A stretch of DNA of 64,000 nucleotides from Styela clava (lineage: Eukaryota > Chordata > Ascidiacea > Stolidobranchia > Styelidae), in assembly GCF_964204865.1 (NCBI RefSeq), contig NC_135259.1, forward strand, positions 4,526,001 to 4,590,000, given 5' to 3'. Below are positions 1-64,000 of the stretch, in pieces (the stretch's first letter is position 1; each line of letters starts with the position of its first letter). The notes under the pieces were generated by a model that did not search any database, was not told where the DNA came from, and was given only the letters and a program-made list of their open reading frames with translations. A program made the translations under genes and the position numbers.

Positions 1-763
1 ATAGAAATTGTAATCAATATGAATAAAAAATGTCTTTTAGGAATTTAGAGTGCGAAAATGTATTTGATCGCCAACACATATTACAAAAATATTGCGAGCA
101 TTGAAGACTTAACAATGTTAGCATCAGAGAGTAAAGTTTTTGCATTCAAACCCCATGCCCACATCCTCATACAAGGTGTAATAACATATGCTGAACTGTA
201 AAAATTCTAGTTTTTCTAAAAACAGTAACTCTTTACCTACCAGTAATAATGAGCTTTTCTCAGTGTTAAGGTATGATAACCCTCATAAAAAGATAAATAC
301 TCTACAAAAAGACTTTGTTGTTTAATTTAAAATTACGACTATTCCAAATTGAAATAACATTTTCTAGAAAATTCTTAAATCACCATGCTATTTATACTGT
401 TGTAAAGAGATTGGGGATTTTGATCATTATAACTGACTTGATATGTGCACCTACCACACTAGCCTATCAAATTTTATTGTAACATTCAATTACAAAAGAA
501 ATTCCCCTTGTAAGAATTTTATTAAGTCATATAACATCACTCAAATATGTAAGTATACAAAACACATACCATAGCAACAGCCAATCAGAATTACTCATTC
601 CAGTGTGGTGTGTCTTACACTAGAAAAATTCCTCTGGGACTACATTATTATAATGTGTTTAAGTAACCAACTTGTTATAACGTGGAGGTTAACGACACGA
701 AGACCACATAAAAGAAGAATTCTCATACAAACTAAATTCTACTACACTACATTTTAGTATCAC
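1..763 (-). other. GLDC intron running off the left edge
   Basis: AT-rich sequence after the GTGATA donor at 763-758. I found no further GLDC exon here on either strand, so the next exon is outside the window. Confidence 0.6.
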
Positions 764-3700
764 CTGTGCATTCATATTAGCACCATCAACATATACTTGT
801 CCTCCAAGTTCATGTATTAGATTACAAGTGTCCATGATATCGTCTTCAAATACTCCGTTTGTAGATGGGTATGTCAGCATGATTGCAGCAAGAAAATCAG
901 CATATTTATTAGCCTAAAATATAAAAATCATATTGAAAAGTTTTTTAAAAAAATTATACAATTTAAGAGTATATTTAATAAAAAGAAACAGAGCAGAAAT
1001 GGTATTTCACAGTATTTAATCGGATTAAAATTGAACTGAATTTGGACGAGTCGACTTATCTACATAGGTATTACAGCACTCCAGAAGTATGTGTACCAAT
1101 ATGGAGGTACGGTAACTAAATTTGTTTGCCTACTTTACATCAAGTTTTGTAAAGGGACGAAAACTTATGGGCAGGGGGTTTATTCACTTGGCTAACGCAG
1201 ACAGTCCCCAAACTCGTAATAGAACTAAATTGGAATAAGGGAAAATAGGAATAAAATTATGGCCTAACCCAAACCTGGTACACACACTGCAGGAGTACCT
1301 AATTACTCAAACAGTGCCTTTTTTCTGAAATATTATTTACTCATAAGCAGATTGTCCAAAAAAACATAATCTGTCCAATCTAGTTCCAAAGTTTATTAAT
1401 TTATTTTAACATGAAAATGAATAAAATTCGATAAGCATGAATTTGCAAACCTTTTTACTAAGATCATCCAAATCTATTGAACCAGCTTTGTTCACTTTAA
1501 CTGGCACGACTTGCATGCCACACATTTGTGCAGATGCCGGATTAGTGCCATGAGCTGATGTTGGAATAAGACAAACAGTTCTCTTCTGTTCACCTTTCGC
1601 TCTCAGGTATGCTCGGATTGCAGCTAGTCCTGTGAATTCACCCTGAGCACCACTGAAAAAATATTTGTTTGGTTAGTAGTGGCAAACAATAGAATATATG
1701 TCAGTGGGTGAGGGTAAAAAACGCCAATTAAAAAGCTTTTGGAGAGTATATAAAGCAAATAAGATTGGTGATCGCAAAGAATCAAAAAAAAAAAAATTGG
1801 GAAATTTATTTTTCACAAATTATTTTCACCCTTCATTAGGGAAAAGATAATTGAATTGACTGTGTATTTAGTTTCTGGCAAACAGAAAGTTAGTCTAAGA
1901 TTCCAGGTCAAAAAAAAATTTAACATCCATATAAGAGAAAGTCAAGTATTTGGCACATGCAAACCCCCTCAGCATATTTCTTACATAACCTAATTCTATT
2001 TGAATGAAATTAAGTGCATAATGAGAAAATATTCTATAAAAAGGTCTGATATCAGATGAAAATCCCTTCATCAATATTTTGAATGAATAGAGATATATTC
2101 CAAATATAACTCTCTATATAAATTTTTAATGTGTTCTAACAACTATTCATTCTGTATTTACATCTTGAAAACTGTACATTCATATAGTAACTTTTATTAT
2201 CTACATATCCCACCTGTTAGGCTGGAAACAAATGCTGTCATACCCAGTAATTTCACAGAGATCTCGCTCCATTTCACGAAACAAATCTTGATATCTGTTG
2301 AGAATCAAGATGATATTCATATATTAGAAGAAAGAATAAAAAAATAATGTTCTAGAAATGTTCATTAAAAAAATATCTTCCGTCAACTCGAGATTTGTAA
2401 AAATATGCAGACTGTCTATATAAAGTGTTGGGTATAACTATACAGGTGTCGCTGGTTAAAATATCCACAATCATCTTACAAAGGAAGTAATAAAATGACG
2501 AGACAATACCGAAATACTAAGAAACCAATTCTTCCAAAAATAGTGTATTTCAATTTTTATTCGGAAAATAACACTAGGAACTATTTTGGGAGGGGATGTC
2601 TTATTTTCATTTATCAAAAACAAAATTACAAATTAGAGAATTATGAGATTTTCAAAATATACAAAATTTGAAAACCGATATCCATTTACTTGTAAATTAC
2701 ACATTTTATTTTAAATAACAGCTAAACCTAGATTATTAATTATTTAAAACGTGTAGAAGAGATTTCTTGCTATCGACTAGGTCAAAAAAAATTCCACGCA
2801 TCGACTAGGTCTTATTTCAAGGGGAGAACTCATATTAGAATCATTTTAAAAATTTAGACTTGGTATTATTATCAGGCTGTGTATTATTTTCAGGCTAGGT
2901 ATTATTTTCGGAGAAACACGATAAGAGCTGTCTACATTCAGTGACTATTTGTACAAGGCATTGTTCAAAGTGAAAACGTATCATAAACAACGATAATAAC
3001 AAAAGACAAACCCTTTCGCTTGGTCGAGAGGAACAAAAGGATGAATATCAGCAAATTCTCTCCATGTAATTGGTTCCATTTCAGCTGTGGCATTCAACTT
3101 CATTGTACAAGATCCCAATGGTATCATTGAATGAACAAGAGAAACATCTTTATTTTCTAATTTCTTCATATATCGAACTATGTTGGTTTCAGAATGATAC
3201 CTGAAAATAAATTCATTGAGTTACAAAATGATTAGGATGTATTATCATCCTTACCAAATAAAATTACTAAAAAGTAGTTTCCACTGTGTTTCACTCAAAA
3301 ATGAAAAGAGTAAATTGAATGAAAATATGTTTGGTTGGAGAAATAAAAAAAATTGTTATGTGACACTAAATACAACTGATACACACACATTTCTTAATTA
3401 CATTTGAATTGAATATACAAATGTGGCTATTCCAAATTGGTCAATATGTGAATAGCAAATTGGCAAGATCTCTTTATATAATTCATTGATACTACAGCTG
3501 ACATGGACAATTCGGTCTGGGCTGCCTGATGCTGCCACAACCAAACTAAAACCATATTTTGATGTTCAAGCTTAGAATAGCTGGAGGAATTTATTGAGAT
3601 TGTGATGAAATCTAGTTTTAGCACGAGGCTTATTGTTTCCCACTTTCGCTTTTGTAACACTGTAAATAATGTTCATAAAATGTAACTTTTACGTCACACT

Positions 3701-6700
3701 TACATGGCCCGCAAATCTAGATGGGCAAAAGCCCCAGGTCCAAGAACCATGCCCATCCCTGTACTAGAGTCATATTTTCAAAGCCCCAGAGTCGGATGTT
3801 AAGAGTCAAAAAATAGAATTCACTCGACCCGGAATTCAAGACTTTCAATAATGATAGTTAATGTAAAAATTTCTGATAGTAACTCCAAATGCAATAGGCT
3901 GACTAAACATTCCAAATACACGATGAAAGAAGGTTGTGTGCGCCAAGGTTTTTGTTTATTTTATTTTATTTGAAGTTCAAATCTAGAGTCAAAATTTCTT
4001 AATTGAAAGAATATAAATAATATAGCTCGAGAGTTTTTTAAAGTCGGGTGTAAATTTTCCCAGACTTCAAATTATATTGAGTATTGCAGTAGAAATATAA
4101 ACGTCACATAACATATTAAAACAAATCTTACATATTGAATACCGGATGTGTGAGATATTCACTTGTTCGATTTAAATCTGAATTTCCAATACTTTGTTCC
4201 AGAATTTCTGGAAGATTTTCAGATAATTCAGCCTAAAATTTAAAATTTATACATTTCAACTCATCAATAGAAGTCTGAATCAATTTAAAATTTAATCATC
4301 AGCAATGCACATCCTGGTCAAAATGATTCTACTTCAATTCTAATAGAATGCTACACTCGTTTTTATAGTATTTTTGAGAAGTCTTATATGTGTAATCTTA
4401 GAACAACGGTCTCCAACTCAAAATATGTCATGGGCCACTTTTCGAACCTCATTGACGATAGGGGTCACAAACCAACAAATTAGGTACAAAGTCACCCAGT
4501 GGTCACCCAGCACCAGCCCCAGCTTACATAAAAGAATAGCTAACAATTATGGAACTCCACCTATACGTGTATATAGCAAGTTATAAAAAGTCGTAACTCA
4601 CTGAAATATCATGTTAGCTACACGAATATCTAACATAACATAAATTAACTTAATATGAATCATAATCTTACTGCTGTTTTATCGCATCCAAATATATAAA
4701 GTAGATCATCAATGTCTGAATGTTTAACAGTTTCATCAAGAGCAACTCCGATCTAGAAAAAAATTTCAATCATAATTTCTACAATTTTGAACACAACGCT
4801 AAATTTAAAGTGACTCATCTTACAGTGTATAATATTATTAATCACAAACCTGGCCATTGTTGTACATTCTTAAATTGACTTTCTTTTCTCCAGCTCTTAA
4901 CAAAACTTCTCTTACATCTGTCATGAGTTGAATCTTCAGAGTGTCAAAAAATGATGCATGACGAACATAATGACCAGCTTGTCTGATACCTGAAACATAA
5001 ACGTTACCTCAAATATTAAACAACAATTCTAAGGATGGAAGATGATTATTGCTTTTGCCATGTATTTTAAAATGAGCAAACAGGGAGGAACACTGGGTAT
5101 GGCATATGTAATATTCACCAAATCATCCTTTGTGAGATACATTACTACCAGGACTGAGAAAAAAATAATTAGTTTTTTTGATTTCCCAGGTAGTAGGCCT
5201 ACACCCTTTTCTAGTGTTCATTCACACCTAACAAAAAAAATTTCCACAAACTTATTGTTCTGTATTCGAAGAGCTATCAGTAAATCTTGGTAATAAACAC
5301 CAAGAAACTGTATAAAATAAGAAAAAGAAAATGCAAAGAATGTGGAAATGCAGTTAGGCAAAGTTAAAACTAGGATTCCAATGAGAATATTTTCCCCATA
5401 ATCATATGACTGTAATTTAAGAATGCCTAGTGAATGCTATTAACAATTATATATATTTTTAGTAGTGTCGAACACTTCGAGTGAACAGGTCAGTTTTGTC
5501 TGGCTGAATATTTAAGGCTTTCAGCTGAAATGCGCAGCCCTTATTGCAAGACATATCTGGTAACAACTAACAAGTGAACGCTGTAAATCCTACCATGCGC
5601 CAGAAGTAATGCGGCATGATGTACACGAGTTGCCAAATGTCGCAACTCATCAGGTCCGTGGTAAACTGCAAACATAGCAGACATGTTTGCCAACAAAGCT
5701 TGGGCAGTGCAAATATTTGATGTTGCTTTGTCTCTCCTAATGTGCTGCTCCCTTGTTTGTAGAGCTAATCTGTATACTTCACTTCCGTGTGAATCTCTAA
5801 AAAAATATTTCCATAATCAGAAAGGCTGTATATAAGTATCACAATTTCATTCATTATTATATCTGAAATATTCAAAACTTTTTGCCAACCGTTAGCTACC
5901 CCTGCCATAGGATAGGATTTTCATACATATCCAGAGTAGGAGTAGCCTATATCCAGAAAACTTCAACAAGACCCAATGAAATAAACGGTAAACAAAAGAG
6001 GATATAGAACACTACCTTGTGACACCCACAACTCTTCCTGGCATGAGACGCTTGAAGCTGTCCTTAACTGCAAAAAAGGCAGCATGTGGTCCACCATAAT
6101 TAAGTGGAACTCCAAATCTTTGACCAGTGCCCAAGGCTATATCACATCCAAGTTCTCCAGGAGGCTTCAGTAACGTTAGGGCCAGTAAATCTGTCGCACA
6201 AGCAACAAGTGACTAAAATACAAGAATACAGTATGATTATATATCTCATATAATAAAGAAGGTGTGTGCAACCTGCGGACCGCGGGTGAAATGCGGCCCA
6301 CAAGGAAAATTTGTGGGGCCCGCGGAGACGTGCCAATTTTCAATTGTGTGCTACCCACGGAACGAGTTTTTAATTCAGTTCAATCTGGTATGTGCGAGTA
6401 ATCCCAATACGTTACAATGCGCTACCAGATAGCTCGTACGAAGCGAACAACGCATGTCATAAGATCAATAACCAAATTTTACATGCTTGCAACTACTTTA
6501 AAGCCTATGTTAAATGCGGCCCACTGTTTCTCCCAGTTATTTCAATGTGGCCCTCTCGTATTAAAGGTTCAATAAAACTAGAATCCAATTCATAACTAAC
6601 CCCATACATGTGGGCATGTTCAACCAAAGTAGAAAAATCTATTATTCTTCCTTCTGTATCTGGATATTGTATGAGAACTCCGGTGAAGTCATGACAACTG

Positions 6701-9700
6701 AAATCCATTTTCTCCCATTTTTCCACAAATACTTCAATACCAAGTAACCTGCAGTAAACGAAGATATTCAATAAAAGCAAATAACTATACTTTATAGTGT
6801 GATGAAATACAATTTAGTTATTTCCAATAACACTTGAAACAATTAACCGATAAGTACAATTATCAACCATACGCCAGCCAAGAAAACACTCCATCTTGTA
6901 CTGTAAATTCTATCAATAAAAATTAATTCGCACAAATCGAAAGGTATCAAATATCGAAAGAATATAGGCAAATGAATATTTTCAGTAAGTAATGCAAACA
7001 ATAGCCAAAGCTTTGTATTTACGATGTTCCCCGACACACAATGTTGTCATGTAATTTACACTAAATATCTGCATCGATATTAAAATATTTACAAACTACC
7101 TCAGAATCGTAACATAGCAAGATGTATTTTCCAATTTTATTACATGTAAAATGAGATGAGATTGATTCATGTTGCGCTTCTATCAGTTAACTGGTCAATT
7201 TAGTTAGCGTAATGGATGAAAGTGATCCATTAGGTTTGTCGGTGAATCATTTCCCATATCAAATATCGGTAAACACAATGAATCACACAATGCCTTTCAT
7301 TTTGTTAATTATTACAGTAAAATCTTCCGGTTGCATACAGGATACAATTCATTTTTTATGTAAACCATGTCTGGGAAAAATGAAAAAATTTTCTATATAT
7401 GATACAAGATGTTTATTAAAAAATTTGAATTCAACACATGGTATTAAAAATTCAAGTTCATATTATATAACACATACTCTGCTCTTGTTCGTACGACATC
7501 TATAGATTGTGGGTTGACGTTTTCATCGACATAAAACTTGTTTCTTTTGCTATGACGATAACAAAGTGACATAGCTTCTGCTGCTGCAGTTGATTCATCA
7601 AGCAATGATGCATTAGCGATATCAAGACCTGAAAAACACAAAAACATCAAATCATTCTGTGAGATTATAATATTCTATTACAACAATTTTAGCGAAATCC
7701 GACAAGGCTAATAGTGATAAAGTTCCCGAAAGCAAAGTTTCATCTTCCAATACGAAACCATAATTCAGTGAAAGCGAAACAACATGCTCTATATTTTCGC
7801 ACATAATTTTCTTGCTCAATGGGTCGATCATTTACGGTCTACTAAAATACTTAATTGCAGTGTTACAGACCTCACAAAAAAGATTATAGCTCTGAATATA
7901 TATGATAGGATTGATAGGACTTACATATTTATCCCGGGAGGAAGGAAAGCCCATAAGACGGCTTAATCAAATGCCGAACCACGACCTCGCATTTGGCTAT
8001 CACCTATCAGTCCATGTCAGGTATGTGATAAGTTAGCCAGTTATTTATTTTTGGAAGCATGGACTTGATGTTGGAGGAAGCCGTAACTGACCAGGGGTTA
8101 CGTGAACCACCCTAGGGCGGAGGGGAATCCAGCAATCCTCTCACACATACCTATCTAAGCATGAGATTTGAACCTACAAACCCACAAAGGGTAATCGGAG
8201 GCGAGAGTATTCCTAACCCCTTAAGCCAGGGGTGTGCAACCTTTTTCGCAGGCGGGCCAAATATCAATAACCGCCTGAAATCGCAGGCCGCACCTACATT
8301 AAACTCAAGCTTTCTATTAGTTGCAGGCATAAAATGGTGTCTTTTTGTTATTATGGAGGTGCTAGCAAATCGATATGACACCCATTTTAGAAAAAAATAC
8401 GTTACCGAAAAGTGTCATATGTGAATAATTATCTTGGTTGAAAGGTTTTCAGTAAAATACACCAAGATTAATTTCCAAATAATTTGCTGTCAAATCCTAT
8501 TCTAGGTTAGATTTAGACAAAATTAATTGATAGGCTGGAACCAAAACTCATTTAGCTTTTGTATCTTTTTATATTAAATTTTTTTAAACTGCTCTTCAGT
8601 TGCCTCCGCGGGCTGCACAAAGTTCCCTTGCGGGGCGCGTTTTGCACACCCCTGCTTTAAGCCATGAAGATTGGATTGCATGAAATAAACAAAGATTTAG
8701 ATGGGAACATAATATAATTTTTGATAAAATTGCGTTGAAGCTAAATTCCATATTTCTAATCAAGCATTTCTACAATGCCTACAAATTTCTATCTTTAGTT
8801 CAGTGAGTGATAGATCCGAACATTTTTATTCATAAATTATCCATGCTTGGCCATGAATAAAAAATATTCGTCACTGAACAAAAATAAAAGTACTTTTCTT
8901 ACCTGTTAAATCTACAACCATAGTTTGATAATTAAGTAAACTTTCCAATCGACCTTGTGCAAGTTCAGGTTGATATGGTGTGTAGGGGGTTGACCTGTTA
9001 TAGAAAATGAATGCCAAGTTCATACACTGCTTAAAGCAGAACTTCTTAAAAAAGAGACAGACCTACATGAACCTTTGAAGGATGTTCATATAACCTATGG
9101 ATGGGTCACATTATGTTTATAATGAAATAGAATATTAAGTGTATTTCTAAGTGTATAATATTTCTGTAACATTTCTCAGACAGCCATAGTACAACTTACA
9201 GACGAAACTAAACGTTACAGAAATATATTTGTGTTAGTATGCAGCAAGACTATTGAATCACTTAGGATAGTATTCTTCAGTCTTGCTACAGCACCCTTGC
9301 ATTATATGCATACGGATCCACCGGGTCAAAAGCATCGATAAAGGAGAAGTAGTTAGTCTTGTATACTATAAACCCAATCGGTAGCACAAATAGGATATTG
9401 TTGGGCATATATTTAATCCATCATCATAGCAAACTTGCAGTTGTATCCTGTCCGCAAGTTCCATAATCCTTGGATGGTATCATGTAAGATAATCTTTCTG
9501 CATAGATTTTATGAAATTTATGTGCAAAAAGAATGGATTTGCCTGCCTATGATTAGAACCGAAAAGCATTTACGACTATATAATTGTTGCCAGTAGCTGC
9601 ATTCGGGGACTACTAGCAGTTCAGTATTGTTAGATTAAATTAAGGCCAGCTTCACTATAAATTCTTTTCCCCTGACCATGAAAAGTATTTTGCAATATTT

Positions 9701-12700
9701 CGTAATTTGAAGTGATGCCGGAAAAAACATGACCAGTCACATTGCGACAGGCCAGCCAGAGTTCGCCTTCCCTGATATAGTGATTAAAAAAAGCATGCAA
9801 AAATTTGAATAAAATGATCGAATACTTGCATTGTTAAAAATGTTAGAATGATTGAATCATGAATAACGTTCATATGGCTAAAATATTTCGTGATTGCATG
9901 TCCGGCAAGAATTATAAAAGAATAATAACAGCTGTCTGTCGAAATAGCTAATCGATATTTAAACGATAGTACTTTGAATTTGAAGTACAGGTATTGCAAC
10001 CTCACCAAAGGAAATAATACTCTGATGAATGGCTCTTGATGTTATGTCCTCAACATCAATGGTACTTTTAAAGCAGTTTCTAAAAGTACCTATTTGTTAC
10101 CATAACGAAAAGCAAAGCTATATTAAGCTTGGCATACTGTGTAAGGACAATGAGAATATTAAATATTTTTTCAATTGTTTTGGTATTGCTAGATGATGGC
10201 CAATTTCATAAGATGTTACTAATCTTGTACATCAGTAATCGTACATATATTGACCTGTATAATATGATCGATTGATTGCAAATTGTAATGATTTGTTAAT
10301 TATGACAAGTTCGCTCTATTTATAATTACCTATTGAGTTTATTGATCAAAAATACTATTTATCTTAGTGCTTACCATCCAGGATTTTCAAGCATGTTTCT
10401 AATAATAGTTCTTGGCACAGAGCAATTATGATAACCCATTCCTATGTATGATCGCCATTCACTTTGATTTTTGTTTGCCAAAGTACGCAGTGTTTGGAGA
10501 ATTTCATTTTCACCTAAAAAAGAATAAATACTCTCAATGCAATAGCTTAGTCAACTGCAGGAACTACTACAAGGCATTCAAATTGTGTAAAACCTTTTTG
10601 AATTATGAACAGAAATGCCATTGCTGGTTCAAGACGGAAATACATTGCAAATAAGTTGTTTTCTACAATCATACGAGAAAACATGAAAGCATGCATGGAC
10701 ACAAATGACTACTGCAATGCCACCAAAATTTTAGGTAACTTTTAAAAGAATTGTACCATATGTCGAATAGAGACCAAATTATACTGGATGTCATATAAGG
10801 ATAGGTACAACTGCAATGCCACCGAATTTCCAGGTAACTTTCAAAAAAATTCTACCAATTTTCATATGAAGACTATGGATAAATGTAGGATAAAAGTAAA
10901 ACAACAAATTTGGAAATTACCGATTGCCCTTACGGTGTTTATATTGGTTCCATTACATTTGAACCCGCGTACATTTGAACCCATGACAATTGCACCTGTA
11001 TGCTATTGCACCTATGGAATTTTTTTTGTTTCACGGATAGTTAAACCTATACTAACCCTAACCCATGGGTTTCAGCACCCGCATATAGATTGAACCCGTG
11101 GATATAAGTATGGGTTCAAATGTACATGGGTTCAAATGTACGGTCACCGTTTATATTGATAAAAATTGAATATCAAATCTGTTTTTGCGAGCTAACGGAA
11201 CCTATATTTCTAATATTAGTTTGATCGATGGTCGTGAGAGGCAGCACGCTTTAATGAGTATAATATTGTTTCCGTATTATAGAGAAACTACCTGCGGTAA
11301 GCTATCTGAACGCTGAGCGCGGTTGGTTAACTTCCGCTGAAGTGTTGTTTACTCGCTACGTATGGATGGACTCGTTCGACAACGAGAAAGGTTACTCGAA
11401 GTCGTGCTTCCCATATTAGGGAAATCCCCACCAAATTTGGAATTGGAGGTGTGTCACACGCGGCGCATACGCGAGCGAAGTGAGAGAAACAAAGAAACAA
11501 AAAGCGAACGAGCTCGGGGGAACGGAGAAATGGCGCGAGCGTTTCAAAATGCAGAAAAATCCGACCAAAACCGGTTTTCAACGCAGACGAACAATGGAGT
11601 GGAAGTGGACAATTCAATCGGCTTCCCAAGAATCTGCAAGGAAAGTTTGATTTCCATCACGTATGGCTAAATTAACTTTATTTATTAAAAAAAAATCCAT
11701 CACGCACATCGGCGACAGATGAAAATGTATGGCTAAATTAACCTTGTTTATTAAAAAAAAAAAAAGATCGTCTGGTATAAATTTGCGGCTAATAAAAAGG
11801 ATACGTCAACGCCAATTTGTATATACGGATGGCAATAAGTTGTATAGTATTCAAATCAGGTATTAGACGGTGAAATAAAAAACACACTATCATCCATACA
11901 TTAAATTAGCGTGCAACAACGTCATTGCTATCTATAGCATAAAGTAATCGCACAGCACCGCTTCGGTATTACGTTCAGCGACCGTGGGTTTTAAAATCGA
12001 AAAACAAAGTAAAAAATGAAATGTAAAATCAACTGATATTTTTGTGTTTAAACTTTATAAGTAACAATAATAGCGGACAACGCACTGAGCACAAATGAGT
12101 GGACAAATTAAAGTCACGACGCCTCTCAAACGCCTATGATGGCCGATAAGGTGAAGATAATATTTCATTTGGCTATTGTTTTAGTTTACAATAATAAAAC
12201 TATAGGTCAGCATTTCCAATCGTTGGTCGAGAAATAATTTCCAGTGCACTGTGAATTTAATATTAAGGAATACTTTATCATCTGCTCGCGCTTTCAACCT
12301 GACAAAAATGATCAAATTTGTTGAAATTAATCAACCGCTCAAAAGTGTGTAGATGTAAAAATTGCGACGGCTCGGCATCATCTGTAAGATATTAATTTAC
12401 GTTGTTGTTCACCCAAAATGATATTTTCAAATAAAGACATTCCTGCTTATGCTGCAAGCAAATAGCCATAGGGCAAGACAAATATCGCTGTAATGTCATA
12501 TGACAGTGAACAATAAATAAAAACAGATATATGGAGAATAGCAGTTATATAAAGATGCAATATTTTTGTGTCAGATCAAAGATGGTAATACATAAATCAT
12601 TTATTAAAATTCCAGAACTTCAAAATTTTGGTTACAGCAGTTAATCGGTATAAACAGTGGATTTCCTAATCAGGGCCTCTGTAAACTACATATACTTACA

Positions 12701-13350
12701 TATAGCGTCATCCAGATCAAGTTCTCGGTTCATACGAATATTTTTCGGAATAGTTTTGTCAATAAGTTCTTGCATGTTCTTAAAACAAAGAAAAAAATTT
12801 CCTGCTATATGAATGATCGTTTACTTTTTATATTTGATACTCATAAAATTTTGGATACATTTTATTCATACCATAATTTTGGTGATATATAAGCCTACAT
12901 TGTTTTTCTTAAACTTGAAAGCCTCGATTCATAGATACTGCCATCTACATCTACATTGAAAAAATATTATATATCCTCCGGACTACTGGAAGTATCAATT
13001 TATACCTTCAATCCTAAATAATCTAGCATTTCCTTTTTCTGTTCAGTTGTTGGCCCATTGTGTCTATCAGCAAAGTTGTCATGTGCAGGTATGAGTGTGT
13101 TAAGTCTATTGTCCGAAACATTCTCTTCTACATGGTGATCAACAGATCTCTTCTGATTTTTTGACATGCAAACATATCCTGTCGCAAATGTTTTTTTCTG
13201 TATATATTGTTTATTTCGAAACAGGGGAGAGGAGGCATTAATTTTCCGAAGCTGCCTCAGCCCATGCATGATACAGGTCTTTTGATTTTCCTCAGGTTTA
13301 TTAAGGTTTAAGTAGTAGTTTGAAGCCAAGAGATGTAGCTGGACATTCAC
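764..13350 (-). CDS. GLDC: Glycine dehydrogenase (decarboxylating), glycine cleavage system P-protein; 3' part beyond the window
   Basis: This is the PLP enzyme that decarboxylates glycine and passes the aminomethyl group to the lipoyl H-protein in the mitochondrial matrix. Fifteen exons join in frame to 766 codons: 13006-13350, 12700-12778, 10375-10513, 8903-8994, 7478-7628, 6601-6748, 6016-6212, 5594-5796, 4850-4989, 4672-4752, 4132-4232, 3012-3200, 2214-2294, 1451-1652 and 764-913. All introns are GT-AG and all phases match. Family signatures visible are FADRHNGP in exon 1, [14 protein letters not shown] in exon 5, [11 protein letters not shown] in exon 7, [14 protein letters not shown] in exon 12, [10 protein letters not shown] in exon 14 and DGANMNAQ in exon 15. 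The exon with the PLP-binding lysine and the C-terminal quarter lie left of base 1. The first ATG is at 13350. Met28 (ATG at 13269) starts a more typical basic, Ser/Arg-rich mitochondrial presequence and may be the true start. Introns carry several MITEs. Confidence 0.97.
1077..1299. mobile_element. Long-form MITE, 'TCCAGAAGTATGTGTACCA' family
   Basis: Lies in GLDC intron 14. The left end resembles the inverse of the right end (GGTACACACACTGCAGGAGT), and the inner part shares 'AATAGAACTAAA...AATAAAATTATGGCCTAACC' with copies near 38774, 40028 and 56368. It is non-coding. Confidence 0.7.
2560..2922 (-). mobile_element. MITE of the 'CCGAAAATAAGACC' family
   Basis: Lies in GLDC intron 12 and ends near TATTTTCGGAGAAACACGA. 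Read as the reverse complement it is a diverged copy of 44352-44731, sharing inner blocks such as 'TCGATAG..GACCTAGT' and the AAATGGATATCGG tract. It is non-coding. Confidence 0.6.
6259..6575. mobile_element. hAT-like MITE (GGTGTGCAACC type), worn
   Basis: Lies in GLDC intron 6. Contains the family words GTGTGCAACCTGCGG, GCGGCCCACAAGGAAAATTTGTG and GTATTAAAGGTT in the same order as 39316-39625 and 55537-55850. The outer tips are eroded. Confidence 0.7.
7900..8680 (-). mobile_element. tRNA-derived SINE, old copy split by a hAT-like MITE
   Basis: Lies in GLDC intron 4. The reverse complement matches the better copy at 59760-60105, including the B-box region, the GGTTCACGTAACC-like block, the CATGCTTCC block and the GATAAATATGTAA tail. 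The tRNA head is interrupted at 8226 by the element 8227-8654 and resumes after it. Substitutions in the promoter boxes suggest it is inactive. Confidence 0.8.
8227..8654. mobile_element. hAT-like non-autonomous element inserted in a SINE
   Basis: Terminal inverted repeats are CAGGGGTGTGCAACC and its complement TTTTGCACACCCCTG. The flanking 8-bp target duplication is CCTTAAGC (8219-8226) versus CTTTAAGC (8655-8662), one mismatch. It is 428 bp with no coding capacity. Confidence 0.88.
10946..11148 (+). mobile_element. 203-bp MITE with 9-bp target duplication
   Basis: Lies in GLDC intron 2. The ends GGTTCCATTACATTTGAACC and the inverse of GGTGACCGTACATTTGAACC carry doubled 'ACATTTGAACCC' words. 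It is flanked by a perfect 9-bp duplication GTTTATATT (10937-10945 and 11149-11157). A second copy of identical length is at 54159-54361 in the opposite orientation. Confidence 0.85.
11300..11780. repeat. GC-richer island and poly-A-tailed direct repeat in GLDC intron 2
   Basis: Bases 11340-11640 are richer in CG than the surrounding intron and leave overlapping open frames on both strands with no recognisable product. Just after them, 'TATGGCTAAATTAA' followed by a TTTATTAAAAAAA run occurs twice, at about 11660-11697 and 11726-11766. This suggests a small duplicated or retroposed unit. I do not recognise it. Confidence 0.4.
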
Positions 13351-15610
13351 TGTTGGAGTTTTATCAATTATTTTACAATTGGTGACTTGTTGAATTACAT
13401 CAAACTGCCATAGTATTACATTCCTCTAGTCTGATAGTACAAGCTTAATTAACAAGCAGGCAGAACTGAAAAAGAGTTAGGAACAGGAAATCATGACAGC
13501 CAGAGGTCAGAGCTAAATTGGTATATATGCTGTATATGTCAGTATGTAAAATTGACATTCAGATCAGATCATGCCATAGCCCTGCGTCGTGACACCTGTC
13601 GAATATCTTTATATGTCAGTATATCCTAAGTCCCTTAACACAAAAATATCACTGTATCACAGGTATCAGGGAATTGCCCACCCGCCAACCAGTACTGCAG
13701 TAAGATTTCTGAATTCGACTTCATTCTAATTCTGACAGTTCCCGCATGTCAACAAAATTCTATGCTCATAATTTTCTCCCATGAACGCCGCTCTGTGAAC
13801 GTGAGACCTAACTATTCCTGTTTCCCCACCACCGTTAATTCTGTAATTTGAACTGTTTTACCCATCACTGTCCCACAGATTTAACGTTACCAAATCTGAC
13901 TAAAAGATAGATTATTGTTGTGAACGCACCAATCGTCGCTTACGTCTTAGCTTATGGATCGCGATCTTTCTTGAGTCATTTAAATATTATACAATATGCA
14001 AACATGCCGGAAATGAGCAGAACGACCGCGCTGACACAACGGCCAGACGCGAAATGAAGCACTGCAGAATAACATCTTGTTTTATATGGATGATAATACT
14101 GAGCGCTGCATTTACGCTCCACTACACTCAAATGATGATCCCGCCACCTCAATATGTGGCGACCATTGGTGGCGACATCTAAAAAAGGATAGCCTTTAGT
14201 ATTTATTCCAGAGAAATTATTTGAATTTCAAACTATACCATTGTTTGAAACAATATTTGCCGTATTATGCCAGGCATTAGGCAGTCTTTGTCGCAATAAA
14301 AATGTGGTATCGTTATAATCAATTATTACTTATCGATCTTTAGATCGTTACTTATCGATCTTTAGATCGGTTATCTAAATTATCATTTTTTTTTAAATAG
14401 AATGAGCCGTTTTTTCTAAAATTGCTTCGAATCGATTTGAATTAGGTTTGATTCGAATCGCTCCGATTCGAAATTCTGAAACCTACATCCCTAGTCACCA
14501 TTTTACGTCAACGAGTGTTTTTTATTCCATATTTTTGTAGGATAAGCACTGTTGTTATACACATACACGTCTCACATTTGATTTAAAATTGATTTAAAAG
14601 TACATTTTTAACTTTCTTATTAAGTTATGCCCGTCCTTCAGGTCCTCTGCATTTTGTTTGTCCGTTTGTTATTGTTTTGTTTCTCAGAGTGACCGAAATA
14701 AAATTGATTGATTGAAGTAGGCTACTTTTCATAATACACTCCAATAAACCCGGATGTACACTTTGCAATTATTTTTTGTTATAAACAAGGTATTCAATAT
14801 AAACGTCATTATGAGACAAAGCATTCTTAGTATATTTCAAAAGCAAAACACTAAATCAGAAAAACACCCAAGCAACCTCTAGCATGGGACCCGGTAACAA
14901 ATACGGTATTATATATATGTAAATTTCTCGAGATTTTTGGAGGGAAATATAATTTTGGCCACGTGAAATGACAATATTGTCGATTGGTATAGTAGATGAT
15001 GGCTAATAATGCATTGCCGAAAATGACCCGAAAGTCATACTATAGAAAATGGCTGAACACTGTAATCCTCGGATGAATTAGGTGATGGAGACATTTCGCT
15101 TTTTCAATTTCCAGTACAAAGACAGGTTTGATACATTCCTCGTTGAACTACTTAGTAAAGCCGATTCCTGGAATTTTGAAAGCAAAGAACGAATGACAAG
15201 AGATAAAATCGTTTTTAAAATTTTCAGTAAGCGGCAAGTTACAAGAAATTCTACTGCGGGAGACTGATGCGGGAGACTGAAATGTCAGAAAATCGAGCGA
15301 CGGAGATTCGTGTATCATCAGAAATCGACTAAAAATAAACAATACCGATATACGAACCTAGCTCCGAAACACAAAAAGCGAATTCCGAATGTAAACCAAG
15401 AGTGCAAATTTGTTGGACGAAGACACAAGTTCCTGATACGTCAAGATATAAAATGAATTCCCTTGACGATCAATACTACATTTTTACCTTAGATTATAGT
15501 TGATGGTGCCAATGAGCAACGATGAGAATTACATTTTAACATATTATTCAACTACACTTTTAGAATATAGTGCAGGTGGGTCTTACGATTCCATGAATTT
15601 ACTCACGGAA
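13351..15610. other. GLDC upstream region, no gene seen
   Basis: Holds the presumed GLDC promoter and 5' leader, with no TATA box I can defend. A 22-bp unit beginning TTACTTATCGATC is repeated exactly in tandem at 14326-14347 and 14348-14369. Bases about 14430-14492 are TTCGAATC-rich and end CATCCCTA, like one end of the element at 50933-51351. Confidence 0.45.
14620..14718 (+). mobile_element. Possible 3' tail of a non-LTR retrotransposon
   Basis: 'TGACCGAAATAAAATTGATTGATTG' style ending: a polyadenylation-like AATAAA followed by short ATTG repeats, preceded by a T-rich stretch. Ending in a short tandem repeat is typical of CR1/L2-type elements. No coding part is attached, so the call is tentative. 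Confidence 0.3.
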
Positions 15611-15616
15611 ACGGCG

Positions 15617-15722
15617 CTCCGGAAGTATTCGTACCAAGATGACGCACAACCTGCACAGCCTTAACCTGGTACACATACTATGATCAGACTGTGCGCCATC
15701 TTGGTACGAATGCTTCGGAACA
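15617..15722. mobile_element. Short foldback MITE
   Basis: Near-palindrome with arms TCCGGAAGTATTCGTACC and GGTACGAATGCTTCGGA, inner AACCTGGTACACATACTATG. Same family as 33102-33210, 40413-40520 and 59056-59159. Confidence 0.75.
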
Positions 15723-15794
15723 ACCCTTTTGTCAACTAACTTCATCGGGATTCTTCGTTATCATAATCTTCTGACACATTTGTATAGTCTACGG

Positions 15795-16565
15795 CAGCGT
15801 TTCCCAACCTTTTTTGATCGCGGACTATTTTCTCACCGGCGAAAACCTTTGCGGACTCAAGGTGCGTTTATTGCAACCGTACTCTGTGCGAAGAAGCAAT
15901 AAAACCGAACACAACAGAATTTCAACGAATTCCAAAATCGGTTTTTCAATTAATACCTTCACTGTCAAACAATATTCAATACATGATAACGACGAGAATT
16001 TAAAATTCTTTCTATTTTAATTTAATAGTGTTCAATTCGCGGATGTGTCGACTTACGACAAGATGAAAGCATCTGCTATACATTTCCAGAAAGTACAACT
16101 TGATTTAGTACCTATTAAAAGATATTGGTAAATCGAAAATACATATTCAATGCCTTGCTTGTTATTAATTTAATTGTGATCAATTCAATCTGAGTGAGTT
16201 AACGAAATAAATTCGCGAGACGCGAGTGCCGTCGTGTTTTGGTCGGAAATTCCGCAATTGAGCTGTGAAATCCAATCGTTTGATTAGGCGACGCGCAAGT
16301 GACCCGTCGCATCACCTGTTACTGAAGATTCGAATAGTAAATTTTCTATTCTAATAGTTGAATATTCAAATATATGCCCAGCCCTACTCAGTAACCACTA
16401 ATTATTGACTCGATTAATGTTATGTGAATAAACTTGCTTTTTATGTTTTATGTAAATTCTAACGTAAATCGTAACTTGGCTGATAGTTAATTTCTGGCAC
16501 GTGCGGACTCATTCAAACGCTCCGCAGACTCATTTGAGACCGCGGACTCGGGTCCGGAAACACTG
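15795..16565. mobile_element. hAT-like element 1 of a four-element array
   Basis: 771 bp with ends CAGCGTTTCCCAACC and GGTCCGGAAACACTG (inverse CAGTGTTTCCGGACC). It is flanked by perfect GTCTACGG copies at 15787-15794 and 16566-16573. Subterminal GCGGACTC words are repeated. It has no transposase. Confidence 0.88.
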
Positions 16566-16573
16566 GTCTACGG

Positions 16574-17674
16574 CAAGGCTGTCCAACCCGCGGCCCGCCG
16601 GACTGTTTTTTGCGGCCCACCCCATAAAGTTGTAAGTAGACTTTTGATGTTTTTACTATGTTCCATATCAATATATAGGTTAAGTATGTTTCGTGGTTTT
16701 GATGTGATTATTGCTGTCATCTATCTGCATTCAAACGCCGGTTCTTATTATTACGTATGCGTCAAGTCTTGCACCCTGGTGGACATCGACGTCAGTTTTT
16801 TTTTTATTTCTCGTTGAACTGAGCGTTCTGTTCGGCGAACTCGAAAGTTATTGTGCGATCATCGAGGACGAACGCTGAGCGCAATTATAGGAATGAATTT
16901 GGAGTCTAAATTTGCAAATTAATTTCATTCTGATTGTTTTCTTACGTGTCTGCTTTGATCGTCTTTATCGCCAACGTAAAATAAAAAGTCAACAATATCT
17001 TTGATACTCGTCCTTTTATGTTTTTGTTTCATCAATAGTTTGGGTAAATTAAATTTCGGAAATGTCGTCACTGCGTATCCGTCAAGAATTCTGAAGAAAT
17101 TGACATTGCTGCATATTGGTTCAGTATACGAATCAGTATATAAATAGGGTATTTGTCCAGAAATCTTCGTAATATTACTTTATAAAATATTCGTATTGGT
17201 GTCAAATTTTACGAAACGGCCAACTTAAACTTGATATTCCCGCGACATTTGCCCACATTACGCTCATTTAAACATTGAGACAGTATCATAGCTACTGAAA
17301 ATGAATGAATAAAAACGCTATATAATGCAAATATAACACTCAATTTCGACGTGATTTGTGTGCTCTCGTGTGGTCGTCAAAGAACCACAATTGTCATGTC
17401 CACGCCCCGTGTTACCAGATATTCGAATAGTACACTGCCATTCCAATTTTCGACTTGATATTCGAACTCTTTGCCAGCCTTACTCAGTAACCAGAAAGCA
17501 ATTATTAAATTGATGGATTTGATGTTAAAAAAATTGCTTTTTGTGTATTATGTGAATACCTACACCGAAATCAGGGCTTAGCTGGTATTAATGATTGGTA
17601 TAAACATTTGCGGCCCGCAACGAATTTCGTAACTTGAAAGTGGCCCGCGAAACGAAAAAGGTTGGGCAGGCCTG
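16574..17674. mobile_element. hAT-like element 2 of the array
   Basis: 1101 bp. Left end CAAGGCTGTCCAACCCGCGG; right end AAAAAGGTTGGGCAGGCCTG, an imperfect inverse. Flanked by GTCTACGG at 16566-16573 and 17675-17682. It is a close paralogue of element 3 along its whole length and has no intact transposase frame. Confidence 0.87.
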
Positions 17675-17682
17675 GTCTACGG

Positions 17683-18832
17683 CAAGGCTGCGCAACCCGC
17701 GGCCCGCCTGACTGTTTTTTGCGGCCCGCCCTATAAAGTTTATAAGCAGACTTTCAAAATTTTTAACATGTCATATATCAATATATATATATGCTAAGTA
17801 TGTTTCGTGATTTTGGTGTGATTATTCCTGCCATTTATCTACATTCAAATGCCGGTGCTTATTATTACATATGTGTCAAGTCTTGCGCCCTGGTGGACAT
17901 TGACGTCAGTTTTTTTTTTCTCGCTAAACTGTGCATTCTGTTCGACGAACTCGAAAGATATTGTGCGATCATTGGGGACGAACGCTGAGCGCAATTATAG
18001 GAATGAATTTAGAGCCTAAGTTTGCAAATTAATTTCATTCTGATTGCTTTCTTTCGTATCGGCTTTGATCGTCTTTATCGCCAACGTAAAGCAAAAAGTC
18101 AACAATATCTTTGGTACTAGTCCCGGGAATTGTTGTCCTTTTATGTTTGTATTTTTGCGTTAAATAAGATTTCGGAAATGTCGTCACTGCGTATCCGTCA
18201 ATAATTCTGATAAAATTGACTTACTGACATTGCTACATATATAAGACAAATCGGTATATATGGGCTATTCTTCCAGAAATCTTTGTACTGTTACTTCAAG
18301 TTTGATTCAAGCTTCATGAAACGGCCCACATAAACTTGATATTCCCGCTACATTGGCGCACATTATGCTCATTTAAACATTGAGGCAGTATCATGGCTAC
18401 TGAAAGTGAATGAATGAAAACACTATAACGCAAATATAACTCTCATTTTTGACGTGATGTGTGTGTTCTCGTGTGGTAGTTAAAAAACCACAAGTGTGTT
18501 GTGTAATGATTGTTTCTTTGCTTCGGCGGCTCGCCAGTGTCAAGTCCACGCCCCGCGTTTTCAGATTTCGGTAAACTGCCAGAATAGTAAACGGGTATTC
18601 TAATATTCGACTTGATATTCAAATAATTTGCCAGCCTTACACAGTAACCAGAAATCAATAATTAATTCGATTGATTATATGTTAATAAACTTGCTTTTAA
18701 TGTATTATGTAAATTACCTGAACCGAAATCAGGATCTAGCTGGTATTAATGTTTGGTACAAACGTTTGCGGCCCGCAACAAATTTCGTCACGGAAAAGTG
18801 GCCCACGAGACGAAAAAGGTTGGGCAGGCCTG
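17683..18832. mobile_element. hAT-like element 3 of the array
   Basis: 1150 bp sister of element 2 in the same orientation, with small indels between them. Left end CAAGGCTGCGCAACCCGCGG, right end AAAAAGGTTGGGCAGGCCTG. Flanked by GTCTACGG (17675-17682) and GTCTACGC (18833-18840). The short open frame at 17791-17988 is not recognisable as a transposase. Confidence 0.86.
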
Positions 18833-18840
18833 GTCTACGC

Positions 18841-19132
18841 CAGCGTTTCCCAAACTTTTTTGGCCAAGGAACACTTGCGCTTTTTATCTTGCCTCGCGAA
18901 ACACCAAAATTAAAAGGTTAAAATTGATAAAGAAAAATGGTGTAATGCAGTCAGTGGTTCCCAATGGGTACATCGTGACGCAGTAGTGCGTCGTGGCGAG
19001 TTGCCAGATGCACCGCGAAAACTAACAGAATTGTGATAAACATTGCCATGGCGACCAATTTAGTCGTAATTTTGATCCCTTTTCCACGGAACATTCGGAA
19101 GACGCTCGCGGAACACACTTTGGAAAACGCTG
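18841..19132. mobile_element. hAT-like element 4 of the array
   Basis: 292 bp with ends CAGCGTTTCCCAAAC and TTTGGAAAACGCTG, clearly inverse. The same end type as element 1 but much shorter. Flanked by GTCTACGC (18833-18840) and GTCTACGG (19133-19140). Confidence 0.85.
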
Positions 19133-19375
19133 GTCTACGGTATCCCTCATACATCTAAGCAAGCGCAAGGTCACACTATGGCACCACGGGTGTCCCTGAG
19201 TAAACATGCTTATATTTCACGAATGACGCGTGTTTTACAACTTCTGGCGTCTGTGTTGAAACTCGTTTAATTTATTTTTTGCTGCGTGTAAATCAATTTC
19301 GCGATTACGGATGTGTAAAAATGGTTGATATAACAGGCTAAACGTAAGCATGTGACACAGAATGATCATTTAGAA

Positions 19376-20159
19376 CAGTGTCTCTTACCCCGGGTTCGGT
19401 GGATGTATTTCAAGGTCCTATGAAATAGTTGCCTCCCACGTCTTTCTAGTATTATACTCGCTTCATCGTCACGCCCATAAAATGGGGTTTTAGGGCCTTC
19501 GGCATGAAATAGAAATATCTCAGGTTGTTGTGACAAACCGCGGGGTCTTTCGCTGAATAATTGCAAGAACGACAACCTTATATCAATAATATACTAATAA
19601 GTCTGATAAATGAATGAGTTTAGCCATCAATTCTTTTAATACATCATTTGAGCTTTGTAATATACAAAATTGCAATTTTTCTCCTTCACAGCCGCACAAC
19701 TTATACTTACGGTATCTTTCGATCTACAAGTCCCTTGCCGTCGACAGCACTGTGGCATACTGTGTATTGGTATCTAGTCTACTCTAAGGTTCCACTACAA
19801 TGGTCATTGGTGGTCCCAAGTTGATCCATAAAATTCGGAGAAGCTTTTTGTATGTTAATCAAGACTTTTTTGGGATTTCAGAGGATGACTATGTGCAGTT
19901 AAACTTATTCTGGTTGCAATTAATGTTGTTATAACCAGTGGCGTGCGCCGTGGCGGGGTGATTGATTATCCATTGATATTGAATGTCATTTAAATAAAGC
20001 CATAGCAGCTCAGCATATGCTCAACAAAAACCCATCATATTCATATCAATTGAATCTTTTATAACCCGAACAAAACTATCCTCCTGGATTCAATTGTTCA
20101 AAACTTTGGGGTTCGACGACAGCTGGCAGAATAACACCGGGGTTCGTCGTTTAACACTG
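19376..20159. mobile_element. Probable hAT-like element, 784 bp
   Basis: Begins CAGTGTCTCTTACCCCGGG and ends GGGGTTCGTCGTTTAACACTG. Flanked by ATTTAGAA (19368-19375) and ATTTAAAA (20160-20167), one mismatch. The inverted-repeat match is limited to the outermost bases. Confidence 0.6.
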
Positions 20160-20352
20160 ATTTAAAACTCGTGAGAAATTCAAACAACGCAGACCGAATA
20201 AAAAATTTACTCTTTACTTCGAATTTGAAAAAACTGCAGATCATTCTCAAAAACGGCAAAATGTTAAATACAACATTTTCCATACTTGCTGCTACATTGA
20301 GTTTAATGATATAAATTAACCGTTGTAGGCACTTTTACATTGTTGGAGCTTA

Positions 20353-22646
20353 TCATTGCACTATAGGTTTTTCGCTAGATTTGTGAATACCGTCCAGCCA
20401 AGCAATGACAGCATTGTTCACTTCATCAGGTTTGTCAACCGTGGCCCAGTGACTGCAATTCTGTAAAGCTACTCGAGACAAATTGGGTATTCTGTCTTCC
20501 ATTCCCAATGAGAATTCCGGTTTCAATACAAAATCGTGTGAAGCGGTGATCATCAAAGAAGGTACCAGTACTTTTCTATCAGGGTATTGCATCATCCATT
20601 TAAAATTTTCTTCGTGGTTTCTATACCAACTCAGCGGTCCGCGGAAGCCAGTTTTCTTATATTGTTGGACATAATAGGCCAAATCATCTTCGTTTAGAAG
20701 TTTCCCGATTGCAACATCTTTTAAAAATCCAACAAATATTCCTCCGCGTTTTGTTACGTTCGTACTGTCCGCAGCAATTGATTTTTCATCGGTAAAAGGA
20801 ATGTGATCATTGACTCCCAGGAAGAATAGTTTGAATGATCTTGGAATATCGCTTTCTAGCTCTTTTTCAGCAACTCCGGGTTCTTGAAAATACATCTGGT
20901 AGTCAAACTCATCTGTCATCCTTAAATTTTTCCATCATCTCACCTGGAATATAAAAAGGTTTCTTATATTCTGTATCGTTATAATAATTGAAACAAATTT
21001 GTAGTTTTACGCAATGCTACAAAAAGAAAAACAAGATTGCAGCAAACAATGGAGTGCTGTACCATGCGTTTTTTGTATATCTAAAAAGTTTGTCGTGTTC
21101 AGGTTTAAAGTACTATGCCTATATACAATTCCGATATTGATTCCAAACGAGAATCTTGCATCGCTAGTATCGAACATACACTCAATTACACGTTATCTCT
21201 CGTTACCTATTGATCTTGATCGGTAAGTATGTTGCGATATCTCACGAAAGCGAGGTTGAATCTGTTCCAAATTTTGCATGTGCATTTATCATATCTCGGA
21301 ACAGAAGCCTATTGATTGGATGAATTATGTCGTATAATTAGCGAGTTATTAATTATTTAGTGATGGGACACGCGGTGTCACTATAAGGTCATGGATCGAA
21401 ACCGCAGTTTCGATCGATAAGTCTTCGGTCTCCGACCGATATTCTCGTTTTTATTTTCATATGTTAAGCAGGTACGTTTCTTGGTATCATGAAGCACATA
21501 AGAATTGGACTTTGCATCTGCATTTTTCATTTTTAGAAACTCACCCGCAATTAGTGGGGTAGTTATGCTGCACACTCCTTTCAACCGATGTGAATAGAAC
21601 AATCCCAAGTTCCAAACCACGACACCACCCCAGTCATGACCGACAACCGTTGCTTGACTGATTCCTAGATTATCCATAAGATCTATGGCATCTTGGCACA
21701 CTTTCTCCTGAGTGTACTCAGTGATTTCAAACGTCGAACTGGAATCACCATATCCGCGTTGATCCATAGCAATAACTCTATACCCGACACTTGCTAAGGC
21801 AGGTATCTGATATCTCCAGCTATACCATAATTCCGGAAAACCGTGAAATAACATCACAACAGGTCCTTCACCGACGTCAACGTAATGAATTATGATCCCT
21901 GATTTTAGAACAACGCTGCTGTGGGGCACGTTATCAGGTTTACATGGTGGTGGATACACAACATCTGATGTTCTTCCAGTGGACAAATCCATCTCAATTA
22001 TCTTTTCAAGTTCTTTAATTGCCTGCTTCGGAGTTACTACCTTAATACACGTCATACCAAGCTCTGACGCAATTTTCAAGTTATCGTCGCCGACATCCAA
22101 TAACACGACTTCTTTTGGTTTGAAGCCTAACTTGTCACAAGCAACCTTGAAAAATTCCGGATTTGGTTTCCGTATTCTTTCAATGCTAGACTGCGCTACA
22201 ACGTCAAAAAATCTGCGAAGCGATACTATAAATTTGGACATCGTTTTTTTGCTTTTTTCTCTGTCATCTATCCAATTATTTGTGATAGCGCAGGTTTGAA
22301 TTTTTTTATTTTTCAGCAGTTTGACAGCATGTAGAATCTCTTTATGTATCGTTTTCTTTTGTGACATCATCATATTAAATAGTTTTTCTGTTTTAAATTC
22401 ATCCACATTGACGCGCTCACGCTCTGCAGCGGCCCTTACGTCAGCATCGAATTTAGAAGCAAATACAGAAAACAACAATTCTCCTCTCTCCAATTTACAA
22501 AAGTTGTTATCCGGTGCTCCATCCTCCAAGACTTTTTCCAAAAAACCAGACGGTAGCTTCAATTCTTTCTCAAAATTTAGTACAGCAATTTCTGGCGGGG
22601 GTACCATTACACCATCGATGCCAAAAATCACACCCTTGACCTTCAT
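20353..22646 (-). CDS. EPHX2: Bifunctional epoxide hydrolase 2-like, copy A; phosphatase motif damaged
   Basis: An N-terminal HAD phosphatase-like domain is fused to a C-terminal alpha/beta epoxide hydrolase, as in vertebrate soluble epoxide hydrolase. Exon 1 is 21545-22646. Start ATG 22646 was chosen to align with copy B; a longer frame begins at 22694. Exon 2 ends at 20353. Hydrolase residues are intact: HGFP oxyanion loop, nucleophile in VVGHDWGG, lid tyrosines in FDYQMYF and SWYRN, Asp in ASHDFVL and His in NCSHW. The phosphatase looks dead: motif I reads FGIDG, so the nucleophilic Asp9 is Gly, and LLDV replaces LLDD at Asp185. The strong acceptor (exon 2 from 20943) gives a frameshift and stop. 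A weaker acceptor (from 20912) restores frame and gives 553 residues. It may be a working hydrolase or a decaying copy. Confidence 0.88.
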
Positions 22647-25409
22647 ACCTACAATCGCTAAGATTAATTTATCTGTAATAAAGCTGGAATGCATTATAAT
22701 TTACATTATTTTAATAACTATCTTAATTCGATTCATATCATTAATTCACATCTCAGAACTTATTGCTTCCAACCGCAAGACATTTATCAAACAATTGAGC
22801 TATCAAGGCCATTTGTATCATAATTGCTGGTGCGATTATTCATACATATCGCTTCAAAACCCGGAGAGGTAGGTTTATTTATCATGCGAGGTTTAGTTTG
22901 TGTGCTTATACCGTAAGAATTGTATTTCTTGCTCTCTAGTGTCTCCTATTCTGGCCGCTATTCTGTTACAGCTTTTTTTGTATTTCGCGTGTTCAAATAA
23001 GTCTATAATAGCTTTGTATGATGCTGCATTGTCTAGCCTAGTGTTCTAGGGGGGCTTCAATACTAGGCGTGCAATTTCGTTTGCATAATTTTCCTTTATA
23101 AGAAAATTCCCCATTCTCCCTAATTTCATCACCTGATAAGGTTATTTCACAGGGTGTTTTCACTTTCTCGAGCATCAACTGTTTGATCAATGATCATAAT
23201 GGGACTTGGAATCAAGCAATTACAATATACAGTAAATGTATTTGGACAGACGGTGGAAGGAGAGTGTAGGCAAGCTTAGATTTTCATAAATTAACTGATT
23301 CTAATGTAATAGATTTTCTTTTATTTTAGAAAAGTAAGATGAGGGTTGAAATCTGATCAAAGATACAAAGTTAGGAATAATAGTTGGATCTCGTCGATTT
23401 TTTAACCAGTTTTAAAGAGAATTATCATACTAAGTTACGTTTCTACGAGGCAATTTAATTTTTTTAAAACGTTCCACGTTCTATTCTAATCTTTTACGGA
23501 AATATTATGCACAAAATTGCTCTGTCAATTACCCTATTCTGCACAGTGTGGAAATGACTCTGATCTCTGCTTTTTCACACTAAAAAACATAATCTACAAT
23601 TATAGGCATACGCGCACGATATTCTTTCATATACAGCTCATTGCAAATTATGCTTTCATGTCGCTCCGCAGTCGACCTACAATTCACCTCCATCTCTTAT
23701 TTACATAAATGAAGTTGCAGTGCAGTAGACTGGAACGTTTTGTTTATCGACGGAAAGTTGTCGACGATCACGACCACATCTTGCATTAGTATATATATGA
23801 GATATCATCTCAGACGATTTCGTCTATTTGTTGCTTTCTCACCTCAATACCCGGATAAACAAGATGCATAGTGCAGTAGTATATATTTCAACTGCATATA
23901 TATCATAATAATCTCACCGTTTCTTCCTGGCAGACTTTTATGACTGTGTGACAACCCTTATTGCTATCTCAAATAGGCCGTTGTTTGAAGGCCGTTGTTT
24001 GATCTTGCTGCTGAATTTTGTGTTTCGGTGTTCGAGACACCGGGAGCGCTGTGGCGCTGACGGTCTGTTTTTGGTGTCCTGTTGGTCTGGACTGGGATTT
24101 GCGGATGTGATTGTTTCGGTTGGATTTCCAGTGTTTTGGGGTCTTTTTGTGTCTGTTGGGTTGTTGCGGGTTCTTGAGTGGAATGCCAATGCCAATGTGG
24201 AATGCCAATGCCAATGTGTTCGCTTTTGTGGCTGAGGGTTTGTGATATTGTATTTGCCATAGTGTACAGTAGTTTTGTATTGTTCGACCCAACAACAATC
24301 AATAAATTAACTGCGTAGTGACTTAGGAGAGAGTCCGTAGACAACCGTTTGAACGATCGAAGAGGACTTTTAACATATATATATCTTCGAGTACATTTTT
24401 TCAAATGGTTCATCCAAATTCTAATGGATGACATGTTTGTTATCAAGAATTGCTAGAAATACTGTTGAACCCCAGCAGCAGTCGTTTTACAACTAGGTAG
24501 AGATATCCCAGCTGCTTTTGAGATTTTATGCCTAAACAGTCGATGGCGGTGGTGCCATTTTCAAACAATTCTGCAATAATTTCTGCCATCCGAATCCATA
24601 GCCGGCGCCACAGAGCAACTTTATTGGGTAAGCAAAGTCTGTTTGACTCATTGTACACGAAATGGACCTATGGATCGTTTGGCTTCTCTCTTCAACTTCT
24701 GGACCCATTGCTTTGATGTTTTTCATAGGTAATAATGATTGTATTTGTCGCTAGAAGCCTATTGGGCTACTTATTCATTTCAGTATGTCTGTGGGCTCTA
24801 TGGCATACGTTTTTCACTGTGAATTTCTGTGTGATGACGTCATCAAAATTAAAAATCGCGCGCTGGTTGCGCTTTCGCAATGAATATAGTAGTTTTCGAA
24901 TAACTTTAAGCATTTTTAACGCAATCCAATTTATCAAAAAAAACTATATGATGTGTGCTATTTCAGATCAGCGGAAGACAACGTAATACTTCAAGCCTAT
25001 GCCTTTGTATGGACCGCCGCGACGTAGAACTCCCCTGCCTCATACCATGTGTGCTATAACGCATTCTATGCGGGCAATCCACAGAACTACCATAAAACAA
25101 AATACCCTACCGATAATTGAAGTCTCAATGTTTCCAACGGCAATTACTCTGTTCGCACTACTATTATCTGCTCCTATCGATAAATTAGTTTAGCAAAATA
25201 AATCCACGATTTTCTAATTCGACTATAAATTTATTATAAAATCAACATTTGTAATTAAAAAAGACAGTACAAGCAACGAAGATATTCAAATACATTTTCT
25301 ACAACTAAATCACATCGCATTATTATCATAGTATAGGCGACTTTAATTTTGAATTAGGAAGTTTTGCTTTGTTACTCATTTAATTGGGATCTCAGGTGTT
25401 ATCAATATT
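22647..25409. other. Intergenic region between the two EPHX2-like genes
   Basis: No gene is supported. Bases 23960-24240 are G/C-richer and leave overlapping frames on both strands without recognisable domains. A 19-bp unit starting GGAATGCCAATGCC is repeated exactly at 24180-24198 and 24199-24217. TTTATT at 25230-25235, AATAAA on the minus strand, is a plausible polyadenylation signal for the gene starting at 27662. Confidence 0.5.
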
Positions 25410-27662
25410 TTATAGTTTAGCTTTAGATTTGTGAATCTTGTCAAGCCACGATATGATAGCGTCGTTTACTTCGTCGTGCTTTTCGACTGTGGCCCAGTGA
25501 CTGCAATTTTCAAGCGCTACTCGAGATAAATCTGGTATTCTGTCTTCCATTCCAAGAGAAAATTCTGGTTTCAATACAAAATCATGTGAAGCGGTGATCA
25601 TCAGAGAAGGTACGACAACTTTTCTGTTTGCGTATTGCATTTGCCAGCCCATGGATTCCTTGTGGTTTCTGTACCAATTCAGTGGTCCCCGAAAACCAGT
25701 TTTCTTGTACTGTTGGGAGTAATACGCCAGATCCTCTTCGTTGATAAGTTTCCCAATCGCAACATCTTCAGGATATCCAACAAACATTCCCCCGCGCTTC
25801 GTAACATTAGTGGTATCTCTAGGAAATGGTTTTCCATCTGGAAATGGGATCGGAACGTCCTTAACCCCACGGAAGAATATTTTAAATGTTCTTGGGATGT
25901 CACTCTCAAACTCTTTTTCAGCTACACCTGGAGCCTGGAAATACATCTGGTAATCGAACGTTTCCGGCTTTGCTTGTATTCTTTTTGCTCCTTCTCCTAC
26001 AAAATGGAAATTGGATTAAGCGCATGCAAAAATTCGACTCCGGTTGCCGACTCTAGGTTGATGAAAAATTCGACTCCGACTCTAGCTACGAACTCCAAAG
26101 GAAAATAAATTTTAATAATAATAATTTAGCATATTCAGGCCTTCAATAATTGACTGTTAATCACGTTTGGTCAACATAATGTTTTAGCTTTCATAGAGAA
26201 TTTTGACTCCGACTATTGCCATTAAAAGTTCCGACTCTCCAAGTATTTCTAAATTTCAACTCAGACTCTAAGGAGTTGAAAATACAACTCCGGACTCCAA
26301 ATAGGGACATGACAAAATCCTACTCAACATCCTTGCACCCATGTTTGATCCTATTTTTAATTTCTCGGTAAAGTTACGATTCATAAGGCCTCACCCAGAG
26401 CGCAAAAATCGAACCAACTTTGGCAGTCCAGAATCTTACTATTGCCCTATAGCCATGACTCTATACATTGAAATTTTTTTTTTGTAGGGGATATCTTCAC
26501 AATAAATTAAAATATGTTCCCTTTTACTGTTTAATTTTTATTTGTATCCTAAGAACATACCTGAAAATAAAGGTGTCGTTATGCCACAAACTCCGTTCAA
26601 ACGATGTGAATAAAACAGTCCCAAGTTCCAAACGACAGCTCCGCCCCAATCATGTCCAACAACCGTTGCTTGACTAATTCCTAGACTGTCCATAAGATCT
26701 ATGGCATCTTGACAAATCTTCTTTTGCGAGTACTCACTGATTTCCGGTGGCGAACTCGAATCACCAAACCCACGTTGATCCATAGCAATAACTCTATATC
26801 CAGCACTTGCCAAAGCAGGTATCTGATATCTCCAGCTATACCATAATTCGGGGAAACCGTGAAATAACATTACTACAGGTCCCTCTCCGATGTCGACGTA
26901 ATGGATTTTGTACCCAGACTTCAGAACAGCTGTTCCGTGAGGCACATCGTCATGTTTGCATGGAGGTGGGTAAACGACATCTGAGGTTCTGCCACTTGTC
27001 AAATCTAACCCGGTGACTTTCTCCAGTTCCTTGATCGCCTCTTTGGGAGTTGTAACCTTTATTGTCGTTATGCCTAACTCGGCGGCACTCTTCAAATTAT
27101 AACCGATATCATCCAGGAATACCGCTTCGTTAGGTTTAACGCCCAGTCTCTCGCATGTTAATTTGTACAATTCCGGATCCGGTTTTCGCAATCTTTCAAT
27201 ACTAGACTCCACCACAACATCAAAAAATCTGCGTAACAAAACTGAAAATTTTGACACCATCTCTTTGTTTTCTCCTCGGTCGTCGATCCAATTGTTGGTG
27301 AGGGCGCAAGTTTTAACATTTTTGATCTTCAGCGTTTTTACAGCATGAAACATATCTTTATGAATTGCCTCTTTTTGTGACATCATCATACTAAATAGAT
27401 TTTCTGTTTTAAACTTCTTTACATCGATGCGGTCCCGCTTTGCCGCAGCCTTGACATCGGCGTCGAATTTAGGAATGAATTCCGAAAACAACAATTCTCC
27501 TCTTTCCAGCTTACAAAAGCTGTTATCCGGTGCTCCATCCATGAATACTTTTCCCAAAAAGCCGATCGGTAATTTCAATTGCTTTTCATAGTTCAGGATA
27601 CCAATTTGTGGTTGAGGCACCAACACGCCTCCTATATCAAAAATAACTGCTTTAAACTTCAT
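25410..27662 (-). CDS. EPHX2: Bifunctional epoxide hydrolase 2-like, copy B
   Basis: Two exons, 26561-27662 and 25410-25996, joined phase 1 through GTATGT and AG, encode 562 residues (human EPHX2 has 555). HAD domain residues 1-220: FDIGG at 8-12 keeps nucleophile Asp9, but the second motif aspartate (human Asp11) is Gly; TNNWIDD at 122-128, Lys160 and Asp184/Asp185 are kept. Epoxide hydrolase domain from about 240: HGFP 268-271, nucleophile Asp338 in GHDWGG, lid Tyr383 and Tyr476, Asp506, His534. It should hydrolyse epoxides to diols, probably cytosolic or peroxisomal; the C-terminal AKL is only loosely like a peroxisomal signal. ATG 27662 is preferred over 27716 because it aligns with the human start. 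Exon 1 has exactly the same length as in copy A, so the genes are tandem duplicates. Confidence 0.95.
26020..26310. repeat. Degenerate 'GACTCCGACTCT' repeats in the EPHX2 copy B intron
   Basis: CGACTCCGG, GACTCCGACTCTAG, TTTTGACTCCGACTA, TTCCGACTCTCC, AACTCAGACTC and ACAACTCCGGACTCC occur within 300 bp. This looks like the repeat-rich interior of a MITE or a decayed minisatellite. Confidence 0.5.
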
Positions 27663-29527
27663 TTTTAAGCTTAAAATGGGGTTAGTTCCTGTGAAACATT
27701 TGAAGCATGTTAGCATTCGGCATACTTTCTTAGCTCCAGACTACAGTAATTATAATAGCCCTACAGTAATACTTGCTTTTTGACCTTTTTTACAATTACA
27801 CACACACTGAATTATCAAGCGGGTATTAGATTTCCTATCCACCTCAAGTAACTGCTGTGAAATGCCGATCAATAAATTGGCGAAAACGGTCTACTACATA
27901 AACTTACATCTAATCATCGATTTTATCAGACCAAGAGTCTAACAACAAGTACTCTGAATATGCTGTGTATCACGCTACACACACGACCCAAACAATACTG
28001 CTAATGAAATTGACTACGAAACCCTTCCACAATTGAATGCAAACTGTTGAATACCGTATATTTTCACTTCATACGCCGACACGACTCGGCAAACAGCACT
28101 CGCGCAGTCCGCTGTACACAATGAATGGTGATCGGTCAATCATTAATCTGCAGACTCATGATACGCTTTTCACGAAAACTGGTACCTTTCCACATGCATG
28201 AATGCCGCAGTATTTCGCAATACAATAGCTCGTTTGGTACGTGCCATACACAAGTACCACTTCGTGCATGAATCTGTGAGAATGATATGGTTACCAGGTA
28301 ATAATCTATGTATATTATTTATTCTATAAATGGAAAAAATTTATTTTAGATTTTTGATCAAGTGTTTATCGGAGATAAATACAATAAAGGCCAGTACATA
28401 CAGACACGGATAACAGTATCACGGCAAGGGTAAGAAATTGCCAACAAATTCGTTTTGTGGCAACCTGCGTAAAGTATGGTTCGTTTACAATATACATTAC
28501 ACAATTCGTCTAGTCATTCATTCACGTGACGTGGTATTTGATATGCTCCAAATCATTTGCGCAATATGTTAACTTATATTGATCTAACACTCCTATAGCT
28601 TATTCTTTGTGTGTATTTCGAAAACTATATTTGAAGAGCTATCGCAGAGAAATTTAAGAAGAGAGGAGAACACACTCCTAGATTTAGTATTAAAATTCAA
28701 TAAAATGGTACCATTTGTAGGTCATTGACAGGTCAATATCCTTTTCGTTTTTTTAACTTCTACTCTGTATTGATTATTCGCGTGTTTATTGTTTACCTTG
28801 AAAATTAGAAAAACCTTTTTCTGTTATGATATATATTTGTAGATTGCCCTTATTACTCCACGCTTATCATCTGCTTATTTTTTAAACTATTCCGCAAATG
28901 TTTATGTTTTACTCATCTAGACTTACGGAAAAGCTTTGACCTGATATTATACTACAGGATAGCTAAGGTACGATTGATGTTGCCCGTGGGTGCCCAATTA
29001 TTATAGTCGGGCAGAATCGGCCTTAACCTTGTTTTGGGACATGAACTATGGCTCACTATAACCTCGAGATAAATAATTTAGAATAAAAAAAATTATGTCT
29101 GAAAACAAGGTCAAGCCTAAAATAGCCTCTTATCTGCCGGACTATTAATCGATAAAACGACATTGGTCTAGTAAATTTAACAAGTGGACTAAATAGTTGA
29201 CTCCATGAAATATACAATCAGTTTACAACCAACTCCTCCATATCCGACTTTTTCTATAAGCTACTTAAAAGATTACACCAGGCGGCGCACCAGAGCTGCG
29301 TACATCTCTTTCCTATCAAATTGATAGTTATCGAATGCTATATACTTTACTTTACATGAAATATATTCCATCGAATGTGAGAGGAAAAGGCGTAAATGCA
29401 AAACTTCAATACAATCTCGGATAGCATTTCATCATCTACTGATAATGTGAAGAACTCTATTTTCTTGCAAACGTATACATATCGTCATATCCTATAAATG
29501 TAATCACGAATGTACTAATTAATTATG
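27663..29527. other. Upstream of EPHX2 copy B, no gene seen
   Basis: AT-rich. The sequence just before the start (TTTTAAG) could be a 5'-UTR splice acceptor. Nothing else is supported; a stretch at 28990-29130 has words like CTTAACCTTGTTTTGGGAC that may be transposon remains. Confidence 0.4.
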
Positions 29528-29535
29528 TACTAGTT

Positions 29536-30405
29536 CAGGGTGGTTCAAGGTTGTAGGCCTCGCGGGCCACATTATTATTTTTGCATTGTTTACGGGCCAC
29601 AATAGTGCCAAGAAAAACAGTGCAATACAAAACAACACTTTTCTTGTCCAGACACATTAATCATTATTTGTCATTTATCAAGCTAAAACACGCAAAACTC
29701 ACTAAAACGTACAAAAATCTTACTATATCTACACCTAGTTACTTTAGTTAAGATTTCAAACTCTTCATAACGGAGAAAGTGTCATAAGGAGAAAATGCTG
29801 TTTTAGATTGTCACCGATACAACTTGCAGACATATTAGGCAAGTATTGTGGTATTTTCTCTCCCATATCCAGTCAAAAATCTGTTTGAATTGGTCAGCTT
29901 TCCTTTCAAACTCATGTTTACAAAATAACTTACAAATAACTGCCGATTGATTGATTACCGAATTTTACCAAATTTAAGATACAGAACGGTACTTACTAAA
30001 TTTTCTGACATGCAAAAATCCAACCGGCTGGAATTATACTGTTCGGCCATAACATTAATATTTCGTTATCAGGCATAGACAACCTGAGCTAATACATTCC
30101 TCATTCGATTTTTTAGTTTTATATGGAGCCTATTTTGTTAGCATATATTCCCGACCAAAAAGTTAACAATACAGTGTAGCCAAACACATTATTCTACTTT
30201 GCTAGTTGCCCAGCTAGCCATAACATTAGTCAATTCAGTGACATTAGTGATGTAACAATATGTTAAAAGATTTTTCTGGGTATTTTTATGACGAAACAAC
30301 ACCAAACGCGATTTTTTGTTTACCCTCCCACAATTGCGACGCGGGCAACAGATAATAGAGCGGCGGGCCACATGTGCACCGCCGGCCTGAGTTTGAACCA
30401 CCCTG
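29536..30405. mobile_element. hAT-like element with perfect target duplication
   Basis: 870 bp, ends CAGGGTGGTTCAAGG and TTTGAACCACCCTG. Flanked by perfect TACTAGTT at 29528-29535 and 30406-30413. Subterminal CGGGCCACA words are on both sides. No transposase frame is present. Confidence 0.9.
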
Positions 30406-30413
30406 TACTAGTT

Positions 30414-31434
30414 TGTTAAACCAGCGCCAACTGAAGTCGTTAACTATACAACTTTCATTTTTATAATATTCGATCTGGGTTGCTACATTGCTGTATAAAT
30501 TATTTTTTTCTTTGCATGCTTCAAAATTTGCACAACATGGTGGTAATGAAACAGAAGTAAAAAGCAGACTTACGTATTCAACTCAGGCCTTGTCAAAGGA
30601 ATTATTTTGATTCGATTCAAACATCTCTAAAAGCCATACGTAATGTGATATATGCTTAAAAAAATTGGATTTCAATAATATATCTGTTTAAATTGGACAA
30701 ACTTAATATTTGTATAGCTTAAACATTCCCGCAAAAAAAAAAATAAATCTGTTGTGTAATGACGGGTAACAATGATTTCTAGTAATGATCTTGGCCTTGG
30801 TATATTATTATACCGACTTGGAAAATATTTCTAATTTATTCTGGAAGAATGTGGATGCGCAAAATTGTGCCTCTTAATAGGACTGTCATGATATACAATA
30901 TTGTATCGTAATATAACTTTTAAAAATAGATGGAATATTGTAATAATCACGCGAAGGATATGGTATCCCATATTATGGAGAAGTATTTTAAAGAAAGCTG
31001 ATATTGAAAATTGTTATTTTCATACGCACGAGGGTTTTTTATCTTTATTTGGTTTCGAAATTATAGCATGTAATGAGGCAATAAGATTTTTTAAAATATA
31101 TCTCACGAGATCGATTATTCATATTATACGTGTAAAATACATATGTCCAGTTATATATGAAAAATGTTTGATAGTAAAATGAAAATAATTTCGTTTGTAA
31201 CAATATTAGTGCTTTGAACACATGGCTTACTTGTATACTTCACTGTAGTCGTTTTCCCACTGATCCATGAATTATTATATATATGATTTCTAAAAATTAT
31301 CGCATGGGTAATCAAAATCCACGGTTAAATCTTTCCACAAAATCCACAAAATTAAATCTTTAGGATAAATGAACTAACCCACAATTCCAATATTTTATAT
31401 GCTTGTTTATTTTAGTATTCAACATTTTAAAACT
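30414..31434. other. Intergenic, no gene seen
   Basis: Very AT-rich sequence. The open frame at 30901-31182 has no recognisable domain and matches what chance would give at this base composition. Confidence 0.4.
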
Positions 31435-31442
31435 GTTTATAA

Positions 31443-32011
31443 CCGTGGTTCCCGATCTTTCATAACTCGTGGCCCGAAAGATTTTAGCACTCGTGACCCC
31501 CTTGTTCATCATTGCAAAAATACAAACAATGCAAGCATTGCGCACATTCTAGGGTTAGACCGTACCGATTTACTTCAGTAAAGCCAAAATCAACATATCT
31601 GTCCTCCCATTTCCGTTTTGAGGAAAATTAAAATATATTTTTGAGCGTTCACAATACGTTTACGACGGCTTCCCCGCCATGTGAAACTGTCTTCAAAAGT
31701 GCATGGACCAGATTCGACCGTTATCTGCAGGCAGTATACAAAGGTTAAGAATTCGAAGAATAGAGAGTTAATTATAGTGTTATTTTGAGTGGTAGTTCCA
31801 AATAACATGATGATAAAACAATTCATGCACAAGAAAGAGAAAACATCCTGCGAATCAACCCTATCAGGTACTGAAACTAGGAAGAAACGGGAATTCTCCA
31901 ATAAACGTGAAATATTCACACGAAATTGCATTGAAAACAAAGTATCGTGGCCCCTCCCACTGCTTTGTGGCCCCCTCAGGGAGCCACGGGCTCCCCAGAT
32001 GGAAACCGCTG
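31443..32011. mobile_element. hAT-like element, 569 bp
   Basis: Begins CCGTGGTTCCCGATC, ends GATGGAAACCGCTG. Flanked by perfect GTTTATAA at 31435-31442 and 32012-32019. The left subterminal CGTGGCCCGAAAG and right TCGTGGCCCCTCCC resemble other elements here. Confidence 0.85.
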
Positions 32012-32045
32012 GTTTATAACGTAAATTTTGGCACGTTTGATCGCG

Positions 32046-32132
32046 TTCCTGAAGTATGCGTACCAAGATGGCGGACACCGAACGTAATAGAACTAAAATA
32101 AGGAAAATTGGAATAAAACTATGGCCTAACCC
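32046..32132 (+). mobile_element. Fragment of the long-form MITE family
   Basis: Starts TCCTGAAGTATGCGTACCA, jumps to CGTAATAGAACTAAAATAAGG and TATGGCCTAACCCG, then stops before the second arm. An internally deleted, truncated copy. Confidence 0.65.
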
Positions 32133-32379
32133 GTTTGTATACCCATTTGATATCCATGAACGAAAGTTTTATTTAGTGACCTATGCTCCCAAGTCACCTG
32201 CCGGCTAGATATACATTATAATGTCACGTTTCGTGTGTCATTGGCGCATATCAAAACCCCCTATGAACCATCAATCGCAGCAAGAGTCTTTTAGAGGAAA
32301 TAATCAATTACTGAGACCCCACTATTTTGGGTGAAATCATGATAGTCGGTCGATGTCGTGGTTCAGGCACATCACGCGC

Positions 32380-32393
32380 TATATATGACGTCA
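32380..32393 (+). promoter_or_regulatory. TATA-like sequence overlapping a perfect CRE palindrome
   Basis: TATATA runs directly into TGACGTCA (32386-32393), the cAMP response element consensus, 39 bp before the ATG of a signal-peptide-like frame at 32432. Whether it is used is unknown. Confidence 0.3.
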
Positions 32394-32431
32394 CTAAGAT
32401 AAAAGGAGGTTTCTTCGAGCGGAACGAGATC

Positions 32432-32561
32432 ATGTTTCGAATCATATTGATCGTCGTCGGTCTGATATTATGGAGAAACTTTCTGTCGTTTACGTCCAAT
32501 GTAAAACTAGACACGAGCGACCTTGCAAGGATAAATCTGGCAGACAGCCCTTATGCTCCCG
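32432..32561 (+). CDS. Possible orphan first exon encoding a signal peptide
   Basis: ATG 32432 opens 43 codons: hydrophobic MFRIILIVVGLILW, then a hydrophilic stretch to SPYAPG, ending at a CCCG/GTAATG donor in phase 1. Upstream are a TATA-like sequence and a CRE palindrome. I cannot find the next exon. It does not match the phase of the second exon of the secreted-peptide gene at 34527, so it is not an alternative first exon of that gene. It could be chance. Confidence 0.25.
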
Positions 32562-33101
32562 GTAATGTATGTAATTGAATTTAAATACAGAGTGCCATAT
32601 CACATAACAAACTCTATTTTTAAATTGAGTTTTCGAACCTTCTGATGTTATTACCTTCTATGATCTTCACAAATCATCGAAAATGAATATCTACTATGAA
32701 TAATAATGCTGACTTATAGTGTGAATTAGCATAAACAACAGACCGTTTACAGACTTCATTCATCCGAAATTACTCTTAAGCTGGTATTATTGCTAAGAAG
32801 AAATTTCGATATCTGGGGGAATGATCAGATAGGAATGTTAATGCGAAGAATCTATTGAAATTTTTTTTTACAAGAAGCCGTGAATTTGTTTAGTGTATAG
32901 CTTTAAACAGATATAAAGTTTTTCAGTATGCAATGGTCTATAAAGATAATTACTTTCGATAACCGGGCATATCCATTCTTATACAATCACAAACAAATTA
33001 TCAATGAATAACATATATCAAATCGGAATGTGGAACAAATGACAATAACATGACTGGTACTAACCGGGTCTTTACAGCCCTTTACCCCCCTAAGAAAAAA
33101 T

Positions 33102-33210
33102 GGTACTCCTGAAGTATGCGCACCAAAATGTCGCATAACCTGAACCCTAGCTGGGTACACACCTGAGTTCAGGATGTGCGCCATCTTGGTGCGCATACTG
33201 CAGGAAGTCC
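33102..33210. mobile_element. Short foldback MITE with target duplication
   Basis: 109-bp near-palindrome, arms GGTACTCCTGAAGTATGCGC and GCGCATACTGCAGGAAGTCC. Flanked by perfect GAAAAAAT at 33094-33101 and 33211-33218. Confidence 0.85.
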
Positions 33211-34526
33211 GAAAAAATATATATATTTGTGACATAAGCCTACTCTTTTATTTGGCATACCGGTGAAACGTATTATTTGGACGGGATTTTTAACACTCGC
33301 TACTACCACTCGTGCATTCGCACGTCCAGAGAACTTATTTTGGAATCGATTTCATCAATTGTGTTCTTGTTTATCGCAATTCTAAATGTAGATTTTGTGA
33401 TTACGTTTTAAATTCAACCATCTATTTTTGCAGTTAGAAGACGATGATTTCTATTCTGATAAAATACAATGATCCGTATCATAGCATAAATACAGATGCA
33501 CTTAATTGAACATGGGATAAGTCTGAAAAAATGTTCGTTTCGAAGTGATATTGAAAAATACCTTGATGACGAATAACTTTAGATGGAAAACGTGATGTTT
33601 CATTCTAATATTTTTACATTTTATCTCCCATCTATCAGTTAAGTGTAGTAATGTATATTATCTAAACTTGGGCGCGTGGGCAGTATTCCATAACAAATAT
33701 ATTACGAATTTAGTGTTACTTTTTGTTTTCAGTAAACTAGATGATTATGAGCTCTATGTCTAAAAATAGGACTAACCCTAAACTGGTCAATGTCTCTATT
33801 TCCGGTCTTATTTGAACAAATATTTAACTAAACATGATTCACGATTAAAATGCGCTCCACGATGCGGTTTCCAACTTGCCCAATCGTAAAATAGCTACGT
33901 TTTTCCGGCTATTTTCATACAACGATAAAAATAATACGGTGGAGAGCGTTTTATGTAACACAATATTATTACCTAACATTCAATCATTTTTTCTTTCAAA
34001 ATTGAGGCAGGGAAATTGTATATAAGTTCGGTGCGTCCACGAACCCGACATGCTTTGCAAACAATCGAACTGAACTAAAGCGTTTTCTACAAGCACATAA
34101 CCGATTTCTGAAATAGAAATTTAGGACAATGGTCACGCTACTAGGATCGTTACGGAGATTAGACTCTTCTAATGTGATAATGCCAGAAACTGACCTCTTT
34201 AAATAAGTGAGAATATTTCGCCATTGTAAGTCTATTCTGCACAAATTAACCAGTTGAAATTTTTGTGAATATTTTCAAAGATAGTGTTTATTTCAAGTTT
34301 AGGTAGAAATCGGTCTTTTCCAAACAAAAATAAGATATATAAAAAAAATACATAATTACATTCTAATAATCATATGAGTTATTTTGCATGTTTTGCAAAT
34401 CAATATGGAGTTTATGGAGATTATATTAATAAATTAATAATACATTTACTTTTGCAGATTATTCAAAATTACTTTATATTTATTCTCATTATAGTATTTC
34501 AAATTTTTACCGAAAATATAAAGAAA

Positions 34527-37500
34527 ATGGCATCTACAAAAAGCACCTGCACGAAGTAAGTAAACAGTTCATTATTATCGATAACAGCAAAAAATATTTT
34601 GCTTAAAATAGTTGGAAATTTTTGTAATGCCTAATTTTGGCTGATTTCACTGAATTTCTTTTTAGTTTTGTTTTGAATCATTTTCTTTTTGCTGATCAAA
34701 ATTTTTTTTTTTCTTAGATTCTGCCTTGGATTTCTCATCTTTATCCTGATCGTGAATTTTGACAGAGCTGATTCGTCGCCACCTAACGCTTTAATGGCAG
34801 ATTTAATTCACAAAAGGTAAGATTGTTGCTTGAAAAAAGTAGCTTTAAATCACGCTTGTAATAAAATTTCAATATATATGTTTAAGTATAATATCTGATT
34901 CTGCATGTTCGGGCGTTTCGTCTTTTCCCATAATTGAACACTTTATACGTCTATAACGTCGATAATTTGGCTCTGATGGCTTATACTTTGAAAGTATGAT
35001 CGTTGCTTTTTGCATTATCTACTTTTAATGTTTAATTTTCTTTTATTCATACCATTTAAGACTAACGTCATACTTGAACCTTTAAATCTTATGTGCAGTT
35101 TCTAATTACGGCGATAAGAACAAATGTATATACTCTATTTGTTTTTGAAACAAACTCTTGCGTGCCATCATTACGCAATTGACATAAAATTAGAGTGGAA
35201 ATTGCACAAATGTTTATGCGATATTTCTATTAGATCGATACGTGCTTTTTTCGTCATTTGTGCCACCCGAAATTGTCTATACGTTCTCTGTACTCTGCTA
35301 TCTAAATTCAATCTACGTTTAGTGCCATGTAAAAAACGGTGACGTAAATTTGAATAGTTTTTGAGTGAATTGCGTATTAACAGGCCAAATAGCATGTATA
35401 ATTCAACAAAATGAGTTCGAGTTTCAAATTACATACCAAACGTAGGCGCTTGATAAAAATCTAAAATCGTGCTCTATCTTTTTATCTAACTTCTTATCGG
35501 AAGAATCGTTTGAATTTATGCGATATTTCTATTAGATCGATACGAGCTTTCTTCGTCATTTGTGCCACCCAAAATTGTCTATACGTTCTCTGTACGTTTA
35601 GTGCCATGTAAAAAAACAGTGAAGTAAATTTGAATAGTTTTTGAGTGAATCGTGTACAGGCCAAATATCATGTATAATTCAACAAAATGAGTTTCAAATT
35701 ACAGAACAAACGTAAGCATCGGTATCGCAATATAATGTACGTTTATCATATTTTGTGGTTTTCTCCAAAATATTAACTTCAATACCGTACCAAGTACCGT
35801 AGTACACATATAATTTTATAAGCCACAAATTATATGTTTTTTAATAAACATCTAGTAACTTTGTGCCATGCCCGGCGTTAAATAATTACCGATTTATCAT
35901 TAGTACCTGAATATGGCTGGAAAACATCATGCTTGGAGAAAGCAAAGCTTCGAGTTTAAATATTTGAAGGTCATTTTATAAATTTTGTGAATGATTTGCT
36001 TGATAAAATCTAAAATCGTGCTCTATCTTTTTAGCTAATTTCTTATCGGAAGTATCGTTTGAATAACATTTTGTTGTAGAATATTTTAAAATACTGTTTT
36101 GTCTGTAAGAAATAGGCACATACATATATTTTTTGATAATTTTCGTAATTCATTTGTTGACAGTTTTTTGTGGTTCAACATAGAAATCAATATTGATGTT
36201 GAAAAAAAATATACAAAATAAACGGAGTGTGTTTTCATCATTCTTTGGTTTCATATTTTTGCGTACATCATGTAAACCACCATAATAATGATTACATTAA
36301 CATAAATCGCATAAAATAAAATATATTCTCGATATTTTCTCTGACATTTAATGAATATTTTTTTCGATCTGAGTAAACACAATTCGATATTTAATAACTT
36401 TGGGAATACATCTCGATGTATCTAATATCAAACAAAACATGCGTCAAATGGATTTTTAGAATATTCTAGATATTATCAAAAAAGCTGAAAACTTCATTTT
36501 AATATTTCGCTTATTTTATGACTTGTTTTTCCATGTCAGTGATATACCCGTAAATTCTATATTATTCCGATCATGAGCTGCCGTATTGAATATCGTTGTC
36601 ACATAAAAGGTTATGATACTCATATAAAACTGAAAAAGCGACCTTTCAAACGTTACTTTTTTGCTAAAAATCGCAGGAAAATAAATGTATACTTGAAATA
36701 GAATACTTTAATGGAGGAGTCCAATGCTCAACATTTTATCTGGAAAACATATGAAAAACAAAACTGCATCAAAGCTGTTTATACGATTAACGTAATATAA
36801 CATAAATACAATACGTGAAAAGATGTCTGATCGCTTATATTTTTTGTCACATGCGCCTCAAAATATTAGCACAAAAGATTCATTACATTTAATTCATAAA
36901 ATTTGATATTTTCTTCAATCTAAATAATAACTATTGGCCAATTTCTAATTCCATTCTGATTTCAGTGTTATGTAATTTTTCTTCTTATCAATTCATTTCA
37001 AAAAGTTAGAACGTTTTTTTTCATTTGAAAACACCTGAAAATCGTTTCACTTTATTTACAGCATGCTGTACCGCATTACAAACGGACAACAAGGTCTCAG
37101 TCCATCACAAGTGAATAGTATGATTAACCTGCGTATGATGGAACACAGTAGAAATCAAGGAAGTGCAAGAAGAATTGCTCTTGAATGTTCTAGACCGATG
37201 AAACGAGGATGTCACAAGTTATCTAGAAGATGTTTTTCTTCTATTCTTGTAAAGAGAAGCATTGACTCACAATTGAAAGGTATATTGAAGATTCTCACAT
37301 TATTTCATTTCCTAATGCTAGTTTATATTAACTCTACAATTCATATAACACATTTCGCAAATGAGAATGATAAGATAGTATATCTCACAATCATAACATG
37401 TTTGCAAATCTCATCAAATTGTTGCACAACTGATCCTTTAGTGTGGCTGATGTTGAATACATTGCGTCATTTTTTACATTTTGTTACGTTTTTCAGCTCA

Positions 37501-37654
37501 GAAATCGTACTGGTATGACCCAAAAGTGGATGACGTCACTGAAATCAATGAAGAGTTGGAATCTCATCACATAACAAAAAGATATGCATCACGGCGTTAT
37601 GGAGGCAGAATCAGAATAAGCTGTGGTCTTTGCAGGCAAAAATGTTGGAAGTAA
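34527..37654 (+). CDS. Secreted six-cysteine peptide precursor, paralogue 1 (unrecognised family)
   Basis: Four exons, 34527-34555, 34718-34816, 37062-37279 and 37497-37654, with phases 2, 2 and 1, encode 167 residues. Residues 1-28 are a signal peptide (hydrophobic core FCLGFLIFILIV). Then come a basic region, Cys85, Cys93 and Cys100, a dibasic site LVKR (105-108), a linker with SIDSQ and YWYDP...TEI, a second site ITKR (141-144), and a basic tail ending with Cys158, Cys161 and Cys165-Trp-Lys. Donors GTAAGT and GTAAGA are strong. AATAAA follows at 37668-37673. The paralogue at 45766-50752 has the same exon phases, the same last-exon length (158 bp) and identical cysteine spacing. The family is unknown to me; it looks like a processed hormone or cationic host-defence peptide. 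It is not insulin by cysteine pattern. Confidence 0.9.
35213..36068 (+). repeat. Imperfect tandem duplication inside intron 2 of the peptide gene
   Basis: Unit 1 is 35213-35515. Unit 2 begins 35516 with the same TTTATGCGATATTTC and follows unit 1 to about 35715; its last part (GCTTGATAAAATC to GTTTGAA) resumes at about 35999-36066. About 280 bp separates the halves of unit 2, either inserted there or deleted from unit 1. Confidence 0.75.
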
Positions 37655-38773
37655 AATCTAATAATAGAATAAAACGACGCAAGATACGTATCTGCATCGG
37701 GTTATCTATAGAAGAAGTGGAAGGACCACAGTGCCATGGAGCTGACTTATACATGAAACTAAAATAACAATAAATACTAGTAGTTTTTATAAATTTAAAA
37801 CTGTAATTGTAATTTATTCTGATTGTTTCATTAAGCAAATCTTATGTAAGCTTTATATAACTTGTTCAATAAAAATTTATCCAAACAAAATGATCCAAAA
37901 TTGAGCGATTTTTATATTGATGGAGTAGTGTTGGAATTTTTACAATAATCCTGATGTTATGAATGGTCATTCCAAATCCAAATTTTTCAAAAATATTATT
38001 CAAGTCAAAAAATATTCTCAATTTCGTGATTAACATAAAACATGTATAAGATACCAAGACAAAATGAATCGTTTGAAAAACATTGTTAAAAGCATTTTTT
38101 TAATCTTTATATTGTGTACGAAATAATTTTGTGCAAAAACTTTTTTAGTGGGAATATTTATGTCCGTTAATTGCACTGTTACGGCATTTGATGTTATAGT
38201 TATAAACGAGTATTATTCGCATAGTATTGGTAAAAAAAATATACACTTTTTGATAAAATGTATTTTGTTTTGTTTTAGAATGCATTCACTCTCCTATAGA
38301 CATGTATACTTACTTTCATATCATGTTTAAATAATATTATTGCTGTCAATCAGACGTTTAATAAATTTGATACATTTAACAAAAACGTGCCTTTCATTCC
38401 AAAGTTCCAGCATTTTATTAATTTTAATCAATTGTATTTTTATATAAATAACTTTATTGCCCGAACTAAAATGTTCGTGTATATACTTATCCTAAAATGT
38501 TTGTAAAGTCTGTTTTATCGATGAAATCATTTAATAAAACAAGTTAATACGGATAATATATTGCAACCATGTTTGGGGTTCAACGCTTGACGCAAGAAGT
38601 TATTTTTAGAAAATCAGAATCTGTTTGTTTTTACAAGAGATTGACCAGAACAGATTCGAGGCGGTTCGATTGCAAAAACGAAAAGTAGAAGTCACACTCA
38701 TTCATGGGTTCATTCAAGTCAATTAGAAAAATATAGTTTAGTATAAAATAGCGATGACCAGTAGGAACTTCTG
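37655..38773. other. 3' flank of the plus-strand peptide gene
   Basis: AATAAA hexamers at 37668, 37769 and 37868 are candidate poly(A) signals. Otherwise AT-rich and without recognisable features. Confidence 0.45.
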
Positions 38774-38990
38774 CGCTCCAGAAGTGTGTGTACCAATATG
38801 GAAGCAACTAATTTTGTTCGCCTACTTTGCAGTTTACAAGTTGTGTACAGGGACTGAAACCTATGGGCTAGGGGGTATATTAACTTGGCTAACACAGGCA
38901 GTCCAAGAACTCGTAATAGAACTAAAATAAGGAAAATCGGAATAAAATTATGGCCTAACCCTAACCTGGTGCACACTCTACGGGAGTAGT
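38774..38990 (+). mobile_element. Long-form MITE
   Basis: Arms GCTCCAGAAGTGTGTGTACC and GGTGCACACTCTACGGGAGT; the inner part carries AATAGAACTAAAATAAGG and TATGGCCTAACCC as in 1077-1299. Confidence 0.75.
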
Positions 38991-39315
38991 TCTTTTCAAT
39001 TCAGGGCAAAAAACTCAAACGTCACACCTGCTTTTTTGGACGCGTACGCAACTACAAAAAATTACCTAGGGTCAGCGTCAGCGTCCGACATTCCGTACGT
39101 AAGCAACGGAATGTCGTGAACGGATCTCTGACCCTAGGTAATAAGCTGCAGAAACGCCAGTTTTAAAATGAGCAATTTTTTTAATTCTTCGTAAAAATTT
39201 AAATGAATGACTAATGAATTAATTTGTAAGTAAGTTGTAACATGTAAGTTGTACATGCTGCCATAGGGGCGTTTATTCGAATTAAGTAGAGCTAAAAGTA
39301 TCTTATACTGTATAT

Positions 39316-39625
39316 CAGGGGTGTGCAACTTGCGGCCCACAAGGAAAATTTGTGCGGCCCGCCGAGAAACGCCATTTTTGAATGGTGTGCGCCCGCTAAA
39401 CCCAATATTTAATTTAATCTAGTATGTACGGGTAATTCCAATTCCTTTGCGCTGCAATGACTGTATCTGCGCTTGTGCAAAGCGAACAACGCATGTCACA
39501 AGATCAATAACCAAAATATTTGTGTCTGCAACTACTAGAAGACTTATGTTAAACAAAGTTGCAGCCCGCGGTTTCATACAATTATTTGTATCTGGCCCTC
39601 GTGTATTAAAGGTTGCACTCCCCTG
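39316..39625 (+). mobile_element. hAT-like MITE, best copy of its family
   Basis: 310 bp, ends CAGGGGTGTGCAACTTGCGG and AAGGTTGCACTCCCCTG. Flanked by perfect CTGTATAT at 39308-39315 and 39626-39633. Same family as 6259-6575 and 55537-55850; the ends also resemble 8227-8654. Confidence 0.9.
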
Positions 39626-39633
39626 CTGTATAT

Positions 39634-40027
39634 CATTAGAAAATAAGAAAAAAGTAAAATCGTTTCAAAGCTTGGTAAAGTCCAACATTGTTATTGAAGA
39701 TTTACAAAATGGCTTCCACAATTCTGCACATTTTCATTTCCACTATCAGAGGCAATATTATTTGCAGATTCACAATCTCAAATTATAAATCATTATGGGA
39801 TAAACACGGATCAAACAGCATAAACTTAAAAGTAAATTGCTTCTGAATATCTTGTTCCGTGATAATGTTCCAGAAAAAGAATCGCAGTAGAGTTTAATTG
39901 AATGCCATTGCATCGAAGATTTTAAGCTTGTGAAACCTTTCCTGAAGTTTACCAGTTCACTGGACCGATAATAATGGCGACCGCATATGTGGGTGTTAAC
40001 TGAGTGAATATGTTATATTTTATTCGC
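39634..40027. other. Intergenic, nothing recognised
   Basis: AT-rich sequence between two MITEs with no supported feature. Confidence 0.4.
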
Positions 40028-40221
40028 CGCTCTAGAAGTGTGTGTATCCATATGGAGGTAACTAAAGGTTGTGTAAACGGACTAAAACTATGGGCAGGGA
40101 CAGAGGGTATCTTCACTTGGCTAACGCAGACAGTCCCCGTTTTAGTAATAGAACTAAAAGAAGGAAAATCGCAATAAAATTATGGCCTAACCTTGACCTG
40201 GTACACACACTACGGAAGTAC
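40028..40221 (+). mobile_element. Long-form MITE, shorter copy
   Basis: Arms GCTCTAGAAGTGTGTGTATC and GGTACACACACTACGGAAGT, with inner AATAGAACTAAAAGAAGG and TATGGCCTAACC. Confidence 0.72.
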
Positions 40222-40412
40222 CATATTTTCTAATTAGGGCCTATTTGAGTGGACATTTATAGCTAGAAAGCCATTACGTTTGCAGCAGCGGAATCTTTTT
40301 ATATTGGTTTTTCATACCCAATTTATTATATATATTCTGGGCGAAATGGTAAAATGACAAATTATGACGAACCACTTCCCCTACTTTTAATGAACTGCAA
40401 TGCAAAAAACAG

Positions 40413-40520
40413 TGGTCCGGAAGTATGTGCACAAGATGACGCACAACCTGACCCCCTAACCTGGTACACATACTATGTTCAGGTTGTGCGCCATTTTGGT
40501 GCACATACTTCGGGAGCACC
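40413..40520. mobile_element. Short foldback MITE
   Basis: Arms GGTCCGGAAGTATGTGCAC and GTGCACATACTTCGGGAGCACC around AACCTGGTACACATACTATG. Same family as 15617-15722. Confidence 0.75.
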
Positions 40521-41085
40521 AAAAAAATTAGTATTCATATAAACCCAACAACATATACTATAAGAATCTACTGATCAGATTTTTTGTAACTTCAACCAGA
40601 CTGCAATATTGTTATCATGATTCACAATCATACGAATGTGTCAAGGATTTATTGTTTGGTTATTTTTTAAACTATATCAAGGGTAATCGCTAAGTTGCGA
40701 AGAGGAGCCTACACGCCTATACTGCATAAACCTTCCTGTCGCATAAGACAATTTCGTTTTGAGGGTTTGAAATAAATTTTGGGACTTGCAGTCCGATAAA
40801 TATTCAATTTGCTCAAACAACTAAAATAGCCTTTAACATGTCTGAGGGCGTGTGGGTATTTATTCAGCAAATGTTGGTCCAGCCAGATTTTTATCTAGAA
40901 AGTTGTACAGGAGAATTTGTTGACCAGGATATTTGTAAAAACTACGCTGCTGTCACATTGCGCAACATATTTGTTTGTCTGTCTGTCGTATCAATTTATA
41001 CATGCGAATGGAATCCACTATAGAATTCTTTAAAATCTATTTTATGTTTTAAAACTTTATACTCATGAAATAAGTATGTACGCCA

Positions 41086-41555
41086 GTGGTCAGCAACCTT
41101 TTGCGCTCGCGGGCCAAAAATTGAAGGTTGCAAGTCAGTGGCGGACCGCACATATTTTTAGAAAGTTAAAAACCGAACAGATGGTTGATGAATCACACTT
41201 TTTCACACAGATCGGAAGTTAAATTTTGAGCAGCGCGCGAAGACTAACCATTTGAATATTTTCTGCGCCATTAAACTATTTGCACTTAGCATCAACTTTT
41301 CTGCGTTTTGTTGCCATTTGTGTAATTAAAATTAAATTAAGGGGTCATTAAACGAGTAATTGGGAAATATATACTTGTTAGGGGATATTATAGTTTAGTC
41401 TACACGTGTCTAAAAATAAATTTTGTTACGTAAAGAATATATAGTAATCGTCAAAACAGCTGTTCTGTTACTATAATTCAGCGAGCGTCGCGGGCCGGAT
41501 GATACTGCTCCGCGGGCCTGATCCGGCCCGCGGGCCGTAGGTTGCCGACGCCATT
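41086..41555. mobile_element. hAT-like element, 470 bp
   Basis: Ends GTGGTCAGCAACC and GGTTGCCGACGCCATT, with CGCGGGCC words just inside both ends. Flanked by perfect GTACGCCA at 41078-41085 and 41556-41563. Confidence 0.78.
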
Positions 41556-41563
41556 GTACGCCA

Positions 41564-44351
41564 TTAGGAATTGCTAACAGGGATATTTATAGAAATAATT
41601 GTTTTCGATGCAGTATAAGGTTGCACTTTACTCCCTAAGCCATTAATATTAGATATATCGATTGCTCGGATCATTTTTGGATATTAATATTATATTTCTA
41701 TAAAGTGCGTGTTCTGTGGTGTGATAACGAGTAAGCAATATTATTGAAATTGAATATTTTTTTATATCGAAAATATGCTGCTGATTTGTTGAATTGTTGA
41801 AGTGAAATTGCAATAAGAAACGTATAGGCCGTTTCTCTATGCTTTCGAAAATGTAGTTGAGGCATTACGTAAGATCACGAGAATCATATCCTTCACATCA
41901 ACTGTCAACAAATTTTTGATGAAAGTATGCTATCCGGAAGTTAAAATATGCCGGTTTTACTCGGGAGTGTGTCACTCTCAACAGAGCATTCTAATCGCCC
42001 GAAGTGGGCGTGTGAATTGCTAAATTTACCCATTCAACACTGTAATCATGTATATGTCAGTGTATTCATTCTGCACACAAGGCTAGTACAGTATAGTTAC
42101 TTTTATCGTCATTTTGTGTTGGTGTTGAATAGTAATATTACTAATACTATTACAAAACCCAAAATTTCAGTCATTATCCTTATATATACCCAGACTGTGC
42201 CCTGTCCAATTATTTTCGCATAGAGCCCCACAATAGTTAAAACCGGCTCCGTGTCTGCCTTTTTACAAGAAAACAAACCATATGTGGTGTTTTCCATTAC
42301 TTCTTTATTTTCCACTATTTGGCTTATCCATTTGGGTTTATTGAACAAGTTCGTGGTTCAGGCTTCGCCAGTGTCCTGAAGTTGGACTTTTATTATTGCT
42401 TAGTTTCATTGAATATCAAACAACGCAGTTTGACTCGCATAGCAAATTTTGTTATTCACTGTGTGCTTTCTTAGATTACACCTATATCTCGCTATCGCGT
42501 GTTGGATGTGGTGAAGCATGTATTTGAGGGTTGGAATCATATATTTGAGTAAAGCTTTCGAATAAAGTTACATAAGGCAACGAAAGTCCATTATTGGTCG
42601 GCGTCTTTAGAACTTCTCAGAAGGTTACGATAGATGGCCATAACAAAAGCTAGTTTTCGACCCTGAACATACCGCAACAATTTATCAAAACCCAAGACTG
42701 ACCTTCAATATTCACCAATACAATTTCGATCATATTTTTTCATTGCATTAGATATGTAAGTGAATTTGTCTTTGGACAAGTCAATTGTTAATTATAAGAA
42801 TCTAACAATATCGCATCTACCACTGGAGAAATGATAAGTTTACACGCTGAAATAAATTTTAGTGTTGGCATTGGTATACAAGTATATTTATGTGTGTTCA
42901 TATGCGTTATATAGCGTAATCTAACACTGTGTTATGCTCCATACAAGAATTAAACTTATTATCATACTAAGTAATTTTATTTAACCTTACTATCCTTGAT
43001 TGCAATTGCCCCATTTGTATTTTCACATTTTGGGAATGCCTACGTGATGTGAATTTTCACATAGTGGGACAATTTTCAAAAATACTCTGCCTAATTGACG
43101 GTAATAGAAATATATTTTGTATATAGGATTGCAAAAATGTTCTCTTCAATTTACTTCAGTATTGCATGTTTTCGTGCCTTGAAATCGCTTCTAAGGTATC
43201 CTAAATTTTGAAATGATGTTTTTTTCTTTAGTATGCATGTATAGTTCATATTGCTGACCAAGCATGCTTCAACACTCACATAACTTTGTCCTAAGTTATA
43301 ACTCTCTTAAATACTTCTACTTATTTTCTATTTTTGACTTAGTGGGGTAGAAATACACTAATACAGTGTTTGAATGATTGCAGTAGTTGACAAAACATGA
43401 TTTTCCAGTATTTCAAAATTATTCTGTATCCTTCAGTATCGAAAGCGTGGCAACGACGGAACTACTGTTTATCTATTCAAAGTAGAAATGCACATAATTT
43501 CTGAGCACACTTGTAAAATCACATCTAACCGATTTCTAAAAATGCGAGTCAAGTTACCAACTGGAAAACATTGAAGATGATATTATTTTCGCCTATAATA
43601 TCTATGTTATGATCTTAGGCTGATGGGAATGAAGTTTTTAACAAGCAATCGTGTAAAAGAGGAATGAAACTTGAATATTTTTTTACAAAACGAACAAAAT
43701 ATGTTTCCCATTGAATCGTCAACTGTGTGAACTTAAAGGAAGAGAATGAATAATCATAGTTGTAGTTAGGTTCACTGGAGTTGTCTCGTCTTGATACGCC
43801 TGGTGGTTTCCGAAGTTGTTATGTCAAAAACAATTTGCTTATTATGTAGCGTTCTGAAAGTGTATGAACGATCAATAAAAAACCACAGTTATGCTATAGT
43901 TGAAAGTTTCTGCGACTATGGGCTACAATTTTAAATCATCAGACGTTATGTCACCGTGAAATAGCGGCTCAGAATAAAACTCAACACCGTTTTATTTTCA
44001 TATTAAGTAGTCCAAACGTATGTGCATTACGAACTTTTTTGGTCATAGCACAAATTTTTAAATGATGATTCATTTATATGAATATTTATTATTATTTTTT
44101 ATACACTTTGTACAATTGTCAATATTGAAACTCAAATGCAACAAAAAAGGAATTAATGAACACTGGATGAAACGAAAGAAAATTTAAAATTTCTATTCAT
44201 TTGCTTTATTTACATTTGTTCTAAAGAAAAATCTCTGATGGATAGCGTTTATGAAATCGAAGAATCTGCTTATTTGACAGACCTATAAAAATTGTTCGAT
44301 TTGATACACTATCAATTTATTTATTTTTATTTTGTTTCCAGAGATGAGTAC
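41564..44351. other. Intergenic between the two convergent peptide genes
   Basis: AT-rich. No gene, RNA or domain recognised; short frames (for example 41948-42223) look random. Confidence 0.4.
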
Positions 44352-44731
44352 CATGTCTCCCGAAAATAAGACCTACCCCGAAAATAAGATCTAGCCTAAA
44401 TTTTAAAAAGGATTTTAATACATGCTTTAATATATGCTTCGCTTAAAATACGACCCAGTCGATAGTTCAAATTTTTTTTGTTTGACCTAGTGGATAGCAA
44501 GAAATCGTTTCCACTCGTTTTAAAGGATTAATAAATTATATTTAGTAGTTTTTTTTTAAATAAAAACGTGTTATTTACAAGCAAATGGATATCGGTTTTA
44601 AATTTTGTATATTTAAAAACCTCGTAATTCTCTAAATCAAAATATAAGACATTTTCCCAAAATAAGCCCTAGTGTTACTTTTCGAAAGAAAATTTAAATA
44701 AGACACTGTCTTATTTTCGGGTAAACACGAT
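44352..44731 (+). mobile_element. MITE of the 'CCGAAAATAAGACC' family
   Basis: Begins CTCCCGAAAATAAGACCTAC and ends GTCTTATTTTCGGGTAAACACGA, inverse of one another at the tips. A diverged copy is at 2560-2922 in inverse orientation. Confidence 0.8.
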
Positions 44732-45627
44732 AAATAGTATTAGAAAGTAATATATAAATTTGATATGCTTGTGTCAGTTGAAGGGTACACCAAAATACCC
44801 AGTAATCAGCTCATTAGGACTATGTATGTTGAAAAGCGCAAGTTGATTGTAGCCTGTTGCCTGAAAATCCAGATTTCGCAAGATCCAGAAATAATAGGGC
44901 TGCAATCGTAATGACTATCATATTTTGTTCTTTTCCATAGCTTTCAGAGAAAAACTAACTTTTGCTTCTTTTTATAGTTTTAAACCAGGACTGTGAAGTC
45001 GAAATCTGTCATGATTTCACTAAATCGGACTTAATGGAATTTGGAACTGCAGTCTTTCAATGGTGATATAATAAGTCATAACCAAAAATCAAAAAGCTCT
45101 GAATTTATTAAGATTTCTTAACAGACTATTAACAGAAGGCCCGTAGTCGGGTGTCGCTTTCCCCAGACTCTAAGACCCTTCTTTAAACACTCTAATGCGA
45201 TCAAGGGTAATCTAAAATCTACATTATCGAGAAATTGTCAAAATAATACTAAAAGTTCACTTGTTAAGCAGGAAGGGGTTGATTAAGTTTGTTAACGCAT
45301 TATGCACCATATTAAAATAGAAAATGATCCAATATCATGATGTTGCGACAAATTGCTAGTTTCGAAAGTTCATCCGGTTTTTTAAATTCTAATCGCAAAA
45401 CAACAAACAACACAAAATATGCATAAAATCTTATTATTTTGAGATGAAAAAATTTACTCTAAAGCCAATACTACGAACCAATAAGGCGAACATATATACA
45501 TCATAATTTTATCGTAAAACATTGATATATAGAAAAAAAACTTCAACTTTCGATTTCTGTACGTGTAGCTGACTAAAAATTTTTTGTACATTTTGATCTA
45601 CTGGTAATTAGAAACTGTCTGGAATAT

Positions 45628-45629
<2 letters not shown>

Positions 45630-45665
<36 letters not shown>
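45630..45665. repeat. (TA)n microsatellite
   Basis: Uninterrupted alternating T and A of more than 30 bp, about 100 bp beyond the stop codon of the minus-strand peptide gene. Confidence 0.95.
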
Positions 45666-45667
<2 letters not shown>

Positions 45668-45765
45668 CGTTTATTTAGCATACGTTTCCATGCACTAATA
45701 AACGGAAAACTAGTATTTATCAAATTTAATCCCCATTTTGAGCTATATTGAAGTATTATTGTCCT

Positions 45766-48700
45766 CTACCAGCATTTGTCTCGACAAAGTGGGCAAGAAA
45801 GTCGAATTCTTTTTCCTTTTCTCCGTCTTTTTGTTGCTCTTTTCATCACGTGATGTTGATTTTCCTCGATTTCAGTAATTTGATTAGTTAAAGGATCGAA
45901 CCAAAATTCTTTATTGGATGCATCTGTGATATATTAATCAAAATAGATGGTATTAGGTTAGAGCTGCCGCGAAACCATGGCGGGATTTCCAAACCATGGC
46001 CGCTATGAACAAACCCACGGCGACTGACTTTTTAGCTGCCACGAACCAATAGCGAGCTGCCGTCGTTACAGCAGCAAATCGAATACCACCAATTTTGCTG
46101 CCGTAACCACGGCATGTCGGCTGTAATAGCAGAGCTGCCTCATATGGTGATAAATATTGGGTAAGTTGGAACGCTTTTTTTATGAATACAGTTTTGATGT
46201 ATTTGGGGTTAGGTTTAGGTTTAAGTAGATATAATTCCGCATGATAAACTAAAATATTGTACATACTTGCGATTGCTCAACCGCCACATGGTGCGCAGTT
46301 TTGACTTTGATGGCGTCGTGACACATGACTTCAAAGTGAAAAAAGAATTACAAAGAGCCCAAAGAAGTTTTTGAAATAAATAAAAGTAATAGCAACAAGC
46401 GACAACAACAATCTTTGAATAATTTCCAAAGAATGGGCCAGTTGTTAAAAAAAAGACGATTTTTTCTCAATAACAACAACAAAATGATCCATAGTTTCAT
46501 TTCGTGTCTAAAAACGAAAAGAAGGAATTAGATTCGATGGTATTTTTATGAAACCTGAAAAAGACGGCTAAGACGTTACAGTAAAAGCAAATGTACAGAG
46601 CATGATTTCCATGCGGTTTTGTGAAATAGCGGACAGACAGACAGATAGTAGACAAAAATATTACAGTTCATCATACGGCAAAGCGATACTCCAGTGAAAC
46701 ACATTTTAACCCGAAACACTCGCAGATTTCATTAGGAATCAAAAGAATGCAGACGAATCCACGGGCAACTTTAAAAAAAATTACAATTATTGCGTCATAA
46801 TCAAAAATCTAGTCTAAAAAAAACAACGAGATAATACGCGAATACACAATAGGTTAGGTTTACGTGATGTGCCTTCGTCTAGTGTAGAAATTAATTTCGA
46901 ATTTAACATTTATATATATGCAGAATAAACGAAGGTTAATTAAACTCTATGATATGCTGCATGATACTACACGGCAGTTTAACTTAAATAGCCACGATCT
47001 ATTTTTCCGTAAATATAACAAAGATAGGCCTCACCATACATCTGCGAATCAATGCTTCTTTTCGCCAATATGGTGGAGTGGCATACTTTCGTTAAACGGA
47101 GGCAACCCCATGTCATTCTGCGAGAACATCTTTCCACAGCAAGGCGGGTTGCACTTCCTTCACGTTTACTCCAAGCTATCATCCTCATTTGAACGTATTG
47201 CTTCATTAATCGTTCACTTATTGCTCTCCTCGTGTGTTTTCGTACATATTCCAGTCTGTAAACATGACATTAAGAATTACATGGTGAACATATTTAGATG
47301 AATTCATTGAATTTTTTGGATTGTGTGCTCTTTGACATCAGAGTTATAGCGATGAAGTAGGAGTTGGTACAAAACCAATCATTATACAATAATATTCGAG
47401 AATAAACAAACATAATGACACAATTCTACTGGGTGGGGGAAGTCGCGGGGAACCAAATCTGGTTATCGAGCTGCGACAGCGACACCGTGCTGACAATTCT
47501 CCCACTTTTTTAGTCCCAGCAAGCTCTTTTCGAGTGGACACTTTATGTTATTTTAATTGAACGTTTTGGTAATGTTTTACTAAAGTACTACTTAATGTGA
47601 AACTTGCTATTAACATTACAATCAATTTTTATGTCAAATAATGTAAGCATTGTTTCACATCGTTCACTACGCAAAAATGAACAGTTTAATATGGTTTGAC
47701 TTCTCATGCACGCCACCTAAAGGATGTCTTATTTTTCGTTCGGTTTTGACATACAGTATAGGTTCAATCTTATTGGACACGTAGTGGACATAACGATCGT
47801 ATCAAAATTTTGTTGTTATTGTTATTATTATTTGTTACATTATTTTTAAAAAATCGCTTTTTACTTCGAATACTGGACCAATTGCTTCGAAATTTTTAGT
47901 GGTTGAAGATAAAAATTGTCCCCAGAAGGCTATTACTTTTATTCATTTTAAATATTTCTGTTAGCTCTGTGAGATTTGTTTTTGTTTGCTATGACGTCAT
48001 TAAACGTTCTGCGGACTTCGGACGTCATTTTGTGTCCTACTGTACTGCTGCACTTGGTGTGAATATATTTGTATGACTGTGATCTGACGGTACGGTAAAC
48101 CGTACTGTACTGCGAACAGACGTGTCCATATATTTGGGCGTAGCTCTCTTGTTTTATATTTATATGATACCACATTTGCTTTTATAGTAAACCCAATTTT
48201 GAAAAATTCTACTGACTATCATGCTGGTGATTAAAATTGAAACTGTTGCTGAAATTTGTGGTTAGTATTGTCGAAATAACCGAGCACGGCTTAAAATCTA
48301 TACTTTTTAGTGACATTTAAAAGTACACTGTTGCACCCACGATATAATTTGAATTAGTGCTGAAATTCAACATTCGAATGAGGTAAAACGTTTGAACTCG
48401 TTGTTACATCCGCCAATTATTCAAAATATGTATTTATGTGGGATTTAGCCTCTATTATACTTCATCATAATAAATAATTATCGTAAAATGATCTAAGATT
48501 GCACCTTAGACTTTTCCCGTAGGCTAATGTCAGATTCTACCACGTGATAAGAAATTTTGTGTTTTTGCTGTGCATCTGTGTGACGTAGCGTAACTATAGA
48601 TGCTTTTATAAAGAAGTGAGTTTTATACCGCTCATGGTATGTTAGAGTTACACAACGACTGGTCCAAGTACGACTAAAATAAATGGCGGAATATAGGGTG

Positions 48701-50752
48701 CAAGGCTGGGACTCTGGGACTCCGGTGTGTGCCGAGAATACGCTTCCGCAAAAGTCTGCTGTCAAGTCTATGATAAAACTAGTAAAGTTCTTGATCGATG
48801 CGTATATTTATTTATCATAAACGACGTAAATGACGTTAAAATTAGAGATACGGAACGACGGAATAAAAACAGTGAAAAAACCAACTTAAATTATATATAT
48901 GAAAGTTTGATGAGTCACGCAAAATCTGGCATGTAGTATTTGGACAAATAGCATTCCAGCAACGATTACTATGCGAGTTGTAGTCTATTAACGCATTTAA
49001 GGAATTGTTTATGTAATTCTTCAATTTAGTGCTAATGTTGGTATTTGCAGATAGTTTGTAGAGGTTATGTATTTTTAGTGTGTCAGCCTTCCTTCCCGCT
49101 GTATGGGTGGTGTATTATTACCAATCCATATCTAGTTCGCATTTTTCACGACCTATTTTCTTCCCAAAAGTGCTGCTTATCTTAATGGCATCAGAAACTA
49201 CCGCGTAAAAACGAGCTTGTCTTGTTACATGAACTTAAAATTGCTGTAACTAGGATCGGATAGTATCTTGATAACAATTCTCAGTAGGAAATAGTTGTTT
49301 GGCAAAATTGTTTGTAATGCTGCTTTATACGGACCACTCACGTCTACGTTTAGCAGAAGGATCATAAAAAATATCAGGGAGAAAAGGCCGAAATGTCATT
49401 CTAGCTTTTTTAACACGACAATACGAGTTCTACAACATTCAGCGATACTATTCGAGAATCAAAAATTCCCGTTTGCACAAAATTATTCATGAATAGTTTG
49501 GGAGCATAGTCGTGTTAGAAATGATCTTCAAAATACTGCTTTTTTTCTTAATCCCACAAACGGGAACGCAGTATAGGATAATGATATTTTTTGACACTTA
49601 TACCTATCATATATGCCCATATGCTTATAATTAAAATACTATCCAATACAAAGTCCATAAAACTAAAAGTTACCATAAATATTTTTGTCTGACATTAAAA
49701 CATAATCTCGAAACATCACGGACGTGTAAAATATTAATACGTTATATTTACGGATGGAATTGACGGAAAGATAAGTTAAAAAATGCAAATTTTCGAGTGT
49801 TTATTCCATAACCAAATAGGTTATCTTAAATTGATAGCCTGCTGTCAGAACTCTAAATCTAGACCACCGTTTCTCAACAAGTGGGCCCACTGCTTGGCCA
49901 CAGACCATTTTTAGATGGGCCATAAAAATATTAAAAATTGCTTGAGCCATTGATAAATTGGTATAACTTGAAGTAGCAATGAATTATGTTGATTTTGGAA
50001 CTGAGTGATAATTTTCATTTTTACTAAAAAAGTGTCTATTTTTGCAAAAATAGTTTTTACGTTTTTTTTGTAGTTTTTCCCTTGCATGAGAAAGTTGATG
50101 GTTCACAGAATTTATTTGCAACTAAAGTGGGCTAAAAATAGTTGAGAACCACTGATCTTGACTACAGAGCTTCTGTGATTGCAATTTGTCGGGATTACAC
50201 TCTCAAAATAATCAATACCTTTTTTTTGTCATTTGCGAGTTCTTTTTTGCTGATATGCCTGGTATAGAAATTGCAGTCAAAAATAAAATTGCTCCCAAAA
50301 TGAATCTGTAATATGAGTTAAAACTATAAATAAATATTTGAAAACAAAATTGAAGGCTGTAGATTGTACAAATATTTTCATTTCAGAATAAACTAGTACA
50401 CAAACTAGAGACACAAATATCATAACTCCGTTGGATAGCAACGTCTGGAAAGCATCTTACCACGAATTAAAATGACCATCAATGTAATATTGAAATTAAA
50501 AAATACGATTATCTCAGTCTCAAAGTTTCCTTTTGTATCAATGCTTGATTCGTCTCAACACTGCTTGATAATTTTTTTAAAAAATCCGCATTTCATGAAA
50601 AACTACATTGGCAAAAATAGTGCGAGATATTTGATTTTGCCATTCTTTAATTAAGCCCATTAAATTATTTTTAAAGTGAAAAATGTAAATGAAAGTAGAT
50701 AAAAATATATTCTAAATTTTACAAACCTTATTGATAGTGCTTTGATCTTCAT
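45766..50752 (-). CDS. Secreted six-cysteine peptide precursor, paralogue 2 (unrecognised family)
   Basis: Four exons, 50727-50752, 50219-50305, 47035-47255 and 45766-45923, with phases 2, 2 and 1, encode 163 residues. A signal peptide (core FILGAILFLTAISI, likely end near ISA28) is followed by a very basic region with repeated KR/RR, then Cys81, Cys89 and Cys96, LAKR (101-104), SIDSQ, FWFDP...TEI, VMKR (137-140), a K/R-rich stretch, and Cys155, Cys158 and Cys162-Trp. Spacing C-x7-C-x6-C and C-x2-C-x3-C-W is identical to the plus-strand paralogue at 34527-37654. Exon 1 was found through the phase-2 GTTTGT donor at 50726, which gives a continuous signal peptide. A minus-strand AATAAA lies at 45670-45675. 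Exon 1 is the least certain part. Function unknown; a processed secreted ligand or a cationic antimicrobial peptide are both possible. Confidence 0.87.
45955..46150. repeat. GCTGCC-rich patch in intron 3 of the minus-strand peptide gene
   Basis: GAGCTGCCGCGAAACCATGG and related GCTGCC words recur, with GAGCTGCC near both ends. GC-richer than the surroundings; probably a decayed mobile element. It also creates a 103-codon frame without recognisable content. Confidence 0.4.
47256..49856 (-). other. Intron 2 of the minus-strand peptide gene, left part
   Basis: AT-rich, no further exon or element convincingly recognised. Several short open frames on both strands look random. Confidence 0.4.
49865..50154. 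mobile_element. hAT-like element, 290 bp
   Basis: Ends CACCGTTTCTCAACAAGTGG and AGTTGAGAACCACTG. Flanked by ATCTAGAC (49857-49864) and ATCTTGAC (50155-50162), one mismatch. Sits in intron 2 of the peptide gene, 65 bp from its exon 2. Confidence 0.82.
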
Positions 50753-50932
50753 TTTGTCTTCTACGTTTATACTAAATAATTTAAGCATGCCATTGAAAAA
50801 TAAAGACAATAAACGTCATCACTTCTAATTAACTTTACCTCAAAAAATCGCTATTAGATCGACTATCGCATCTAATATTCTAAATTTTTAATAAAATTGC
50901 GAGCAACAGTATTTTGTTTATAAACTAATGAC

Positions 50933-51351
50933 TAGGGCTGGGCATTTTCGAATACCTTGTGATTTCAGAATCGAATCGAATAATATTTTTCGAATCGAAT
51001 CGAATCTCGAATACTTGAAAATATATAATTGTAAGCGATTTTATTATAGTAATTGGTCCTCTCAACAAATGAATTACCGAAGAGATAGAATAAATCACCC
51101 AGATAGATTACTGAGCGCTCACACAGAATAACAAACACGTTTTATCAATAACTCACTACAGAAAATAGTCATATGTTAGAATTTCGTTGAAAAGATATGA
51201 CTCCAATGAAAATAAAATTGGGGAATTCACCTCGACCATTAGCGGAAAGATAAAAACAAGATGGCGGCGATTCGAAATTTAGCTCTGAATCGATTCGAAT
51301 AATTTACTATTCGATTCGATTCGAATATTCGATTCGAAATGCCCAGCCCTA
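50933..51351. mobile_element. MITE with long TIRs and TTCGAATC repeats, near the start of paralogue 2
   Basis: 419 bp, ends TAGGGCTGGGCATTTTCGAA and TTCGAAATGCCCAGCCCTA, near-perfect inverse. Flanked by perfect CTAATGAC at 50925-50932 and 51352-51359. The interior carries runs of GAATCGAATCG. It begins about 180 bp upstream of the ATG at 50752. Confidence 0.9.
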
Positions 51352-51359
51352 CTAATGAC

Positions 51360-53341
51360 ATTTGGTATTTCTTATACTGTTAAGCGTAATAAAGTTACAA
51401 ATACCCAACTACACCAAACCAGCCAGGAAAAACAAGAATATATCAAAACGATTTATGGTTCATAATTTTTAAATCTATTAGTATGGCCTAGAATTACGAT
51501 ATATCTCATATATATGTTGAGTTAGGTACTCCTCTGAACGAATCAAGACAACAGCCACTCAGATACTAGAAGATGTACAAAAATAAAAATGACTTATGGA
51601 GTTAACGATATTAATTTAGTAATTGGAATAAAAAGGTTTGATGTCATTGTCTATATACTAAACGAATCCAATATCGAACGCGGAGACACTATGCTCGCAG
51701 TACTGTTATTGTGCTCTCTACTTGTCAACTGGATGCTTTTTCATATGAAAAATATTTTGATACTTCTAGTTGGGAAACGAAACACCATGTCCTATGAAAT
51801 CGTGCTTTGTGCTATAAGGTATATTTAAGACTCTTGAAAGATTAAACCACGACTTAAGTTGCGACTTAAATTTCCCAGTGGAAAAATAATTCGAGAAGAA
51901 AATGTTTGATAGACTAAAGTGTCAAGATTTTAGGCAAATTACAACATTTAGTAATATATGAATCATATATAATTCACGCTTACATGACAGATCTCATCCA
52001 AACTACCTACTGGGATACCGTTGATAATGGTTGATCAGATGGAGGTTTGTGTTACCATCTTTATAATTTGAGATACTTTGTGTCGGTCAGTCAGATCATC
52101 GAAATAATATACTCTACTAGATGACTTGCAAAAACGAGAGGGCATGTTGCGATATTCCCTTCGAATTCTTGGTCTTCGAGTCAGAATTTCTTGAAACTCT
52201 ATAAGGCATCAATGCCTCGAATGATACGTTTACACATTTTTGCATGAACCTTATTTTTTATTATTGAAAAAGGGGTCCAAGTACAGAAATAATTTTATAT
52301 AAATAGATAATAAAAACTTGAACAAACCCGTTTAGATTTTTTAAAATAAACGATCCCCTTTAAAGTAGATTAAGGATGAATGACCAAATGATATCTATTT
52401 CAAAACAACATAAGCGCAGTTTGATTATTAGAATCCTTTTCGCGACACTAGTAATTAAAAACATCATGCAATAAACGCATGTTTTATTGAATTGAATTTT
52501 TTTCATTTATATTTAATTGGTACATGGTAAGAGGTTTAGGTTGTTAAGAGATTTGATATTTTATTTCATTTTAAAAACCGGACTTACTCACTTCCGAAAT
52601 CTCAAGATCGAATGTTAGTCATGTTGTATCAATGTGTATACACTCAATACAACCTCACGAAAACCCTTTACAACAATTAATATTGTGATATATAATAAAT
52701 TTTTGTCTTTTTTACAGCTTTTTGGGGCTTTTGTGAATTCAGGCACGGCTTACAAATACCAAATCACGTGTTCTTTGATTTTCTGCGGTGTCCTGGAACT
52801 CTTGAGAAAAAAATCCAATTAAATTTTGCGTGTCATTAGTGAAAATAGGAAAACATTTGTTGAATTCATGATATATATGTGGTATTGGTATTTTTTTCTT
52901 TCCACTCTAAACGCTTCAGGTTCAAATACAGTAAGAACTTAGTATATGTATATCGACTGAGGCTCAAATAACTACATTTGAAAGAGGCAATCAACTCAAA
53001 TGCGGACCAATTAAAAGTTTAAATTTACAACTAAATCGTTCACACCATTCTAAAATTTATTTATACTGATCATATCTGCCATAAACCCAACTCTGTGTTT
53101 GATAACTCTTTCTACTTTTCTATATTTTCAAAGACGTTAACGCATATTTTTTTATTGTTATAATTTGATACACAAAAATTTCTAATACATCTAAAACCAA
53201 GTTTTACGTGGTTTAGAGAATTTAATTGCTTGCTTCATTGTGTTCAAACTAAAATAGTTTTGATTGTATTCAAACAAAATTGCTTCAAATGACAGTTTTT
53301 TTCATTCTTCTACACGGCTGCTCTAATACTTTTGAGTCAAT
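51360..53341. other. Intergenic, no gene seen
   Basis: AT-rich. TTTATT at 53056-53061 is a minus-strand AATAAA that could end the cyclophilin transcript. The 51589-51828 frame has a hydrophobic stretch but no supporting context. Confidence 0.4.
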
Positions 53342-56300
53342 TTACAACTCCGACTTAGCGGGACCGACTTTCATAAATTTGGTCCATGTATCTGATACCC
53401 ATACTTGTCGATACGGTCGTCCGAATCTGTAAAATTCAAAAATTATCATCGAAAATAATTTCATTTCAGCGCTCAACCGATGAACTATTTTTATGTTGCT
53501 ACTATATTTATGAAATTCTACAGAAATAAACGCTAGTTCCTAAAAAAGATCAGTTTCATTTATTTAGAGAACGATTTTTTTTGGATAATTCTCTGAAAGT
53601 CACCGACTTTATTCCACCAACATGCACAAAGAAATGCAATAATACAGGCAATCTTATTTGTAATGTTTAGGCTTTAAAAAACATTTTTGTTACAACACTG
53701 ATTGACTTTGCTTTGAATGAAAGCATACCTGTTTACTCGAATATCGTTCATGGATTTGATCAATTTATGTCCGGAAGTAACTTGGCCAAAAACGACGTGC
53801 TTGCCATCTAACCATGAAGTGCGTATCACCGGAACAAAAAACTGAGAACCATTCGTGTTTGGTCCTAAATAATAAAATGATAAAAACTTCAAAAATAGGA
53901 AGATAAATAAAAACAGTAGCAATTAGTGTCCATATTTAATAAAATAGTTGTTATTTCCAAGGTAATAATGCTTCTTTCACAAAATTATCTTAGCATTATT
54001 TCAATAAAATACCTGAGTTAGCCATAGAGAGGCAGAAAGGAAAATGATTGATTGCGAAATTTTCATCGCGGAAGTATTTTCCATAGATACTCCATCCTCC
54101 ACTACCGTCATTGTTCATGAAGTCACCACCTAAAAATAGACGTATATGTGATATATATGGTGACCGTACATTTGAACCCACGTACATTTGAACCCATGCG
54201 TATATCCACGGGTTCAATCGATATGCGGGTGCTAAAACCCATGAGTTAGGGTTAGTATGGGTTTAACTATCCGTGAAACAAAAAAAATTCCATAGGTGCA
54301 ATAGCATACAGGTGCAATTGTCATGGGTTCAAATGTACGTGGGTTCAAATGTAATGGAACCGATATATATATTCATTGTTTATTGACTCGGTACAAAGAT
54401 ACAATTTGTCTGTAGATAAAAGAGTAGAGACAACCGTTCTCTATAAGCGGGACTTTATAAACAAAATTAAATAATTTAGATTTGTGCTTTTACGCCGGTG
54501 GATCTGTATGCACAAAATGCAAGGATGCTGTAGCAAGAGTAAAGATAACTATCCTAAGTGATTCAATTAGGTTCAAAGTCAGACGAAACGTTACAGAAAT
54601 ATATTTGTGTTAGTGCGCAGCAAGACTATTGAATCACTTATGACTTTTGGAATGTAAAAAACATGGGCGGATGTATTAACCACTTCTGATCATTATCGCT
54701 CAATAATATAAAAAAAACTGACATAGCCTCACAGCCACGTCAACATATCGTCGTGTTTCCTTAGCCCACCTAATTAGGGAAATATTCTATACTACCGAAC
54801 AAAAAAGGAATAAATTAAAACAGGTCAATCAGCTTTCACGATAACTAATGGGACGAAATTATAAAATTACGGATGCCTATGTTCATTTTCAATAACACAA
54901 CGAGGAAAAAAAACAGTTACTGTTTGCAATCCCGCTTTACTCTGAAGTTGCCCCAATTCGGTTTGCGTGGTCAGTATGAGATATTATGCTCAAAAAACGT
55001 AGATTCTGTCTGTGATATGTGTTACAGTCTACCGATGTACCTTGGACCGCGAAACCTTTAACGATACGATGAATTTTGCTTCCTTTGTATCCCTCTCCTT
55101 TAGGTCGAACTGGATTTGCAAGTGTGACAAAATTTCTGACGGTTTTAGGACATTGTCTTCCAAAAAGTCCAAAAGTAACGTTTCCCATCGATTCACTTCC
55201 GAAACTAATTTCCATGGTAACTTCAGCAGTCACAGTGCGATCAGCTCTTTCGATTGGAATGTCTTTGTCACCCTGAAACGTGTATTTTTCAACATGAAAA
55301 TGCAATTGCAACAGTTAAAACAACCAAATGTGGAAAGTAACGACAGAATACTTAATAAACAAGGGCTTGAAACTTTTTAAATATCGAACCATTTCTTGCT
55401 TACCGGATAAAGTCCCTTAGAGCAGATTATTATACATGATGGAGTATAGGTATAGTTCAAATAATCATCTCTGTAGGAGCAGGAAAACGCGCGTTTTACA
55501 ATGTTGTTGATTTGAGAAACGTTTACTGCTCAACGCCAGGGGTGTGCAACCTGCTGCTCTCGGGTCAAATGCGACCCACAAGGGAAAGTTGTGCGACACA
55601 CGAAACAAGGTTTCGATTTAGTTTACCCTTTGCGTTGCAAGACTTATACCTGAGTCCAATTTATTATCTATGCCTATGACAGTGCAATGCCCTAACGGCC
55701 AGCTTGTGCAAAGCGAACAACGTAGTCGCAAGATCAATAACCAAAATGGCCTGCAACTATTTGAAAGTCTACTTAAAATTAAGGTGTGGCCTGCGGTTTT
55801 ACCCAGTTATTTTTATCTGGCCCTCCTGTATTAAAGGTTACACACCCCTGCTTTATGCTATTAGAATCAGGTTGTACAGATACTCGAAAAAAGAATTATT
55901 CACAATCCGAATTGTCTTTGGAAGTTCTTCATCGTCTTCTTTGTCTCCTTTCTTTTCTTCGCCATCTTTCTTCTTTGCTCCATCTTCCTCTTTTTTCTCA
56001 TCCTTTTCTTCTTCTATCTAGTAATGAATATGTGAAAATTACAAAGATTTTATCAACTAGTGTGTAAAGAAGAAACGAAGCATCAAGTATTCTCCTTTTT
56101 CTTTATTGCAGTTTTATTTGATTCTATAGTGCAAACAAATGAAACCAAAAGAATCTTTTAGTGTTGAAATACTGTGTTTATGAACTTAAAAGTACGCTTG
56201 ATTTACATGCTGTTTTATGTCCGTCAATCAACCAACTTAATCCGCATGAGAGCAATTTTGTTAGGCCTTGCTGATCGATGCCTAGAAATAATTGTTTGTC

Positions 56301-56928
56301 TGGTGCCCCTTATAGGAAAAGAAGAGAAAACCTCATAATATTCATTTTCGTTGTTACTATTGCAAAGAGGGTACTCCCGTTGTGTGGTGTGTGTACCAGG
56401 TTAGGGTTAGGCCAGAATTTTTTCCCGATTTTTCTTATTTTAGTTCTATTACGAGTTCGGGGACTGTCTGTGTCAGCCAAGTGCACCCCCTGCCCAATGG
56501 CTTCCGTCCCTTTACACAACTTGATGCAAAGTACGCGAACAAAATTAGAGTGCCGTAAATAGTACCAAAGATTTAAATATCAATATCGTTCCACTCTTAT
56601 ATATGATAGTTTATTAGAGTTCTATTTTTCGGTGCGTTGTTTAAATTGCTTTATCTCTACAAATTTTTATGTCTTAACTGAATTTTACAACTAAATTTGT
56701 GTGTGTTTATGTGTATCAGTACATGTCGAGCAATCCATTATAGAAAAATCAACTTAGGTTCGAAGGTTTACATTGAAAATTACTCACCTGCACATCAATT
56801 TCGTTATCTTCCTCATCTTTTGGAACTACCTTTTCGTCATCACTTTTCTCAGCGGCTGTACAAATGCTAATTGTTTGAAAAATAAAAATCCCAGCCAGTA
56901 TCAAAATCCACGTACCTCGGTTCATCAT
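53342..56928 (-). CDS. ER/secreted cyclophilin-type peptidyl-prolyl isomerase with E/K-rich linker
   Basis: Six exons, 56788-56928, 55904-56017, 55041-55272, 54013-54129, 53729-53864 and 53342-53426, encode 274 residues. A signal peptide (core [11 protein letters not shown]) is followed by an acidic stretch and an E/K-rich low-complexity linker (48-80). A cyclophilin domain runs from about 97 to the end. Active-site equivalents kept are Arg154, Phe159, Gln162, Asn200, Phe211, Trp219 and His224 (CypA Arg55, Phe60, Gln63, Asn102, Phe113, Trp121, His126). The Met61 equivalent is Ala160. The C-terminus KSEL resembles a weak KDEL-type retrieval signal. It should catalyse proline isomerisation in the secretory pathway, like cyclophilin B, but the linker is not typical. 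The exon 2 donor GTGAAT is weak, so that boundary could shift. The first of two adjacent Met codons is used as start. Confidence 0.94.
54159..54361 (-). mobile_element. 203-bp MITE with 9-bp target duplication
   Basis: Lies in cyclophilin intron 3. Same length as and reverse complement of 10946-11148, with only a few differences. Flanked by perfect GATATATAT at 54150-54158 and 54362-54370. Confidence 0.88.
54480..54650. repeat. Dispersed repeat shared with GLDC intron 3
   Basis: CAGACGAAA..CGTTACAGAAATATATTTGTG and the GTGGATC..GCAAGGATGCTGTAGCAAGA block also occur around 9195-9325. One half is inverted relative to the other copy, so the parent element has internal inverted symmetry around ATTGAATCACTTA. 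Confidence 0.65.
55537..55850 (+). mobile_element. hAT-like MITE
   Basis: Lies in cyclophilin intron 2, 314 bp. Ends CAGGGGTGTGCAACC and GGTTACACACCCCTG. Same family as 39316-39625. The flanks CTCAACGC and CTTTATGC match poorly as a target duplication. The element ends 53 bp from the exon 2 donor. Confidence 0.82.
56368..56557 (-). mobile_element. Long-form MITE, reverse orientation
   Basis: Lies in cyclophilin intron 1. GGTACTCCCGTTGTG... then GTGTACCAGGTTAGGGTTAG and TTTTAGTTCTATTACGAG, the inverse of the inner block of 1077-1299. The second arm is lost. Confidence 0.68.
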
Positions 56929-59047
56929 TGAATATTTTTATTCTTAAAACATTAATTTCAAAACTTAAATCAAAGAGCGTAATCGTTATAAACATTTTCA
57001 TTCGTGTCGATAAAATAAATCATTTTGAGGATTTGAACCGGTACCACTTGCTACGCTGTCTCAATCTCAACATTTTGTCAAATTTGATTTACATATAAAT
57101 TTTTTTTATCAATACTTAGTTTTCTTTGGTCCGTATTAGACTGATATACTGAAACATTTTACTATAAGCTGTTCGAAAGTTAAACCCTGTTCGATTTTTA
57201 AAACAAACACTTGACAAAATGCTTTGCTTGTCTGACATTGCAATTGTGAACTATCGCTTTCGTTCGAGTCCGGTGAAGTTAGGGCTTTGTGTTAATATTT
57301 TTTGTGCACGAATATTATGATATGATACATTCACTCTTCTCTGCTCCGTCCGTGGTGCACAACGATTGGTTGTAGGGTCATCAAAAACATCGCAACGTTC
57401 TGATTACGTGTCGCGCGTCAAGAGGGATACTTTTAAATAGTCATACAAACCGTAATCGATTGGTACGAATGCTTAATTGAAATTTTTTATGCGTTGATAC
57501 AGAACTAGTTTCATAAATTATAATTAAAATATTGTACAACCTGCCATATTGCCTGTTTGTGTTGTTTGTAACATCCGCACATAAGGGATACATCGTGGGT
57601 CAACTGTGAGGAGGGATTTTTGCGCTTACGCATTGATATTACGGAATATTTATTTTTTAAATGTCATATATTCTGGACATCAATTTCTGCTTTTCTTTCC
57701 TGACCATAAAAAGGTTTGATGGGACAAGACCAAGAATCCAATTGAATTGGCCGAAAAAAGAAATTAAATTCGCATTTTATAAAATGGAGTTTGATTGTGT
57801 AGTTGTGTAGTAGATATTTGTATGGTATATTGTTGAATATGTAGGCACTGTTTTCAGCTTTTTTGTCAAGTTGATATACACCCGGACGCGTTATTTGTTA
57901 ATCACATATTACATTTGGCACTCATTGAATCCGTTGATCATTCCGCCCAATAAGGACTCTTCAGAACTGATATTGTTTGAAATAGATGTTCACAACCGGC
58001 ACTTCAGATAATGATGAAACCATTTTGATAATTAGTTTTATCATCTAGATTCTAGATGATGCTTGGGATAATCACTTAGTTTTAAAAATTTATATGTTCA
58101 ATTTTAGGTAACATGTCGCCAATATTTTGTTGTCAGATATGAGGACGTTTTTTCTATCCAGATTAAAAAATACTCAAATCGACATTTTCGTTTCATTGAA
58201 TACATTTTTATCGCCCCTATATATTTATTTATAACAATTTATTCTTTTAATATGAAGTGAAAATCCAATATAAAAAAAAATGATCGATCATACAAATATT
58301 TCAAACTACCGGAAGGTCGAAGAGCGTGGAATGAAAATTTTGGTGGGACATTGAAATAAGAACAATTCAAAACATTACGTCACAATATAAAAAATGGGAG
58401 TCAATGACAATACCGGAGGCAGGAAAGACCTCGTGCTCATGCCACACTCCTGTGTATGTCAATCAATATATAATTAAATTATTATATTAACCAAATAGGC
58501 CGCGAGTCGAGGCCCTGAAAAACGCCTAGAAAGTGAGTTTCGTAGCGCACATCAGAAACTACCTAAAAATGATTTTAAAATGTTCCTTAAAAATTTAGTA
58601 ACAAATATTGCCTTGTTCCCAATTCCGAAAGTTGCACGTTTTACGGAAAAGACGCTTTTACTACAAGAATATGTGCTACGATCTGTCCTATATTCTCTAC
58701 ATTTCCGGCAATGAACAATGACTTTTGCATGACGTAACAATTGAATCGAATCAGCTGTTAGCGAGCGGATGAATCTTAGTTATTACTGCTCGATCTTGCG
58801 TTGGGCAGCCTCATAGCCCTGTTTAGTTATTATTAGTTAAGTTATGCTAAGACGTTGTTAAAAAGTAAAGTAACTTATTAAACACTTGCAGATCCTTTTC
58901 CTCTTGCAGATATCGCGTTGAAGTAAATTGACCTTGAAGGCATTCGACTGGTGTTGTTTACAATTTCTTGAAAGTCAATGACGTGTGTCTTCCCAGCATT
59001 ATAATGATATCGGGCCGTGAAAACATACTTCCTTCGTAAGGCATACA
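56929..59047. other. Cyclophilin upstream region, no gene seen
   Basis: The cyclophilin promoter must lie just right of 56928; I see no distinct core element. The rest is AT-rich with only short random frames. Confidence 0.4.
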
Positions 59048-59055
59048 CATTTTTA

Positions 59056-59159
59056 GGTACTCCTGAAGTATGCGCACCAAGGTGTCGCACAACCTGAACC
59101 CTAACCTGGTACACAACCTGAGGTTGTGCGCCATCTTCGTGCGCACTCTCAGGAGGTCC
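59056..59159. mobile_element. Short foldback MITE with target duplication
   Basis: 104-bp near-palindrome: GGTACTCCTGAAGTATGCGC and GCGCACTCTCAGGAGGTCC, inner CCTAACCTGGTACACA. Flanked by perfect CATTTTTA at 59048-59055 and 59160-59167. Confidence 0.88.
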
Positions 59160-59167
59160 CATTTTTA

Positions 59168-59759
59168 TTATCATTACGTGTCACAAAAAACATTTATTTG
59201 AGATCATATAAATTGAACAGCTCTTTTATAGCCGTGCTCCACTCCTCTTTCTCATAAAAAAATAGTTGGTGGTATTTTACACATAATTTTGTTTCAGTTT
59301 GGTTATTCGTATATTTTATACAGATAAAATCTGCAATATGTTTACCTTGAAGCAGCAATCGAAACGATCTTCCAAGATCAAAAAATAAATTGACATCTTT
59401 TGTTCTCTTCATTTGTATATAATTCTGGCATATATAAAAAAGACGGTAACAAAACGTTAGAGAATCATGACAATGTTTCTCATTACAATTGCGGGGTAAT
59501 CGTCGTACGAGATTTCGTGTTCCTTCAGTTGATATAGTATGCTAAAAAAAATTCAAGTATTATAAAATAAAATTTATCCAAATAAATATCTACTCCCACG
59601 ACGTGGTAATTGTTCCACCGGGCACATATCATGAAATAGAACACAAGTACATTTGCATTTACCTTTTTGACGTTACAATACTACCTATGGGACAGAAAAA
59701 TATTTTAATAGCAAAATAGTGTTGTTGAAAATTTTTATCGCAGCACAATATATATAAAT
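59168..59759. other. Intergenic, nothing recognised
   Basis: AT-rich sequence between a MITE and a SINE. The minus-strand frame 59194-59412 has no recognisable domain. Confidence 0.35.
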
Positions 59760-60105
59760 TTGGCGCGGCGGTGTGGCTCAACGGGCTAAGCGTTAGGAAT
59801 ACGCTCGCCACCGCACCCCTAATTACTCTGCGTGGGTTCGCAGGTTCGAATCCCATGCAGGGATGGTTATGTGCGAGAGGATTGCTGGACTCCTCGCCGT
59901 CGTTGGGTGGTTCACGTAACCGCTGGTCGGTTACGGCTTCCTCCACCACCAAGTCCATGCTTCCGAAAACAAACAATACAGTAAAAAACTAATCCCATAC
60001 CCGACTTGGAATGGTACCCGGACGAGAGGCCGTGGTTCGCCATATGGATAAGCCGTCTTATCGGTTTTCCTCTCCCCCGGGATAAATATGTAAATCCTAT
60101 CCTAT
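59760..60105 (+). mobile_element. tRNA-derived SINE, well-preserved copy
   Basis: The tRNA-like head has an A box (GTGTGGCTCAACGGG) and B box (GGTTCGAATCC) with a plausible spacing, so RNA polymerase III could start here. A tRNA-unrelated body (about 59860-60060) follows, and a CCTATCCTATCCTA simple-repeat tail. A worn copy is split at 7900-8680. The head is not a working tRNA gene: it continues straight into the SINE body without the normal 3' stem. Confidence 0.9.
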
Positions 60106-60179
60106 CCTACATTTGAAGTGGTGTTAAAGGTCATAGGAGCATTCGAACAATTTCACCCGCGACTGTGCTTCAACTGTAA

Positions 60180-62110
60180 ATAAATCTATATCTATCATTG
60201 GATTTTAATAAAGCATTTGATACTATTGACCAGGATTTCCTGTATAGAACACTTGAACAATTTGGAATGAAGAATAAATTAATTAGTATACTTAAATCTA
60301 TATATAGCACATCAGAAACAAGAATTTTATTAAATGGATACCTGAGTGAAGCAATTCAACTTGAACGAGGCATTAGACAAGGAGACCCACTGAGCATGTA
60401 CATGTTTATAATAGCTATAGAACCCATGGTAATATATATCAATTCACATAAAGAAATTCAGGGAATACAAATACCAAGAAATGAGGAAATCAAAAATGTT
60501 GGATATGCAGATGACATCACTTTGACGCTAAGGAACAAGACTTCACTATATAAAGCCCTGGAAATAATAAAGAGATTCGAAATAGCTACAGGGATGAAAC
60601 TCAACTTAAAGAAAACAAAAATACTACGTATTGGGATATGGAGAAATGCTAATTTTCATCAAAATGTAAGAGTAGTAGATGAATTGCAAGTATTGAATGT
60701 TATTTTTGCCAATAAAGATACTAGTGAACATAACTGGGACATATGTGCTAGGAAAGTAAAGTTAATGACAGAAGAATTATCTAACACTGTACCTCTGACG
60801 TTGGAAGGTAAATGCTTAATAGTAAAAATGAAATTACTACCTTTGTGCTTATATCTAGCTAGAGTGTTTCCAATGCCCACAAAGATTGGAAAGAGAATCA
60901 ATGAAATGATTGAAAAATTTATTTTTGGTGGACCATCAAGAATAAAAATCGAGACGTTATCTAAAGCAAAGAATACAGGGGGTTATGACATAATAAACAT
61001 ACCCATTTTCGTTAACTGTCTGTATGCAATGTGCGCAGTTCAATACTGTAATTGGAGACAAAATAATAGTAATAATATAAGCTATACAACTGTTTTTAAT
61101 TTAATTGAATTCAATATAGGTCAACATCTAAGTGTTCGTTATAATTTACCTGTAAATAATAGTGTATATCATTCTATTCAACCTAATAGGCATTATAAAT
61201 GTATTCTAGAGTTCATAAGAGTGCATAATATCACTATAAATGATGTAAGGCAGGGGAATCATAGAACTTTATATGATAAAATTGTTGCTACTTTGAAAAG
61301 TGAAAGAATTGTATTTCTGAACAATGGGGATATTCGAACAGCATGTTTGAATATTCATAATAAAATTCTCGCTAATTATGTAAAAACTTTTAACTACAAA
61401 TTATTGTGGAATATTTTACCGCTTAAAACAATGTCAAGAATTAAATATATTGCTGGGGATGACCTATGTGTATTTTGTGACAAAGAAGCTGAATTTATAA
61501 CACATTTATTCTGGAATTGCTCGTTTGTGAAACAATTGTATGATTATGTTTTTTCTATTATCATGAAAATAACTAACAGTGGCAACTTAATAAATTATGA
61601 AACGTGTATATTATTAGATTTAAGACACAACAATTATGTACATTTGACCAATATAGAAAAAAATGCTATTATTTTATTGATATGTACTGCAAGATATAAA
61701 ATTTGGCTGCAAAGAAATGCAGTGATTTTTGAAAATGTAATGCCAAGAGTGAATAATGTAGTCAATAATATAAGAAATTCAATAAAGTGTAGGAGAAATA
61801 TAGAACGACTGAGAAATTTACCTAATTATTGTGAAGAACTTGATTTATTATGCAAATATATATAAATATGACTAGAAGTATATATCGTAATGAAGTTGAA
61901 CTAATTCTTGAAATTTTCTTTTTCATGCGTTAATTAAAATAATGGTAAATGGCATCATGGAACATATAATTGATGATGACAACAAATGGGATTTACAACG
62001 GATATGCTACAATATGGATACAAATGATCAATATTTGTTATGGAATTTATACTGTCTCATCTGTATGTAATGATTTATATTATTAATTTATCAAAAGAAA
62101 AAAAAAAAAT
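60180..62110 (+). mobile_element. 5'-truncated LINE ending in a poly-A run
   Basis: The element starts inside the reverse transcriptase domain and extends past the stop at 61863-61865 through about 230 bp of 3'-UTR to an A-rich tail at 62096-62109. The endonuclease and any first ORF are missing. The 5' junction lies somewhere in 60106-60190, directly after the SINE tail. Confidence 0.85.
60198..61865 (+). CDS. LINE reverse transcriptase, 5'-truncated but open
   Basis: Open for 555 codons with no internal stop. The first codon is TTG, not ATG, and the frame is open from 60180, so this is the remaining part of a longer ORF2. Motifs: A, LDFNKAFDTID (1-11); B, RGIRQGDPLS (57-66); C, YADD (103-106); then GMKLNLKKTK. 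A C-terminal zinc-binding-like CVFC...HLFWNC region follows, as in L1/Tx1-type elements with a zf-RVT domain. The enzyme would copy the element RNA at the insertion site, but without endonuclease, promoter and ATG this copy cannot act alone. The intact frame suggests recent insertion. Confidence 0.93.
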   Translation: MDFNKAFDTIDQDFLYRTLEQFGMKNKLISILKSIYSTSETRILLNGYLSEAIQLERGIRQGDPLSMYMFIIAIEPMVIYINSHKEIQGIQIPRNEEIKNVGYADDITLTLRNKTSLYKALEIIKRFEIATGMKLNLKKTKILRIGIWRNANFHQNVRVVDELQVLNVIFANKDTSEHNWDICARKVKLMTEELSNTVPLTLEGKCLIVKMKLLPLCLYLARVFPMPTKIGKRINEMIEKFIFGGPSRIKIETLSKAKNTGGYDIINIPIFVNCLYAMCAVQYCNWRQNNSNNISYTTVFNLIEFNIGQHLSVRYNLPVNNSVYHSIQPNRHYKCILEFIRVHNITINDVRQGNHRTLYDKIVATLKSERIVFLNNGDIRTACLNIHNKILANYVKTFNYKLLWNILPLKTMSRIKYIAGDDLCVFCDKEAEFITHLFWNCSFVKQLYDYVFSIIMKITNSGNLINYETCILLDLRHNNYVHLTNIEKNAIILLICTARYKIWLQRNAVIFENVMPRVNNVVNNIRNSIKCRRNIERLRNLPNYCEELDLLCKYI

Positions 62111-63036
62111 AAATACTGGAAAACCCTCAACCACGTGAGCTCTACGGGAGATTTATTCTACGCCATGCGAGTAACATCACAATGCTGTAATCGCACCCGT
62201 ATTGAATATTGCAAGTAGTGTATATTTACGGTCTGGCACGTATGATCCTGGTAATTTGAAAACGTTTCAGTTTAGTCTACGTCTACCTTGCCGTCAAAAT
62301 AGTTCACTTCTGACCCTTTACTGCGTACAGTATGTCACATTGACTTTTCGGTACCGGTAATCGTGTAAAATTGAACCTGTAGACATAGACTGCCTTGCAG
62401 TACGAAATTAAAATGCATTAAACCTCAAATACGTAAGAGAGAGGAAGTTAATTTTTTAAGCTGAAACCGTACCGTAGGTACGGTATACGCTTATTTAAAT
62501 GAAGGCACAAACTGTGGTACCATCTACCATGGGCTCTTCAGCGGGGAAGGGTCTTCAGAATCAGCTGCAATAAAGTGTAGAGAAATTAGGAAGTATTGTA
62601 AAATTTATTGTTAATTAAAAATTATACTATAAACTACTACCGGTACTTCTGTACTTATTGACTTAGGCTATATGCGGTACTCTGATACTATAGTATATTC
62701 AAAATTTACCTTGCTGTAGCCTGTAGCGTGTTACATCAAATGCTGTAGATGTCTATTTTTTAGTGTACTGGTATTTGATTAGAGGTATGGTAAGTTACCA
62801 TACCAGTTTATTGTTTTTGCCCAATATCTGTATAGTCTTTACATATAAAATGTTACTGATAGTGTATGTATATTGGTCTCTTTTTTTTAAAAGGAAGAGT
62901 CTCCTGTCGGATAATGTTAGCAACTAAAGTTTGAGAGTACTGGAGTACGTGCAGAGATTTTATGAAACTAGTCTTATTATCTAACTCATTTTTAGTAGAA
63001 ATTCAGAAATTAGACTGTACTACATATAGATTTAAA
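62111..63036. other. DTWD1 upstream region
   Basis: No gene, TATA box or repeat I can support. In-frame ATG at 62962 would extend DTWD1 by 25 residues that resemble nothing in the family; a 5'-UTR exon or intron may be hidden here. Confidence 0.4.
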
Positions 63037-63888
63037 ATGTCATCCACATCTACGGAAAATACATTTTCATTGTACAAGATTTCATCTCATGAGCCATTGG
63101 ACGGATTAAAGCGGTCCAAGTGCAAAAAATGTGGAAAATCCAGGATGTTTTTCTGTTACATATGTCATTCATATGTGGACACTATTGATACTTCCAAATT
63201 GCCAACTGTAAAACTTCCTTGGAAAGTTGATATTATAAAACATGCAAAAGAAGTAGATGGTAAAAGTACAGCAATTCATGCAGCATTATTAGCACCAGAT
63301 GATGTTAAAATATACACATATCCAACAATACCTGATTACTCCAAAATTTCCAAAGTTTTATTAGTATTTCCTGGAAAAAATGCATGTACTTTGGAGGAGA
63401 TATTCAGAAAATCCAACAAGCGTCATGGCTGTGAGGGAGATGTAAAAGATACATGTGCATCAAAAAAGGCCAAAACTGAGACACCTGAAGTAGCGATTTC
63501 CATCAAAGATGAAACTGTTTCAAAAGAGAACGGTGAACACAAGGCTGATTCGAAATCAAATATTGAGACATCTCAACTACAAAGCTTTACCAAGATTGTT
63601 TTCATAGACTGCACATGGAGCCAGGCATATAGTATTTTTCGAGATGAAAGAGTTTCGCATCTCAAAACAGTAAAACTTGGAGATCTTCAAACAGTTTATT
63701 GGCGACATAATCAGGATATGCCATTTACCTATCTAGCTACCATAGAAGCGATTTTTTCATTTTTCAAAATTACCCACGAGTTGCTGAATGGCAGCTATGA
63801 AGGACAATATGATAATTTACTGTACTTTTTCAGCTATTTTTACAAAATGGTACGCAAGAGTAATAGTAAGAAAATCAGTATGATTTAG
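63037..63888 (+). CDS. DTWD1: tRNA-uridine aminocarboxypropyltransferase 1 (DTW domain protein)
   Basis: This enzyme transfers the 3-amino-3-carboxypropyl group of S-adenosylmethionine to a uridine in the tRNA D-loop (acp3U), as known for human DTWD1. A single exon encodes 283 residues from ATG 63037, close to the human length of about 304. The N-terminal CKKC...CYIC (Cys29, 32, 40, 43) forms a likely zinc site. DGKSTAIHA (74-82), TYPTIPDY and VLLVFPG follow, then a Lys/Glu-rich variable insert (about 124-180), the family motif DCTW (191-194) in FIDCTWSQ, WRH, and the C-terminal YEGQYDNLLYF. The longer start at 62962 is not favoured because its extra residues are unlike the family. No intron interrupts the coding region. 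Confidence 0.95.
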   Translation: MSSTSTENTFSLYKISSHEPLDGLKRSKCKKCGKSRMFFCYICHSYVDTIDTSKLPTVKLPWKVDIIKHAKEVDGKSTAIHAALLAPDDVKIYTYPTIPDYSKISKVLLVFPGKNACTLEEIFRKSNKRHGCEGDVKDTCASKKAKTETPEVAISIKDETVSKENGEHKADSKSNIETSQLQSFTKIVFIDCTWSQAYSIFRDERVSHLKTVKLGDLQTVYWRHNQDMPFTYLATIEAIFSFFKITHELLNGSYEGQYDNLLYFFSYFYKMVRKSNSKKISMI

Positions 63889-64000
63889 ATAATTTGTTTA
63901 GTCATTACACAATACAATGTTTGAATTATTCTGTTCTGTGACTATTTAGACCTAGTATAGGAATGCTCAAATATTTAATATTTTAGATTTTCTAAACAAA

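What the first reader, a model, noticed from the sequence alone, without database searches (positions are those of the whole stretch)
34527..50752. Undescribed pair of secreted six-cysteine precursors in tail-to-tail genes
Two genes, 34527-37654 (+) and 45766-50752 (-), were assembled from four exons each. Both give a signal peptide, C-x7-C-x6-C, a KR site, an aromatic-Asp-Pro...TEI linker, a second KR site and a C-terminal C-x2-C-x3-C-W. Cysteine spacing and intron phases (2, 2, 1) are identical and the last coding exon is 158 bp in both, while other residues have diverged. Conserved cysteines, processing sites and the W, SIDSQ and TEI words amid divergent sequence indicate selection on a real peptide. 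I know no family with this pattern.
Basis: partly seen in the sequence, partly recalled or inferred. Interest (0 to 1): 0.92.

Follow-up and report, generated by a model that had tools for sequence, protein, structure and literature searches.

The report
Sea-squirt two-chain secreted peptide genes
Two neighbouring, anciently duplicated genes of a probable sea squirt encode small secreted precursors that look as if they are cut into two disulfide-linked chains, as insulin is, but with a different arrangement of cysteines that matched no family searched here.

Summary
Both four-exon genes join as described: GT-AG at all six introns, phases 2-2-1, identical spacing of the six mature cysteines. 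The proteins (167 and 163 aa) align far beyond chance (local score 282; best of 1000 shuffles 58). Residues 76-167 show purifying selection (second- against third-position changes, p = 6.5e-5). Exons 3 and 4 are well supported; exons 1 and 2 rest on splice sites and a signal-like stretch. Searches of the 376.6-Mb genome find only this pair. A GH6 match suggests a tunicate. Pfam, NCBIfam, PDB, phage, viral and prokaryote searches gave no relative. No animal protein collection was available, so 'undescribed' is untested where it matters. Best reading: a dibasic-processed prohormone whose acidic linker between two KR sites is excised, leaving two basic chains with three cysteines each, joined by disulfides. 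Layout and a phase-1 intron in the linker resemble insulin genes; cysteine spacing does not, and an insulin-like exon elsewhere in this genome is recognised by the same tools. Against it: the linker is about as conserved as the chains, and gene A has a further KR inside chain 1. Rivals: antimicrobial peptide, rewired insulin, linker peptide, uncut protein.

The parts
34527..34555 (+). Gene A exon 1, start codon, 29 nt, phase 2 donor
   Evidence: ATG context and GTAAGT donor; no cross-hit with gene B
34718..34816 (+). Gene A exon 2, signal peptide and start of pro-region
   Evidence: 12-residue hydropathy peak 3.3; no cross-hit with gene B
37062..37279 (+). Gene A exon 3, pro-region, cysteine chain 1, KR site 1, start of linker; phase 1 donor
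   Evidence: matched by gene B exon 3, genome-wide E 1.6e-9
37159..37251 (+). Gene A chain 1 (residues 76-106; N-terminal end assumed), C-x7-C-x6-C, charge +7
   Evidence: 17 of 31 residues identical to B
37252..37257 (+). Gene A KR site 1
   Evidence: conserved in B
37497..37654 (+). Gene A exon 4, 158 nt: rest of acidic linker, KR site 2, chain 2, stop
   Evidence: matched by gene B exon 4, genome-wide E 4.2e-10
37577..37582 (+). Gene A KR site 2
   Evidence: conserved in B
37583..37651 (+). Gene A chain 2 (residues 145-167), C-x2-C-x3-C-W-K, charge +7
   Evidence: 14 of 22 aligned residues identical to B
50727..50752 (-). Gene B exon 1, start codon, 26 nt, phase 2 donor
50219..50305 (-). 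Gene B exon 2, signal peptide
   Evidence: hydropathy peak 2.75
47035..47255 (-). Gene B exon 3, pro-region, chain 1, KR site 1, start of linker; phase 1 donor
47063..47158 (-). Gene B chain 1 (residues 71-102; N-terminal end assumed), C-x7-C-x6-C, charge +5
47057..47062 (-). Gene B KR site 1
45766..45923 (-). Gene B exon 4, 158 nt: rest of acidic linker, KR site 2, chain 2, stop
45838..45843 (-). Gene B KR site 2
45769..45837 (-). Gene B chain 2 (residues 141-163), C-x2-C-x3-C-W, charge +9

Best explanation
The two genes encode paralogous secreted prohormones. After signal-peptide removal and oxidative folding, proprotein convertases would cut at the two shared KR sites and release the acidic linker (34 residues in each). 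That leaves a basic chain 1 with C-x7-C-x6-C (31-33 residues if it begins where gene B has a KR at 68-69; gene A lacks that site) and a basic C-terminal chain 2 (23 residues, C-x2-C-x3-C-W). Each chain has three cysteines, an odd number, so the simplest product is a two-chain peptide with three disulfides of which at least one is interchain. It would act as an extracellular signal, most likely at a cell-surface receptor. Shown: gene structure of exons 3-4, cysteines, KR sites, charge layout, purifying selection. Inferred: exons 1-2, secretion, cleavage, disulfide pairing, two-chain product, signalling role.
For: All six mature cysteines and two KR sites are conserved between paralogues that are 41% identical overall. 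Segment identity: signal 6/26, pro-region 9/44, chain 1 17/31, linker 15/32, chain 2 14/22; net charges A/B +7/+5, -5/-6, +7/+9. Constraint is seen in residues 76-167 and not in 1-75. The intron in the linker is phase 1 in both genes, after seven linker residues; [quoted passage not shown] By identity the chains are the best-kept parts, the signal and pro-region the least, unlike centrocin antimicrobials, whose pre-pro and interchain regions are alike while the mature chains diverge (PMC4805251, passages seen). Only two loci found in the genome.
Against: No transcript or peptide evidence. The linker is about as constrained as the chains: NG86 dN is 0.40 for chain 1, 0.40 for the linker counted with its KR sites, 0.48 for chain 2, unlike a discarded spacer; relaxin C peptides show negligible similarity even between close species (PMC551602, passages seen). 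Gene A has another KR inside chain 1 (90-91) and both genes have further dibasic pairs in the chains. The strongly cationic chains also suit an antimicrobial role. dS is saturated (1.1 to 2.3 by two methods, or not computable; YN00 failed). Only two sequences were available. AlphaFold on exon 3 was low confidence (pLDDT 54); the exon 4 job never finished.
Confidence: 0.43

Rival explanations
1. Two-chain or cysteine-rich antimicrobial peptide: two cationic chains kept harmless by the acidic linker until cleavage, like sea-urchin centrocins or, for the cysteine clusters, the ascidian turgencins.
For: Chains are strongly basic and the linker acidic and fairly conserved. Turgencins A and B end C-x2-C-x3-C, A with a leucine before the second cysteine, and are reported to pair C1-C6, C2-C5, C3-C4 (PMC7024374: abstract, section 2.2 and part 1 of 2.3 read). 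Centrocins are heterodimers with an excised, conserved interchain segment (PMC4805251, passages).
Against: By identity the chains are the best-kept part and the signal and pro-region the least, opposite to centrocins; but that compares two paralogues here with orthologues there. First-cluster spacing C-x7-C-x6-C differs from the turgencins' C-x3-C-x4-C. Only two copies found in the genome.
Confidence: 0.22
2. A derived member of the insulin/relaxin superfamily in which cysteines were moved to a 3+3 arrangement while the B-C-A layout and the phase-1 intron stayed.
For: Two cysteine chains of about 31-33 and 23 residues flank a KR-bounded acidic linker; phase-1 intron in the linker. Ambulacrarian insulin-like genes share a phase-1 intron in the C domain, dilp7-type and multinsulin genes also a phase-2 intron (its place was not compared with ours), and octinsulins have eight cysteines (PMC8286064, passages).
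Against: No C-x10/12-C in chain 1, no CC-x3-C-x8-C in chain 2 (patterns recalled). No PF00049 match listed at E up to 10 (HMMER's filters drop most matches above 0.1), no PDB match, and hhalign against this genome's insulin-like exon aligns one column at 0.2% probability, while Pfam and PDB searches recognise that exon. Phase-1 introns are common (recalled), so one match is weak.
Confidence: 0.12
3. A multi-peptide neuropeptide precursor whose active product is the conserved linker peptide (SIDSQ...HH), the cysteine parts being scaffolds.
For: Linker lies between two shared KR sites and keeps SIDSQ, W-x-D-P, TEI and HH; identity 15 of 32, and dN no higher than in the chains.
Against: All six cysteines outside the linker and the final W are kept; by identity chain 1 and chain 2 are better kept than the linker. 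No amidation glycine precedes KR site 2.
Confidence: 0.12
4. A single-chain secreted six-cysteine protein that is not cut at KR.
For: Linker constraint similar to the chains.
Against: KR is retained at both places where charge changes from basic to acidic and back.
Confidence: 0.1
5. Pseudogenes or a chance assembly of exons by the first reader.
For: Exons 1 and 2 have no sequence support across the pair.
Against: Shuffle test, genome-wide E-values, codon-position pattern, intact frames and GT-AG sites in both copies.
Confidence: 0.01

Closest known systems
Insulin/relaxin superfamily prohormones (Pfam PF00049)
   Same: Signal peptide, cysteine chain, dibasic site, linker, dibasic site, C-terminal cysteine chain; phase-1 intron in the linker; six cysteines in the chains
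   Different: 3+3 cysteines spaced x7,x6 / x2,x3 in place of the insulin 2+4 pattern (recalled); about 45-residue pro-region before chain 1; conserved linker; no profile match; an insulin-like B-chain exon lies elsewhere in the genome
Centrocins (sea-urchin two-chain antimicrobial peptides)
   Same: Pro-region, cationic chain, excised conserved interchain segment, short second chain joined by disulfide
   Different: One disulfide in place of a likely three; in centrocins the pre-pro part is conserved and the mature chains diverge, the reverse of chains and pro-region here
Turgencins (ascidian six-cysteine antimicrobial peptides)
   Same: Tunicate source, six separated cysteines, last three spaced x2,x3
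   Different: Single 35-36-residue chain, first three cysteines spaced x3,x4, C-terminal amide, 7-8 residues between clusters

Membership tests
Insulin/relaxin superfamily | Match to family profile PF00049 | tested here: not met
   No match listed at E up to 10 for either protein or the four exon pieces (filters drop most above 0.1); control exon L015 matches at 6.8e-5
Insulin/relaxin superfamily | B-chain C-x10/12-C and A-chain CC-x3-C-x8-C (pattern recalled) | tested here: not met
   Observed C-x7-C-x6-C and C-x2-C-x3-C at the end of the protein
Insulin/relaxin superfamily | Phase-1 intron in the C domain (PMC8286064, passages) | tested here: met
   Last intron is phase 1, after seven linker residues in both genes
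Insulin/relaxin superfamily | Two interchain and one intrachain disulfide (PMC551602, passages) | not testable with these tools
   No peptide; spliced protein not submitted for folding
Centrocins | Heterodimer with a single disulfide; variable mature chains, conserved pre-pro and interchain parts | tested here: not met
   Three cysteines per chain; chains best kept, signal and pro-region least; the linker is fairly conserved, as in centrocins
Turgencins | C-x3-C-x4-C ... C-x2-C-x3-C in one short amidated chain | tested here: not met
   First cluster x7,x6; KR-bounded linker between clusters; no C-terminal Gly
Tunicate host | Cellulose-synthase-linked GH6 domain in an animal genome (recalled) | tested here: inconclusive
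   One PF01341 match, 35.4 bits over a 27-bit cut-off, at G000:C9:16179895; a neighbouring frame in L014 looks membrane-like by eye; cellulose synthase itself not tested

The most novel reading that the evidence does not exclude
A previously unnamed two-chain peptide-hormone system in tunicates: an insulin-like biosynthetic plan (basic chain, acidic excised linker, basic chain, phase-1 linker intron) built on a different 3+3 disulfide framework, either convergent with or derived by rewiring from the insulin superfamily, with two paralogous ligands.
Probability: 0.3. Interest if true: 0.75.

Novelty: new variant of a known kind. Interest (0 to 1): 0.5.

Why it matters
[quoted passage not shown] A two-chain prohormone family with its own disulfide framework would be a new ligand class to match with orphan receptors, and would test whether the insulin-style plan of two chains cut from one precursor arose more than once or can be rewired. 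Orphan secreted peptide families are, however, common in fast-evolving genomes, and relatives may already sit unnamed in animal databases.

Tried and rejected
Rejected: chance assembly (shuffles; genome-wide hits); insulin membership (controls 48, 51, 65); turgencin and centrocin membership. Weak Pfam and NCBIfam rows (best E 0.049, all far below cut-off where one is given: DUF4390, STING_TM, PorA, SSP160, PRK06954, PgfA, Thiolase_N) were taken as chance. The E = 3 hit at C14:6490870 (27% identity, a stop inside) was taken as chance. One paper uses the string Cx7Cx6C: the C-terminal domain of bird defensin AvBD11 is Cx6Cx6Cx7Cx6CC (PMC9138766, passages); it has a CC ending and more cysteines in one chain, so it was set aside.

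Led nowhere: viral (121 pattern stretches, none confirmed) and prokaryote (219, none confirmed) contig scans; phage scan with gene B only; COX1 search to name the host (none). AlphaFold of the exon 3 pair gave pLDDT 54 and helices only, and no fold search was made. Searches of the open-access library showed no paper describing this pattern, as far as the listings went: 25 of 252 asked for and listed at most; 9 of 9; 12 of 39; 12 of 36; 25 of 53; 12 of 20. PMC12441681, a Ciona neuropeptide atlas, was seen as passages only; it has no occurrence of insulin, relaxin or disulfide. PMC13208793, other six-cysteine ascidian peptides of 18-19 residues, was seen as abstract only. Most subscription papers are not held. 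I considered a nested C1-C6, C2-C5, C3-C4 pairing from spacing alone; it is not tested. The species was not identified (listings did not settle it).

Full report
Observation. Gene A is on the plus strand (exons 34527-34555, 34718-34816, 37062-37279, 37497-37654; 167 residues). Gene B is on the minus strand (exons 50752-50727, 50305-50219, 47255-47035, 45923-45766; 163 residues). Every intron is GT-AG, and the phases are 2, 2 and 1 in both (which corrects exon 1 of B). They are convergent, with 8.1 kb between their stop codons. Polyadenylation-like hexamers follow both stops. The stated motifs are all present, and cysteine spacing C-x7-C-x6-C and C-x2-C-x3-C-W is identical in the two. Gene A has two further cysteines in its signal-peptide region.

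Is it more than chance? The local alignment score of the two proteins is 282; 1000 shuffles of B reach at most 58. In a six-frame search of all 376,610,584 bases of the same genome, protein A finds gene B's exons 4 and 3 (E = 4.2e-10 and 1.6e-9), and all 5 of its matches lie in these two genes (7 candidates, all scored). Protein B gives 6 matches, 5 in these two genes and one chance-level hit at E = 3 (9 candidates, all scored). In residues 76-167, codon positions 1, 2 and 3 differ at 38, 23 and 50 of 89 codons (p = 6.5e-5 for 2 against 3). In residues 1-75 there is no such excess (45, 35, 41 of 70; p = 0.4). Of 59 identical residues other than Met or Trp, 27 are encoded by different codons. 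A nucleotide comparison of the two gene regions, exons and introns alike, finds nothing better than E = 0.19, so the duplication looks old. Synonymous sites are saturated (dS 1.1 to 2.3 or not computable), so dN/dS is only indicative. Exons 1 and 2 have no similarity support across the pair. They are accepted because the frame just upstream of exon 2 holds no ATG and because exon 2 gives a strongly hydrophobic N-terminus.

Anatomy. By segment, identity A against B is: signal 6/26, pro-region 9/44, chain 1 17/31, linker 15/32, chain 2 14/22. Net charge A/B is +7/+5 for chain 1, -5/-6 for the linker and +7/+9 for chain 2. The linker is bounded by KR in both genes. The start of chain 1 is assumed: gene B has a KR at 68-69, gene A none there. 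Gene A also has a KR within chain 1 (90-91), and there are further dibasic pairs in both proteins, so other cuts are possible. Each chain has three cysteines, so a fully oxidised product of one precursor needs at least one disulfide between the chains, or a dimer of precursors. This is inference.

Host and surroundings. The genome holds one GH6 match over the family cut-off, which, from recalled knowledge of the tunicate cellulose synthase-GH6 fusion, suggests a tunicate; cellulose synthase itself was not tested. Neighbours in the window include two frames with HAD-like and alpha/beta-hydrolase domains, as in bifunctional epoxide hydrolase, a cyclophilin piece, a DTW-domain protein and a reverse transcriptase (seven frames scanned). 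None suggests a function for the pair.

What it most likely is. The layout - basic cysteine chain, KR, acidic linker, KR, basic C-terminal cysteine chain - is that of a two-chain prohormone. [quoted passage not shown] But the family tests fail. No PF00049 match is listed at E up to 10, no PDB sequence matches, and hhalign aligns a single column at 0.2% probability against this genome's insulin-like exon. The cysteine spacing is also different. The same tools do recognise that insulin-like exon elsewhere in the genome (C6; one B-chain match, E = 0.0186 in the genome search; PDB IGF/insulin hits from E = 5.5e-6; Pfam E = 6.8e-5); its A-chain exon was not found. So the pair may be made like insulin without being shown to be one. 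One phase match is weak evidence, as phase-1 introns are common (recalled).

Rivals. A two-chain antimicrobial remains possible: cationic chains and an acidic linker are as expected, centrocins are such heterodimers (PMC4805251, passages), and the turgencins share the C-x2-C-x3-C tail (PMC7024374). Against it, in centrocins the pre-pro part is conserved and the mature chains diverge, while here the chains are best kept by identity and the signal and pro-region least; the two comparisons differ in kind (paralogues here, several species there). The conserved linker is the main result against a simple 'discard the spacer' reading: its dN (0.40, KR sites included) is no higher than that of chain 1 (0.40) or chain 2 (0.48), whereas relaxin C peptides have negligible similarity even between close species (PMC551602, passages). 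The linker could be a second active peptide or a folding aid, or the protein could stay uncut.

Structure. AlphaFold on the exon 3 pair gave low confidence (pLDDT 54.4, pTM 0.33; helices 2-6, 14-31, 35-42, 51-71) and was not used for a fold search. The exon 4 job did not finish (last asked). The spliced proteins were not submitted.

Novelty. No relative was found in Pfam, NCBIfam, PDB sequences, phages (gene B only), or in pattern-limited scans of viral contigs and prokaryote genomes, and the paper listings (most of them capped) showed nothing with this pattern. No animal protein or transcript collection was available, so a known relative is not excluded. I rate it a new variant of a known kind (dibasic-processed, disulfide-linked secreted peptide), interest 0.5.

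Noticed in passing
window 50934-51351: A 418-bp transposon-like element with terminal inverted repeats (AGGGCTGGGC-type ends) lies about 180 bp upstream of gene B's start codon. The genome search gave 2190 candidates, 40 scored: 40 rows (this copy included) are near full length at 96-100% identity, two others at 100%, and 22 rows are short terminal-repeat matches at 75-79%. It looks young and very abundant.
   Followed up: partly
G000:C6:3057192-3057263 (L015): An insulin/IGF-type B-chain exon of the same genome, used here as a positive control; its A-chain exon was not found in that search.
   Followed up: partly
window 20353-27740 (-): Two frames (21381-22700, 26538-27740) with HAD-like and alpha/beta-hydrolase domains, probably tandem bifunctional epoxide hydrolase 2 genes; frames 20353-20934 and 25410-26015 look like their 3' parts by eye, with a sub-cut-off Pfam match for the first and none for the second.
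   Followed up: no
window 60180-61865 (+): Long open frame with reverse transcriptase and zf-RVT domains, probably a non-LTR retrotransposon piece.
   Followed up: no
window 35213-36064: Several locally duplicated segments (30-81 nt, 90-97% alike) inside intron 2 of gene A.
   Followed up: no
window 38865-38988 and 40097-40220: A 124-nt direct repeat (84%) between the two genes.
   Followed up: no
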